DNA of 47,658 nt from positions 1 to 47,658 of the forward strand of contig JAFYNQ010000104.1 of the NCBI GenBank assembly GCA_017548065.1. The letters run 5' to 3'. This DNA is from Oscillospiraceae bacterium (GTDB taxonomy: Bacteria; Bacillota; Clostridia; Oscillospirales; Oscillospiraceae). Below are positions 1 to 47,658 of this stretch, piece after piece; the stretch's first letter is position 1; every line of letters begins with the position of its first letter. A program made the translations under genes and the position numbers. Below the pieces are notes generated by a model that worked only from the letters and a program-made list of their open reading frames with translations, did no database searches and was not told where the DNA came from.

Positions 1-76
1 GGGCCTTACGCAGTTGGCGGATCGTACTTACGCGTTGACGCGTTACGCGAGGAATAAGGGGTTATACCCCTATATG

Positions 77-109
77 ACATCCACCGGCTTCGCCGGTGGA
101 TGTGTTTTT
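77..109 (+). terminator. Rho-independent terminator of a gene left of the window
   Basis: A perfect 12-bp stem (ACATCCACCGGC pairing with GCCGGTGGATGT, loop TTC) is followed by five T on the plus strand. It would end a plus-strand transcript that enters from outside the window. No gene is visible in positions 1-254. A smaller inverted repeat (AGGGGT/ACCCCT) lies just before it. Confidence 0.7.
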
Positions 110-160
110 CGTTAAAAGTTATAAATCGCCTGTGCCGACGATTCATAATACCTCCACTCC

Positions 161-190
161 CTCTGTAGGGAATGCATTCATGCATTCCGC
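161..190. repeat. REP-like intergenic repeat, copy A
   Basis: CTCTGTAGGG is followed by a short palindrome, GGAATGCATTCATGCATTCC (169-188). A related unit, GTAGGG plus a purine-rich arm, GCATTCATGC core and mirrored arm, occurs at 21424-21449. The exact 10-mer CTCTGTAGGG recurs at 45941-45950. All three are intergenic. This looks like a dispersed short repeat family of the host. Confidence 0.55.
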
Positions 191-215
191 AAAAATGCCC
201 GGCATTTGGGCATAA

Positions 216-249
216 AAATAACCGGTGTGGGATCCACACCGGTTATTTG
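216..249 (-). terminator. Terminator of the rnpA-yidD-yidC-jag operon
   Basis: A 15-bp perfect stem (AAATAACCGGTGTGG with its complement, loop GATC) starts 6 bp past the jag stop codon. On the minus strand it is followed by a T-rich run, so it is a good intrinsic terminator for the operon. Confidence 0.8.
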
Positions 250-254
250 TTTTG

Positions 255-1097
255 TTATCTCTGGTACTCAATGACCACACGGCGGTTGGGCTCGGAACCG
301 ATGGAGTAGGTGGTGATGCGATCGGTGTCCTGCAGTGCTGCATGGATCACATGGCGCTCGTAAGCGTTCATGGGCTCCAGGGTGGTGCGGCGATGTGCCT
401 TCAACACCTGCTGTGCCTTCTTCAGTGCGTAACGGCGGAGGGAATCCTCACGCTTTGCACGGTAGGACTCAGCATCCACATTGATGCGGATATGTCCGTC
501 AACACTGCGGTTAACAGAGTAGTTTGCCAGATGCTGCAGTGCATCCAGCGTGTCGCCACGGCGGCCGATCAGGTAACCCAGATCCTCGCCGGTGAGCTCT
601 ACGCTGTAGGTGTCCTCGTTCTCCTTCACACAGTGGGGAACAGCCTGGGAACCCATGTGCTCCAGAAGACCCTTCAGGAAGATCTCAATGCGCTCCTCCA
701 CACTGCCGGGCGCAGCGGGGGTGTATACCTTGGGAGCAGTCTCCTGCTTGGGAGCGGCTTCCTTCTTCTCAGCCTTGGGAGCTTCCTTCTTTTCGGTCTT
801 GGGAGCGACGGGAGCAGCCTCCTGCTTGGGTGCTTCGGGCTTCTTCACAGCCTTGGGCTTGGAACGGGATGCAGAGCCAAAGGCGCTGCGGGGAGCAGTG
901 TTTGTCTCGGGAGCAAGATCGGGTGCCTCGTAGGTCACCTGCACCTTGCAGGGAGTAGCGCCGATGCCCAGGAAGCCGGACTTTGCCTGCTCCAGCACCT
1001 GCACGGAAATTTCTTCACGGGTAAGTCCCAGGGTGTCCAGTGCGCTCTGCACGGCAACCTCCATTGTTTTACCGGTAAAGATGCTAGTCTTTTCCAT
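255..1097 (-). CDS. jag: Jag/KhpB RNA-binding protein (SpoIIIJ-associated)
   Basis: 280 residues, a typical Jag. The N-terminal Jag_N domain (about 1-58) contains the AKSGFLGIGATPCKVQV stretch. A low-complexity Lys/Ala/Glu/Pro linker (about 75-130) follows. Then comes a type II KH domain with the GYLIGRRGDTLDALQHL signature (about 170-190) and a C-terminal R3H domain with ERHVIHAAL (about 250). Family members bind RNA in the cytoplasm and influence cell-wall growth and division, often with KhpA. The gene follows yidC by 6 bp and is last in the operon. The usual downstream mnmE-mnmG-rsmG genes are not in the window. Function is known from the family; nothing is unusual except the long charged linker. 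Confidence 0.95.
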   Translation of the reverse strand: MEKTSIFTGKTMEVAVQSALDTLGLTREEISVQVLEQAKSGFLGIGATPCKVQVTYEAPDLAPETNTAPRSAFGSASRSKPKAVKKPEAPKQEAAPVAPKTEKKEAPKAEKKEAAPKQETAPKVYTPAAPGSVEERIEIFLKGLLEHMGSQAVPHCVKENEDTYSVELTGEDLGYLIGRRGDTLDALQHLANYSVNRSVDGHIRINVDAESYRAKREDSLRRYALKKAQQVLKAHRRTTLEPMNAYERHVIHAALQDTDRITTYSIGSEPNRRVVIEYQR

Positions 1098-1103
1098 TCT
1101 ATC

Positions 1104-2366
1104 TTATTCCTCCGTATTTTCTCTACTGTAGCGGTTGGGGTCATAAGCACGACCCTTTGCAAAGGGACGGTCTGCAATGCCGGACAGAGGCGCATTTTCC
1201 TTCTTGGGTGCCTCGGGGACAGCCTCACCCTTCTGCTCTGCATAGGCACGGGCTGCGGCAGCACGGTCAGCCTCACGGGCAGCCTGCTTGTTCTGCTGGA
1301 CCTTCTTCTTGCTGGTGTTCTGGGTGATACCGTCGGGGTTAGCGGCACGGCGCTCTGCACGGACACGCTCCTTCTCCTCTTCTTCCTTCTGCTCAGCCAG
1401 ATACTTCTGCAGGCGCTCTGCATCCTCTGCATCGTAGATCTTGCGATACTTTGCAGTGAGGTAAGCGTCGGAAACAGTGGTAACGATACCCTGGGCGAAC
1501 CAGTAAAGGCTCAATGCCGCAGGCATGGAGAAACCGATCCACAGAGACATGATGGGGCCGACCCACATCATTGTCTGCATAGACTGGTTGGACTGGGAGT
1601 TCTTTGCGGTCTCCTTGTCCTGCAGACCCTTCTCGTCGGTGACGAGAGAGTTGTTCATTTTCTGAGAGATCATCATGCTTACCAGCTGACCGCCGGCAGA
1701 GAGAATGGGCATCAGCACACCGCCGAGGTAGTACCACAGGTTCTTCTCTGCAGTCAGCTCCCAGGACCACACCTTCCACTGGGGAGTTGCGGCCAGGTCA
1801 ATGCCCAGGAAGTTGAAGTTGATGCCCTCCAGGGTCTTGGCACTGATCTCGGGAAGTGCTTCTTTAATTGCGTCCACAAAGTTGGGGATCAGCTTTGCGC
1901 CCACCATCTGCTCGTAGTAGGTATTGCCGGTGAAGCTGTCGGGGCTGGCGGTCTTGATGATCTCCAGGATCTTGGCCACGGCCTCGGCGCTCTCGTTCAG
2001 CATGTAGGCGATAGGCTGACGGACAACAGCATACAAGGGGATCAGCACAAGGATGGGCAGGAAGCTCCAAAGGCAGCCGCCACCCACGGAAACGCCCTCT
2101 TCTTTGTAGAGCGCTGTGATCTCTTCACTCTGCTTCTGCTGATCGTTGGGATATTTCTTTTTGATTGCATCAATTCGGGGAGAGAGGCGAGACATTTTCA
2201 TGGAACTCTTTTTGCCCTTTGCGGTGGCAGGCAGCAGCACCAGCTTAACGATGGCGGCGAAAATAATCAGCGCAACACCATAGTTTGTGGTAAAGTCATA
2301 AAGAAAAGAGAGCAGCCAGCCAAAGGGGACTTGCACGATATCTGCAAGCTTAAATGCCAAAATCAT
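1104..2366 (-). CDS. yidC: YidC/SpoIIIJ/OxaA membrane protein insertase
   Basis: 420 residues. It inserts membrane proteins, with or without the Sec translocon. The first hydrophobic segment (about 30-50, VALIIFAAIVKLVLLP) carries the charged groove residue, here apparently Lys where most homologues have Arg. The cytoplasmic hairpin (KGKKSSMKMSRLSPRIDAI) and the later membrane segments ending at about 310 (MSLWIGFSMPAALSLYWFAQG) follow family order. The extracytoplasmic loop (about 125-205) is longer than in Bacillus SpoIIIJ. The C-terminal 100 residues are highly charged and Ala/Lys/Glu rich, as in ribosome-binding tails of some homologues. No lipobox is seen. A GGAGG site precedes the ATG. 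It lies 16 bp after yidD, in one operon. Confidence 0.95.
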   Translation of the reverse strand: MILAFKLADIVQVPFGWLLSFLYDFTTNYGVALIIFAAIVKLVLLPATAKGKKSSMKMSRLSPRIDAIKKKYPNDQQKQSEEITALYKEEGVSVGGGCLWSFLPILVLIPLYAVVRQPIAYMLNESAEAVAKILEIIKTASPDSFTGNTYYEQMVGAKLIPNFVDAIKEALPEISAKTLEGINFNFLGIDLAATPQWKVWSWELTAEKNLWYYLGGVLMPILSAGGQLVSMMISQKMNNSLVTDEKGLQDKETAKNSQSNQSMQTMMWVGPIMSLWIGFSMPAALSLYWFAQGIVTTVSDAYLTAKYRKIYDAEDAERLQKYLAEQKEEEEKERVRAERRAANPDGITQNTSKKKVQQNKQAAREADRAAAARAYAEQKGEAVPEAPKKENAPLSGIADRPFAKGRAYDPNRYSRENTEE

Positions 2367-2382
2367 TTGGTTTTCCTCCTAA

Positions 2383-2595
2383 TCAGGGAACGGGGTCGTA
2401 GGGGTCACCCTTATAAAAGGGATGACAGCGACAGATCCGGCGCAACGCCAGACCGGTGCCTTTCCAAGCCCCGTACTTGTTGATGGCTTCATAAGCATAT
2501 TGGGAGCAGGTGGGCCGAAAACGGCAACTGGGGGGTGTCAGGGGAGAGATTCGGCGCTTGTAGAAGGCAATGAGAGACAAAAGCAGTTTTTTCAT
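2383..2595 (-). CDS. yidD: YidD membrane protein insertion efficiency factor
   Basis: 70 residues beginning [19 protein letters not shown]. The family signature P-P-S-C-R-F-x-P-T-C-S-Q-Y-A is present (about 22-35), as is the C-terminal [16 protein letters not shown]. YidD is a small amphipathic membrane-associated protein thought to help YidC-dependent insertion. The chosen ATG overlaps the rnpA stop codon by 4 bp (ATGA), which suggests translational coupling. An upstream in-frame start would extend into rnpA and is not needed. Confidence 0.93.
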
Positions 2596-2933
2596 TGCTG
2601 CGCCTCCAGGATCCCGGCCTTTTCCGCCAGGGACAGATAAGCATGTGTCAGCTTCTGAAAATCCGCCTTGATGCAACGGCTTCTTGCCACCACCACGATA
2701 TCCCAGCCGGGAGCAAACAGATGCTCGTTCAGCCGGTAAATTTCACGCAGACGGCGACGCACCCGGTTGCGCACCACTGCGCAGCCAAGCTTTTTGCTCA
2801 CGGTCAAACCCACCCGATTGGCGGAAGAATGGTTTTTTCTTGCGTAAAGCACAAGAAACCCATTTCCATGACCGGAGGTGCTGTAAAGCCTGCGGAATAT
2901 GTGGTTCAGTTTCAAGGGACTGGAAAATTTCAT
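2592..2933 (-). CDS. rnpA: Ribonuclease P protein component
   Basis: 113 residues starting [10 protein letters not shown]. The RNP motif [13 protein letters not shown] (about 58-70) and the [18 protein letters not shown] block are diagnostic. RnpA helps the RNase P RNA cleave tRNA 5' leaders. An AGGAG site (about 2942-2950) supports this start. Upstream in-frame codons would add a Phe-rich N-terminus atypical for the family. The roughly 270 bp between this gene and the rpmH terminator hold a TGTCAA (minus-strand TTGACA) at 3003-3008 without a clear -10, and a short self-complementary stretch with a T-run near 3135-3155. rnpA may therefore be expressed separately from rpmH. Confidence 0.95.
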
Positions 2934-3200
2934 AAACCGCTTCTCCTCTAACAAAGAAAACGAAAGTCCAAAAACGGAATACCAAAAACCCATGACGCAA
3001 AATGTCAAAAACAACAAGACAAGGGAGAAATGAGAAATTTGTAGAGCAGAGCGAGAGATTTTTTCGTAGATTCGTGCTTGGTCGCTGCAGAAATACTTTG
3101 TGTATTTCAAAGCGGCCAAGTGCGGAGATTACGGAAAAAGATCCGCTCGGATCTGTGAATTTATCGTTGAACACTTGTCCTATATAACCAAGCCCCATAT

Positions 3201-3233
3201 AAAAAGGGGGCGGGGGCGAATCTTCGCCCCCGC
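3201..3233 (-). terminator. Terminator between rpmH and rnpA
   Basis: On the minus strand an 11-bp stem (GCGGGGGCGAA with TTCGCCCCCGC, 2-nt gap) is followed by a C-run and five T. It lies 65 bp past the rpmH stop. It would end most rpmH transcripts before rnpA. Confidence 0.75.
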
Positions 3234-3297
3234 ATGGACTCCCGTTTCGCTATGAGCGACGACATTGTTGTGGTTGCCCACTGCTTATTGCTTACGA

Positions 3298-3432
3298 TCA
3301 GGCAGACAGAGTCTTGCGGCCCTTTGCACGACGGCGGGCAAGAACCTTACGGCCGTTGGATGTAGCCATTCTCTTACGGAAACCGTGAACCTTGGATCTG
3401 TGGCGACGGCTGGGCTGATAGGTACGCTTCAT
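3298..3432 (-). CDS. rpmH: 50S ribosomal protein L34
   Basis: 44 residues, the standard length. It begins [20 protein letters not shown], continues [20 protein letters not shown] and ends TLSA, essentially the bacterial consensus. L34 is a late-assembling protein of the large ribosomal subunit. A CAGGAGGT ribosome site lies upstream (3441-3448). The promoter is at 3527-3555. In many Firmicutes dnaA lies divergently beside rpmH. Here the upstream neighbour is instead a surface-protein gene on the same strand. Confidence 0.97.
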
Positions 3433-3526
3433 TGGTATACACCTCCTGTTAAATTCACTTATGCTCGACAGCCTTTCGGCCGCAGCGATACATAGTTACG
3501 GACTATATACATAGTCATGCCATGGT

Positions 3527-3555
3527 ATTATAACCGAAAAATTCCTCCAGGTCAA
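3527..3555 (-). promoter_or_regulatory. Sigma-A-type promoter of rpmH
   Basis: On the minus strand TTGACC (3550-3555) and TATAAT (3527-3532) are separated by 17 bp. This predicts a transcript start near 3520 and a leader of about 90 nt before rpmH. The -35 lies just past the stop codon of the upstream gene. Confidence 0.75.
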
Positions 3556-3558
3556 CAA

Positions 3559-5568
3559 TTATTTTTCAATTTCGTACCAAATATCTTCACAAACGGTGCA
3601 TTTGTGGGTCACAAGACCGTTTTCTGTGGTGGTTTCCAGGGTGTGACCCAGGGGTTCGGCGGTGATTTTGCACCAATCGCCGCAGGTTTCGCAGTGATAG
3701 GTGGTGTAGCCGTGGGTCAGGCAGGTGGCGGTCACTTCGCCGGTAGCGGTGTTGTGGGTGGCGTCCTTACAAGCGCCCACGGTGGTGCGGCTGTACTTGC
3801 CCACAAGACCCATGCCCTGGGGATCGTAGAGGTACATGTCACGTCCGCTGGTCTTGTTGCCGTGGATGGTGTAGACCTTGTTTGCGTCATCTGCAGGACC
3901 GGTGTAGAGAATATCGCCGTCAAAGAGTCTTGCAGTGCCGAAGCCGGTATCGTTGTTGGTGGCAGAGTAAGAGCCAACGCACATGCCACGCATCTTGTTG
4001 TCTGTAAGACCGTTGGAAATGGTGCCGCCGTACATGTGGAACACAGCGTTATATTTTGCTGCCTGACCATACACATAGACACCTGCGCCACGGGAAATAG
4101 CGCCGTGAACCGTGCCGTCGGCAATGGTGCCGCCGAACATCTGCATGAAGGTGGTGCCGGCAACCATGACGTTTGCGCCTGCGGCAGAGGCTTCCTTGTC
4201 ATTCTGGTAGTTGGCAATACCGCCGGAAATCTCGCCGCCGTAGAGGTTGAACCGGGAAGCCTTGCCGGCGTAGATGTTGCCGCCGCCCAGGGTGACCTCT
4301 GCTGTCAGCGTGCCACCACGGGTGACAGTGCCGCCGTACATATTCAGCTCGGTGTCGGTGACGTAGATGTTGCCGCCCTGACGCTGGGCAACGCCCTGAT
4401 CCACAATGCCGTCATAAATGGAAACGGTGGACTTTTCGGCATAAATGTTGCCACCGGAAGAGATGTTGTCGCAGTTGTCAAGACCCACCAGCTTGCTGCC
4501 ACGCAGCTCCAGAGCTGCGTTGTGGATGCTGATGTTGCCGCCCATGATCGCATCGCCGCTTGTCAGCTCGCCGCCGTAAAGACGGAGAACGGTGGCTTTT
4601 TCGGTGGCGTAAATATTACCGCCTTCCATTTCGGCAAGGCCCTTTTCTACAGTGCCGCCGTAGATGTACAGACCGGCATCTGCGCCGGCAGTGTTGCCCA
4701 TGTAAATGTTACCGCCGCAATCCTCTGCCTTGCCGTTTGTGACAGAGCCGCTGAAGATATGCACCTGGGACATGGATTGACCGTTGATGTTGCCGCCAAA
4801 ACCGGTGAACTCGGAGGTGCTGACAGCCACGCCGCCGGTGACAGCACCGGAGTGCATATACATAGCGGACTTGCCGTCCAGGAGGATGTTGCCGGCAATG
4901 CCTGCCTTGCCGCCGGTGACGGTAGCGCCGTCAATGTGCAGCTGTGCGTTGCCGTTGAGCATGATGCTGCCGCCGCCTCTGCGGAGGCCGGAAACAGAAC
5001 CTACGATCTTTGTGCCTTCGCCCAGGGTGACAATGGCGGAGTTGTCCGTGTCACCGGGGCTGTTTGCGAAGATGACACCGCCTCCCACACGGCCGACGAT
5101 ATGGCTGTCATCGGCATTGGCTGCCAGGACATTTTCCAAAGTAAGACGGCTGCCTGCGCCCTCCACGGCAAACACACCGCCGTCTGCATCGGCGCCGTCT
5201 GTCTGCACGGTACCGCCGGTGACGGTGAGGCTTGCGCCCTCACGCACGGAGAAGGCACGGTTTGCGCCGCCGGTGATGGTGTGACCGTTCAGATCAAAGT
5301 AAACGGTATTGCCTGCGGCAATAAAGCCCTGGGCGCTGATCTTGATGTCAGCCACCAGCTGCATATAGACAGGCTCTGCCTGGGACTGGGACAGCTTCTT
5401 GCCCTCACCCAGATAGCTGTTAAAATCCAAACCGCTGCCGATCTTCACGGGACGGTCAGCGGTCTTGCCTGCGCCCACGTTGCGCAGGGCGAAGAAACCG
5501 ACGATGACCAGTGCCACCGCCAGAACAATGCCGCCGATCAGCAAAAAAGTCTTTTTAGAGTTCTTCAT
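3559..5568 (-). CDS. Membrane-anchored right-handed beta-helix surface protein
   Basis: 669 residues. Residues 7-30 (FLLIGGIVLAVALVIVGFF) form a signal peptide or signal anchor. About 60-560 is a long array of Gly-rich turns of the type GG-x-I/V-Y-GG-x-[IV]-x-x-G, as in pectin-lyase-like beta-helices, entered through a YFDLNGHTITGG motif. The last 65 residues are Cys-rich, with C-x2-C pairs (HCETCGDWC, HKCTVCEDIW) and the TCLTHG...PLGH pattern of small repeats common in Ruminococcaceae surface proteins. No LPXTG anchor is seen. A GGAGGTAAGC site fixes the start at MKNSKK rather than 9 codons upstream. It is a single-gene unit with its own strong promoter. No enzyme motif was found; a structural or carbohydrate-contact role is a guess. 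Confidence 0.75.
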   Translation of the reverse strand: MKNSKKTFLLIGGIVLAVALVIVGFFALRNVGAGKTADRPVKIGSGLDFNSYLGEGKKLSQSQAEPVYMQLVADIKISAQGFIAAGNTVYFDLNGHTITGGANRAFSVREGASLTVTGGTVQTDGADADGGVFAVEGAGSRLTLENVLAANADDSHIVGRVGGGVIFANSPGDTDNSAIVTLGEGTKIVGSVSGLRRGGGSIMLNGNAQLHIDGATVTGGKAGIAGNILLDGKSAMYMHSGAVTGGVAVSTSEFTGFGGNINGQSMSQVHIFSGSVTNGKAEDCGGNIYMGNTAGADAGLYIYGGTVEKGLAEMEGGNIYATEKATVLRLYGGELTSGDAIMGGNISIHNAALELRGSKLVGLDNCDNISSGGNIYAEKSTVSIYDGIVDQGVAQRQGGNIYVTDTELNMYGGTVTRGGTLTAEVTLGGGNIYAGKASRFNLYGGEISGGIANYQNDKEASAAGANVMVAGTTFMQMFGGTIADGTVHGAISRGAGVYVYGQAAKYNAVFHMYGGTISNGLTDNKMRGMCVGSYSATNNDTGFGTARLFDGDILYTGPADDANKVYTIHGNKTSGRDMYLYDPQGMGLVGKYSRTTVGACKDATHNTATGEVTATCLTHGYTTYHCETCGDWCKITAEPLGHTLETTTENGLVTHKCTVCEDIWYEIEK

Positions 5569-5607
5569 ATGCTTACCTCCATATGCGTATACCATTCTTA
5601 ATTATAC

Positions 5608-5636
5608 ATTATATATAGAATAAGAAGCTTTGTCAA
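5608..5636 (-). promoter_or_regulatory. Consensus promoter of the beta-helix surface gene
   Basis: On the minus strand TTGACA (5631-5636) and TATAAT (5608-5613) are spaced exactly 17 bp, a perfect sigma-A consensus. The predicted start is near 5601, giving a leader of about 33 nt. Confidence 0.8.
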
Positions 5637-5669
5637 TCAAACTGCAATTTATCGGGAGCAAATTGCAAT

Positions 5670-5698
5670 TTGACTTTCCTCCCGGGGAATGGTAGAAT
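5670..5698 (+). promoter_or_regulatory. Promoter of lspA operon
   Basis: TTGACT (5670-5675) and TAGAAT (5693-5698) are separated by 17 bp. The predicted start is near 5705, 23 bp before lspA. It is divergent from the surface-protein promoter. Confidence 0.7.
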
Positions 5699-5727
5699 AG
5701 ACAGACAAATATTCGGGAGGGAAACGG

Positions 5728-6201
5728 ATGTATTGGTTTATGGCGCTGGCAGTGGTGCTGGCGGTGGTGGCAGACCAGCTGGTAAAGCTGTGGGTGGTGC
5801 AGAGCATTCCGCTGCATACGGTGGTGGAAGCGATCCCCGGATTGTTCCATTTCACCTATGTGCAGAATACCGGCGCAGCATTCTCTGCCCTGGAGGGACA
5901 GACCTGGCTGTTTGCCCTGGTGTTTTTGGTGTTTTCCCTTGCTCTTGTGTGGGAGTTCTCCAGGAAAAGATGGGGCTTTACCACCTTTGAACGCTGGTGC
6001 ATCGTGGCTGTCTTTGCCGGTGGCCTGGGCAACATGATCGACCGCATCCGCCTTGGCTATGTGGTGGATATGATCGCTGTGGATTTTATGGATTTCCCGG
6101 TTTTCAATGTGGCGGATTGCTATATTACCGTCGGCTGCATCGTGCTGATGGTCTCCCTGGTGTTCTTTAACAAAAAATTCTGGAAGGAAGAGCAGCAATG
6201 A
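5728..6201 (+). CDS. lspA: Lipoprotein signal peptidase (signal peptidase II)
   Basis: 157 residues with four membrane segments. It removes signal peptides from prolipoproteins after lipidation. The conserved blocks are visible in order: VADQLVKLW near the N-terminus, NTGAAFSAL, GGLGNMIDRI with catalytic Asp at about residue 105, and VVDMIAVDF...FNVADCYITVG with the second catalytic Asp at about 130. A GGGAGG-type site precedes the ATG. The stop overlaps the next gene by 4 bp (ATGA). Length and motifs are standard. Confidence 0.96.
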   Translation: MYWFMALAVVLAVVADQLVKLWVVQSIPLHTVVEAIPGLFHFTYVQNTGAAFSALEGQTWLFALVFLVFSLALVWEFSRKRWGFTTFERWCIVAVFAGGLGNMIDRIRLGYVVDMIAVDFMDFPVFNVADCYITVGCIVLMVSLVFFNKKFWKEEQQ

Positions 6202-7103
6202 CCTTGATTGCAGATACCGCCGGTGAGCGGCTGGATGCCTTTCTTGCCCGAAGTGTGGAGGGCCTGACCCGCAGCAGCGCCCAACGGCTGCTGGAAGAGG
6301 GTCATGTGCTGCTGGGCGGCAAAAAGGCCAAGAAAAATGACCGGCTGAATCCCGGCGATGAGATCACGGTCACCATGCCGGAGCCGGAACCCGTGGATAT
6401 TGTCGCCACGGAAATGGAACTGGATATTATGTACGAGGACGAGGACGTGGTGGTCATCAACAAGCCCAAGGGACTTGTGGTGCATCCTGCGGCAGGTCAC
6501 CAAAGTGACACATTGGTCAACGGTCTGCTCCACGCCATGGGGGACAGCCTCTCCGGTATCAACGGAGAGCTGCGACCGGGCATCGTCCACCGTATTGACA
6601 AAGACACATCGGGTCTTCTGGCGGTGGCAAAAAATGACCTTGCCCACGTGGTGCTGGCATCCCAGCTGAAGGATCACACCATGGCAAGAACCTATGAGTG
6701 CATCGTCTGCGGCAACCTGAAGGAAGACAGCGGCACAGTGGACGCCCCCATCGGACGTCACCCCACGGACCGAAAGAAAATGTGCATCAATGAGCGCAAC
6801 GGCAGAAATGCCGTGACCCATTGGGAGGTGGTGGCACGGTACCGTGGCTACACCCACGTGCGGTGCAAGCTGGAAACGGGACGTACCCACCAGATCCGTG
6901 TGCACATGGCAAGCATCGGACATCCCATTTTGGGTGACACGGTGTACGGCAGAAAAAAGCCGGAGCTGGGGCAGGACTCCCAGGTGCTGCACGCAGGTGC
7001 ACTGTGCTTCAAGCATCCCCGGGACGGAAGACCGGTGCTGGTGCTGGCGCCGCTGCCGGAATATTTTGTCCAGGTGCTGGAAAAACTGCAAAGAATGACA
7101 TAA
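6198..7103 (+). CDS. rluD: RluA/RluD-family 23S rRNA pseudouridine synthase
   Basis: 301 residues. An N-terminal S4 RNA-binding domain (about 5-65, ERLDAFLARSVEGLTRSSAQRLLEEGHV) precedes the synthase domain. The HRIDKDTSGLL motif carries the catalytic Asp (about residue 134). The later TGRTHQIRVHMASIGHPILGD block is also diagnostic. The family isomerises uridines in rRNA. The second position after lspA with a 4-bp overlap is the normal Firmicutes arrangement (lspA-rluD/ylyB). Exact target uridines cannot be told from sequence, so the symbol is a family-level assignment. Confidence 0.92.
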   Translation: MTLIADTAGERLDAFLARSVEGLTRSSAQRLLEEGHVLLGGKKAKKNDRLNPGDEITVTMPEPEPVDIVATEMELDIMYEDEDVVVINKPKGLVVHPAAGHQSDTLVNGLLHAMGDSLSGINGELRPGIVHRIDKDTSGLLAVAKNDLAHVVLASQLKDHTMARTYECIVCGNLKEDSGTVDAPIGRHPTDRKKMCINERNGRNAVTHWEVVARYRGYTHVRCKLETGRTHQIRVHMASIGHPILGDTVYGRKKPELGQDSQVLHAGALCFKHPRDGRPVLVLAPLPEYFVQVLEKLQRMT

Positions 7104-7114
7104 GGAGAGAGATT

Positions 7115-8176
7115 ATGAAAAGAGATCTTCTGCCTCAGGTGAAAAAATATTTTAAGACAAACCTGCATACCCATACCAACATTTCCGACGGCAAGCTGAC
7201 CCCGGTGGAGCTGATTGAAAAGTATAAGTCCGCCGGCTACCAGGTGCTGTCCATCACCGACCACAACGTGATCGTGGACCACTCCGACAAGACAACGGAG
7301 GATTTCCTGCTGCTCACCGGCGTGGAGGTAAATATCAACGATGAACACTACCTGCCTACCAAGGGCTATTGGGGTGTTACCTACCACCTGAACCTGATCG
7401 CCAAGCGCCCGGATAATCTGTGGCAGCCGGTGAAGGTTTACGGCAAGCGTGAGACCGCCGCCCCCTATGAGGCGCTGGTCACCAGTGAGAATATGCCCAA
7501 GGTCTATGACGTGGAGGCGATCAATAATATTATCGCCAAGTCCAACGAAAAGGGCTTTTTGGTCATGTATAACCACCCCGTATGGTCCGGTCAGCATGCA
7601 GCAGACTACCTGCCCCTGAAGGGTCTGTGGGCAATGGAGCTGCGCAACACCACCAGTATCGTGGAGGGCTACAACGAGAATAACCACGCTGTGTACCAGG
7701 AAATGCTGGAAAGCGGCATGCGACTGTTCCCCACCGGCACGGACGATGCCCATTCGGAGAAGGGCATGTTCGGCTCCTGGATCATGGTTGGCGCAGAAAA
7801 GCTGGAGTACGATGCTGTGATCCGGGCATTGGAGAAGGGCGATTTCTATATGTCCTGCGGCCCGGAGATCCACAGCATGACGCTGGAGGATGGCTTCCTG
7901 GAGATCACCTGCTCCGATGCCAGGGAAATTTTTGTGGAGACCCATACCCGTTCCGCCCGTTATGCATGTGCAGCGGAAGGGGAGAGTCTGAATAGCGCAA
8001 GAATTGACCTGACCCGCTTCTTCGGCTGGAACAGAGAGGTTCCCAGCGACAATGCCTTCTTCCGTGTCACCGTCTTCGGTCACGACGGCAGCTATGCCGC
8101 AACCCGTGCCTACTGGGTAGACCAGCTTACCCTGGCTGACACCGGCAACGTAGACGTCATGGAGCGATACCGATAA
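7115..8176 (+). CDS. PHP-domain metal-dependent phosphoesterase
   Basis: 353 residues starting MKRDLLPQVK behind an AAGGAGAG site; an upstream in-frame start would lie inside the preceding gene. The PHP domain shows H-x-H (H18, H20 in LHTHTNISDG), the SITDHN motif (D49, H50), an acidic LTGVEVNIN block, MYNHPVWSG and the C-terminal GTDDAHS. This is a near-complete set of metal ligands for a trinuclear centre. Members hydrolyse phosphomonoesters, nucleotide 3'-phosphates or histidinol phosphate. This one resembles stand-alone PHP phosphoesterases rather than polymerase domains. The substrate is unknown. It is 11 bp after rluD, so probably the last gene of that operon; the nested-repeat element follows its stop directly. 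Confidence 0.85.
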   Translation: MKRDLLPQVKKYFKTNLHTHTNISDGKLTPVELIEKYKSAGYQVLSITDHNVIVDHSDKTTEDFLLLTGVEVNINDEHYLPTKGYWGVTYHLNLIAKRPDNLWQPVKVYGKRETAAPYEALVTSENMPKVYDVEAINNIIAKSNEKGFLVMYNHPVWSGQHAADYLPLKGLWAMELRNTTSIVEGYNENNHAVYQEMLESGMRLFPTGTDDAHSEKGMFGSWIMVGAEKLEYDAVIRALEKGDFYMSCGPEIHSMTLEDGFLEITCSDAREIFVETHTRSARYACAAEGESLNSARIDLTRFFGWNREVPSDNAFFRVTVFGHDGSYAATRAYWVDQLTLADTGNVDVMERYR

Positions 8177-8177
8177 T

Positions 8178-8377
8178 AAAAGGTGCTGTCTCACATAAGC
8201 AATATTGCGCAAAGAATAAAGCTGTCATTCCGAGCCAGTGGAACACTGGCGTGGGAATCCCCCGGGTTTTTGGAGTTTTCTCCTCTATCCGGGGGATTGC
8301 CACACCAGTGACATCGGTCACTGGTTCGCAATGACAGCGTTTTTGTTTGTTTTGTTCTTAATGAGACAGCCACTTTT
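8178..8377. mobile_element. MITE-like element with nested inverted repeats
   Basis: Outer arms AAAAGGTGCTGTCTC (8178-8192) and the complement of 8363-8377 (AAAAGTGGCTGTCTC) match 13/15. Inner arms GCTGTCATTCCGAGCCAGTG (8221-8240) and the complement of 8319-8338 match 18/20. The core also pairs (CCCCCGGG/CCGGGGG). No ORF of note is inside. The inner sequence resembles GTCATTGCGA-type dispersed repeats known from Oscillospirales, and the outer ends resemble transposon ends (GCTGTCTCA). It sits between the convergent PHP and uppP genes, where it may also act as a terminator. Confidence 0.65.
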
Positions 8378-8386
8378 GCGTTTAAA

Positions 8387-9253
8387 TTAAAAAATCATAA
8401 AGTACAGCAGCACCAGAGCGCCGAGGACGATGCGGTAGACACCGAAGGGGGCGAAGCTGCGCTTGCGGACAAACTCCATAAGCGCCCGGATCACCAGCAC
8501 GCTGACGATAAAGCTGACCACGCTGCCCACAAGCAGCACGGCGATCTCTGTGCCGGTGGCGGAGACACCGGAGAGCATGAATTTCAAAAGCTTCAGGGCG
8601 CTGGCACCCAGCATGGTGGGGATGGCCAGGAAGAAGGAAAACTCTGCGCCGGCAGGACGGGAGACACCCAGGATAATGGCGCCCAGAATGGTAGCGCCGG
8701 AACGGGATGTGCCGGGGATAATGCTGAGACATTGGAAGGCACCGATGAAAAGTGCGGTTTTATAATCAATTTGGGTCACCTCCGTGATACGGAAGGACTG
8801 CTTCTGGGACTTTTCCACAAAAATAAAGGCAATGCCGTAAAGGATCAGCATGGCGGCAACCACCATAGCATTCAAGGTCATGCCCAAAACCTCGGTGCCA
8901 CGCAGGAAGGTGTCCAAAGGATCGTCGATCAAAAGACCGATCACTGCGGAGGGAAGCACGGCAATCACCACTTTAAACCAAAGCTGCCAGGTGTCCTTCT
9001 TTTCCGCAACGGTTTTCCCGGAGGCAAAGGGGTTTAGCTTGTTGAAAAACAGAATGACAACCGCCAGAATGGCACCCAGCTGAATGACGATCTCAAAAAG
9101 ATCGTAAAAGCCGGGGGTGGGCATATTCAGCGTCAGGGCTTTGATGTTGTTCAGAAGGATGATGTGTCCCGTGGAGGACACCGGCAGCCATTCGGTAATG
9201 CCTTCCACAATGCCGAAAAGAATTGCCTTTAATATTTCAAAAAAAGTTTCCAT
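8387..9253 (-). CDS. uppP: Undecaprenyl-diphosphatase (bacitracin resistance, BacA/UppP)
   Basis: 288 residues, a polytopic membrane protein. It dephosphorylates undecaprenyl diphosphate to recycle the lipid carrier of wall synthesis. The two signature regions are present: GIVEGITEWLPVSSTGHIIL (about 15-34, catalytic Glu and Ser) and the PGTSRSGATI motif (about 185-195). I chose the ATG at 9253. The alternative GTG three codons upstream would overlap the AAAGGTG ribosome site, which is 6 nt from the ATG. It is a single-gene unit. Confidence 0.95.
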   Translation of the reverse strand: METFFEILKAILFGIVEGITEWLPVSSTGHIILLNNIKALTLNMPTPGFYDLFEIVIQLGAILAVVILFFNKLNPFASGKTVAEKKDTWQLWFKVVIAVLPSAVIGLLIDDPLDTFLRGTEVLGMTLNAMVVAAMLILYGIAFIFVEKSQKQSFRITEVTQIDYKTALFIGAFQCLSIIPGTSRSGATILGAIILGVSRPAGAEFSFFLAIPTMLGASALKLLKFMLSGVSATGTEIAVLLVGSVVSFIVSVLVIRALMEFVRKRSFAPFGVYRIVLGALVLLYFMIF

Positions 9254-9292
9254 AGACGACACCTTTCCATAAATATATAGATTGCACCGTCA

Positions 9293-9321
9293 ATTATACC
9301 ATAGCGCCCCGGCAATGGCAA
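9293..9321 (-). promoter_or_regulatory. Promoter of uppP
   Basis: On the minus strand TTGCCA (9316-9321) and TATAAT (9293-9298) are 17 bp apart. The same TTGCCA-17-TATAAT pair is seen before the CoA-transferase gene. Confidence 0.7.
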
Positions 9322-9379
9322 GCGTTAACATTTTTGGGTGAAAGTCTTTACAATTTATTCACTCAAAACGGGAAATATG

Positions 9380-9388
9380 TGTTATAAT
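9380..9388 (+). promoter_or_regulatory. Extended -10 promoter of the response regulator
   Basis: TGT-TATAAT (9380-9388) lies 31 bp before the gene. No good -35 hexamer sits at normal spacing, so an extended -10 or activated promoter is likely. Autoregulation by the response regulator is possible. Confidence 0.55.
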
Positions 9389-9419
9389 GCAGGAAAGATG
9401 AAACAAGGAGGTTTTTGCT

Positions 9420-10106
9420 ATGGCTGTTTCTGTTTTGATCGTTGAGGATGATAAGAATATTGCCGAGCTGCTGCAGCTGTACCTGGAGAAGGAGGGCTAT
9501 GCTGTCACCGTGGCCTATGACGGTGGTAAGGGACTGGAGAAATTCCGTGCCATTCACCCGGACCTGGTGCTGCTGGATCTGATGATGCCGGTGATGGACG
9601 GCTGGGAGGTCTGCAAGGCCATCCGTGCAGAGGACGACACCCCGGTGATCATGCTCACCGCCAAGTCCGAGCTGGATGACAAGGTGGCAGGCTTCAAGAC
9701 CGGCGCAGATGACTACATTACAAAGCCCTTTGAAATGAAAGAGGTGCTGGCACGCATTGAGGCAGTGCTGCGCCGTGCCGACCGTGGCGCACCGGAAGCA
9801 CCGGCAAGACGGCTGGTGTTTGACAAGCTGGTCATTGATATGGATGCTTTTGAGCTGCTGGTGGGAGATCACAAGGTGGAAGCGCCTCCCAAGGAAATGG
9901 AGCTTCTGTACTACCTGGCATCCTCTCCCAACCGTGTGTATACCCGAAACCAGCTGTTGGACGAGGTGTGGGGCTTTGATTACTTCGGTGATTCCCGTAC
10001 TGTGGATGTCCACGTGAAGCGACTGCGTGAGAAGCTGGAAGGCACGTCCGACAAATGGTGTTTGAAAACCGTTTGGGGCGTGGGTTATAAATTTGAAGTT
10101 TTATAA
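9420..10106 (+). CDS. OmpR/PhoB-family response regulator
   Basis: 228 residues. The receiver domain (1-120) has the acidic pair E9-D10, phospho-acceptor D53 (VLLDLMMP), the MLTAK Thr-Ala switch and the conserved Lys in TKPFEM. The C-terminal winged-helix domain (about 130-226) ends with the DVHVKRLREKLE...VWGVGYKFEVL signature. It binds DNA when phosphorylated by its kinase, very probably the histidine kinase 282 bp downstream. The setting with a kinase and HtrA resembles CssRS or WalRK systems. A strong AAGGAGG site precedes the start. The stop codon lies inside a perfect 13-bp inverted repeat. Confidence 0.95.
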   Translation: MAVSVLIVEDDKNIAELLQLYLEKEGYAVTVAYDGGKGLEKFRAIHPDLVLLDLMMPVMDGWEVCKAIRAEDDTPVIMLTAKSELDDKVAGFKTGADDYITKPFEMKEVLARIEAVLRRADRGAPEAPARRLVFDKLVIDMDAFELLVGDHKVEAPPKEMELLYYLASSPNRVYTRNQLLDEVWGFDYFGDSRTVDVHVKRLREKLEGTSDKWCLKTVWGVGYKFEVL

Positions 10107-10118
10107 ACTTCAAATTTA
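10090..10118 (+). other. Perfect hairpin spanning the response-regulator stop codon
   Basis: AAATTTGAAGTTT and its exact complement AAACTTCAAATTT flank TAT. The stem is 13 bp and the TAA stop (10104-10106) is inside it. There is no T-run, so it is not a classical terminator. It may stabilise the upstream mRNA end or attenuate transcription. It borders the repeat block that follows. Confidence 0.7.
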
Positions 10119-10315
10119 ACGAAGTTTGCCTGACGGCAAGTGAAGTTTACTTCGTAAGTGAAGTTACTGCGTAGTGAAGTTTCGCCTTTGGCGAAGTGTT
10201 TTGGCAAACTTAACTTCACTTGGCGCAAGCCAAACTTCACTGGCATCGCCAACTTCACTTGGCGCAAGCCAAACTTAACTGAGTTTGCCTGCGGCGAAGT
10301 GTGATTAGGCAAACG
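10119..10315. repeat. Cluster of short palindromic repeats between regulator and kinase genes
   Basis: The 8-mer GTGAAGTT occurs directly at 10140, 10158 and 10174. Its complement AACTTCAC occurs at 10212, 10233 and 10251. The intervals are themselves hairpins: TTACTTCGTAA, TACTGCGTA, TTCGCCTTTGGCGAA, TTGGCGCAAGCCAA (twice) and TGGCATCGCCA. Further degenerate units (GAAGTTTGCC, GGCAAACTT) lie at both ends. The block is thus a large symmetrical fold made of mini-hairpins. It fills most of the 282 bp gap and no gene fits in it. Confidence 0.75.
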
Positions 10316-10388
10316 AAATGAGGTAGGAAATTTTGAAAAAATACGTTCAGGCACATAAAGTGCTGAATAAATACGAGGTGCTGTAATC

Positions 10389-11819
10389 ATGAAAACCACC
10401 TTTGGGCGCAATTTTGTCACCCATGCGGTGATCCTTTTATCGGCGCTTCTGCTGGTGGGTGTGTCATTTCAGTTGTTGGTGAAGGAGTATCTGTCCGGGC
10501 GCATGGTGGAAGAGCTGAAAAATGACAGCGCCACCGTGGCGCAGGTGGCAGCGGCCTATTACACGGATGCAGGCCTCACAGGCAGAGATTTTCTCATCAA
10601 TCTGTCTGTGGCGGCACGTGTCTCCCAGGCGGATGCGGTGATTTGCGATGCCCGTGGCAGACTGGTGCTTTGCTCCGATTCCCCCCTGGGCTGTGAACAC
10701 CAGGGACTGACCATTACAAACAGCGGCTATCTGCAGCGTGTCCATACCCAGGACTTTGTGGTCACCACGGGTATCGTGGAGGGCTTGTATGCGGAGCAGC
10801 GGTATGTGGTGTCTGCTCCCATCAAGGACACAAATGGCACGGTGCTGGGCTTCGTTATGGTGTCCACCCCCACCTCCGGCACGCTGTCTGTGCTGGAGAA
10901 GCTGTCCGATACCTATATTCTGGTGTCGGTGCTGGTGGTGCTGGCGGCGGTGGTGATCATGACGGTGTATGCCCGTAAGACCAGCATTCCCTTGCGAGAT
11001 ATGGCAAAGACCGCCAATGCCTTCGGTCACGGCGACCTGAAGGCACGTGCTTCGGTATCCGAGGACTCCCCCGAGGAGATCCGGGAGCTGGCGCTGGCCT
11101 TTAACAATATGGCGGCATCCCTGGAGAAAAGCGAGTACCAGCGGAAGGAATTTGTGGCCAACGTGTCCCATGAGCTGAAAACGCCCATGACGACCATCAG
11201 CGGCTACGTGGACGGCATCCTGGACGGTACGATCGCCCCCGGGCAGCAGGAACGGTTTCTGCGCATCGTCTCCGATGAGACAAAGCGGCTCAGCCGCCTG
11301 GTGCGTAGCATGCTGGATATCTCCCGTCTCCAGGAGAATCAGCAGATCCCCGAGGAGAAGAAGCTTCGGTTTGATGTGTGCGAGACGGTGGGTCGTGTGC
11401 TGATCACCTTTGAAAAGCAGATCACCGACAAAAACCTGGAGGTGGAGGTGGATATGCCCAGCTTCCCGGTGCATACCTTTGCCGACCCCGATGCCATCAC
11501 CCAGGTGGTCTACAACCTGACGGACAACGGCGTAAAGTTCTGTCCCGAGGGAGGCTTGTTTGGCGTGTCGGTGCGTATCGGCACTGACAAGATCTATGTA
11601 AGCGTTTCCAACACGGGACCCACGATCCCCCCGGAGGAGCTGCCGCTGGTGTTTGACCGCTTCCATAAGCTGGATAAATCCCGTACTCAGAACCGTGACG
11701 GCTGGGGATTGGGCCTTTATATCGTCAAGACCCTGGTGTGCGGACACGGAGAGAACATCTCCGTTGCCAGCCGGGACGGCAAGACAGAATTTACATTTAC
11801 CCTTCCTATTGTGAATTGA
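10389..11819 (+). CDS. Membrane sensor histidine kinase
   Basis: 476 residues. The first membrane helix is at about 10-30 (FVTHAVILLSALLLVGVSFQLLV) and the second at about 175-197 (YILVSVLVVLAAVVIMTVYA), enclosing an extracytoplasmic sensor of about 145 residues. A HAMP domain (about 198-250), HisKA with H261 in NVSHELKTPMTT, and a HATPase_c domain with the N-box NLTDNGVKF and G-box DGWGLGLYIVK follow. It should autophosphorylate and pass phosphate to the upstream regulator. The repeat block between the two genes is unusual because such pairs normally overlap. HtrA starts 7 bp downstream, so kinase, protease and thioesterase are probably co-transcribed. Confidence 0.94.
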   Translation: MKTTFGRNFVTHAVILLSALLLVGVSFQLLVKEYLSGRMVEELKNDSATVAQVAAAYYTDAGLTGRDFLINLSVAARVSQADAVICDARGRLVLCSDSPLGCEHQGLTITNSGYLQRVHTQDFVVTTGIVEGLYAEQRYVVSAPIKDTNGTVLGFVMVSTPTSGTLSVLEKLSDTYILVSVLVVLAAVVIMTVYARKTSIPLRDMAKTANAFGHGDLKARASVSEDSPEEIRELALAFNNMAASLEKSEYQRKEFVANVSHELKTPMTTISGYVDGILDGTIAPGQQERFLRIVSDETKRLSRLVRSMLDISRLQENQQIPEEKKLRFDVCETVGRVLITFEKQITDKNLEVEVDMPSFPVHTFADPDAITQVVYNLTDNGVKFCPEGGLFGVSVRIGTDKIYVSVSNTGPTIPPEELPLVFDRFHKLDKSRTQNRDGWGLGLYIVKTLVCGHGENISVASRDGKTEFTFTLPIVN

Positions 11820-11826
11820 GGTTATT

Positions 11827-13044
11827 ATGCGTGAGAGAAACAGGGATCCCTGGGATCCGAGTATTTATCAGACCGGTGACACTCAGCCGCCCAAGCGGAA
11901 AGGCAGCTGCCTGATGCTGCTGGCGGTGGCGGTGGTGCTGTTTGGTGGCATTGCCACGGTGCTTAGCTTTTTGGGCGTGTCCCTTTTCGGGATGCGACCG
12001 GATTCCGAAGAATCTGCTCCCGTGAGCTTTGTGGCAGAGGAGTCCCAGGCACCCACCGAAGCCACCACTGCTCCGACGGCAGCCGGCGGCGAGCATGCCC
12101 TGGAGCTGAACCAGTCTCCCCAGGCAGTGGAAAATGTACCCCAGGAGGGTGGTTTGTCCCTGCAGGAAATTTATGAAAAAGCCATCAACTCTGTGGTGTC
12201 CATTACCAGCGATGTGGGTACGGGCACCGGCGTGGTGGTAAATAAAGACGGCTATATTGTCACCAATGCCCATGTGATCGCAGGGGCAACGGCAATTGAG
12301 GTGCTGCTGACAGACGGTCGCATGGTGGCAGCCACCCTGGTGGGCGCTGACGGTGTGTCGGATCTTGCGGTGCTGCATGTGCAGGCGACTGACCTTGCAC
12401 CGGCAGAGTTCGGTAACTCCGAGTCTGTTCGGGTGGGTGATGCGGTGGTGGCCATCGGTGACCCCCTGGGCATTGAGCTGCGTGGCACTATGACAAACGG
12501 TATCGTGTCTGCCATCAACCGGGACATTACCACCGGCGGCAGAACCATGACACTGATCCAGACAAATGCGGCGCTTAACAGCGGCAACTCCGGCGGCCCG
12601 CTGCTGAACTGCTACGGGCAGGTCATCGGCATCAACACCATGAAGATCGGTGATAATATGAACACCGTCGGTGTGGAGGGACTCGGCTTTGCCATTCCCA
12701 GCACCACGGTGAAGGAAGTGGTGGATCAGCTGATGCACCAGGGCTACGTGTCCGGAAGACCGGGGCTGGGACTGGAGGCGCAGGCGCTCTCTCCCTTTGA
12801 CCGCATGTACTACCGCCTGCCCCAGGGGCTGTATATTACCGCTGTGGAGACCGGCTCCGATGCGGCAGACAAGGGTATTTTGCCCGGTGACGTGCTGCTG
12901 GCGCTGGATGGCACCTATCTTACCGCTGTAGAGGACCTGCAAAGCGCACTGTACAGCTACAATGCCGGCGATATGGTCCGGCTTACCATTTACCGCAACG
13001 GCAGCCAGTATTACGTGGATGTTGTGCTCAGCGAAGCAAGATAA
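11827..13044 (+). CDS. HtrA/DegP-like trypsin serine protease with PDZ domain
   Basis: 405 residues. A cytoplasmic N-terminus is followed by one membrane helix (about 28-52), a low-complexity Ser/Thr/Ala stalk and a trypsin-like domain. The triad is H149 (VTNAHVI), D179 (SDLAVLHV) and S255 (NSGNSGGPLLN). A C-terminal PDZ domain (about 305-400, GLYITAVETGSDAADKGILPGDVLLALDG) is present. Such proteins degrade or refold misfolded exported proteins outside the membrane. It follows the kinase by 7 bp with only a weak ribosome site (TGAGGT), suggesting coupling. In Bacillus, CssRS controls htrA, so an envelope-stress circuit is a reasonable inference. Confidence 0.94.
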   Translation: MRERNRDPWDPSIYQTGDTQPPKRKGSCLMLLAVAVVLFGGIATVLSFLGVSLFGMRPDSEESAPVSFVAEESQAPTEATTAPTAAGGEHALELNQSPQAVENVPQEGGLSLQEIYEKAINSVVSITSDVGTGTGVVVNKDGYIVTNAHVIAGATAIEVLLTDGRMVAATLVGADGVSDLAVLHVQATDLAPAEFGNSESVRVGDAVVAIGDPLGIELRGTMTNGIVSAINRDITTGGRTMTLIQTNAALNSGNSGGPLLNCYGQVIGINTMKIGDNMNTVGVEGLGFAIPSTTVKEVVDQLMHQGYVSGRPGLGLEAQALSPFDRMYYRLPQGLYITAVETGSDAADKGILPGDVLLALDGTYLTAVEDLQSALYSYNAGDMVRLTIYRNGSQYYVDVVLSEAR

Positions 13045-13056
13045 GGGGAGGAAGCT

Positions 13057-13797
13057 ATGGAACCCATTTTTCGTCAGGAATTTGAAGTCACACCCCTGGT
13101 GACAGATTGCTTTGGTCGGCTGCGTCCGGCAGGTATTTTGTATTTTGCCCAGGAGGCTGCAGGCGGACACTGCAAGCTGCTGGGTGTGGATTGGGATACG
13201 CTGTCCCGGCGGCAGCTGTTTTGGGCGGTGCTGCGCTACCGTGTGGAAATAAGCCGCCTGCCGGTGCTGGGTGAGAAAATCACCGTGGAGACCTGGCCTA
13301 TGCCCACCACACGCACCGCATTTCCCCGTTCCACAGTGGCCTACGATGGAGAGGGGAAGGAGCTGTTTCGCTGCATCGGTCTGTGGGTGCTGATGGATAC
13401 CCAGCGCCGCACCATGGTGCTGCCGGGCAAGAGCGGCATTGACCTGATCGGCGCCAGCCGGGGCAGTGAGCTGACGGTACCCGGCTCTTTGATGCCCATT
13501 GCCGGCGAGCATGTGGCTTCCCGTCAGGTGGTCTATTCCGAGCTGGACAGAAATCTGCACATGAACAACACCCGGTATATGGACTGGGTGGCAGACCTGC
13601 TGCCCGGGGCATTTCATAAGGAAAGACCGGCACGTGCCTTTACGGTCTGCTACCTGGATGAGGTCACGGAGGGACAGAAAATTGACCTCTGCTGGCAGCT
13701 GTTGGACGGCCCGGTTCTGCAGGTGGATGCCCACCGGGAAAAGACAGATGTTCCCGGTGAAAAGTCCAGAGTATTCACTGCCAGCGTGGAGTTCTGA
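13057..13797 (+). CDS. Acyl-ACP thioesterase (FatA/FatB-like, double hotdog)
   Basis: 246 residues. The N-terminal half has the hotdog helix motif (RLRPAGILYFAQEAAGGHCKLLGVD...). The C-terminal half has the N-x-H-x-N-N catalytic segment (LDRNLHMNNTRYMDWVADLL, about 166-185). Bacterial acyl-ACP thioesterases release free fatty acids from ACP. It is 12 bp after htrA behind a GGGGAGGAAG site and is the last gene of the operon. The product could alter membrane lipids under envelope stress; this link is inference from position only. Confidence 0.85.
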   Translation: MEPIFRQEFEVTPLVTDCFGRLRPAGILYFAQEAAGGHCKLLGVDWDTLSRRQLFWAVLRYRVEISRLPVLGEKITVETWPMPTTRTAFPRSTVAYDGEGKELFRCIGLWVLMDTQRRTMVLPGKSGIDLIGASRGSELTVPGSLMPIAGEHVASRQVVYSELDRNLHMNNTRYMDWVADLLPGAFHKERPARAFTVCYLDEVTEGQKIDLCWQLLDGPVLQVDAHREKTDVPGEKSRVFTASVEF

Positions 13798-13861
13798 TTG
13801 GTGTTCTGTAAACCAAAAGGGGTTTTGCCGAACGCTGTCAAAAAAGAGAATATAAACAGGA

Positions 13862-13897
13862 AAAAACCCGTGCAGCCATGTGCTGACACGGGTTTTT
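13862..13897. terminator. Terminator after the thioesterase gene
   Basis: The stem AAAAACCCGTG pairs with CACGGGTTTTT (11 bp), with a small inner CAG/CTG pair in the loop. T-runs are available on both strands, so it can act bidirectionally. It ends the regulator-kinase-htrA-thioesterase operon. Confidence 0.8.
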
Positions 13898-13908
13898 GTT
13901 GTTTTGCC

Positions 13909-13938
13909 TGTGGAAAAACCTGTGGAAAGTGTTGATAA
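13909..13938. other. Cluster of DnaA-box-like 9-mers
   Basis: Three 9-mers in one orientation match the complement of the DnaA box (TGTGGATAA): TGTGGAAAA (13909, 8/9), TGTGGAAAG (13921, 7/9) and TGTTGATAA (13930, 8/9), spaced 12 and 9 bp. They lie in the 311 bp gene-free stretch 13798-14108. That stretch otherwise holds the terminator and a small hairpin at 14075-14094. No dnaA gene is nearby. It could be an origin fragment, a DnaA-titration site or chance. Confidence 0.4.
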
Positions 13939-14074
13939 CCTCGTTCACATAACCACAAAAATAACCGGGATTTTTTGCACTTATGTAAACCGCCGATTAT
14001 TTCCGAAGCAACCTGGGAAGGGCGCAATTTTTCTGCCTGAGAGACAGTGGGATCGTACCGGGCGGTTGCACGAT

Positions 14075-14094
14075 CGCCCTCTTTTGAGAGGGCG
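14075..14094. other. Hairpin downstream of immA-like gene
   Basis: CGCCCTC pairs with GAGGGCG around a TTTTGA loop. The following sequence on the plus strand (GTATTTTGC) is only weakly T-rich. It lies just past the stop codon of the convergent-side metalloprotease gene and may be a weak terminator. Confidence 0.4.
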
Positions 14095-14108
14095 GTATTT
14101 TGCTGTTA

Positions 14109-14537
14109 TCAGAAATACAGCTCCGTTGCCAGGTTGCCGTGGACGTAGAGACAGACGGCCTTTTGGATAAAGCTCTCCGTAACGCCGAAATGCTCCGCCA
14201 GCGCCCATAGCTCGGTACAGCCCAGCGCCACCGCATCGTCCAGCCGCTCCACGGGAACCAGCTTCTTCACCGCCCACTTGTCCGCGCGGTTTTCGTGGCG
14301 GCGGCGGTGATCTACGGCGGCATGGATATTATAAAAGCTGCCGGTGACACAGTGTCCCAGCTCGTGGGCAAGGTGTACACGCTCCTGAATGCCACCGTCA
14401 CGGACGCTTTCGTCCATGCCGATAAAGCAGCTGCCGTTTTCCTGCATCAGGGACATAGAGCCGGTCTTGGGCATCGGGCAGGTTAGCACCTCTATATTCT
14501 CTTGTGCAGCAAGGTCATAGAGGGACTGCAGTTCCAT
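14109..14537 (-). CDS. ImmA/IrrE-family metallo-endopeptidase (phage anti-repressor)
   Basis: 142 residues. The zinc-protease motif HELGH (LAHELGHCVTGSFY, about 65-78) and a downstream acidic/His segment (HENRADKWAVKKLV) fit the ImmA family (formerly DUF955). In ICEBs1 and related phages ImmA cleaves the ImmR repressor after a DNA-damage or mating signal. Its gene starts 2 bp after the stop of the XRE repressor gene, the usual paired order. Together they form the leftward control operon of the phage island. The target is inferred from pairing. Confidence 0.9.
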   Translation of the reverse strand: MELQSLYDLAAQENIEVLTCPMPKTGSMSLMQENGSCFIGMDESVRDGGIQERVHLAHELGHCVTGSFYNIHAAVDHRRRHENRADKWAVKKLVPVERLDDAVALGCTELWALAEHFGVTESFIQKAVCLYVHGNLATELYF

Positions 14538-14539
14538 GG

Positions 14540-14905
14540 TTAGTCCTTTCGTTTCTTCTCCTCTTCCCGGCGCTTGATAAAGGCGGCGAAATTGCGCACC
14601 TCCTGATACATCTCATCGGTGATCTCTCCGTCACCGCCGAAGAGGGCAAATTTAATATCTTCTTCTGTGATCCCCCGTGCGGCAGGATGTGCCGGTGCGG
14701 GGGATTCGTTGCCTAAAAGGTAGTCTACGGTCACGCCGAAGCAGGCAGCCAGCTTGGAAAGGGTGGCTGCGGAAAGACCGTTCTTTCTGCCCATCTTCAG
14801 GTCGGAAAGTGCGGCACGGCTGCAGTCGGCAAGGCGACACAGTTGGGTTACGGTAATTTTTCTTTCTGCGCACAGGGACTCGATGCGTTTGTACAGTTCT
14901 GACAT
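14540..14905 (-). CDS. XRE-family repressor, ImmR-like
   Basis: 121 residues starting MSELYKRIESLC; further upstream starts would run through the promoter region. The Cro/C1 helix-turn-helix domain occupies about 1-65 (ITVTQLCRLADCSRAALSDLKMGRKNG...LSKLAACFGVTVDYLLGN). The C-terminal tail (GGDGEITDEMYQEVRNFAAFIKRREEE) is typical of repressors paired with ImmA proteases. It probably binds the three TACGYANAARCGTA operators upstream and so controls both its own promoter and the rightward phage promoter. Confidence 0.9.
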   Translation of the reverse strand: MSELYKRIESLCAERKITVTQLCRLADCSRAALSDLKMGRKNGLSAATLSKLAACFGVTVDYLLGNESPAPAHPAARGITEEDIKFALFGGDGEITDEMYQEVRNFAAFIKRREEEKKRKD

Positions 14906-14940
14906 ATTGGACAGCCCTTTCTTGTACGCTTTTTGTGCGA

Positions 14941-15018
14941 TACGTAGAAACGTAAAATCTACCATTGACTTATACGTACAAGCGTAATAGAATAAAGCCA
15001 ACGGTACGCAAAAGCGTA
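14941..15018. promoter_or_regulatory. Three 14-bp operators at exact 32-bp spacing
   Basis: TACGTAGAAACGTA (14941-14954), TACGTACAAGCGTA (14973-14986) and TACGCAAAAGCGTA (15005-15018) share the dyad TACG...CGTA. Successive copies are exactly 32 bp apart, about three helix turns. The middle copy fills the spacer of the rightward promoter. Extra half-sites lie at 15053-15058 (TGCGTA, in the leftward promoter spacer) and 14925-14930. They are the likely binding sites of the XRE repressor. Confidence 0.85.
14965..14993 (+). promoter_or_regulatory. Rightward phage promoter (PR-like)
   Basis: TTGACT (14965-14970) and TAGAAT (14988-14993) are 17 bp apart, with an operator filling the spacer. The predicted start is near 15000. 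It reads into the small Cys-rich genes and the packaging and capsid operon. No internal terminator was recognised until 25624. Confidence 0.75.
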
Positions 15019-15037
15019 AATAATTTGTTACATAAAA

Positions 15038-15066
15038 ATTATATTACACCAATGCGTAAATGTCAA
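15038..15066 (-). promoter_or_regulatory. Leftward promoter of the repressor operon
   Basis: On the minus strand TTGACA (15061-15066) and TATAAT (15038-15043) are 17 bp apart, a perfect consensus, with an operator half-site in the spacer. The predicted start is near 15031. It faces the rightward promoter head-on: the two starts are about 30 bp apart and the transcripts overlap. Confidence 0.8.
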
Positions 15067-15133
15067 CCGTTTCTTTCGGTTGTTACCTTATCAGAACATC
15101 CGTCCTATAAAAAGGACAAAAAAGGAGGCGCGT

Positions 15134-15340
15134 ATGGAACCCTGGGAAGAAGAACTGGCATGGCAAAGGCAAGGGGAGCAGCTGCGACAGCGGCGCCCTC
15201 GATGCCACAGCTGTGAAAGACCCATTACCACGGAGCGGTATCTGGAGCTGTCGGCATTTGGGCTTGATGCCCGTGTTTGCGAGGACTGCGCCAGGGGCTG
15301 CTTCCGGGAGACTGTTTACGAGGAGGACTACGGAGTATGA
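15134..15340 (+). CDS. Small zinc-ribbon-like phage protein
   Basis: 68 residues behind an AAAGGAGG site. Two C-x2-C pairs are visible, CHSC at about 24-27 and CEDC at about 50-53, as in a zinc ribbon. It is the first rightward gene of the island, about 130 bp from the promoter, so it may be an early regulator. No specific family was recognised. It overlaps the next gene by 4 bp (ATGA). Confidence 0.7.
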   Translation: MEPWEEELAWQRQGEQLRQRRPRCHSCERPITTERYLELSAFGLDARVCEDCARGCFRETVYEEDYGV

Positions 15341-15558
15341 CAAGAACCTATGAAGATGCCAATGTGGGCTGTCCCTATTATAACGAGGAGGGCGCCAAGC
15401 AGATCATCTGCGAAGGTCTGCAGGACCGGGCGACGATGCAGCAGCATTTCCTCTCCCGTGGGGACAAAATGGATTTCAAAAAGCACTACTGCTGCAACGC
15501 CTGGAAATCCTGCCCCCTGACAAAAGCGTTGAATCAGAAATATAACTATGAGGCGTAA
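15337..15558 (+). CDS. Small Cys-rich phage protein
   Basis: 73 residues starting MTRTYEDANVGCPYY. Cysteines occur as C-P-Y-Y, I-I-C-E-G-L, H-Y-C-C and SCPLTKALN, a pattern seen in short proteins near terminase genes of Firmicutes prophages. It probably binds a metal ion. The start overlaps the previous stop (ATGA), suggesting coupling. The function is not known. A 25-codon frame (15548-15625) overlaps its end but lacks a ribosome site. Confidence 0.7.
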   Translation: MTRTYEDANVGCPYYNEEGAKQIICEGLQDRATMQQHFLSRGDKMDFKKHYCCNAWKSCPLTKALNQKYNYEA

Positions 15559-15653
15559 CAGCCGGATCGTTGCACACGCTGCCTCAGGCATTTATGAGGT
15601 GGCCAAGCTGCGGAGGCGCTGCTGAAGCAGTGCGTCAATTTGAAAGGAGTCCC

Positions 15654-15893
15654 ATGGATAAGAAAAACAACCAGCGTCTGAAAAAGCTTCAGGGGGTGGG
15701 AGATGTGGTCCTGGAGAAGCTGCGGCAAAGGGTGGACAGCCTGGAGCCTATGGAGATGAACCCACAGATGCTCAAGCATATGACCGGCGTGATGAAGGAT
15801 TTAAAGGACATCCTTACAACCACCGGAGAGGAGACAGGCAGCGGTGGCATCACTGTGGTGTTCACGGGAGAACTGGAGGACTACAGTGGCTAA
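15654..15893 (+). CDS. Small phage protein, possibly terminase small subunit-like
   Basis: 79 residues behind a GAAAGGAGT site. Residues 1-60 are predicted mostly helical (RLKKLQGVGDVVLEKLRQRVDSLEPMEMNPQMLKHMTGVMKDLKDIL), with no recognisable helix-turn-helix. It lies directly before and overlaps the large terminase by 8 bp, the place of a terminase small subunit. That role is inferred from position only. The overlap suggests coupled translation. Confidence 0.65.
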   Translation: MDKKNNQRLKKLQGVGDVVLEKLRQRVDSLEPMEMNPQMLKHMTGVMKDLKDILTTTGEETGSGGITVVFTGELEDYSG

Positions 15894-17286
15894 AACCCTT
15901 GCCATACAGATGCCCTCCCCACGGCAAAAGACGTTTCTTACCGCAACCACACGGCACATCGGCTTCGGCGGCGCCCGTGGCGGCGGCAAAAGCTGGGCAG
16001 TGCGGACAAAAGCCAAGCTGCTGGCGCTGCGCTACCCCGGCATTCGCATTCTCATTGTCCGCCGCACCTACCCGGAGCTGATCAACAACCACATCCGCAT
16101 TCTCTGCCAGGAGCTGTCCGGCATCGGGGAGTACCACGACCGGGACAAGCTCATAGCCTTTCCCGGTGGCAGCATCATTCAGTTTTCCTACTGCGACCGG
16201 GACACCGACCTGGATCGGCTTCAGGGTGTGGAATACGATGTGATCTTCCTGGACGAGGCCACCCAGCTGTCGGAGTATCAGATGAAGACCATCACCGCCT
16301 GCCTGCGAGGCGTCAACGATTTCCCCAAGCGGATCTACTACACCTGCAACCCCGGCGGCCAGGGGCATCAGTACATCAAGCGAATTTTCATTGACCGAAA
16401 ATACCGGGATGGGGAAGACCCTCGGGACTATACCTTTATTCAAAGCCTTGTGACCGACAATCATGCCCTGATGAAGACCCAGCCGGACTACGTAAAGCAG
16501 CTGGAGGCGCTGCCCTATAAGCTGCGGCAGGCATGGCTTCACGGTCGCTGGGACATTTTTGAGGGTCAGTTTTTTGAGGAGTTTCGGGAGTCCCCGGATC
16601 TTGCCATGTGCGAGAAGGCAGGCATCACCCCGGAGCTTGCCAAAAAGCAAGGGCGCTGGACCCATGTGATAGAGCCCTTTGATATCGGCAGCGGCGCCTG
16701 CCGTGGGTGGACACTGTACCGCAGCTATGACTTTGGCTATGCCAAGCCCTTTTCCTGCGCCTGGTGGGCGGTGGATCATGACGGCACGCTGTATCGGATC
16801 ATGGAGCTGTACGGCTGCACGGAAAACCCCAACGAGGGCGTGAAATGGACGCCGGACAGACAGTTTCAGGAGATCGCCCGGATTGAACGGGAGCATCCCT
16901 GGCTGCGAGGCAGACAGATCCTGGGTGTGGCAGACCCTGCCATCTGGGACGTGTCCCGGGGCGAGAGCATTGCCGACACGGCCATCCGCTACGGTGTGTA
17001 TTTCACCCCCGGTGACCATGCCCGTGTCAGCGGCTGGATGCAATGCCACTACCGACTGCAGTTTGATGAAAACGGCTATGCCCGTTGCTATGTGTTTGAC
17101 AACTGCAAGGGCTTTATCCGCACCGTACCCACACTGCGCTATGACACCAACCGCCCGGAAGACCTGGACACCGCCGGGGAAGACCACATCGCCGACGAAT
17201 GGCGCTATCTGTGTATGTCCCGCCCGGTGCAGCCCATCCGGGAAGCAGCCCCCAGGGGTCTGCTCAATGACCCGTTGCGCAGCTGA
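15886..17286 (+). CDS. Phage terminase large subunit
   Basis: 466 residues with a GTG start at 15886, supported by a GGAGGA site 6 nt upstream inside the preceding gene. The ATPase domain has Walker A GGARGGGKS (28-36) and Walker B VIFLDEA (D123, E124), followed by a TCNPGG coupling-type motif. The C-terminal nuclease domain shows YDFGYAKPF and GVADPAIWD acidic residues. It would power DNA packaging into the capsid and cut concatemers. Length and motifs look intact, so the enzyme should be functional. Confidence 0.95.
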   Translation: MAKTLAIQMPSPRQKTFLTATTRHIGFGGARGGGKSWAVRTKAKLLALRYPGIRILIVRRTYPELINNHIRILCQELSGIGEYHDRDKLIAFPGGSIIQFSYCDRDTDLDRLQGVEYDVIFLDEATQLSEYQMKTITACLRGVNDFPKRIYYTCNPGGQGHQYIKRIFIDRKYRDGEDPRDYTFIQSLVTDNHALMKTQPDYVKQLEALPYKLRQAWLHGRWDIFEGQFFEEFRESPDLAMCEKAGITPELAKKQGRWTHVIEPFDIGSGACRGWTLYRSYDFGYAKPFSCAWWAVDHDGTLYRIMELYGCTENPNEGVKWTPDRQFQEIARIEREHPWLRGRQILGVADPAIWDVSRGESIADTAIRYGVYFTPGDHARVSGWMQCHYRLQFDENGYARCYVFDNCKGFIRTVPTLRYDTNRPEDLDTAGEDHIADEWRYLCMSRPVQPIREAAPRGLLNDPLRS

Positions 17287-17320
17287 ATGACAGATTTCTT
17301 TGAAACGAAAGGAGAAAACG

Positions 17321-19120
17321 ATGGAAGAAAATAAGATTGCCCAAACGGGTGTTACAGAGGACACTGTCCGTATGTTTTCCGAGCTTTTGGAGCGCTATAA
17401 GGCAGGCAAAAGCAGCACGGAGCAGCGGATCATTTCCAGTGAAAACTGGTGGAAGCTTCGTAACACCACCGAGGAAGAAAAGGAGGATGCCATCCGCAGT
17501 GACGGCTTTGTGAGCCGCTCCGGCTGGCTGCACAACGTGATCGTCAGCAAGCATGCAGATGCGGTGGAGGCATACCCCGAACCCAACATCCTCCCCCGTG
17601 AGGCAGGCGATGTGACCGAGGCGCAGCAGCTGACGGCCATTATCCCCTGCGTGCTGGAGCAAAACCGCTTTGAGCAGGTGTGGTCGGATGTGATCTGGCA
17701 GAAGCTGAAGACCGGCACCGGCGTTTACAAGGTGGTATGGGACACCGGGAAGCTGGGCGGACTGGGTGACATCGGCATTCAGAGGGTGAATCTTCTGAAC
17801 CTCTATTGGGAGCCGGGTATCACGGATATCCAGAAAAGCCGCTATCTGTTCCACACGGAGCTTTGGGAGAAGGATGTGCTGCTGCAGCATTACCCCCAGG
17901 TGCAGGACAAGCTGCAGGACGGTAATTTTGTAGGCGCAAAATTCCTCTATGACGATACGGTGGATGAAACGGACATGGTCACGGTGGTGGATGTGTACTA
18001 CCGCAAAAACGTAGAGGGCAGACAGATCCTCCACTACTGCAAATTCGTGGGTGATACCGTTCTTTATGCCACGGAAAATGACCATGAGGCGGTGGCGGAT
18101 GTAAACGGTGTGTCCCGACCTGCGCCTGCGGAGGCAGGTCTTTACGATCACGGTCAGTACCCCTACGTGTTTGACGTGCTGTACCCCATTGAGGGAAGCC
18201 CCTGCGGCTACGGCTATGTGGATCTTTGCCGCAATCCTCAGACGGAAATTGACATTCTGAAAACCGCCTTCGTGAAAAATGCCCGTGTGGGCGCTGTTCC
18301 CAGGTATTTCTCCCGTGTGGACGGTAATGTGAACGAGGAGCAGTTCCTGGACCTGGAGCAGGCGCTGGTGAAGGTCACCGGCAACGTGGACGAGGCGACA
18401 CTGCGAAAGATCGAGCATAACACCCTGGACGGCAACTATATCGCCATGCTGGACCGTACCATTGACGAGCTGCGGCAGACCTCCGGCAACACGGAGACCA
18501 GCACCGGCACGCCCACCAGCGGTGTCACCGCTGCCTCTGCCATCGTGGCCTTGCAGGAGGCTTCCGGCAAGGGTAGCCGTGATTCCACTTTGGCATCCTA
18601 CCGTGCCTTCAGCAGCATCGTGGAGCTGTGCATTGAGCTGATCCGTCAGTTCTACGGCATGCCCCGACAGTTCCGCATCACCGGCAACCGGGGCGGCATG
18701 GACTTTGTGACCTACACCAACCGAGGCCTGCAGCCTGCGGAGCAGCCCGGCTTCGGTCAGGAGGGTATGCGCCTGCCGGTGTTTGATATCAAGATCTCTG
18801 CGCAGAAAAAGAATGTGTACACCAAGGTCAGTCAGAATGAGCTGGCGCTGCAGTTTTTTCGCCTGGGCTTCTTTGCCCCGGAAATGGCAAGCCAGGCCAT
18901 GCTGTGCCTGGAAATGATGGATTTTGACGGCAAGGAGCGGATTTTGCAGCGGCTTTATCAAAATGCTGCCATGCCCATGGGGGGGATCCCCGGCGGTGAA
19001 GGGGAAAGTCTTCCCCGTTCCGACCCCTTCTACGGCATCACACGAAAGGAGCATGCCCTGGTGCAGAAGGCACGGGAGGGCGCAGCCAATGCGGCACAGC
19101 CCAAAGGAGGTGACCTATGA
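17321..19120 (+). CDS. Phage portal protein
   Basis: 599 residues from the ATG at 17321 (AAAGGAG site). The protein has the length and composition of P22/N4-like portals. The conserved middle (DVLYPIEGSPCGYGYVDLCRNPQTEIDIL, positions about 290-318) and the later helical stem region (YIAMLDRTIDELRQTSG) match the family in type. Portals form the dodecameric DNA channel at one capsid vertex. It is located between terminase and the Prp-like protease. The stop overlaps the next start (ATGA). Confidence 0.88.
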   Translation: MEENKIAQTGVTEDTVRMFSELLERYKAGKSSTEQRIISSENWWKLRNTTEEEKEDAIRSDGFVSRSGWLHNVIVSKHADAVEAYPEPNILPREAGDVTEAQQLTAIIPCVLEQNRFEQVWSDVIWQKLKTGTGVYKVVWDTGKLGGLGDIGIQRVNLLNLYWEPGITDIQKSRYLFHTELWEKDVLLQHYPQVQDKLQDGNFVGAKFLYDDTVDETDMVTVVDVYYRKNVEGRQILHYCKFVGDTVLYATENDHEAVADVNGVSRPAPAEAGLYDHGQYPYVFDVLYPIEGSPCGYGYVDLCRNPQTEIDILKTAFVKNARVGAVPRYFSRVDGNVNEEQFLDLEQALVKVTGNVDEATLRKIEHNTLDGNYIAMLDRTIDELRQTSGNTETSTGTPTSGVTAASAIVALQEASGKGSRDSTLASYRAFSSIVELCIELIRQFYGMPRQFRITGNRGGMDFVTYTNRGLQPAEQPGFGQEGMRLPVFDIKISAQKKNVYTKVSQNELALQFFRLGFFAPEMASQAMLCLEMMDFDGKERILQRLYQNAAMPMGGIPGGEGESLPRSDPFYGITRKEHALVQKAREGAANAAQPKGGDL

Positions 19121-19440
19121 TCAAGGTGATCTATGACCGCTCCGCAAGGCGCCTGACAGCCACCGGTCACGCAGGTCAGGGCGCGCCGGGACATGACCTG
19201 GTGTGCGCCGCCGTGTCGGCGCTGGTGCTGACACTGGCAAGCAACGTGGCTACCCTTGCCACACAGAACAGTCTCCGCCGCCAGGAGCTGAAGATCAAAG
19301 AAGGGGATGCCTGCATCAGCTGCATCCCGGAGAACAAAATGCGTGCGGTGGTGACGATGGTTTTTGATACCGTCTGCTCCGGCTTTGAACTGCTGGAGAC
19401 ACTGTACCCGGAAAATATCACATTTACGGTAATTGCATAA
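19117..19440 (+). CDS. Prp-like cysteine protease (phage-borne)
   Basis: 107 residues. It shows the family dyad: H18 in TGHAG and C30 in DLVCAAVSAL, at the spacing known for Prp. Cellular Prp removes an N-terminal extension from ribosomal protein L27 at an LQFFA-type motif. In some staphylococcal phages the same host enzyme matures scaffold and capsid. Here the gene sits between portal and scaffold, and both scaffold and capsid proteins carry an LQLFA motif near their N-termini. A role as the island's own capsid protease follows well from this but is untested. Its start overlaps the portal stop by 4 bp. Confidence 0.88.
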   Translation: MIKVIYDRSARRLTATGHAGQGAPGHDLVCAAVSALVLTLASNVATLATQNSLRRQELKIKEGDACISCIPENKMRAVVTMVFDTVCSGFELLETLYPENITFTVIA

Positions 19441-19513
19441 ACACAAGTATATATGGCCATGGGCTTTATATAGGACTCGCCGCCCTGAAGCGGCAGAAAG
19501 GAATCGGGAGAAT

Positions 19514-20284
19514 ATGAAAAAATGGGAAAGAAGCTATCTTCAACTGTTTGCTGAAGGCGACAGCGGCGCAGGGGAAGCAGCTTCCGAAACGGGCGAAAAC
19601 AGTGCCGTCGCCGGGCACCAGGAGGCTGCCGCTGCCCCCAGAATGACCTGGGAGGAGATTAAGGCAGACCCGGAATACAGCCGTCATATGCAGGAAATGG
19701 TGCAAGCTCGCCTGAAAAATGTGAAGCAGGCGGGGGAGCATATGGAGCTGCTGCGACCGGCGCTGACCGTGATGGCAACGGCCTACGGGCTTGACCCGGA
19801 GCAGCCGGATTACGGCGCGCTTGCCAAGGCAGTGACCGAGGACAGCCGCTACCGCAAGGATGACACCCATCTGCGTGCCCACTATGACAGCTTGGTACGG
19901 CAGGAGAAGCAGCTGCAGGCAAAGTACCCCGACTTTAACCTGCGCAACGAGATGCAAAACCCGGTATTCGTGCGGCTGACCGCCCCGGAGACCGGCATCT
20001 CCCTGGAGGATGCTTACTACACGGTGCATCGTCGGGAGATCCAGCACAGCGCCATTGAGGCGGCATCCCGTGAGACGGCCAGCCGTATCTCCAATGCCAT
20101 TCGGTCCGGCACTGCCCGACCGGTGGAAAACGGCACTGCAGCCACTGCTGCTGCCGTCACCGCCTTTGACTATCGCAAGGCCAGTCCCCAGCAGCGCAGT
20201 GCGCTGAAGGCAAAGATCCGTCAGGCGGTAGCCCGGGGAGAAAAGCTCTACCCGGGTAGCGTTCCCTATGGGGTAAAGAAATAA
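19514..20284 (+). CDS. Phage scaffold protein with Prp cleavage motif
   Basis: 256 residues starting MKKWERSYLQLFAEGDSG. The YLQLFA motif (8-13) resembles the L27 cleavage site. The body is Glu/Ala/Gln rich and highly charged, mostly helical, with a low-complexity N-terminal region after the motif, as in scaffolds. The C-terminus is basic (KAKIRQAVARGEKLYPG), which could contact the capsid. Its place between protease and major capsid genes supports the call. A GGGAG site lies 5' of the ATG. The 73 bp before it contain only a short hairpin. Confidence 0.85.
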   Translation: MKKWERSYLQLFAEGDSGAGEAASETGENSAVAGHQEAAAAPRMTWEEIKADPEYSRHMQEMVQARLKNVKQAGEHMELLRPALTVMATAYGLDPEQPDYGALAKAVTEDSRYRKDDTHLRAHYDSLVRQEKQLQAKYPDFNLRNEMQNPVFVRLTAPETGISLEDAYYTVHRREIQHSAIEAASRETASRISNAIRSGTARPVENGTAATAAAVTAFDYRKASPQQRSALKAKIRQAVARGEKLYPGSVPYGVKK

Positions 20285-20309
20285 CGATCTGTAAAAAAGG
20301 AGAATGTTT

Positions 20310-21413
20310 ATGGAAAACAAGTTTATGTATCTGCAGCTGTTTGCCGATGGCGGCAGCGTGGTGAACACCACCACCGGCTATGTCAATGCCAACACCGGCG
20401 CCCACACCGATTTCGGTGGCACCAATGCCGCCGGTCAGGTGAACACCCTCAGCGATGAGCTGAAGACCTTCTACGACACCGAGCTGCTGGAAAATGCAAA
20501 GGTGGAGATGTTCTACGCCCAGTTTGCCAAGCGTCAGAATCTGCCCAAGAACCGTGGTACCACCGTGGAGTGGCGCAAGTGGAACACCTTTGACAAGGCA
20601 GAGACACTGCAGGAAGGTGTGATCCCCGAGGGTCAGAAGTTCGGCATGAGCTCCCGTACCGGTGCGATCAACCAGTACGGTACTTACGCTGCCATTTCCG
20701 ACAAGCTGGAGATGCGTGCCTATGATGACACCATTCTGGGCGCCACCGAGGAGATGGGCGCTTCTGCGGCAGAGACCCAGGAAATCCTGATCCGTGATGC
20801 GCTGCTGGAGAACACCAATGTCATGTACTGCGAGAATGTGGATGGCGACGGCAACGTTGTGGGCGCAACTCCCACCGCCTGCAGCGAAATGGCTTGCAGC
20901 GAGGCATCCATGAGTACCCTGACCCCCGACATGGTGGCAAAGGCCGTGACCAAGCTGAAGAAGGACAAGGTTCCCACCATCGGCGGCAAGTACTGCGCTG
21001 TGATCCATCCCTCTGTGGCTTACGATCTGCGTAAGAGCAAGGAGTGGGTGGAGGCACACAAGTATGCGCAGCCCGGTGAGATCTACAACGGTGAGATCGG
21101 TGAGCTCCACGGCTGCCGCTTTGTGGAAAATGTGTTTGCCCCCGTGCTGGGCGGTGATGACTACGTTAACGCTGCCGGCGGCGTGACCTATGCCACCTAT
21201 TTCTTCGGCAAGGATGCCTTCGGCATCATTGATCCCGAGGGCGGCGCACTGGAGATGATCGTCAAGGACAAGAGTCAGATCGGCGGTCCTCTGAACCAGT
21301 ATTCCACCATCGGCTACAAGCTGGAGACCAACGGTGCAACCATTCTGTACCCCGAGCGCATTCTGCGTCTGATGAGCTGCTCCAGCTTCTCTTCCACCGA
21401 CGAAGAGAACTAA
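20310..21413 (+). CDS. Major capsid protein, N4-gp56 family
   Basis: 367 residues. I chose the ATG at 20310 because the AAAAGGAG site is 7 nt away; the ATG at 20304 is too close. The N-terminus MENKFMYLQLFADGG carries the LQLFA motif (8-12). The region LSDELKTFYDTELLENAKVEM and then FAKRQNLPKNRGTTVEWRKW fits the N4-gp56 group of HK97-fold capsid proteins. Cleavage after the motif would leave a mature protein of about 355 residues. This is a well-conserved, apparently intact structural gene. Confidence 0.93.
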   Translation: MENKFMYLQLFADGGSVVNTTTGYVNANTGAHTDFGGTNAAGQVNTLSDELKTFYDTELLENAKVEMFYAQFAKRQNLPKNRGTTVEWRKWNTFDKAETLQEGVIPEGQKFGMSSRTGAINQYGTYAAISDKLEMRAYDDTILGATEEMGASAAETQEILIRDALLENTNVMYCENVDGDGNVVGATPTACSEMACSEASMSTLTPDMVAKAVTKLKKDKVPTIGGKYCAVIHPSVAYDLRKSKEWVEAHKYAQPGEIYNGEIGELHGCRFVENVFAPVLGGDDYVNAAGGVTYATYFFGKDAFGIIDPEGGALEMIVKDKSQIGGPLNQYSTIGYKLETNGATILYPERILRLMSCSSFSSTDEEN

Positions 21414-21423
21414 AAACAAAAAC

Positions 21424-21449
21424 GTAGGGGAGGCATTCATGCCTCCCAC
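21424..21449. repeat. REP-like intergenic repeat, copy B, inside the capsid operon
   Basis: GTAGGG is followed by GGGAGGCAT and its exact complement ATGCCTCCC around a 2-nt centre. It shares the GTAGGG start and the GCATTCATGC core with copy A at 165-190, which is in ordinary chromosome. It lies between the capsid gene and a small downstream gene. The hairpin could lower downstream expression. Confidence 0.6.
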
Positions 21450-21480
21450 TACCAACTGCTTTAAGAAAGGAAAGAAGATC

Positions 21481-21690
21481 ATGGAAAAAGAAAAGCGTGA
21501 GAAGGTATTTGTGCCCCGTGGGGCATCCAACGAAGAGCCCAATCTGTTCATCAGCGTCAACGGTGTGAACTACCTGCTGCCCAAGGGCAAGGAATCTCTT
21601 GTACCTGTGGCTGTGGCAAAGGAGTACCGCCGCAGCCAGGCGGCAAGGGAGCGCAGTGACATCTCCGGCAGACGGCTCATGAGCAAGTAA
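21481..21690 (+). CDS. Small phage structural-region protein
   Basis: 69 residues, strongly charged, starting MEKEKREKVFVPRG. The central SVNGVNYLLPKGKESLVPVAVAKEY segment resembles short proteins that follow capsid genes in Firmicutes prophages. Those proteins have no known role; capsid decoration or head completion is possible. A GAAAGGAAAG site precedes the ATG. No membrane segment or Cys is present. Confidence 0.7.
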   Translation: MEKEKREKVFVPRGASNEEPNLFISVNGVNYLLPKGKESLVPVAVAKEYRRSQAARERSDISGRRLMSK

Positions 21691-21712
21691 GAAGAAAAAG
21701 GAGGCGGTTGCC

Positions 21713-22084
21713 ATGAAATTGATGGAGGCCATTGCCCGCATCGATGAATTGAAGCACAACACCTACACAAGAGAAGACAAGCTCCGGTGGCTTTCCAATC
21801 TGGACGGTATGGTGAAGCACCAGGTCATTGACACCCATGCCGGTGCGGAGACGGTGTCTTTTTCCGGCTATGACGAAAACACACCGTCGGACACTGTCCT
21901 GCTGGTGCCTGCCCCCTATGACGAGCTGTATCTGTGGTGGCTTTCTGCGCAGATTGATTTTTACAACGGGGAATTTGCCCGTTATAACAATTCCATTGCG
22001 CTGTTCAACACGGGTTACGCTGTGTACAAGGAGCTTTACCACCGGAACAACACACCCCTGGGCAGCACCACCGGGTTTTATTAA
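21713..22084 (+). CDS. Phage head-tail connector (adaptor-like) protein
   Basis: 123 residues behind an AAAGGAGG site. It is mostly helical with the pattern MEAIARIDELKHNTYTREDKLRWLSNLDG and VPAPYDELYLWWLSAQIDFYNGEFARYNNS. Such small helical proteins after the capsid gene act as head-completion or adaptor proteins in many phages. The assignment rests on size, helical character and position, not on a catalytic motif. It lies 12 bp before the nozzle-like gene. Confidence 0.65.
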   Translation: MKLMEAIARIDELKHNTYTREDKLRWLSNLDGMVKHQVIDTHAGAETVSFSGYDENTPSDTVLLVPAPYDELYLWWLSAQIDFYNGEFARYNNSIALFNTGYAVYKELYHRNNTPLGSTTGFY

Positions 22085-22096
22085 AGGAGGCATTTT

Positions 22097-23935
22097 GTGA
22101 AGCTACCGAAATTGCAGCAGCTCCCCGTAAGCAGACAGACCCTGGAGGTCTTCGGGGGCTATAATCACAATCTGCGCATCGGCGACGGGGAGTTTTATGA
22201 AATGGAGAATATGACCTCCGGGCATTACCCCGTCCTCTCTCCCAGGGCGCCCAGAGGTAAGCTGTCCCAAAGCGCCCAGGCGCTGGTGAGCAGCCACGGT
22301 CTTTGCCGTGTGGAAAACAGACGGTTTTATCTCCCCGACGGCACCGATGCCGGTGTGACACTGGACTACGGAGAGAAGCAGCTGGTGACCATGGGCGCTT
22401 ACGTGATCGTGCTGCCGGACAAGGTGTGGATCAACGTTTCCGACACCGGGCAGGCGGAGCGCAGCGGCCCGATCGAGGCAGTTTTTTCTGCCACCGAAGG
22501 GGAATTTCTCTTTGAGCCCTGCCGGGCAGACGGCACGGTTTACAGCAATATTTCCGAGGAAGAGCCGAAAGACCCCACAGACGGACAGATGTGGCTGGAT
22601 ACCACCGGGGAATACCCGTCCTTGAAGCAGTGGACGGATACCGGGGGCATGTGGATCGCCGTTGCCACCGGCTATGTCCGTGTGCAGATGACGGGCATCG
22701 GCGAGAATTTTGAAAAGGGCGACAGCGTGCAGGTGCGGCTGAAGGGTGTGCCTTTGAGCTGGAAAAATGCGCTTCGCTTTATTGGTGAAGTGACACGCCT
22801 GGATGATGCCGAGGCCATAGAGCGGCGCTACGGTGAGCTGTGCGCCACCTGGGTGATCCGGGATCTGAGCTTTGATTCCCTGATCATCTCCGGCTACCTG
22901 GGGCTGCCTGCCTGCAAGGGCAAGCTGGGCAGCGGCAGCGATGCCTACCCCGGTTCGGTGGCGGTGGAGCGTGTGCTGCCGGATATGGACTTTGTGATCG
23001 AATGCGGCAACCGTCTTTGGGGCTGCAAATACGGAGCCGCAAGGTACGGCTTCGTCAATGAGATCTATGCCTCCAAGCTGGGAGATTTCAAGAATTTCAA
23101 AAGCTTCCAGGGCATTTCCACTGACAGCTACACCGTTTCCATCGGCGCAGACGGCCCCTTCACCGGCGCTGTCAGCTACATGGGCAGACCGGTGTTCTTC
23201 AAGGAAAACTGTATGCTGGAGGTGTACGGCAGCTATCCTGCCGCCTATCAGCTGCAGGTGACACCCTGCGAGGGTGTGCAGGCAGGCAGCCACAAAAGCC
23301 TTGCCATTGTGGACAATGTTCTGTATTACAAATCACGCAGCGGTATCTGCGCCTATGACGGCACAATGCCTTCCCAGGTGGGGCAGGCGCTGGGAGATAC
23401 CCTCTACGAAAATGCCATTGCCGGCGGTTGGGGCAGAAAGTATTATGTCAGCATGTATGCCCCGGAGGAGGCGGCTCGCAGCCTCTTCGTGTATGACAGC
23501 AGCCGCAGACTGTGGCATCGGGAGGACGCACTGCCTGTAAAAAGCTTCTGCTTCTGCGGAAATACGCTGTATGCCCTGACAGAGGATGACACCATCCTCA
23601 CCCTGGACGGCAGCGGAGAAACAGATCAGCAGCCGGTAAAATGGATGGCGCAGACCGGCAAGATCGGTCTGCAGCTGCCGGAAAGTAAATATGTGTCGGG
23701 ACTGACCCTTCGGCTATCCATGAAGCTGGGTTCGGTGGTGTCGGTGTACGCAAGCTATGATTCCCAACCGGGCTGGGAGCATCTGTATACCCTCCGTGGC
23801 ACATCCCTTGGCAGTGTCACTCTGCCGCTGCGCCCCCGACGGTGTGACCACATGCAGCTTCGCCTGGAGGGTACGGGAGAGATGAAGCTGTATTCCATTA
23901 CCAAGACCCTGGAGCAGGGAGGTGACGGTCAGTGA
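22097..23935 (+). CDS. Phage tail nozzle-like protein (putative beta-propeller)
   Basis: 612 residues with a GTG start 5 nt after an AAAGGAGG site. It begins with a short conserved segment (FGGYNHNLRIGDGEFYEMENMTSG) and is otherwise beta-rich. Repeated short blade-like segments are present (CGNRLWGCKYG, MGRPVFFKENCMLEVYG, VDNVLYYKSRSGICAYDG, FCGNTLYALTEDDTILTLDG), which suggests a beta-propeller. Short-tailed phages use such propellers in their tail nozzle (T7 gp12, P22 gp10). The nozzle assignment is an inference from fold pattern and position after the connector. No tape-measure, sheath or long-tail gene was recognised in the island. Confidence 0.6.
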   Translation: MKLPKLQQLPVSRQTLEVFGGYNHNLRIGDGEFYEMENMTSGHYPVLSPRAPRGKLSQSAQALVSSHGLCRVENRRFYLPDGTDAGVTLDYGEKQLVTMGAYVIVLPDKVWINVSDTGQAERSGPIEAVFSATEGEFLFEPCRADGTVYSNISEEEPKDPTDGQMWLDTTGEYPSLKQWTDTGGMWIAVATGYVRVQMTGIGENFEKGDSVQVRLKGVPLSWKNALRFIGEVTRLDDAEAIERRYGELCATWVIRDLSFDSLIISGYLGLPACKGKLGSGSDAYPGSVAVERVLPDMDFVIECGNRLWGCKYGAARYGFVNEIYASKLGDFKNFKSFQGISTDSYTVSIGADGPFTGAVSYMGRPVFFKENCMLEVYGSYPAAYQLQVTPCEGVQAGSHKSLAIVDNVLYYKSRSGICAYDGTMPSQVGQALGDTLYENAIAGGWGRKYYVSMYAPEEAARSLFVYDSSRRLWHREDALPVKSFCFCGNTLYALTEDDTILTLDGSGETDQQPVKWMAQTGKIGLQLPESKYVSGLTLRLSMKLGSVVSVYASYDSQPGWEHLYTLRGTSLGSVTLPLRPRRCDHMQLRLEGTGEMKLYSITKTLEQGGDGQ

Positions 23936-24447
23936 GTATGGACATCCGACCGCCCCTGATCACGGGGCAGACCCTGGGTGAGCAGGTGCAGCAGCTGATC
24001 GCCTACCTGACACGGCTGGCACGGCAGCTGCAGACCCTGCCGGAGAACCAGCCTGCGGAGGTAAAAGTGGCGGAGGAGATCGCCCGTCCCGGCAGTGTGC
24101 AAAAGCTGCGTGTGCATAAGGAGCTGACGGTGGAAGGGGGCATAAACGGTGTCAGCATCCGGCAGGTGAAGGTGTGGGGCTCTACGGAATTTCTTTTGAA
24201 AACTCGGTTTTCTCACTGGAACGGCGACGGCAATGTGCGCCAAAGCCTGCTGGTGGCAGGCTGCATGAACAGCAACCCTCTGCTGGGGGTGGTGCGTGTC
24301 AGCAGCAACGGCAGCTGTCAGTGGGAAGGTACGCAGGGTGTTACTGTCAGTACCCGGGGGGAGGGCGTTTTGTGCGTGAAGCTGCCGGTGACACTGTATG
24401 AGCATCTGCTGGTCATGTCCCCCAATGAATTTAACCATATCGTATAA
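23932..24447 (+). CDS. Phage protein of unknown function
   Basis: 171 residues. The likely start is the GTG at 23932, which overlaps the previous stop (GTGA) and is 9 nt from GGGAGG; an ATG two codons later is possible. The N-terminal part (about 10-45, LGEQVQQLIAYLTRLARQLQTLP) looks like a helical coil. The remainder is beta-rich. A helix followed by a beta domain would suit a tail-tip or fibre component, but no family was recognised. Confidence 0.65.
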   Translation: MSMDIRPPLITGQTLGEQVQQLIAYLTRLARQLQTLPENQPAEVKVAEEIARPGSVQKLRVHKELTVEGGINGVSIRQVKVWGSTEFLLKTRFSHWNGDGNVRQSLLVAGCMNSNPLLGVVRVSSNGSCQWEGTQGVTVSTRGEGVLCVKLPVTLYEHLLVMSPNEFNHIV

Positions 24448-24458
24448 GGAGTGAGAAA

Positions 24459-25589
24459 ATGGCAGATTATCCTACGCTGCGTTACGGCAGCACCGGCGAA
24501 GAGGTTCGGAAGCTGCAGGAGGCGCTGAATGCCGCCGGCAGCTATGCCCTGGCGCTGGACGGTATTTACGGCGAAAAAACGAAGCAGGCAGTCACGGCCT
24601 ATCAGAAGGCAAACGGCTTGGGTGTGGATGGTATTGCCGGTCGGGAGACACTGGGTCACCTTTACAGCGCCGACAGTTCCAACACCCAAAACAGCCAGAC
24701 CACGGAAAAAGAGCCTACACCCTGGGAAAAATGGGTAAACCGGGAGTCTTTTTCCTATGACCCGGAGAAGGACAGCCTTTATGAGCAGTATCGGGAGCAG
24801 TACCTGAACCTGGGACGGCTGGCAATGGAGGACACCATGGGCAAGGCAGCGGCGCTGACCGGTGGCTACGGCAACACCTACGCAGAGACAGCTGCCCAGC
24901 AAAGCTATGGGGCATACCTGCAGCAGCTGAGCGGCATGATCCCGGAGCTGTATGACAGAGCTTATGAGCGGTATGCCGCAGAGGGAGAGGCGCTGTACAA
25001 GGAGGCGCTTGCCTATGAAAATCGCCGCCAGCAGGCCTACAGTGAGCTGGAAGGTCTGGTGGAGGCAGGGTATGACCCCACAAATGAGGAGCTGGAAGCA
25101 GCAGGTATGACAAGACAGCAGGCAAATGCCATTGCCTCTGCCGCTGCCGCCGCCAGAACCACCACCTACAGATCCTCCGGCGCAACCAAAACAAGCAGCA
25201 GCACCACCCAGTCCGAGGAATTGCCAAACCCCGATGCCATGGGACTGACAACGGAGGAGATCAAAGCGCTGCAGCGTGTGGCAGGCGTGAAGGTCACGGG
25301 TGAGTGGAATGAGACCACCGCAAGAGCCTACCTGGATGGCTACCGCCCCGGCTCTTCCACCCGAATAGAGGCATTCCTGGAGAGCCTGCCCCCGGAATCT
25401 GCGCATGATACCATCCAGCGTGCGATTTGGGGCAATTACCGTTACTACCTGCTGGCGCATATTATGGCCTCCACCAAGCTGCGCACGGCAGAAAAGGACT
25501 ATTTGATCCAGCAGTACGGCTTCACCATGCAGGAGCGGAACTATGTGAAAAACCACAGATTGGACAAGCGTGCAGAAAAGCTGCTGTAA
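24459..25589 (+). CDS. Peptidoglycan-binding-domain protein at the end of the phage operon
   Basis: 376 residues. The N-terminal PG_binding_1 domain (about 3-68) has the LRYGSTGEEVRKLQEALNAAG...LDGIYGEKTKQAVTAYQKANGLGVDGIAGRETL signature. A helical middle (about 100-230, Ala/Glu/Tyr rich) follows. A second, shorter copy of the motif is at about 258-295 (TTEEIKALQRVAGVKVTGEWNETTARAY). No amidase, muramidase or peptidase motif is visible, so it may be a structural wall-binding protein (for example a tail-tip or release factor) rather than an endolysin. It is the last gene before a terminator. Confidence 0.75.
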   Translation: MADYPTLRYGSTGEEVRKLQEALNAAGSYALALDGIYGEKTKQAVTAYQKANGLGVDGIAGRETLGHLYSADSSNTQNSQTTEKEPTPWEKWVNRESFSYDPEKDSLYEQYREQYLNLGRLAMEDTMGKAAALTGGYGNTYAETAAQQSYGAYLQQLSGMIPELYDRAYERYAAEGEALYKEALAYENRRQQAYSELEGLVEAGYDPTNEELEAAGMTRQQANAIASAAAAARTTTYRSSGATKTSSSTTQSEELPNPDAMGLTTEEIKALQRVAGVKVTGEWNETTARAYLDGYRPGSSTRIEAFLESLPPESAHDTIQRAIWGNYRYYLLAHIMASTKLRTAEKDYLIQQYGFTMQERNYVKNHRLDKRAEKLL

Positions 25590-25623
25590 CCGAGATTTGG
25601 ATAAAATTACTAAAATTATAGAA

Positions 25624-25648
25624 TTTCCTCCCCGGTTTGGGGAGGAAA
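25624..25648 (+). terminator. Terminator of the phage operon
   Basis: TTTCCTCCCC pairs with GGGGAGGAAA (10 bp) around GGTTT, followed by an A/T-rich stretch. It lies 35 bp past the last phage gene. The T-run on the plus strand is short, so efficiency may be moderate. Confidence 0.6.
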
Positions 25649-25695
25649 AATTTACATAATTCAAAAAATATTGGCTATAAAAAATGCCTCGGTTG

Positions 25696-25704
25696 TGCTA
25701 TAAT
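25696..25704 (+). promoter_or_regulatory. Extended -10 promoter of the beta-helix/MBL gene
   Basis: TGC-TATAAT (25696-25704) lies 35 bp before the start codon. No good -35 is found at 16-18 bp. It is preceded by an A/T-rich tract that could act as an UP-like element. Confidence 0.55.
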
Positions 25705-25739
25705 GTATTATGCGTAAAAATAGCATAGGAGGTATTTCC

Positions 25740-28700
25740 ATGAAAAAGAAGCTGCTCGTTTTGTTTCTGGCAGTTGTGGCGCTTTTCAGCGTGCTGGTGT
25801 TTAACGTCAGCGCAGCAGAAGAAGCAGCACTGCCGGAAATCTGTCCCTATTGTAACAAGTCTGTTACATGGGAGCCTTTGACTGAGGCAAACGCAGAGGA
25901 TGTTGCGGTTGCCGGCGGTCACCGTTACCTGGCTTTTGAGGGTGACGAGGCCATTTGGTCTACAAAAAGTATTCCCAAGACCGTTTGTCTGTACATGAAC
26001 GGCAAGACCTTGATCTCCCCAGAGGGCATTGGTCGTGTGTTCACGATTAAGGGTACACTGAACTTGATCGGTGAAGGTACGGTCAAGGGTCGCGGTTTTT
26101 CCAGTACCGAAAGTTTTGGCGGCGCAATTAATGTCACCGGTACGCTGAATGTTTACGGTACTACCGTGACCACCACCGCTGAATCGGGCCGTACTGCAGG
26201 CCGTGGCGGTGTTGTGTACCTCTCCGGCGATGCATCTGTACTGAATCTGTACAGCGGTAATATTATTGGCGGTAGAGCTGCAAACGGTGGTACTCTGACG
26301 GTTGACGGCGTTGCCAATATTTACGGTGGCACCCTGGGCGGCGGTACTGCAACAGCTGCAGGCGGCGCTGTCTATATCCGTGACGGCGGCACATTGAATG
26401 TTATGGGCGGCACGATCGAGGGCGGTACTGCAAAGACCACCGGCGGTGCGATCCATTCCCATGAACAGGCCAATTTGTATATCTCCGGCGGTACAATTAA
26501 GGGTGGCGAATCCACCAAAAATGGCGGTACTCTTTATGTGAACAACATTAAGGGCGGCGAAGTCATCATGTCCGGCGGTAAGATCGAAGGTGGTTACTCC
26601 GGCAATGCCGGTGGCGCTGTGTATATCATAGGCGGCGCTACCTTTGAAATGACCGGCGGTAAGATCACCGGCGGCTCTGCCAAGACCACCGGCCCTTGCG
26701 TTTATGTACCTGATAATGCAAAGATCATCCTCTCCGGCAGCGCATCTATTGAAGAATTGCGTTTCAATAGCTATGAGGCAAACCGTGTGCTGGTGAAGGG
26801 TAAGTGCACCGGTTCTGTTCTGTTCCGTGGTGCTACCGGTCAGGCTGTTGACGGTGCAATTGTGGGTGTTGCCGAGGAAGGCGCTGACCTGCATAAGGCA
26901 AGCTATACAGTACATAACACAGAATTGACACTGGTCACGGAGGGTACCGATGTGAAAATGTCCAGTGTTGGCTATATCGACATTATGGACAGCCACATTG
27001 GCTACTGTGAGGCTTGTGACAAGCAGGTCACATGGCTGTCTTATGCGGATGTAGATTACGAAAACGCAACCTATATCTACAGCGGTCACTACTATGTGGT
27101 ATCCGATGAGGATGTTGTTAATTGGAAACTGAAGTACATCGTGGGCGATGATGTTGTTTGCCTTGACCTGATGGGCAAGCAGCTGGTTGGCTCTTCCCGT
27201 GCCTTTGATGTTACCAAGGGTGTGTTGAACATCATGGACTCCGTGGGCGGCGGCTCTGTTACGGCTTGCGGTCCTACCAATGTTGAAACTGTTTACGGCG
27301 GCGTGTTCTTCGTCCGTGAGCCCAGTACATTGAATCTTTATAGCGGTAAGCTGACCTATACCCTTCCCACCGATGGCCGCAGCTACGTTGCCCGTGGTGG
27401 CGTTGTTTACTGCCGTGGTGCGCTGAATGTGTACGGCGGCGAGATTTCCGGCGGCGCAGCAAAAGCCGGTGGCAATGTCTATATTGATGCTGCAGCTGAC
27501 TATGTTGGTCACATGGGCTTGTACGGTGGTCTGGTTGGTGCGAATGTAAAGGTTCCCGGCGCATCCACCTCCGGCCCTTGCATCGTAAACCGTGGTACAC
27601 AGACCCTCTCCGGCAACGGCACGGCCAGCGCCCTTTTGATGTCTAATGCCAAAGGCTACACCCCTGCGCTGGCAGAGCGCATTACCATTGACGGCGCTTA
27701 CACCGGTAGCGTTGCCATTACCCTCAGCGAGTGGGATGGCACCATTGACATTGGTACTGCTGTGAATGCTGATGTCTCCGGTTGTAATGTTACCTTTGCC
27801 TCCAACGAAGCAAAGGGCGGTAAGCTGGTGATCGCTGACGGCCAGCTGTTCGTCCTGCACAACGAGCCTGCTGCGCTGGTACGCACCACCGCAGGCGCCT
27901 ATACTGTGTATGCAACGGCAGCCGAGGCTGTTGCCGCTGCCGGAAGTGAAAATCTTGTGATCCTGCTGGCAAATGCAGAGAACATCGCAGTTGAGGGCAT
28001 GGTTCATATGGATCTCAACGGCTTTGCTGTTAACGGCGCTGCCGGCGCCGGCACCCTGGTGTGCAAGGACAGCGCAACCGATGACTTCACTGTGGCTGAC
28101 GGCGCTTACGGCTGTGTCACCGGCGCAACCTGCCAGGTGGCAGGCATGACCGTTGCCTCTCCCTGCGGTGAGGACAACTACCTGATGGTCACCGAAAACG
28201 GCGCAGCTTCCTTCCACCGTGTGCAGCTGACCATTGCGGAGGCTGTATTCCGTCCCGCAGCTGCCGGTATCTACTACAAGTGCAGCTTCCTGGGCGACGA
28301 GAAGGTAGCCGCTCTTGTTAAGAACGTGGGCATCGTGCTGAACGCTTCCGAGGCTCCCACCCTGGCAAATATGGAGACCACCTCTCTGTACACCCAGCAG
28401 GGCGCAGAGCTGTTTGGCGCAACCGGCACCAGCTGCCTGCTGGCCGATGTGCTGAAGGCTGACCTGGCTGACGCAGAGAACCTGGCACGTGCTACCACCG
28501 ACGTCTACGCCAACGCTTATATTACCACCGTAAACGGTGAAGTCCTGCTGGGCAACACCGTATGCACCAACCTACAGGAGCAGGTAAACACCATTGATGC
28601 AAACTGGACTTACATGACCATCCAGCAGAAGGCAGCCTTTATGGATATGTACTATGCATACCAGGCTCTGCTGGCAGGCGAAGGCTGGTCTGTGACCAAT

Positions 28701-29714
28701 GCAGTCTCCATCGCAGACCGCAAGAACCAGTTTGAGACCATTGACTACACTCCCTATGTCTGCCCCTGGAACTATGATGTTGTAGAGGCAGCCAAGGCTG
28801 ACGGCAAGGTTCACTACTACTTCTTTGCAGGTGAGGGTCTGTTCATCAGCGCTACCCAGACCTACAAGGATAAGTGGGGCGATGCTTACCTGGTGGTCTT
28901 CCCCAACGGCCAGACCATGCTGGTGGACTCCGGTCCTCTGTCCTACGCACCTGTGGTTGCAGAGAACCTGCGCCGCATGGGCATTACCCACCTGGATGCC
29001 ATTCTGATCACCCATCCCCACTCTGACCACCACAACGGTCTGTTCTCCGATTCTGCAGTGCTGAACATCGGCTTCCTGCAGGAGATCACCGTGGATCAGG
29101 TCTACTTCCGTGGCGGCGTGGATCCCGACAGCACCACCGAGGATCTGGTTTCCCGTGTGTGCCGTGACCTGAACATCCCCTGCGACATCATGGAGAATGG
29201 CGATGTGCTGACCTTCGGTGACGTCCGTCTGGAATGCGTATGGCCTCTGCTGGGTCAGGGCGATGCTTTCATCTCCGGCGGTGAAGAGATCAACAACATG
29301 TCCATCGTAGTCCGTGTTGACTACGGCGAGCACTCCAGCCTGCTCACCGGCGACCTGTACGTCCAGGGTGAGAAGTGGGTCCTGGAGCGTGTGGATCAGG
29401 CACTTTTGGATGTTGACTTCCTGAAGGTTCCCCACCATGGCTACAACACCTCTTCCTCCGTGGCATTCCTGCAGGCAATTACCCCCGAGCTGGCAATGTC
29501 CATCGGACGTCTGCCCATCCCCAGTAAGGTCTATGAACGCTATGAGACACTGGGCATTGAGCTGCTGGATGACCGTATGTGCGGTTATGTAGAAGTCACC
29601 GGCGCTGCTGACGGCACGCTGGAGTACACCACCAGCCGTGACGGCCTGGAGGATGACAACACGACGCCCGACACCGGCGACGAGGAAGTCCTCCCCGACA
29701 CCGACGAAGATTAA
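25740..29714 (+). CDS. Secreted beta-helix protein fused to a ComEC-like metallo-beta-lactamase domain
   Basis: 1324 residues from the ATG at 25740 (ATAGGAGGT site). Signal peptide 1-24 (MKKKLLVLFLAVVALFSVLV...VSA). Two Cys modules, CPYCNKSVTW and CEACDKQVTW, each open a pectin-lyase-like Gly-rich beta-helix (about 60-400 and 440-650). About 752-985 is a module shared with the M14 protein at 32240-36778. The C-terminal MBL domain (about 1023-1300) has HPHSDHH (H1092, H1094, D1096, H1097), LLTGDLY (D1205) and KVPHHG (H1232, H1233), the pattern of ComEC C-terminal domains, but with no ComEC membrane channel. An acidic tail ends the protein and no LPXTG is seen. The enzyme activity (nuclease or other phosphodiesterase) is inference; secretion is well supported. 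Confidence 0.82.
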   Translation: MKKKLLVLFLAVVALFSVLVFNVSAAEEAALPEICPYCNKSVTWEPLTEANAEDVAVAGGHRYLAFEGDEAIWSTKSIPKTVCLYMNGKTLISPEGIGRVFTIKGTLNLIGEGTVKGRGFSSTESFGGAINVTGTLNVYGTTVTTTAESGRTAGRGGVVYLSGDASVLNLYSGNIIGGRAANGGTLTVDGVANIYGGTLGGGTATAAGGAVYIRDGGTLNVMGGTIEGGTAKTTGGAIHSHEQANLYISGGTIKGGESTKNGGTLYVNNIKGGEVIMSGGKIEGGYSGNAGGAVYIIGGATFEMTGGKITGGSAKTTGPCVYVPDNAKIILSGSASIEELRFNSYEANRVLVKGKCTGSVLFRGATGQAVDGAIVGVAEEGADLHKASYTVHNTELTLVTEGTDVKMSSVGYIDIMDSHIGYCEACDKQVTWLSYADVDYENATYIYSGHYYVVSDEDVVNWKLKYIVGDDVVCLDLMGKQLVGSSRAFDVTKGVLNIMDSVGGGSVTACGPTNVETVYGGVFFVREPSTLNLYSGKLTYTLPTDGRSYVARGGVVYCRGALNVYGGEISGGAAKAGGNVYIDAAADYVGHMGLYGGLVGANVKVPGASTSGPCIVNRGTQTLSGNGTASALLMSNAKGYTPALAERITIDGAYTGSVAITLSEWDGTIDIGTAVNADVSGCNVTFASNEAKGGKLVIADGQLFVLHNEPAALVRTTAGAYTVYATAAEAVAAAGSENLVILLANAENIAVEGMVHMDLNGFAVNGAAGAGTLVCKDSATDDFTVADGAYGCVTGATCQVAGMTVASPCGEDNYLMVTENGAASFHRVQLTIAEAVFRPAAAGIYYKCSFLGDEKVAALVKNVGIVLNASEAPTLANMETTSLYTQQGAELFGATGTSCLLADVLKADLADAENLARATTDVYANAYITTVNGEVLLGNTVCTNLQEQVNTIDANWTYMTIQQKAAFMDMYYAYQALLAGEGWSVTNAVSIADRKNQFETIDYTPYVCPWNYDVVEAAKADGKVHYYFFAGEGLFISATQTYKDKWGDAYLVVFPNGQTMLVDSGPLSYAPVVAENLRRMGITHLDAILITHPHSDHHNGLFSDSAVLNIGFLQEITVDQVYFRGGVDPDSTTEDLVSRVCRDLNIPCDIMENGDVLTFGDVRLECVWPLLGQGDAFISGGEEINNMSIVVRVDYGEHSSLLTGDLYVQGEKWVLERVDQALLDVDFLKVPHHGYNTSSSVAFLQAITPELAMSIGRLPIPSKVYERYETLGIELLDDRMCGYVEVTGAADGTLEYTTSRDGLEDDNTTPDTGDEEVLPDTDED

Positions 29715-29721
29715 ATAACAA

Positions 29722-29761
29722 CCCCCTGGGTTTCAATTGAAACCCAGGGGGGTCATTTTTT
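29722..29761 (+). terminator. Strong terminator after the beta-helix/MBL gene
   Basis: A perfect 13-bp stem (CCCCCTGGGTTTC with GAAACCCAGGGGG, loop AATT) is followed by a run of six T on the plus strand. Confidence 0.9.
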
Positions 29762-29818
29762 GAACTTGTCTATTGAAGGACGAGGGCACTGTAGAGCGCA
29801 GTGAAATTTTGCCTCCCG

Positions 29819-29856
29819 CATTGCCGCAGGCAATGGTGATTTGCGTGGCAAATCAC
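29819..29856. repeat. Two adjoining mini-hairpins
   Basis: CATTGCC-GCA-GGCAATG (29819-29835) abuts GTGATTTGC-GTG-GCAAATCAC (29836-29856). Both have perfect stems (7 and 9 bp) and triplet loops. They lie between convergent genes and resemble the hairpin units in the 10.1 kb block in style, not in sequence. No gene is seen in 29762-29904. Confidence 0.6.
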
Positions 29857-29904
29857 AGAGAAGAGCGTTCTGCGTTTATTGTTTATCCCTTTGCGGTTGC
29901 TATT

Positions 29905-31071
29905 TCAATCCGTCAAATCAAAGGTAACCACCGTATTATAATTTTCTGTGGTCTGTTCCTTCAGTACGCTGTCAATGTGGGCCTTGACCTGCTTCTTTTC
30001 CTCTGCCAGGTCGTGGGGAAGGGCGATGTCAAAAATCAGATTGCTATGTCCCGTACCCTGCACCATGCGGAAATCGTGGATGGTGATGCGGCTGTCGTAG
30101 CCTGCCGCCGCCTCTGCCACTAGCGTGCGCATAACATTCAATTTGGGGTCATCGGTGACGATGGGATCGTAGTGGATCACCAGGTGGATGCCGTGCTTTT
30201 GGTAGCACAGCCGCTCCAGGTCATCAATGATCTCATGGCACACCAGGGGATCTTGCTTCTGATCCATTTCCACGTGGATGCTGGCAAACCGCTGACCAGG
30301 GCCGTAGTCATGCACCATCAGGTCATGCCAGCCCAGCACACAGCAATTGCAGGTAACCGTGTCAATTATGTACTGCCGCAGCTCCGGGCTTGCCGCCTCG
30401 CCCAGCAGGGGACTAATGGTCTCCTTGCCCAGGGTGATGCCGCTGTAGAGAATGAACAGCGCCACCGCCATACCCATCCAGCCGTCAATGGGCAGCTTGG
30501 TGAAATACTCTGCCGTCGCTGCCACAAGGACAGCGGCTGTGGCGATCACATCGTTTCGGGAGTCGGCAGCCGTTGCCAGCAGCGTGCCGGACTGGATCAG
30601 CTTGCCCAGGCGGTTGTTGAAGGCAGCCAGCCACAGCTTTCCCAGAATAGAGCCTGCCAGCACCAGGAACAAGGGCAGAGACATGGTCACCGCCGTGGGA
30701 TGCAGGATCTTGTCAAAAGAGGTCTTGGCAAGCTCAAAGCCAATGATCACGATCAGCGCCGCAACACCCAGTCCCGACAGATACTCAAACCGGGCGTGAC
30801 CGTAGGGATGCTCGCTGTCTGCCGGCTTCTCCGCCAGCTTGAAGCCCACCAGGGTGAGGATGGAGCTGGCGGCATCGGTCAGGTTGTTCATGGCATCGGC
30901 GGTGATGGAAACAGCGCCGGAGAGAATGCCCACAGCCAGCTTTCCTGCTGCCAGCAGCAGGTTGCACACAATGCCGGTGATGCCGGAAAGCTTACCCACG
31001 GCGCTGCGCACCTTGGGATCTTTTGTGTTTTCACTGTTTTTTACAAATAGCTTCAAAAGCAGCTTCGTCAT
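29905..31071 (-). CDS. Cation diffusion facilitator (CDF) family metal transporter
   Basis: 388 residues. The six-helix transmembrane part (about 25-205) contains the metal-site motif with D59/D63-type residues (SITADAMNNLTDAASS) and the HPYGHARFEYLSG signature; a second acidic site is in TAADSRNDVIATAAV. The C-terminal cytoplasmic domain (about 215-385) has a CDF dimer domain with several His residues, extended by about 80 residues beyond typical CDF proteins. The family exports Zn, Mn, Fe or related ions by proton antiport. The metal cannot be told from sequence. It is divergent from degV and has a CAGGAGGG ribosome site. Confidence 0.93.
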   Translation of the reverse strand: MTKLLLKLFVKNSENTKDPKVRSAVGKLSGITGIVCNLLLAAGKLAVGILSGAVSITADAMNNLTDAASSILTLVGFKLAEKPADSEHPYGHARFEYLSGLGVAALIVIIGFELAKTSFDKILHPTAVTMSLPLFLVLAGSILGKLWLAAFNNRLGKLIQSGTLLATAADSRNDVIATAAVLVAATAEYFTKLPIDGWMGMAVALFILYSGITLGKETISPLLGEAASPELRQYIIDTVTCNCCVLGWHDLMVHDYGPGQRFASIHVEMDQKQDPLVCHEIIDDLERLCYQKHGIHLVIHYDPIVTDDPKLNVMRTLVAEAAAGYDSRITIHDFRMVQGTGHSNLIFDIALPHDLAEEKKQVKAHIDSVLKEQTTENYNTVVTFDLTD

Positions 31072-31235
31072 AAAAACCCTCCTGAAAAAGCGTTGATATT
31101 ACTTGTGTTTTTGCTGTTCTACCCGGGGTAGAGTGGCCATTCTACCGTCAAGAGCAGCAGAAAAACGGCAATTCTCCCAATTATGGGTAAGAAAAACCCG
31201 GCCGCTGTTATATAATGAGCAGCGACCACCCTTCC

Positions 31236-31264
31236 ATTATAACCCAATGGAAAGCGGCTGTCCA
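31236..31264 (-). promoter_or_regulatory. Promoter of the CDF transporter gene
   Basis: On the minus strand TGGACA (31259-31264) and TATAAT (31236-31241) are 17 bp apart. The leader is about 160 nt long. It contains a small perfect inverted repeat (TCTACCC/GGGTAGA, 31118-31132), a possible metal-responsive or structural element. On the plus strand a TATAAT at 31211-31216 may serve degV. Confidence 0.65.
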
Positions 31265-31289
31265 GTACAATTGTTTTAAGGAGCTTATT

Positions 31290-32150
31290 ATGTCTTATCA
31301 GATCATTACAGACACCGGTTGCGATTATCCCATGGAGATGTATGACCAGTTGGGTCTTAGGGTTGCGCCGCTGTCTGTGCGCTATAAAGAGAAGGAATAC
31401 ACCAGCTACTCCGAGGAATGGCTGAAGGAGCTGTTTGCAGGTCTGCGTGCCGGTGAGGCAGCCACTACTTCCGCTGTGAACCCCGAGGGCTGGAAGACCG
31501 TGATCGAGCCTGCTCTGCAGGCAGGTCAGGATGCCCTGGTGCTGACCTTCTCCTCCGGCCTCAGCACCACCTATCAGTCTGCGGTCATCGCCGCAGAGGA
31601 GCTGCAGGAGAGCTACCCCCAGCAAAAGATCATTGTTATTGACACCCTGGCAGCGTCCCTGGGTCAAGGACTGTTCGTGTGGTATGCCTGCAAGAAGCGT
31701 GACGAGGGCATGTGCCTGGAAGACCTGGCTGCCTGGTGCGAGGAGACCCGTAAGAACCTGGTGATGTGGTTCACCGTGGATGACCTGATGTGTTTGAAGC
31801 GTGGCGGACGTATCAGCGCCGCAACTGCCCTGGTGGGTACGATGCTGCAGATCAAGCCGGTGCTGCACGTGGATGACGAGGGTCACCTGATCAACGTGTC
31901 CAAGTGCCGTGGCAGAAAGGCAGCCATTGAGGCATTGGCAAAGAAAATGGGCGAGCTGCAGACCCCCGGCGCCAACGATACCGTGTTTATCTGCCATGGC
32001 GACTGTCAGGAAGATGCAGAAAAGCTGGCAGCTATGGTCAAGGAGCAGTACGGTGTTAAGGACGTGTTTATTTACTACGTAGGCGCTGTCATCGGCTCTC
32101 ACTCCGGCCCCGGCACATTGGCTCTGTTCTTCATGGGCAAGGAGAGATAA
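31290..32150 (+). CDS. DegV family fatty-acid-binding protein
   Basis: 286 residues from MSYQIITDTGCDYP behind AAGGAG. The DegV fold signatures are the N-terminal D-T/S-x-C/A-D motif, TTSAVNPEGW, and LTFSSGLSTTYQSA, which lines the fatty-acid pocket. The C-terminal part has the family's FICHGDCQEDAEKLAAMV and IGSHSGPGTLALFFMGKER. DegV/FakB proteins present fatty acids to a FakA kinase, which makes acyl-phosphate for phospholipid synthesis. No fakA lies in the window. The thioesterase at 13057 could produce free fatty acid substrate, but that link is speculative. Confidence 0.93.
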   Translation: MSYQIITDTGCDYPMEMYDQLGLRVAPLSVRYKEKEYTSYSEEWLKELFAGLRAGEAATTSAVNPEGWKTVIEPALQAGQDALVLTFSSGLSTTYQSAVIAAEELQESYPQQKIIVIDTLAASLGQGLFVWYACKKRDEGMCLEDLAAWCEETRKNLVMWFTVDDLMCLKRGGRISAATALVGTMLQIKPVLHVDDEGHLINVSKCRGRKAAIEALAKKMGELQTPGANDTVFICHGDCQEDAEKLAAMVKEQYGVKDVFIYYVGAVIGSHSGPGTLALFFMGKER

Positions 32151-32178
32151 AGCAGTTTGCAAATAATTCCATAAAAAT

Positions 32179-32213
32179 ATACACCCCAAAAGTGTCTAAC
32201 TTTTGGGGTGTAT
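32179..32213. terminator. Bidirectional terminator between degV and the M14 gene
   Basis: A 15-bp stem (ATACACCCCAAAAGT with its complement, loop GTCTA) lies between convergent genes. A T-rich run follows on the plus strand (CATTTTT). It is a likely shared terminator. Confidence 0.8.
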
Positions 32214-32239
32214 ATCATTTTTAACCTGGGTGTTTTTTG

Positions 32240-35200
32240 TCAGAACCAGCTTGCGATATTGTAGGCTTCTGTGAAGCTTTGGAAGGCGGCTGCATTCTGT
32301 GTCTTGAGGAGCAGCAGAATGTCATACAGGCTGTAGGCGATTTCTCCATCGCTTACCAGTACCGTGCCGTCGGGGAGCTTTGCGTAGCTTGCGGCATAGA
32401 TATCCAGGATGCTGCGGTCTGCATCCTCCGGGTCGCCCTTCAGGATGTTATTTACCAGCACGCCGGTAGTACCCTTGGTGTACAAGGTGTCCTCGTCGGT
32501 TTCAAAGTCAGCGGTGGGCATATCTGCAAGGCTCACAGCCACACCGGTTTCCAAATGTTTTGCCAGGATTTCATCTGCCTTGAATGTTGCGGTGTAGTAA
32601 ATACCGGCTGTTCCGGGTCGCAGAGACACACCGCTGATATACTGGTCAAACTTGTGGAAGCCGTTTTCGGCGGCAATGTAGCCGCCTTTTGCCACCAGCG
32701 TGCCGCTGACAGCGCCGGTGATCTCACCGAAGATGCCGTCGGCAACGGTATAGTCATCGGTGGCGGAGTCATAAACAGCCAGGCTGCCGTTGACGGTCAG
32801 GTCGCCGGTAATGTCACAGCCATTTAAATCCAGCGCAAAGGCAGGATCAATGGTCACAGCATAGTCCAGGTTTCGGGCAAGCTGCAAAACAGCCTTGCCC
32901 ACAGTTGCGCCGCCCTTGGCGGTGCCGTGGACAGCCAGCTTTGCCAGGTCTGCGCCTGCGGCGATCACAGTCACTGTGCCGTTTACGTTGCCTTCTGTGC
33001 TGCTGCCGGCCCATACACCGCTTGCGGCAGATACGTTTTCACCCAATGTAATGGTCACGTCGCCCAGTACGTTATTTCGGGTGCTGTTGCCGCCATAAAT
33101 GCCGCTGCCAACGGTGACATTTTCAAAGTACATAGTCACATTGCCTCCGGTCTCACCGGCTCGGCTGGGAACGACGTTGCTGTCTGCCACGGCATTTGTC
33201 ATGGTAAGCTTCACATCGCCGGTAACACCGTCATTGAAGCCGCCGGCATAGATGTTGCGCCAATGACCGGAGCGGATGATCAGTTCTGTACTTTGCGCTT
33301 TTTCGTCGCTCTCGTACGTGCCGCCGATCAGGTTCAGGTAAGAACCGGCAGTGCCGAGGCAGGTCACACCTGCGCCAATGGTCAGCTTGTGGCCGTTTGC
33401 CTTGATGCAGGAAAGGCTGCTCTTGGTGTAGGTAAGGGTGAGGTTTTCCAGGCAGGTTTCACTGTTGAAGGCAATAAAACGCTTCGGCTGGGAGCTGCTT
33501 GTGGGGGTGTAGGTGATGCCCTCTGCGCCGGTCTTAGAGGTCAAAAGAACCTTGAAGTCGCATGCCGGGAAGCTGTAGCTATCCATGGTATAGGTATCCA
33601 GGAACATCACAACGCCGATTTCACCGCCTGCGACCAGCGCCTGCAGCTTTGCATAAGCCGCATCAATGGTTGCCACAGCAGCTACCTCTGTAAGACCGTC
33701 ATTGCTGTCGCTGCCCTGGCTCTGGGAAACATACACCAGCTTGTGGGTGTCCACCTTGCCGTTTTCGTTCAGGTCATGGCAGTAGCGGTAGGTAGCCTCC
33801 ACCGGCAGCATGCCACGCTGGGCAAAGGTTCCCTTGTAGGTAGCAAGGTCGGTGACGTCCGGCTCCATGAGCATGGACAGGGTAATGCCACGGAACTGGT
33901 TTTTATAGAACACATAAGCGCCCTTGGGGAAGGTCACAAGCTTTTCTTCTGTGAGACCTGCCTCGGTGGCAGTGCCGGTGTACTGCTGCAGCAGAAGGGT
34001 AGTGCCTGCAGGCAGGAATTCATATTCAATATCGTGGTTTCTCACCACCGTCAGCACATCCTCCGTGTAGCTTTCTCCGGCGGCGATCACATAGGCTGTG
34101 GGGGCAATACGGGATCTTGCGATGGTGTCGTATTCCTTGGGGGTGGAGGTGACGGTTTTCTGCGTGCCATCCTGATAGGTGTACACGATTTGAATGGCCT
34201 TGTCCGGCTGGGAGGTGGCAACAGAGGACAAAATCACCTGCTCCTCTTCGTTGTAAATGCTGCCATTGTCAATGATCCGCTGACGCTCGGCATCCACAAC
34301 ACGCTGCACCTGGGCGGCATGTTCTGCCACGTAAGTAATGGCGCTTTCGGCGCTGATCACATGGCTCAGCACACGACGGGGGAAGTTCGTCAGACCGTAA
34401 CCGATACCACGAACCTCCAAAAGCATGGCCAGTGTACCCTGACGGCCCATGAAGCTGCACATAACATTGGCATCGGGGCCGTTGACGTAGTTGCTGTAAT
34501 AACGGTAGGTCATGCCGTTTTCGGTCATGGTATCAAAGGCATTGTACATCATGGTCAGGGACAGTTCCTTGAACTCTGTGCCGTTGACCGGGGTCTCGCC
34601 TACGGAGATGATCACATCACCGGGAGTCAGGTACTCGGACTCATTGTGCAGGTTAAACTCGTGACCGTCCAGCACCATTTCCGGCATGATCACCTGATAG
34701 GCATGCATAAACGCCTGGATCTCCGGGGTGGTCAGCCGCAGATTGTCACGGTTGCCGTCCTTGCTGTTGGCAAGGGCACGGTTATAGTTGTAAGCGCCGT
34801 CGGGGTTGGTACGGGGGATGACACACACATTGACCCGATCCAGCACCTCTGCGCCAAAAGCGCCATCCAGGCGGCTGATCACTGCCAGTGCGCCCTCGCC
34901 GGAGGAAGCTTCGTTGCCATGCACCTGGGCACGGTACAGAATGGTGGGTTTGCCTTGACCCATCAGGGAAGCCGCTTCCTCCAGATCGGTGGCGGAGGAC
35001 AGGTCTGTACGGGTGAAGAACACAATGGGAATGTCCCGATTCTTCTGGGTCTTGCCGATGGAGTAGACATACATATCATCGTCTGCGCCGTCCAGGCTTT
35101 GCAGATAGTCCTCCATCTGGGATTGGGTGGTCATCTGGTGGTCTGCGTTGTTGGAGGTGAAAATAGGCGTTGTAAATACATCCGCATACTTTTCCTGCAT

Positions 35201-36778
35201 TTCCGGGGTCAGCTCCATGACCATGGCGCTGGCTTCGTCCGTCAGGTCAGAGAGGGAAGCTGTTTCCCAACCTGTGCCGGCCATCTTGCCGGGAGTTGCT
35301 TCCACCTCTGTGAGGGTTGCATTCTTCTCCGGGGACATATAGATGTTTTTGGTGATGGTATAGTAGCCGGTGCCGGATACGGTGTAGCGGTAGTAGCCGG
35401 AAAGATTTTTAAAATAATAGGAGCTGATGCCCTCGTTTTCGCCAATGTAAGTGGGAATCACCGTTGTGCCGTCTTCCAGACCGGTGTGCATGGTAACAGA
35501 AACATCGCTTGCTACCCGGATCACAAGACCCTGGAAGGAGGCTTCGTCAAAGTCGCCCCACATGCCCCAAAGACCCTGGTTTTCTGTGATGCCGGAGTCG
35601 GCCGGGAATGCAACAGCAGCATTTGCAGGCGTGGACAGATAGGTGTGATTGCCGGAAACTGTGCCGTCAATGGCGCAGTTCAGCGTGCCGGTGACAGCTT
35701 TTGCGGTCAGGGTGGCAGCGCCACGGAAGAGAAGCGTACCGGCGGTTTTTGCGGTGTCAGCGGTGACTACGCAGCTGTCCAGTACCAGGGTCTTGCCGGA
35801 AGCAATGTCCACAGTGATTTTATCAAAGGTGCAGGGGGAGCAGGCCAGTACGCCGCTTTTCAAAATCAGCTCCGTAGAGCCGGCTGTGCCGCTGCTGGAG
35901 CCATGGGCCATGCCCTTTGTGCCGGAAATGTCGCCGTCAACGATCACAGTGACCTTGCCGCTGACCTTGCCGGAGGCCTGCTTGGTGGGCTTGATTGTGC
36001 CGCTGATGATGCCGTCACCCAATGTCACGGTCACATTACCGGTGAGAACGGCGCTGCTGCCGGAGGGTGTGCCGCAGATATTGGTCTGGACATTGACACC
36101 GGAAATGTTCATTTCCACGTTGCCCTTTACGTTGGCAGAGTAGCTGGGGGCAATGTTGTTGGGAACTCTTCCGCCGGTAACCGTCAGCTGTACATTGCCG
36201 GTCACTTCCTCTTTGTAAGCAGCGGCATAGATGTTACGCCATGTGCCGGACGTTACCGTTAAATGCATGCCGTCAACATTGTCGGCATAGTAGCTGCCGG
36301 TGATGCAGAAAAAGTAGTTGGTGCTGCCGGACTTAAAGGCGGCTGTGGTAACATTTTCACCAATGGTCAGGTCGTGACCCTCTGCGGAGATAAAGGTGCT
36401 GTTGCTGGCAGCATTGATGGACACTGCCATGTTTTCCAGAGTGGTGTCACCGGCGAAGAGAATATTTTTGGAGGAGGAGATGCCCTCGCTGCCGGTCTTA
36501 CTTGTGAGGGTCACCGGGATGGCGCTGGCAGGAAAAGTAGTCTCTGCCGCAAGCTCCAGTGTGCTGAGAAACACGATGATGCCCTCGTCTGCCCCGGAAA
36601 GGGCGGCATAGGCCTTCTCCAGTGTCTTCACGGGAGCGCCTTCCGTAAGACCGTTGCTTGCGTCGCTGCCGGAGGTGGGGTCAAAATACACCGTCCGCAC
36701 CTCTGCGGCAAATGCCACCGCCGGCATCATGGAAAGCACCATGACGATTGCCAATAGGAAACTTACAAAACGCTTCAT
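32240..36778 (-). CDS. Secreted beta-helix protein with an embedded M14 zinc carboxypeptidase domain
   Basis: 1512 residues with signal peptide 1-24 (MKRFVSFLLAIVMVLSMMPA...). First beta-helix region (about 27-400) begins YFDPTSGSDASNGLTEGAPVKTLEKAY. The M14 domain (about 540-850) shows H620 and E623 (HGNE), NPDGAYNYNR, H706 (DGHEF) and the catalytic E788 (LLEVRG), all three zinc ligands and the general base. A second beta-helix region (about 1080-1330) repeats the first one's opening (GSDSNDGLTEVAAVATIDAAY) and its order of motifs (LTSKTGAEGI, NGHKLTIG, RSGHWRNIYAGGF). The last part is the module shared with the 25740 protein (DSATDDYTVADG...RPGTAGIYY). A secreted carboxypeptidase on peptides or wall stem peptides is likely; the substrate is unknown. 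The gene ends convergent with degV. Confidence 0.85.
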   Translation of the reverse strand: MKRFVSFLLAIVMVLSMMPAVAFAAEVRTVYFDPTSGSDASNGLTEGAPVKTLEKAYAALSGADEGIIVFLSTLELAAETTFPASAIPVTLTSKTGSEGISSSKNILFAGDTTLENMAVSINAASNSTFISAEGHDLTIGENVTTAAFKSGSTNYFFCITGSYYADNVDGMHLTVTSGTWRNIYAAAYKEEVTGNVQLTVTGGRVPNNIAPSYSANVKGNVEMNISGVNVQTNICGTPSGSSAVLTGNVTVTLGDGIISGTIKPTKQASGKVSGKVTVIVDGDISGTKGMAHGSSSGTAGSTELILKSGVLACSPCTFDKITVDIASGKTLVLDSCVVTADTAKTAGTLLFRGAATLTAKAVTGTLNCAIDGTVSGNHTYLSTPANAAVAFPADSGITENQGLWGMWGDFDEASFQGLVIRVASDVSVTMHTGLEDGTTVIPTYIGENEGISSYYFKNLSGYYRYTVSGTGYYTITKNIYMSPEKNATLTEVEATPGKMAGTGWETASLSDLTDEASAMVMELTPEMQEKYADVFTTPIFTSNNADHQMTTQSQMEDYLQSLDGADDDMYVYSIGKTQKNRDIPIVFFTRTDLSSATDLEEAASLMGQGKPTILYRAQVHGNEASSGEGALAVISRLDGAFGAEVLDRVNVCVIPRTNPDGAYNYNRALANSKDGNRDNLRLTTPEIQAFMHAYQVIMPEMVLDGHEFNLHNESEYLTPGDVIISVGETPVNGTEFKELSLTMMYNAFDTMTENGMTYRYYSNYVNGPDANVMCSFMGRQGTLAMLLEVRGIGYGLTNFPRRVLSHVISAESAITYVAEHAAQVQRVVDAERQRIIDNGSIYNEEEQVILSSVATSQPDKAIQIVYTYQDGTQKTVTSTPKEYDTIARSRIAPTAYVIAAGESYTEDVLTVVRNHDIEYEFLPAGTTLLLQQYTGTATEAGLTEEKLVTFPKGAYVFYKNQFRGITLSMLMEPDVTDLATYKGTFAQRGMLPVEATYRYCHDLNENGKVDTHKLVYVSQSQGSDSNDGLTEVAAVATIDAAYAKLQALVAGGEIGVVMFLDTYTMDSYSFPACDFKVLLTSKTGAEGITYTPTSSSQPKRFIAFNSETCLENLTLTYTKSSLSCIKANGHKLTIGAGVTCLGTAGSYLNLIGGTYESDEKAQSTELIIRSGHWRNIYAGGFNDGVTGDVKLTMTNAVADSNVVPSRAGETGGNVTMYFENVTVGSGIYGGNSTRNNVLGDVTITLGENVSAASGVWAGSSTEGNVNGTVTVIAAGADLAKLAVHGTAKGGATVGKAVLQLARNLDYAVTIDPAFALDLNGCDITGDLTVNGSLAVYDSATDDYTVADGIFGEITGAVSGTLVAKGGYIAAENGFHKFDQYISGVSLRPGTAGIYYTATFKADEILAKHLETGVAVSLADMPTADFETDEDTLYTKGTTGVLVNNILKGDPEDADRSILDIYAASYAKLPDGTVLVSDGEIAYSLYDILLLLKTQNAAAFQSFTEAYNIASWF

Positions 36779-36853
36779 AACGTTCTCCTTTCAAAGTCCG
36801 GTTTGTGTGGGCGTCTAATTTTGTAGTAACCCGACAAATCGGGATTTATAGAA

Positions 36854-36882
36854 TTGCTATCTTAATTATATTATGGTATAAT
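36854..36882 (+). promoter_or_regulatory. Promoter of the AraC regulator gene
   Basis: TTGCTA (36854-36859) and TATAAT (36877-36882) are 17 bp apart. It overlaps the divergent promoter of the M14 gene, the two sets of hexamers interleaving. Confidence 0.7.
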
Positions 36883-36893
36883 TCAGATAACAA
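36865..36893 (-). promoter_or_regulatory. Promoter of the M14 beta-helix gene
   Basis: On the minus strand TTGTTA (36888-36893) and TATAAT (36865-36870) are 17 bp apart. The -10 lies inside the spacer of the AraC promoter and vice versa. A small inverted repeat (CCCG/CGGG, about 36827-36845) lies in the minus-strand leader. Confidence 0.65.
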
Positions 36894-36942
36894 TGTAGTA
36901 TTTTATCGATTTTCTCCTGTATTTTACGATTGAGGTGGATAT

Positions 36943-37809
36943 ATGGAAACGAAAAAAGTTTATCGGCGTGTGGGAACTCCGGACCTTCCGGTGGCTTCTT
37001 ATCCCATCAAGGCTGGAAATGATATGCATTGTACGAGTCATTATCATGCAGAAACGGAAATTGTCTATGTGCGCAGAGGAACGGAAACAATGCGTATTGG
37101 CAGCGTGCTGCGTACGTTTTCCCAGGGAGATATTTATATTATCCCGGCAAATACTGTCCATAGCCGTCTGGCTTTTACTGCGGATGCTGCCGTCCGGTCG
37201 GTGGTATTTTCGCCAAATGCCATAGCTTTGTCGTCGGAGCATTTCTTCCAAAAGGAATTTACTGCACCATTGGCAGAGGGTCGTCTTATTTTACCGTCAC
37301 TCCTGCAGCCGGGTCATCCTGCTTATGATGCTGTACTTTCCCAAATAGAGCAGCTGCGGAACTATCCTATTTATAAAAAAGATTTTAAAATCGGGCGGTT
37401 TTCTGCCATTATGAATATCTGCATAGCCCTGCTGCCCTATGCCCAGGTGGCAGAAGGGGAAAAACCACTGCCTGATCCCGGAAACGAAGCTGTAAAGCGG
37501 TGTATGCGGTACATCCACAACCGATATTTTAAAAAGATCACATTGGATTATCTGGCAGAAAAATGTCACTTGCAGCCAAATTATCTTTGCACCGTATTTA
37601 AAAACTACACCGGACAGACCATATTTGAATACCTGACCCGATACCGGATCGAAGCGGCTACACAGATTCTGGAAAAGGAGGATCTGCCTGTAAGTAAGGT
37701 GGCGGAGCTTGTGGGTTTTCACAGCGAAAGCCTTTTCTACCAAAAATTCAAGCAAATCACCGGAACAACACCAAAAGCTTATCAAAAACAAGCGCACGAA
37801 GAGCCGTAG
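36943..37809 (+). CDS. AraC-family transcriptional regulator with cupin sensor domain
   Basis: 288 residues. The N-terminal cupin-type ligand domain (about 10-95) has the HYHAETEIVYVRRGTETMRIG motif with the metal/ligand His-x-His, as in carbohydrate-sensing regulators. The C-terminal double helix-turn-helix (about 188-284) ends with the AraC signature (LPVSKVAELVGFHSESLFYQKFKQITGTTPKAYQ). It would activate or repress transcription in response to a small ligand. It is divergent from the M14 gene with interleaved promoters, and is followed 67 bp later by a MATE exporter with its own promoter. The M14 gene is the likeliest target; this is inference from arrangement. Confidence 0.93.
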   Translation: METKKVYRRVGTPDLPVASYPIKAGNDMHCTSHYHAETEIVYVRRGTETMRIGSVLRTFSQGDIYIIPANTVHSRLAFTADAAVRSVVFSPNAIALSSEHFFQKEFTAPLAEGRLILPSLLQPGHPAYDAVLSQIEQLRNYPIYKKDFKIGRFSAIMNICIALLPYAQVAEGEKPLPDPGNEAVKRCMRYIHNRYFKKITLDYLAEKCHLQPNYLCTVFKNYTGQTIFEYLTRYRIEAATQILEKEDLPVSKVAELVGFHSESLFYQKFKQITGTTPKAYQKQAHEEP

Positions 37810-37817
37810 AAGCACAG

Positions 37818-37845
37818 TTGCAATTTTTGAAATGTCTGCTATAAT
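37818..37845 (+). promoter_or_regulatory. Promoter of the MATE exporter gene
   Basis: TTGCAA (37818-37823) and TGC-TATAAT (-10 at 37840-37845) are separated by 16 bp, with an extended -10. The predicted start is about 25 bp before the ATG. Confidence 0.7.
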
Positions 37846-37876
37846 GATACGGCGATTATGATTTTGAGGTATAAAA

Positions 37877-39319
37877 ATGGAAAAGAAAAATACATTGCCC
37901 CTGGGTGGGGAGAATAAGATGCGTGTTATGCCGGTGGGAAAGCTTTTGATCACTATGGCGATCCCTTTGGTGATCTCCATGCTGGTGCAGGCTTTTTATA
38001 ACATTGTGGACACCTTCTTCGTGTCCCTGGTGTCCACCGATGCCACCGGCGCTCTGTCCTTTGCGTTTCCCATTCAGAATCTGCAGATCGGCTGCTCCAC
38101 GGGTATCGCCGTGGGTGTCAACAGCCTGCTGAGTAAGTCCCTGGGCGAAAACGATACGGACAAGGCAAACCGTGCCGCCGGTAACGGCATCGTGCTGATG
38201 CTGATGTTTGTGGCAGGCTTCATGCTCTTCGGCGCTTTCGGCACCCGTGGCTACTACAGCCTTTTTAATATCAACGAGACGACCCGTCAGTTCGGTGTGG
38301 ACTACACCTCCATCTGCTGTATCTTCACCCTGGGCATCTTTGTGGAGATCATGGGTGAGCGACTGCTCCAGTCCTCCGGCAAGACGGTGTACACCCTGTT
38401 CACCCAGGGCATCGGCGCTATGCTGAACATTATCCTTGACCCCTTGTTTATTCTGGGCTCTGAGGGTCTGCAGGCAAAGCTGGGCATCCGTCTGCCCTTC
38501 TTCTTCCCGACCTTCGGTGTGGCAGGCGCTGCCATTGCCACGGTGATCGGTCAGTGGGTAGCCGGCATTATGGCGGTGATCTTCAATTTCACCAAGAACA
38601 AAGAGGTCTCCTTCCGCTTCAAGTACATGAAGCTGCGCAGCGACATTGCCGGCAAGATCCTCACAGTGGGTGTGCCGTCCATTATTATGATGGCCATCGG
38701 CTCTGTGATGACCTTCTGCATGAACCAGGTGCTGCTGGGCTTCAGCGCCACCCACGGACAGACCCCTGCCAACGTATTCGGCATTTATTTCAAGCTGCAA
38801 AGTCTGTTCCTTATGCCGCTGTTTGGCATCAACAATGCAGCCATCTCCATCATTGCCTATAACTACGGCGCAAGGCTTCCCAAGCGTATCACCGGCACGA
38901 TTAAATGGTCCTTTGGTTCTGCCCTGGTGGTGATGCTGCTGGGTACTACCGTGTTCCAGCTGATCCCGGACAAGCTTATGGGCATCTTCGGCGGCGCCGG
39001 TGACGAGAATGCGGCGGCGCTGGTGGAAATGGGTGTTGTGGCTATGCGTATTATCTGTCTCCACTTCCCCCTGGCCTCCATCGGCATTGCCCTGGGCGCC
39101 AGCTTCCAGGCGCTGGGCAACGGCATTTATGCCACCATTGTCTCCCTCTGCCGCCAGCTGGTAGCACTGGTGCCTGCGGCGTTTCTGCTGAGCCTCACCG
39201 GAAACGTCAATGCGGTGTGGTGGTCTTTCCCCATCGCAGAATTCGTCAGCAGCACTGTGACACTGATCTTCTTTGCAAAGATCTATAAAGAAAAAGTAAA
39301 GCCTATGTTCAAGGCATAA
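37877..39319 (+). CDS. MATE family efflux transporter
   Basis: 480 residues, 12 predicted membrane helices in two homologous halves. The MATE_MatE signatures are VISMLVQAFYNIVDTFFVS at the N-terminus, GAMLNIILDPLFILG at about 175-190 and NNAAISIIAYNYGARLPKRI near 315-335. The family exports cationic drugs, dyes or metabolites by Na+ or H+ antiport. The substrate is unknown. It lies after an AraC regulator but has its own promoter. Its stop is followed by a 14-bp hairpin shared with the convergent DUF6440 gene. The length is normal and no defect is seen. Confidence 0.95.
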   Translation: MEKKNTLPLGGENKMRVMPVGKLLITMAIPLVISMLVQAFYNIVDTFFVSLVSTDATGALSFAFPIQNLQIGCSTGIAVGVNSLLSKSLGENDTDKANRAAGNGIVLMLMFVAGFMLFGAFGTRGYYSLFNINETTRQFGVDYTSICCIFTLGIFVEIMGERLLQSSGKTVYTLFTQGIGAMLNIILDPLFILGSEGLQAKLGIRLPFFFPTFGVAGAAIATVIGQWVAGIMAVIFNFTKNKEVSFRFKYMKLRSDIAGKILTVGVPSIIMMAIGSVMTFCMNQVLLGFSATHGQTPANVFGIYFKLQSLFLMPLFGINNAAISIIAYNYGARLPKRITGTIKWSFGSALVVMLLGTTVFQLIPDKLMGIFGGAGDENAAALVEMGVVAMRIICLHFPLASIGIALGASFQALGNGIYATIVSLCRQLVALVPAAFLLSLTGNVNAVWWSFPIAEFVSSTVTLIFFAKIYKEKVKPMFKA

Positions 39320-39323
39320 TGAT

Positions 39324-39359
39324 ACCCCCTTATGTAGTTGTTATCCTACATAAGGGGGT
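39324..39359. terminator. Bidirectional terminator between MATE and DUF6440 genes
   Basis: ACCCCCTTATGTAG pairs perfectly with CTACATAAGGGGGT (14 bp, loop of 8). It lies between convergent genes; T-rich stretches follow on both strands but are short. Confidence 0.75.
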
Positions 39360-39365
39360 GTTTGC

Positions 39366-39563
39366 TTATTCTTCTTCCCGGATAGGAAGGGGAGAGACCA
39401 CCGGCTTGCCGTCACGGTCCAGCAGCACGGTGAGACCGCCGCTGTAGCCGCTGGCGGAGTACAGATAGTTCACACCGGTCTGCCGATCCACCCAGATCTG
39501 CATCAGGTTATCGGCAAAGCCGCCCTCGGAGAGGATCTTAACAAAGCGCTTTTCCTTTGCCAT
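39366..39563 (-). CDS. DUF6440 family small protein
   Basis: 65 residues. It resembles DUF6440 proteins through RFVKILSEGGFADNLMQIWVDRQTGVNYLYSASGYSGGLTVLLDRDGKPVVS, a compact beta-rich fold with conserved VDRxTGVxYL. No function is known for the family. The start overlaps the stop of the SPFH gene by one base (TAATG), so it is in the nfeD-SPFH operon and probably translated by coupling. Confidence 0.75.
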   Translation of the reverse strand: MAKEKRFVKILSEGGFADNLMQIWVDRQTGVNYLYSASGYSGGLTVLLDRDGKPVVSPLPIREEE

Positions 39564-40483
39564 TACTTCTTAACTCCCTCCACCAGACCGGTTGCCAGTC
39601 CCACCAGACCCTGCATTTCGGAGGGGATGATGATCTTGGTTGCCTGGCCGTCAGCCACCTTGCTCATGGTCTCAATGGCCTTCAGCTTAATGACCTGATC
39701 GTTGGGGGCTTTCTCGTTGAGCATTTCCACAGAGTCAGCCAGTGCCTGCTGCACGGTACGGATGGCCTGAGCTTCGCCTTCTGCCTTCAAAATGGCAGCC
39801 TGGCGCTCTGCTTCTGCCTTCAAAATGGCAGCCTGCTTCTCTGCATCAGCACGGAGAATAGCGGACTCACGCTCACCTTCAGCAATGAGGATAGCGGACT
39901 TCTTCTGACCCTCTGCCTGCAGAATGGCCTGACGGCGGTCACGCTCTGCCTTCATCTGCTTTTCCATGGAGCTCTGGATGTCCTGGGGAGGCAGAATGTT
40001 CTTCAGCTCCACACGGTTGACCTTAATGCCCCAGGGGTCGGTGGCTTCGTCCAGGATGGCACGCATCTTGGTGTTGATAATGTCACGGGAGGTGAGGGTC
40101 TGGTCAAGCTCCAGGTCACCGATGATGTTACGCAGTGTGGTGGCGGTAAGGGTCTCCATAGCGGCCATGGGCTGCTCCACACCGTAGGTGTACAGCTTGG
40201 GGTCGGTGATCTGGAAATACACAACCGTGTCGATCTGCATGGTGACGTTATCCTTGGTGATCACGGGCTGGGGGGGATAGTCCAGCACCTGCTCCTTCAG
40301 GGAGACACGACGGGCAATGCGGTCAATAAAGGGCCACTTGATATGGATGCCCACACCGTGGACAGCCTGGAATGCGCCCAGTCGCTCAATGACATAGGCA
40401 CGGGACTGCTGCACAACGTATACGTTCCGCAGAATAATAACAAGAATAATAGCGATAACAGCGAGAATCATAAAACCTTCCAT
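39563..40483 (-). CDS. SPFH/Band 7 (stomatin/slipin-like) membrane protein
   Basis: 306 residues. One N-terminal membrane helix (about 2-20) precedes the SPFH domain (RAYVIERLGAFQAVHGVGIHIKWPFIDRIARRVSLKEQVLDYPPQPVITKDNV...). The coiled coil at about 195-255 contains five tandem 11-residue repeats of the type AILxAEGExxS (AILQAEGQKKS, AILIAEGERES, AILRADAEKQA, AILKAEAERQA, AILKAEGEAQA), an unusually regular hendecad array. Such proteins oligomerise into membrane microdomain scaffolds and pair with NfeD proteins, as here, with an nfeD gene just upstream in the operon. The start at 40483 has a GGAGG site. Partners or substrates are not known. Confidence 0.92.
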   Translation of the reverse strand: MEGFMILAVIAIILVIILRNVYVVQQSRAYVIERLGAFQAVHGVGIHIKWPFIDRIARRVSLKEQVLDYPPQPVITKDNVTMQIDTVVYFQITDPKLYTYGVEQPMAAMETLTATTLRNIIGDLELDQTLTSRDIINTKMRAILDEATDPWGIKVNRVELKNILPPQDIQSSMEKQMKAERDRRQAILQAEGQKKSAILIAEGERESAILRADAEKQAAILKAEAERQAAILKAEGEAQAIRTVQQALADSVEMLNEKAPNDQVIKLKAIETMSKVADGQATKIIIPSEMQGLVGLATGLVEGVKK

Positions 40484-40496
40484 AATAATACCTCCG

Positions 40497-40946
40497 TTAA
40501 TTTGTAATTTCCACGGGCAGCGGTGTGACAAACAGCTTTACACCCTCTACCCGATCTACGGTGACTTTTGTACCTGCCTTCAGGGGCGTGCCGTCGGTGC
40601 TGCGTGCAGCCCATTCCATGGCGCCCACCTTCACACGTCCCACCGCTTCCAGGTTGTTGATGTCTTCTACCACAGTACCCTGGGTGCCGATTATGGCATC
40701 CACGTTGGTGCGTGTCAGTTTGGGGGTGAAGAATTTCTGTACCAGTGTCCGCAGAGACAGCAGCAGGGCAATGGATGTACCGAAGAACAAAATCACCTGC
40801 AGTCCGAAATCTGCGCCGCAAAGACTTGCGATCATAGAGACCAGAGCGCCTGCGGCAAACCATAGGGAGATCACCATGACAGTTGCGCCTTCGGCGGCTA
40901 AAAATACCACCATGAGGATCAGCCAAAGCAATGCAGCCCAATTCAT
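40497..40946 (-). CDS. NfeD family membrane protein (short form)
   Basis: 149 residues from MNWAALLWLILMVVF (AAGGAGGAA site). Two to three membrane helices (about 3-75) are followed by a C-terminal OB-fold domain (about 85-149, IGTQGTVVEDINNLEAVGRVKVGAMEWAARSTDGTPLKAGTKVTVDRVEGVKLFVTP), the NfeD1b pattern without the protease domain. It is thought to associate with SPFH proteins such as the next gene's product. The spacing is 13 bp. The operon order is nfeD-SPFH-DUF6440. Confidence 0.9.
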   Translation of the reverse strand: MNWAALLWLILMVVFLAAEGATVMVISLWFAAGALVSMIASLCGADFGLQVILFFGTSIALLLSLRTLVQKFFTPKLTRTNVDAIIGTQGTVVEDINNLEAVGRVKVGAMEWAARSTDGTPLKAGTKVTVDRVEGVKLFVTPLPVEITN

Positions 40947-40983
40947 AAAAATTCCTCCTTCCGTATCCTTGGGTTGTGTAAAT

Positions 40984-41012
40984 ATCATACCAAAAAGGGG
41001 AATCACCGTCAA
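40984..41012 (-). promoter_or_regulatory. Promoter of the nfeD operon
   Basis: On the minus strand TTGACG (41007-41012) and TATGAT (40984-40989) are 17 bp apart. It lies in the 382 bp divergent region 40947-41328, which also holds a long palindrome and the esterase promoter but no gene. Confidence 0.65.
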
Positions 41013-41152
41013 TAGACAGAATGCTCAAAAAACGGCACTTTCCAAAGAAAAGTTTCTTATTTCATTGATATGGCAGAAAACGCAGTAAAAACCATATGAA
41101 AATGTTCTGCAACCCACAAAATACCCTGAAAACCAAACAAAAGAGATCTAAA

Positions 41153-41190
41153 GATTATGCTATATGGTCACATGACCATATAGCATAATC
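41153..41190. repeat. Perfect 38-bp palindrome
   Basis: GATTATGCTATATGGTCA is followed by CA and then the exact complement, an 18-bp inverted repeat with a 2-bp centre. No T-run follows on either strand and it is far from gene ends, so it is not a clear terminator. It sits between divergent promoters, about 90 bp before the esterase promoter. It could be an operator for a dimeric regulator, a cruciform site or a remnant of a mobile element. Confidence 0.85.
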
Positions 41191-41278
41191 ACCAAAACAC
41201 GTGCTTTTCCCGATCCCCATACCCCGGAAGATACCTTGGGGGGAGGTTTGCTTCGGCGCATTTTGCAGTGGCGGCTGT

Positions 41279-41307
41279 TTGACAAGGAAATTTTCCCGTG
41301 GTATAAT
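41279..41307 (+). promoter_or_regulatory. Consensus promoter of the esterase-oxidoreductase operon
   Basis: TTGACA (41279-41284) and TATAAT (41302-41307) are exactly 17 bp apart, a perfect consensus. The predicted start is close to 41313, just before the ribosome site, so the leader is very short. Confidence 0.8.
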
Positions 41308-41328
41308 TTTCAAAAAGGAGGAATGTAT

Positions 41329-42081
41329 ATGATCCATTCTGTTTTGCTCATCGGTCAGTCCAATATGGCCGGTCGGGGACGTGTTGAAGAAGCTGTTCCT
41401 GTGGATAAAACCAATATTTCCGTGCTGCGCAACGGTCGCTGGCGTGCCATGTACCGCCCGGTGAATCCGGACCGCCGCACCTCCGGCGTTTGCCTTGCAG
41501 AGAGCTTTGCGGAGCGCTATGTCCGTGAGCATCCCGGTGTGGAGGTGGGTCTTGTACCCTGCGCCGACGGCGGCAGCCGCATTGACCAGTGGCGCCCCGG
41601 TAGTCTTCTTTTTGACAATGCGGTGTACCAGGCACGGCTTGCCATGCGTACGTCTACCATTGTGGCTATTTTGTGGCACCAGGGTGAGTCCGACAGCCTG
41701 AATGACCGCTACCTTGTGTACGGTGAAAAGCTGGAGACCATGCTGACAGCTCTGCGAAAGGAGCTGGGACTGGAGGATGTGCCGGTGATCCTGGGCGGCA
41801 TAGGTGAATTCCTCGCCGGCTATACAAAGGCAGACCACGGTCAGTGGGTGCAGATCAATGAGGTGCTGCAGCAGCTGCCCCAGCGTCTGCCCCTTACCGG
41901 CTTTGCCTCGGCAGAGGGACTGGGTCACAACGGTGACAACCTGCACTTTAACGCAGAAGCCCTTCATGAATTTGGTCTGCGTTACTACGAAGCCTTCCGT
42001 CCCCTGGAGGTCACGGACAGAGTTTTTGAAGACAAGCCCGACCCCGACCAGGCACTGCGTACCCACCTGGAGGATTTGTAA
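41329..42081 (+). CDS. SGNH/SASA-type carbohydrate esterase
   Basis: 250 residues. The start at 41329 is preferred to the ATG at 41323 because AAGGAGG is 7 nt away. The block I motif GQSNMAGRG has nucleophile S11. The CADGGSRIDQW Gly/block III and WHQGESD motifs follow, and the catalytic His region GDNLHFNAEA is near residue 208. This is the pattern of sialate O-acetylesterase/acetylxylan-esterase-like proteins (DUF303, SASA). It has no signal peptide, so it is cytoplasmic. It is the first gene of an operon with two FAD-type proteins. Likely it deacetylates an imported sugar; the exact substrate is unknown. Confidence 0.9.
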   Translation: MIHSVLLIGQSNMAGRGRVEEAVPVDKTNISVLRNGRWRAMYRPVNPDRRTSGVCLAESFAERYVREHPGVEVGLVPCADGGSRIDQWRPGSLLFDNAVYQARLAMRTSTIVAILWHQGESDSLNDRYLVYGEKLETMLTALRKELGLEDVPVILGGIGEFLAGYTKADHGQWVQINEVLQQLPQRLPLTGFASAEGLGHNGDNLHFNAEALHEFGLRYYEAFRPLEVTDRVFEDKPDPDQALRTHLEDL

Positions 42082-42103
42082 AAAAGCGGAAAGGAAATTT
42101 GCC

Positions 42104-42730
42104 ATGTTTGACGTGATCGTTCTGGGCGCAACGTTTGTTGCGGCCGGCATTGCAAAGCAGTACAAAGAAAAATGTCTTGTGCTGGAACGCAGCGCACAGG
42201 CAGGGCATGAGTTTTTCGGTGCGCTGCGCTTCCTGGAGGAAGAGTCCTCCATCTATCCTTTTTTTGAGGGAAGTAAGATTTTATTCTGCACGGAGCTTAT
42301 TTCTGCAGAAAAAACAGAAGACGGCTTTGTCTGCCTGACCCACGGGGTGAATGGCTATGACAGTTACTGCGCCAAAAAAATCATAGACACCCGATGCAGC
42401 GACGAAATGAGCATTTACAAAACCTTTAATTTGCTGGTTCAAAGTCCCCGAGCCCCCACGTTTGCCGATTCCCGGCAGGTGGGAGAGGACAGATATTTGA
42501 TTTGCTGCCCGGTTTCTCCTGATGTCGGCTATGCCCAGGCAAGAGCGGCAGCCAGGGAGATCATCCAAAGGTTTTCCCCTGAGCAGCGGCTGATTCTCTC
42601 TGCCTCCGGCTTTGATTATCAGGTGAAAGCAGGCTATCCCAAAACAGAAAACGGCATTTACTATTTGCCCTCCAAGGCCTATGACACCCCGGCGCTTGCG
42701 CTGGCAGCAGGGGAGGGCGTAAAGTTATGA
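42104..42730 (+). CDS. Flavin-binding-like protein, probable partner of the downstream oxidoreductase
   Basis: 208 residues. It begins like a dinucleotide-binding fold (MFDVIVLGATFVAAGIAKQYKEKCLVLERS), but the usual G-x-G-x-x-G is altered to G-A-T-F-V-A-A-G. Later segments (SPRAPTFADSRQ, AYDTPALALAAGEGVKL) do not match a family I recognise. It overlaps the next gene by 4 bp, so the two are coupled. It may be a small subunit or a degenerate FAD-binding protein. The overlap and position in the operon are seen; the role is inference. Confidence 0.6.
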   Translation: MFDVIVLGATFVAAGIAKQYKEKCLVLERSAQAGHEFFGALRFLEEESSIYPFFEGSKILFCTELISAEKTEDGFVCLTHGVNGYDSYCAKKIIDTRCSDEMSIYKTFNLLVQSPRAPTFADSRQVGEDRYLICCPVSPDVGYAQARAAAREIIQRFSPEQRLILSASGFDYQVKAGYPKTENGIYYLPSKAYDTPALALAAGEGVKL

Positions 42731-44601
42731 TGTATCTGTCTGAGCTTTACCGGGGCGAGCACCGGCTGCAAATCGTTTCCCAGCCGGTGTTTGTAAAAGA
42801 ATTTGATGTAATTGTCTGCGGCCTGGGAACAGCCGGTTCTTTGGCTGCGCTTTTCTGCGCCGAAGACGGCTTGTCCGTGCTGGGTATTGAAGCATTTACC
42901 TGCCTTGGCGGCACGCATACCGCAGGTGGCATTGGGGGACATTACTTTGGTTGCCCCGGCGGACGCTATGAGCCGTTGGATGAGGCGGTTCGCAGCTTCA
43001 AAGACCGGTATACCTGCACTGCGCCGGAGAGCAGAAAGCTGGTTGCCGAGCAGGCGTTGCTGGCGCAGGGAGTCGAGCTTTTCTATGAAGCCTCTGTATG
43101 CGGTGTGTTCCTGGAAGAAAAAACGGTTGTCGGTGTGCGTGTCCTTCGGCACGGTCACCTGGCAGACTACAAAGCGAAGCTGGTGCTGGATTGCACCGCC
43201 GAGGCCTACGTAGCAGCCATAGCCGGCTGCGAAACAGAATTCGGCAGATGTGCAGACGGTCAGGCACAGCCGTATTCTTTGGTGTCCATGTTCTGGAACG
43301 GCGAGCGTCATAAATATAATAATGTAGACTTTGGTCGTGTGAACCAGTATGACCCGGAGTCCTTGTCCCAGGCAATTCTCTTTGCAAGAGGCTATCAGAT
43401 GACAGAAGCCTATACCGGACGCAGCCATATTGCCCAGATGCCGCTGCTGGGCATCCGGGAGGGCAGACGCATCATTGCCGAAGAGCAGGTTCTCCTGGAA
43501 GATGTGCTTGCAGATAAGCAAACAGAAACACCCATGTTTTATTCCTATGCCGACCTGGATAAGCACGGCTGGGACATCGCCTTTGACAGCGCCTGCATGG
43601 GCGATTGGGCAATCGGCGCGAACCTGGGCGCTTATAACGTGACCGTGGCAGTGCCGTATAAAGCAATTTTGCCCAAAGGCTACGAGGGCATCCTCGTTCC
43701 TTGCCGTGCCTTGGGTGTGGACAGAGATGTATCCAGCTGCGTGCGCATGGTGCCGGATATGAAAAAGGTGGCGGAGGTTGCCGCCCAGTGGGGCGCTTTG
43801 GCGATCCGCCAGGGTAAGACACTGCGGCAGGTGTCCTATGACCGGCTGAAGGCGGCGCTTACAAGCAGCGGCTGTCTGAAGGAAAGCGACAACCGGGGCT
43901 ATTATATTGACGGTAGAAAAAATTGGGATGGCACGCCCCTGGTCAAAGAGCCGGTGCATTGGATTACCGACACGGCATTGTTGCCCCAGGGGCTGAAAAC
44001 CGAGAAGCCCGGTCAGGCCATCTGGTCTGCCGGAAGAATGGGACAGAAGGCGCTTCCCGTCCTTCGGGAATGCCTGACAGCGGAAGATGAAAACCTGAAA
44101 AAGCATGCCGCCTTTGCCCTGGCACTGCTGGGAAGCAGCGAGGGAAATGCAATTCTTCGGGATATGGTCGTTAACCGTGACGGCTTTATGCTCCGGGATT
44201 GCCGCAAGCATAACAATCTCCGTGGCTGCATGGCCATCTATTGGCTGGGAAGATTGGGCGACAAGACCATTGCGCCCCGGCTTATGGCGCTGATTTGCGA
44301 CGAAAAAGAGCAGGAGCGACCGGTTTATCAAAATGCCCTTTTGACCACACGGTATAAGATTGCGGATTTTGATAATATTTATTTCCAGTTCATGTCCCAG
44401 GCGGTGATGGCGCTGGTACGAATCGGTGACATGCATGCAGATTTGCAGGCGCAAATCGCGGAAGCCTTCCGGACAGCCTTTGAAGACGGCAGCTATTACC
44501 ACCGTATCACCAAAAGACCTGCCATGAGCAGCGAGGGCAATATGGCGATGGCCATGAAAAACATAGCCTTTTCCGCAATGGAAAACTGGCAAAATAAGTA
44601 A
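42727..44601 (+). CDS. FAD-dependent oxidoreductase with C-terminal HEAT-like region
   Basis: 624 residues. The N-terminal FAD-binding fold (about 26-400) has GLGTAGSLAALFCAEDGLSVLGIE (Rossmann G32-x-G34-x-x-G37) and the FAD_oxidored pattern CLGGTHTAGGIGGHYFG. Later VGVRVLRHGHLADYKAKLVLDCTAEAYVAAIAGC is the second part of the flavin domain. About 440-600 looks helical and repeat-like (LKKHAAFALALLGSSEGNAILRDMV, GCMAIYWLGRLGDKTIAPRLMAL, VMALVRIGDM), consistent with HEAT-type repeats, an unusual addition. The start ATG overlaps the previous stop. Substrate unknown, but with the esterase it may act on a modified sugar or sugar acid. Confidence 0.8.
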   Translation: MMYLSELYRGEHRLQIVSQPVFVKEFDVIVCGLGTAGSLAALFCAEDGLSVLGIEAFTCLGGTHTAGGIGGHYFGCPGGRYEPLDEAVRSFKDRYTCTAPESRKLVAEQALLAQGVELFYEASVCGVFLEEKTVVGVRVLRHGHLADYKAKLVLDCTAEAYVAAIAGCETEFGRCADGQAQPYSLVSMFWNGERHKYNNVDFGRVNQYDPESLSQAILFARGYQMTEAYTGRSHIAQMPLLGIREGRRIIAEEQVLLEDVLADKQTETPMFYSYADLDKHGWDIAFDSACMGDWAIGANLGAYNVTVAVPYKAILPKGYEGILVPCRALGVDRDVSSCVRMVPDMKKVAEVAAQWGALAIRQGKTLRQVSYDRLKAALTSSGCLKESDNRGYYIDGRKNWDGTPLVKEPVHWITDTALLPQGLKTEKPGQAIWSAGRMGQKALPVLRECLTAEDENLKKHAAFALALLGSSEGNAILRDMVVNRDGFMLRDCRKHNNLRGCMAIYWLGRLGDKTIAPRLMALICDEKEQERPVYQNALLTTRYKIADFDNIYFQFMSQAVMALVRIGDMHADLQAQIAEAFRTAFEDGSYYHRITKRPAMSSEGNMAMAMKNIAFSAMENWQNK

Positions 44602-44609
44602 TAAGAAAA

Positions 44610-44640
44610 CGGAGGATTCCAAGGGGAATCCTCCGTAATT
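44610..44640. terminator. Bidirectional terminator
   Basis: CGGAGGATTCC pairs with GGAATCCTCCG (11 bp, loop AAGG). On the minus strand GTTTTCTT follows; on the plus strand TAATTTTATTT follows. It separates the convergent FAD-oxidoreductase and CoA-transferase genes. Confidence 0.8.
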
Positions 44641-45858
44641 TTATTTAATTGCGCCGGTGGACTTCATTCTTTCGATCTCCTCCGCCGGATAACCCAAAGC
44701 GGTCAGCACCTCGTCGGTGTGGGCGCCGATGCCGGGGGCAGCCTTGGTGGCAATGGGGCCCATGGAGGCCATCTCAATGGGGCTTCGGGGCATAATGTCC
44801 ACATTGCCGTTGGGGTAGTGCATGTACTCCAGGTAATCGTTTTCCCATGCCTGGGGATCCTTGGTCACGTCCTTAAAGTGGTTCATAGGCACGATGGGCA
44901 TATCGTACTCCCGAGCCAGCTTCAGCCAGTGGGTACTGGGCATGGTGAGGAAGGCTTCCCGGAAGATAGCGTAGTATTCCTCGGCGTGCTTTCTGCCGGT
45001 GGGGCCGTCGCAGAACTTGGGGTGGGAGAGCAGGTCTTCTCTGCCGATCATCTTGTACAGCAGCGGAAGCAGCTTCTTTTCTGCATAGCCGATGGAGACG
45101 AATATGTACTCACCGTCACCGCAGCGGTAAGTGCCGCCGGGGACGCCGTAGGCAATGCGGGTGGTGGGGTAGCTGCGACCCCAGGGCTCCTGGGTGATGA
45201 TCTGCATAGTACCCATGGTGAAAATGCCGTTGTGATACAAGCTGGAGCAGACAAAGTCGCCCTTGCCGGTGTTGGCACGGCGCAGCAGCGCTGCCAGCAC
45301 CTGGCTCAGCAGCAGATAGCCGGTGACAGTGTCGCCCACACCGAAGGGAGGCAGCACCGGCGCATAATGCTCGCCGTCCGGCGCCATGTCCCGAAGGAAG
45401 CCGCTGCGGGACCAGAAGGCGGTGGTGTCAAAGGCAGGATCGTCCTTGGCAGGACCCTTTTCGCCGTAGCCTTCCACGATGCCGTAGATCAGGGAGGGGT
45501 AATCCTCCTTCAGGTCTTCGTAGGCAATGCCCAAACGGTGCAGTGCCGCAGGACGGGTGTTGGTGATGAAAACATCAGCCTGCGCCAGAAGCTTCTTGAA
45601 CACGGCCATACCGTCGGGGTCTTTCAGGTTCAGGGCAATGTGGCGCTTGCCGCTGTTGTAAATATCAAAAACGGGATTTTCCTCGTCGGAAAAACGGCTG
45701 GGATTGTAGCCCTTACCGGTGACACGCCAGGTGTCGCCGTCGGGACGCTCTACCTTAATAACGTCAGCGCCCATATCTGCCATCAGTCGGCAGCAAACCG
45801 GCGCAGCCACAAAGGTGGTAAGATCCAAAACTTTAATGCCGGACAAAGGTTTTTCCAT
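44641..45858 (-). CDS. Family III (CaiB/BaiF-type) CoA-transferase
   Basis: 405 residues. It begins LSGIKVLDLTTFVAAPVCCRLMADMGADVIKVERPDGD, the classical CaiB/BaiF signature. The predicted catalytic Asp is D144 in AFDTTAFWSRSG. Homologues move CoA between a carboxylic acid and an acyl-CoA, for instance in 2-hydroxy-acid fermentation, carnitine or formyl-/oxalyl-CoA metabolism. Similarity in style is to HadA-type enzymes, but no dehydratase genes lie nearby, so the substrate is open. It is a single-gene unit with its own promoter and a GGAGGCGG site. Confidence 0.92.
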   Translation of the reverse strand: MEKPLSGIKVLDLTTFVAAPVCCRLMADMGADVIKVERPDGDTWRVTGKGYNPSRFSDEENPVFDIYNSGKRHIALNLKDPDGMAVFKKLLAQADVFITNTRPAALHRLGIAYEDLKEDYPSLIYGIVEGYGEKGPAKDDPAFDTTAFWSRSGFLRDMAPDGEHYAPVLPPFGVGDTVTGYLLLSQVLAALLRRANTGKGDFVCSSLYHNGIFTMGTMQIITQEPWGRSYPTTRIAYGVPGGTYRCGDGEYIFVSIGYAEKKLLPLLYKMIGREDLLSHPKFCDGPTGRKHAEEYYAIFREAFLTMPSTHWLKLAREYDMPIVPMNHFKDVTKDPQAWENDYLEYMHYPNGNVDIMPRSPIEMASMGPIATKAAPGIGAHTDEVLTALGYPAEEIERMKSTGAIK

Positions 45859-45888
45859 AAAAAACCGCCTCCTTATCTATCTTCGCAA

Positions 45889-45917
45889 ATTATAACACCC
45901 AAAATAAATTTTGGCAA
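45889..45917 (-). promoter_or_regulatory. Promoter of the CoA-transferase gene
   Basis: On the minus strand TTGCCA (45912-45917) and TATAAT (45889-45894) are 17 bp apart. The predicted leader is about 24 nt. Confidence 0.75.
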
Positions 45918-45940
45918 GAGGATTTCCGATATGGCGCAAT

Positions 45941-45957
45941 CTCTGTAGGGTGGGGGC
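45941..45957. repeat. Partial REP-like repeat, copy C
   Basis: CTCTGTAGGG, identical to positions 161-170, is followed by TGGGGGC without the mirrored arm. It lies just downstream of the membrane-protein gene at 45963 and appears to be a truncated copy of the short repeat family. Confidence 0.35.
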
Positions 45958-45962
45958 ATAAA

Positions 45963-46367
45963 TTACTTTTTCCAGACCTTGGGCAGTGTGGCAAAGAGAA
46001 GACACGCCCAAAGGAACATGCTCAGCACATAATGCTGGCTGCAGACCATGGGGACGGAGGCGAAGATCAGCACCTGATACAGCACAGTACCCCAGGTGTC
46101 GGAAGCGCCTACCGCTGCAATGTTGGCGATCAGCGCCAGGACAGTCAGGCTCAAAGACAAAATAGCCAGCAGCCGCAAAAGACGGATGGTCTTTTCCTCT
46201 TTTTTCTTGTAGGCGTCCACCAGCAGGATCACCGGCGGAATGAAGAAAACAAGGGACAGACAGGTCAGCGCCACACTTTGGGAAGCGCTGGGGGATTCCA
46301 CGTTGCTGATAAAGGCGCAGAGCAGATAGAAAAAGCCCCACAGCCAGTATAAAAAGGTTTTTTTCAT
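45963..46367 (-). CDS. Small multi-pass membrane protein of unknown function
   Basis: 134 residues from MKKTFLYWLWGFFYLL behind a CAAAGGAGC site. Four hydrophobic segments (about 4-22, 32-53, 62-90 and 97-130) fill most of the sequence, with a charged loop DAYKKKEEKTIR after the second. No family was recognised and no catalytic motif is visible. It is divergent from nrdR and has a weak promoter (TTGTGT-17-TACAAT, 46414-46442). Confidence 0.7.
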   Translation of the reverse strand: MKKTFLYWLWGFFYLLCAFISNVESPSASQSVALTCLSLVFFIPPVILLVDAYKKKEEKTIRLLRLLAILSLSLTVLALIANIAAVGASDTWGTVLYQVLIFASVPMVCSQHYVLSMFLWACLLFATLPKVWKK

Positions 46368-46413
46368 AGGTTTCGCTCCTTTGTCGGGAAAGACCGTATA
46401 TAAAGGTATTTCT

Positions 46414-46442
46414 ATTGTAACCCATGGCGGCTGGAAACACAA
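46414..46442 (-). promoter_or_regulatory. Weak promoter of the small membrane protein gene
   Basis: On the minus strand TTGTGT (46437-46442) and TACAAT (46414-46419) are 17 bp apart. The match to consensus is fair. It is back-to-back with the nrdR promoter. Confidence 0.5.
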
Positions 46443-46453
46443 GGAAAAAAAGC

Positions 46454-46482
46454 TGGACAGTGGAGGGATTCTTTGATATAAT
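46454..46482 (+). promoter_or_regulatory. Promoter of nrdR
   Basis: TGGACA (46454-46459) and TATAAT (46477-46482) are 17 bp apart, 37 bp before the start codon. No clear NrdR box was seen beside it. Confidence 0.7.
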
Positions 46483-46518
46483 AGGGAAAAATAACTTTGG
46501 AAGTGGAGTTGATTTCCA

Positions 46519-46974
46519 ATGAAATGTCCCTTTTGCGGTGACACTGAAAGTAAGGTCGTGGACTCCCGTCACAATGAAGACGGGCTGAGCATCCGCCGCC
46601 GTCGTGAGTGCCTGGCTTGCCAGCGCAGATTTACCACCTATGAGATCGTGGAGAGCCTGCCCATTATTGTGGTGAAGCGCAACGGCGCACGTCAGGGCTT
46701 TGATCGGAATAAGATCATGCAGAGTATGGTGCGTGCATTTGATAAGCGCCAGGTGGAAACTGCGGATTTGGACCGCATTACCACAGAAATTGAACAGACC
46801 ATTCAGAACTCTCTGGAGCGTGAGGTCAGCACCGATAAAATTGGTGAAATGGTGCTGGAGCGCATCCGTCCCTTGGACGAGGTGGCCTATATCCGCTTCG
46901 CTTCTGTGTACCGCCGCTTCCAGGACGTGAACGGCTTTATTCAGGAGATCAACAGCATTCAGTCTCATAAGTAA
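46519..46974 (+). CDS. nrdR: Transcriptional repressor NrdR
   Basis: 151 residues, standard length. The N-terminal zinc ribbon has C3, C6, C31 and C34 (MKCPFCG...RRRRECLACQRRFTTYE). The ATP-cone domain (about 49-139, PIIVVKRNGARQGFDRNKIMQSMVRAFDKRQV...) follows. NrdR senses dATP/ATP and represses ribonucleotide reductase genes, which are not in this window. It is a monocistronic unit: its own promoter lies upstream and a strong terminator directly downstream. Confidence 0.97.
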   Translation: MKCPFCGDTESKVVDSRHNEDGLSIRRRRECLACQRRFTTYEIVESLPIIVVKRNGARQGFDRNKIMQSMVRAFDKRQVETADLDRITTEIEQTIQNSLEREVSTDKIGEMVLERIRPLDEVAYIRFASVYRRFQDVNGFIQEINSIQSHK

Positions 46975-46981
46975 AAAATCG

Positions 46982-47011
46982 GGAGCAGCCTTTTGCGGCT
47001 GCTCCTTTTTT
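46982..47011. terminator. Bidirectional terminator after nrdR
   Basis: GGAGCAGCC pairs with GGCTGCTCC (9 bp) around TTTTGC. Six T follow on the plus strand and GATTTTTT on the minus strand. It serves both nrdR and the convergent membrane-protein gene. Confidence 0.88.
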
Positions 47012-47379
47012 CAGGACAAAAGCTTTTCCGCCAGATGATACAGCGCCATGCCCCCAATGCTCACGGGGATCCACAGCAGAAAGAAGGGGAGGCACACCTG
47101 CCCGTGGAAATTCCCGGGTAGGTCACGATAATCCCAAACCTGGTAATTTTTGTTCACCAAAAGACCTGCCAGCAGCTCTATAAGCGTAATGCCTGCGGCG
47201 CCCAGCAGTGATTTGGAAAAAAGCGCCAGAGGCAGCCTGCGCAAAGCGCCCAGTAATAAAAAACAGCTGCCTCCGGCAAAAAACATGCTGCCATGACTCC
47301 AGCCACGCCAAAGAAATTCCAGTCCCACATAGGCGCTGCCGCCCAGTATGAATAAGAAAACATGCTTTCCGAAGCCCAA
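47011..47379 (-). CDS. Putative ABC-transporter type IV (CmpB-like) membrane protein
   Basis: 122 residues with a TTG start at 47379, placed 6 nt after GGAGGTGA, a full Shine-Dalgarno complement. Four hydrophobic segments are seen. The pattern YVGLEFLWRGWSHGSMFFAGG and the C-terminal VWDYRDLPGNFHGQVCLPFFLLWIPVS match the ABC_trans_CmpB (PF06541) family in type: a W-D-Y-R/S-x-L/M-P-x-N-x-x-G-Q-[IV]-C-x-x-F-x-x-x-W core. The family's function is poorly known. The non-AUG start is supported because no ATG with a ribosome site is nearby. Confidence 0.75.
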   Translation of the reverse strand: MGFGKHVFLFILGGSAYVGLEFLWRGWSHGSMFFAGGSCFLLLGALRRLPLALFSKSLLGAAGITLIELLAGLLVNKNYQVWDYRDLPGNFHGQVCLPFFLLWIPVSIGGMALYHLAEKLLS

Positions 47380-47437
47380 AGAAAATCACCTCCGTATATT
47401 CTTTTCCAAAAAAATACGAAAAATGCAAACATTTCTC

Positions 47438-47466
47438 TTGACAAAACGGCATCTTGTGGATATAAT
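47438..47466 (+). promoter_or_regulatory. Consensus promoter of the tRNA genes
   Basis: TTGACA (47438-47443) and TATAAT (47461-47466) are exactly 17 bp apart. The predicted start is near 47473, about 35 bp before the first tRNA. It is a perfect consensus, as expected for stable RNA genes. Confidence 0.88.
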
Positions 47467-47507
47467 AACAAAGCTGATTTCGGGTTTCCCGAAATTATTG
47501 ACCAAAT

Positions 47508-47583
47508 GGCGGCGTAACTCAGTTGGTAGAGTAGCCGGTTCATACCCGGTATGTCACCTGTTCGAATCAGGTCGCCGCTACCA
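47508..47583 (+). tRNA. tRNA-Met (CAT), elongator type
   Basis: 76 nt with encoded CCA. The acceptor GGCGGCG pairs with CGCCGCT (last pair G-U). D arm ACTC/GAGT, anticodon stem GCCGG/CCGGT with loop TTCATAC, variable ATGTC and T arm ACCTG-TTCGAAT-CAGGT are all standard. The paired first acceptor position, unlike the C-A mismatch of initiators, indicates an elongator. Confidence 0.93.
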
Positions 47584-47658
47584 GGCCCGTTGGTCAAGCG
47601 GTTAAGACACCGCCCTTTCACGGCGGTAACATGGGTTCGATTCCCGTACGGGTCACCA
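47584..47658 (+). tRNA. tRNA-Glu (TTC)
   Basis: 75 nt with encoded CCA, ending at the last base of the window. The acceptor GGCCCGT pairs with ACGGGTC. The anticodon loop is CTTTCAC between CCGCC and GGCGG; the T loop is TTCGATT. It abuts the tRNA-Met gene with no spacer, so both are in one transcript processed by RNases. More tRNA genes may follow outside the window. Confidence 0.94.

Follow-up and report, generated by a model that had tools for sequence, protein, structure and literature searches.

A compact podovirus-type head and packaging operon in an Oscillospiraceae genome as a candidate gene transfer agent locus

Gene content of the locus

The window, a 47,658-nucleotide stretch of Oscillospiraceae DNA (contig JAFYNQ010000104.1, forward strand), holds at positions 14109–25589 a block of 15 tightly packed genes, every one with an open frame. 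The genes named in an earlier note on this DNA were all recovered in a frame check at the coordinates it had claimed. The features of the block are given below.

14109–14537, minus strand: ImmA-like M78 peptidase, an anti-repressor protease (Pfam PF06114, E = 4.8e-5)
14540–14905, minus strand: ImmR-like Cro/CI repressor with an ATG start (PF13443, E = 3.3e-10); the open frame extends to 15001
14941–15018, no strand: three operator-like palindromes TACGYNNNNRCGTA, starting at 14941, 14973 and 15005 with an exact 32-bp spacing
14965–14993, plus strand: promoter-like site of the particle operon (10/12 consensus), overlapping the middle palindrome
15038–15066, minus strand: promoter-like site of the repressor and ImmA (12/12 consensus, TTGACA-17-TATAAT)
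15134–15340, plus strand: small Cys-rich protein, 68 aa, matched in L034 (49%), L051 (49%) and G302 (57%)
15337–15558, plus strand: small Cys-rich protein, 73 aa, of a family also found upstream of TerL in phage-type loci
15654–15893, plus strand: small terminase (TerS), 79 aa, without the N-terminal segment (alignment to L371 TerS)
15886–17286, plus strand: large terminase TerL, 466 aa (PF04466, E = 2.8e-11; phrog_979, E = 5e-43)
17321–19120, plus strand: P22-type portal, 599 aa (PF16510, E = 6.8e-29; phrog_156, E = 1.6e-74)
19117–19440, plus strand: Prp-type cysteine protease (PF04327, E = 6.2e-15)
19514–20284, plus strand: scaffold protein, 256 aa, short form, named from its position (phrog_13908, "unknown function", E = 1.5e-26); frame open from 19433
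20304–21413, plus strand: major capsid protein (phrog_1357, E = 1.2e-64)
21439–21690, plus strand: small conserved protein 3' of the capsid gene, 83 aa (phrog_15239, E = 1.4e-5)
21713–22084, plus strand: head-tail connector candidate, 123 aa, role from position (phrog_12105, "unknown function", E = 3e-38)
22097–23935, plus strand: nozzle or tail-hub candidate, 612 aa (phrog_511, annotated "internal virion protein", E = 3.2e-67)
23932–24447, plus strand: fast-evolving protein, 171 aa, between the nozzle and peptidoglycan-binding genes, with homologues in L032 (43%) and L034 (34%)
24459–25589, plus strand: peptidoglycan-binding protein (PGB), 376 aa, final gene of the unit (PF01471, E = 1.4e-23; no catalytic domain)

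Profiles support the ImmA/M78 peptidase, the Cro/CI-type HTH, TerL, the portal, the Prp protease and the capsid, and place the connector and nozzle candidates in phage families (phrog_12105 and phrog_511). Searched against solved structures, the portal profile weakly matched a solved portal (8jov, E = 1.5e-4), and the profile of the nozzle candidate, which has 47 invariant columns in a 22-sequence alignment, gave no credible match; the "nozzle-like" gene of the earlier note is supported as a member of a phage family, with the nozzle name itself provisional. The 171-aa protein matched neither PHROG nor Pfam, five small block proteins fall in no Pfam family, and a PGB query against viral contigs returned no match. 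An Rfam search found two tRNAs and nothing else. The left part of the block (14109–16000) is present in a single copy in the genome.

Frames and profiles bore out the earlier note in revealing no recognisable integrase, replication, tape-measure or holin gene in the block, nor a catalytic endolysin, the PGB protein being of the PG_binding_1 type without a catalytic domain. There was likewise no frame or profile in the block for a tail sheath or tube, a tape measure, or a contractile or long-tail gene. Head, portal and terminase genes therefore stand together without a recognised integrase or replication gene, as in a gene transfer agent (GTA). The search for an integrase was equally negative in ten scanned flank genes.

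The palindrome TACGYNNNNRCGTA occurs three times in the window against 0.07 expected in shuffles. Promoter-like sites of the 10/12 kind are about as frequent as chance predicts (6 found versus 5.8 expected in 13700–25800). ImmA of the window is 65% identical to that of L034 and 71% to those of L051 and G302. These three loci are also, apart from the window copies, the only ones among the loci examined to match the 68-aa Cys-rich protein; the 73-aa protein has tblastn matches in many phage-type loci.

Small terminase and scaffold in compact and phage-type relatives

Podophage-type loci related to the block were found in the same genus (G135:C35, G222:C39, G207:C105 and G248:C108) and on viral contigs (L371, L045 and L055). 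They share TerL, portal, Prp, scaffold, capsid, connector, nozzle and PGB with the window in mostly the same order, and differ in carrying many upstream genes, a TerS that mostly retains the N-terminal segment, a longer scaffold and portal and, often, genes of about 1000–3750 aa near the module. TerL of L371 is 78% identical to that of the window, with a phage replisome organiser, dUTPase and methylase encoded upstream; G135 has an SMC-type ATPase, a PAPS-reductase-type protein and a DNA methylase upstream. The G135 genes had been considered as replication genes from their size and place, which was dropped when Pfam gave no replication family in the proteins scanned. Because phage-type relatives carry replication or phage-metabolism genes beside the same module, the block genes come from podophages.

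The TerS gene was not named in the earlier note and was identified here as a 79-aa frame. It pairs with residues 67–156 only of the 157-aa TerS of L371 at 24% identity (E = 1e-7, a value that holds for this single comparison). The truncation is common to four members of the window clade, with TerS lengths of 79 aa in the window, 78 aa in L032, and 75 aa in both L034 and L051; an upstream in-frame start would give L051 a TerS of 131 aa, still without the missing segment. Going by the anatomy of TerS proteins, we take this segment to be the DNA-recognition HTH, and Pfam named no HTH in the L371 protein. The window TerS scored 0 bits with a profile of the N-terminal segment and fell in no Pfam family, so that by alignment, profile and Pfam it appears to lack a specific DNA-binding domain. 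The same lack is described for known GTAs in PMC11841831.

Among the loci drawn from a set of 131 non-redundant ones, the N-terminal profile scored below 15 bits in 15 of 28 compact ImmR/ImmA loci versus 7 of 41 phage-type loci (Fisher p = 0.003, uncorrected for kinship), using a profile seeded via a custom motif from 25 stretches of the very loci scored. By this measure about half of the compact loci (13/28) keep the segment, and the compact locus L244 (14 bits), though counted among the low 15, keeps it by eye. The scaffold also differs, with a median of 246 aa in compact (n = 27) versus 336.5 aa in phage-type loci (n = 36), while capsid length is equal (363.5, n = 26, versus 364, n = 35). 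Compact relatives without replication or phage-metabolism genes form well-supported clades, so the window copy is not just an isolated piece left over from a phage. Frames are broken in some of them, with one stop in the portal of G415 and one in the portal region of L271. The earlier note had held that an integrase, replication and lysis module beside the block in close relatives would refute its reading, and the outcome is split: phage-type L371 and G135 do carry replication or phage-metabolism genes, but the compact clades do not.

Neighbourhoods, clade members and an unlinked cassette

Nine of the ten scanned flank genes belong to host-type families, including a histidine kinase, HtrA, an acyl-ACP thioesterase, a cation efflux protein and DegV. 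The earlier note had argued for long residence from a host-type repeat inside the block. No such repeat was found: the block shares with the rest of the window isolated identical stretches of at most 17 bases (k = 14, both strands, 26 positions). Long residence is still plausible, since the tetranucleotide make-up of the block matches its flanks (r = 0.917 for block versus left flank, 0.922 for flank versus flank). Integrase-free Xer/dif integration was considered from an XerD-half-like string seen by eye near 13983 and rejected for want of a dif match, one dif-type pattern having no genome match at up to 3 mismatches. We examined the thioesterase neighbourhood in 20 of the 54 other genomes of the genus with a match; 18 show a labelled thioesterase and none of the 20 has block genes near it. 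Because the downstream genes differ throughout and the contigs of G212, G233 and G211 end within about 1.6 kb, the exact site of attachment could not be mapped. Among 20 of at least 60 families of direct repeats, none stood out as an att-type pair flanking the block.

The window clade has a support of 1.0. By TerL it is present in 1 of 136 genomes of the genus, the nearest other TerL being 69% identical. Gene maps of relatives, made with a caller trained on homologous frames, showed that L034, a diverged metagenomic relative, has the same 15 genes as the block. Portal identity between the window and L034/L279 is about 72%. L279 is 99.99% identical to L034 over 8.7 kb, and there too PGB is the last gene of the unit, with host-type sequence following it. 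The recurrence that the earlier note proposed to look for is thus seen in L034; the neighbourhoods of the window, L034/L279 and G302 differ, so that long inheritance at a fixed locus was not seen for this clade. G302 is decayed: everything from the second Cys gene through the connector has been lost by an in-frame fusion of the 68-aa Cys-rich gene to the nozzle gene, and its nozzle is 42% identical to that of the window, no closer than phage-type nozzles. The nozzle, the 171-aa protein and PGB evolve fast. On synonymous and nonsynonymous change, also raised in the earlier note, dN was below dS in all window-clade comparisons where both were computable; dS ranged from 0.48 to 2.08, near saturation for many genes, which makes dN/dS weak evidence.

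On another contig of the genome, C13, an isolated cassette between tsaE/upp and thrE (G000:C13:4793-7484) encodes a fibre, an amidase endolysin, and XhlA-like and holin-like proteins, so that lysis and receptor-binding genes are found in the host as in GTA carriers. The cassette shares the composition of the window. In G302, a relative from the genus, a related lysis cassette lies directly 3' of the ImmA-HTH-Cys-nozzle-PGB unit; its amidase is 65% identical to the C13 amidase, the top match in 136 genomes of the genus apart from C13's own, and the XhlA-like and holin-like proteins are 75% and 69% identical. By analogy and through this link in G302, the C13 cassette may serve the window operon. 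No copy of the block palindrome was seen by eye upstream of it, and siphovirus-type loci of the genus (L521, L526 and L532, typed by eye) likewise terminate in related cassettes.

Within this phage family another compact clade, separate from the window clade and not its sister, adjoins threonine synthase (thrC) in 21 species. In this clade (L251, L244, L228 and others), as in the window, ImmA/HTH genes diverge from Cys-rich, TerS, TerL and portal genes, followed by Prp, scaffold, capsid, connector and nozzle, with no recognised integrase or replication gene. Unlike in the window, PGB precedes the scaffold, and fibre-type, lysin and holin genes are contiguous where the flank is present. A 485-aa gene beside the clade, once taken for a serine recombinase, is threonine synthase itself. 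In genus g5 the portal-thrC distance is 3.2–3.8 kb in 21 of 22 genomes (best portal match at least 71%), and protein distances of 13 genes track those of thrC (Spearman 0.68–0.93, 9–21 species per gene). The clade is under purifying selection and is inherited with its host at a fixed locus.

Interpretation and comparison with known systems

Taken from its genes, the block is probably operon I of a podovirus-type GTA with a layout like that of FpGTA, a reading to which we give a probability of about two-thirds. This intact set of phage-derived genes apparently can neither mobilise nor replicate itself and appears suited to packaging random pieces of host DNA, and the gut-type bacterium may use its particles to send its own genes to kin. 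In the proposed working, the ImmR-like repressor would shut the divergent promoters through the three operators until DNA damage or another stress led ImmA to cleave it. The operon would then yield small heads with portal, connector and nozzle. Being truncated, TerS would no longer recognise a phage packaging site, so TerL would pack headfuls of any host DNA it met; the unlinked cassette on C13, as operon II with its fibre, amidase endolysin and two holin-like genes, would supply fibre and lysis.

The block could instead be the remnant of a defective prophage, a recent integrant that has lost a left module (integrase and replication) and a right one (a large virion protein and lysis) and has yet to decay. 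Phage-type relatives in the genus (G135, G222, G207 and G248) do have many more upstream genes and some very large ones near the module, a TerL comparison finds no second copy of the window type in the genus, and G302 demonstrates deletion in a window-type copy. We nevertheless consider a remnant unlikely. In L034/L279, whose portal is about 72% identical to that of the window, the 15-gene unit stops at the same gene, and two independent deletions to that point are improbable; the frames (none of 15 broken) and palindromes are intact, and the truncated TerS is shared by four clade members.

The earlier note had left four options side by side, and the truncated TerS, the recurring unit, the C13 cassette and the host-inherited related clade favour a GTA-like or domesticated element among them. 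Its satellite with its own capsid loses ground. Such a cfPICI-like element, mobilised by full podophages that supply replication, fibres and lysis, would account for the capsid, terminase and repressor, and candidate helper podophages exist in the same genus; satellites of this type are expected to have an integrase and replication genes, neither of which was recognised in the block, and the missing TerS segment and the endolysin, holin and fibre cassette of the host also argue against it, making it improbable. Just as doubtful is a PBSX-like killing particle, whose heads carry host DNA and which attaches to kin and harms them without delivering genes. Its gene logic is the same as that of a GTA, the present evidence does not separate killing from delivery, and the fast-evolving nozzle, 171-aa protein and PGB would fit target specificity, but no contractile or long-tail gene was recognised.

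More broadly, and with somewhat less than even confidence, we suggest that one gut/rumen podophage family has given rise to GTAs several times in Oscillospirales-type bacteria, the window being one case, in which the genes are divided between two loci. Each time the integrase and replication genes would have been dropped, the scaffold shortened for smaller heads and ImmR/ImmA kept, the TerS segment tending to go; in at least 21 species, one clade would have kept its place next to threonine synthase. The GTA-like packaging in faecal Oscillospiraceae particles would then trace back to such operons, missing until now. If the GTA reading holds, packaging of this kind can be tested for with the genes of the window and its kin, a single phage family shows repeated truncation of TerS and shortening of the scaffold, and the fixed-locus clade allows the selective value of gene transfer to be studied.

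Of the known systems, RcGTA of Rhodobacter capsulatus is siphovirus-like. As described in PMC6854486, PMC7947584 and PMC11841831, it resembles the window in a TerS without the N-terminal DNA-binding domain, in the lack of replication genes and in phage-derived heads, and differs in its alphaproteobacterial host and other regulators. Closer is FpGTA of Faecalibacterium, reported in January 2026 (Borodovich et al. 2026, PMC12946183), which according to the main text is arranged in two operons, encodes a TerS with no obvious DNA-binding domain and packages 8.4–8.9 kb of random host DNA; the paper places FpGTA at 2536737–2546346 of record CP030777. That text describes GTA-like packaging in Oscillospiraceae (Onthomonas) and a strong candidate operon in Faecalibacterium only. 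Its operon I was present in 12 of 12 Faecalibacterium genomes examined by the authors, whereas TerL places the window clade in 1 of 136 genomes of its genus. Unlike FpGTA as set out there, the window operon carries a Prp protease, PGB and an ImmR/ImmA switch, the last together with its three operator-like palindromes; the words "repressor" and "ImmA" are absent from the main text of PMC12946183. Compared by description, the two share a podovirus-type operon of about 10 kb for the head and DNA packaging, which includes TerS, TerL, portal, scaffold and capsid; both lack replication genes, and in both the genes for lysis and fibre lie apart in a second operon (PMC12946183).

Gene content and control of the block

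The window belongs to a 2.46-Mb draft genome of 126 contigs that is 88.9% complete. Its phage-derived block carries 15 genes, listed below, most of them with profile matches. The neighbours scanned are host-type genes on either side of the block, nine of ten having host-type families. Five of its small proteins have no Pfam family.

Genes of the block, window positions 14109–25589
Leftward: ImmA-like M78 peptidase
Leftward: Cro/CI-type repressor
Rightward: two small Cys-rich proteins
Rightward: small terminase (TerS), 79 aa
Rightward: large terminase (TerL)
Rightward: P22-type portal
Rightward: Prp protease
Rightward: scaffold
Rightward: capsid
Rightward: 83-aa protein
Rightward: connector candidate
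Rightward: nozzle candidate, 612 aa
Rightward: 171-aa protein
Rightward: peptidoglycan-binding protein (PGB)

As the earlier note had claimed, every frame is open and the block has no recognised gene for an integrase, replication, a tape measure, a holin or a catalytic lysin; the host-type repeat that the note had placed inside was not found. The stretch that separates the repressor from the rightward operon contains the palindrome TACGYNNNNRCGTA three times (14941, 14973 and 15005) with a spacing of exactly 32 bp, against 0.07 copies expected by chance in the whole window. A perfect sigma-70-type site is directed towards the repressor; towards the particle operon there is a 10/12 promoter-like site that overlaps the middle palindrome, in a region where promoter-like sites as a class are not above chance (6 found, 5.8 expected). 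ImmR/ImmA pairs respond to DNA damage in ICEBs1. The control of the block thus looks intact.

Two overlapping hairpins, terminator-like on the plus strand, lie just past the end of immA (14060–14096), and an exact 26-bp direct repeat with copies 39 bp apart lies between response regulator and histidine kinase genes (10212–10276). Directly after the block, 25740–29714 encodes a secreted-looking protein of ~1324 aa that combines a repetitive part with a metallo-beta-lactamase domain; another large secreted-looking protein likewise follows the element in locus L228.

Phage-type and compact relatives

Nozzle matches were found in 43 of 200 family genomes and portal matches in 15 of 61 genus genomes; across the order, the portal profile matched 60 of 394 genomes (33 of 168 genera) at E 1e-20 or better. 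Capsid searches returned 171 stretches in viral contigs, 80 of which were kept, and 73 in genome contigs. Gene maps split these relatives into two kinds. Phage-type loci carry numerous genes ahead of TerS, and often very long genes (~1000 to 3750 aa) close to the module; in compact loci, the repressor and ImmA form a divergent pair that lies only a few genes before TerL. Upstream gene function was checked in two phage-type loci. A replisome organiser (PF09681, E=7e-30), a dUTPase and a methylase precede the module in L371, whose TerL is 78% identical to that of the window; in genome G135, an SMC-type ATPase, a PAPS-reductase-type protein and a methylase were found, with no recognised replication family among the six upstream proteins scanned. 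Of the contiguous integrase, replication and lysis module that the earlier note would have taken, in close relatives, as counter-evidence, a replication gene is present in L371 but was not recognised among the G135 proteins scanned.

In a TerL+portal tree of 162 loci, the window groups with L032, L034 and L051 (support 1.0). The recurrence that the earlier note had raised is seen in L034, which has the same 15 genes in identical order; L051 departs from the window in having a 215-aa frame in place of the second Cys match. L279 and L034 share 99.99% identity across 8696 bases, and a single gap between them breaks the capsid frame in L279 and not in L034. Read by eye, PGB in L279 is followed by a promoter-like stretch and a lipoprotein-like frame, and the left end of L034 resembles host coding sequence. 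No fixed locus was seen for the clade, which was found by TerL in 1 of 136 genus genomes. The comparison of synonymous and nonsynonymous change, also proposed earlier, gave, for the window against L032, dN and dS of 0.089 and 0.85 (TerL), 0.137 and 0.92 (portal), and 0.113 and 0.48 (capsid); against L034, the same genes give 0.133 and 1.00, 0.229 and 1.21, and 0.138 and 0.55. Rates are higher for the nozzle, the connector, the 171-aa protein and PGB; dN is below dS in every comparison of the clade where both are computable, with dS (0.48–2.08) near saturation for many genes.

In L032 (also L033), near-identical repeats of ~45–106 bp flank the capsid gene (5045–5382 and 6510–6827). A third clade (L237, L224, L255, L266, L260, L222, L246 and L278; support 0.61) has recurrent genes of ~260–275 aa, in several members also ~590 aa, on its left flank, perhaps another fixed locus; TerS of L237, L255 and L260 is 77–85 aa without the N-terminal segment.

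That segment, which we take to be the TerS helix-turn-helix, is present in most phage-type loci; Pfam gives it no HTH name in L371. The window TerS aligns only to residues 67–156 of the 157-aa L371 TerS (24% identity, E=1e-7, single comparison). TerS is 78 aa in L032 and 75 aa in L034, and in L051 it is 75 aa, or 131 aa from an upstream start, still without the segment. A segment profile was run on 131 non-redundant loci of 160; it was seeded from 25 stretches of the same loci, and other types may be missed. Scores below 15 bits were obtained for 15 of 28 compact, 7 of 41 phage-type and 26 of 62 unclear-context loci (compact vs phage-type, Fisher p=0.003, kinship uncorrected). By eye, the segment is still present in L244 (14 bits), which is among these 15. 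The segment is kept in 13 of the 28 compact loci. For known gene transfer agents, PMC11841831 describes a TerS that lacks a specific DNA-binding domain; in PMC6854486 and PMC7947584, the TerS of RcGTA is described without an N-terminal DNA-binding domain. The median scaffold length is 246 in compact (n=27) vs 336.5 in phage-type loci (n=36) and the portal is also shorter (616 vs 655), whereas capsid protein lengths are alike (363.5 and 364), which would suggest a smaller head in compact elements.

A compact clade beside thrC

A compact clade apart from that of the window, including L251, L244 and L228, adjoins threonine synthase (Thr_synth_N) in genus g5. It has 27 tips (support 1.0), with thrC visible in 20, and its TerS segment is kept in some members and lost in others. 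The best portal match reaches at least 71% identity in 22 of 102 g5 genomes, leaving out G392, with split portal matches at 68 and 72%. The portal lies 3.2–3.8 kb from thrC in 21 of the 22; G415, one of the 21, has a stop in the portal frame, and G399, the remaining genome, has broken contigs there. The order thrC-ImmA-HTH-TerL is likewise found in G369, where it runs to a contig end. Beside thrC in G413 (L464, G413:C72) are ImmA, HTH, an endolysin-type gene and holins with no head genes, reflecting decay or an assembly gap. Eight other g5 genomes, fetched around more distant thrC genes, have no element beside thrC.

For 13 element genes, protein distances follow those of thrC (Spearman 0.68 to 0.93, 9 to 21 species); none of 999 permutations reached the observed correlation for 11 of the genes, and 1 and 8 of 999 did so for the two holins. 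Relative to thrC, TerL and capsid evolve more slowly (median ratios 0.67 and 0.58), and dN/dS in eight close pairs is 0.01–0.27, except G387/G402 (up to 0.73). Where the flank is present, the nozzle is followed by fibre-type, lysin and holin genes, in L251 a tail-fibre-like protein, a GH25 lysozyme and a Hol44 holin; no integrase was recognised in the clade. These features suggest domestication and are what a long-kept gene transfer agent (GTA) should look like. This thrC-linked element, co-evolving with thrC in 21 species, is the strongest GTA candidate of the analysis.

A candidate second operon and the reading of the block

According to PMC12946183, FpGTA of Faecalibacterium is divided over two unlinked operons: the first covers head and packaging, the second baseplate, fibre, receptor binding, holin and endolysin. 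The genome of the window was therefore searched for lysis genes. An amidase query matched only peptidoglycan-binding parts, and the single match to a holin query was a weak one (E=0.08, 33%), on contig C13 (9441 bp, locus L486), which carries an isolated leftward cassette between tsaE/upp and thrE.

Genes of the C13 cassette
Leftward: fibre with collagen repeat (phrog_10972, E=7e-24)
Leftward: endolysin, Amidase_3 with peptidoglycan-binding repeats (E=3e-25)
Leftward: XhlA-like protein, 74 aa (phrog_1863)
Leftward: 60-aa protein (phrog_13256, unknown function), read as holin

C13 and the window have the same GC (0.548), with a tetranucleotide r of 0.94 to the left flank. Apart from the genome of the window itself, G302 gives the highest amidase match of the 136 genus genomes (65%). 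Its amidase, together with XhlA-like (75%) and holin-like (69%) genes, stands directly behind an ImmA-HTH-...-nozzle-PGB unit. The first Cys gene, a kind found among all fetched loci only in the window, L034, L051 and G302, is there fused in frame to a nozzle gene only 42% identical, with the intervening genes gone. G302 ties the C13 kind of cassette to the window kind of element, and also shows decay of such elements. In L521, L526 and L532 (G293:C41, G271:C9 and G275:C10), siphovirus-type tail genes (by eye) are followed by a C13-related amidase/XhlA/holin cassette, possibly a further kind of domesticated particle within the genus.

The block is not a whole phage. We favour a GTA-like agent because the 15-gene unit and the TerS truncation are shared with relatives, the switch seems intact and the cassette is separate. 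A phage remnant is a possible, less favoured alternative. Counted against the GTA reading are the lack of a fixed locus among the copies seen, the single genome of 136 by TerL, the decay in G302, the phage-type relative at 78% TerL identity and the TerS segment in nearly half of the compact loci. Among the matches listed in searches of open-licence PMC papers on GTAs, no other description of these elements was found; with FpGTA in print, the kind of element favoured here is already known.
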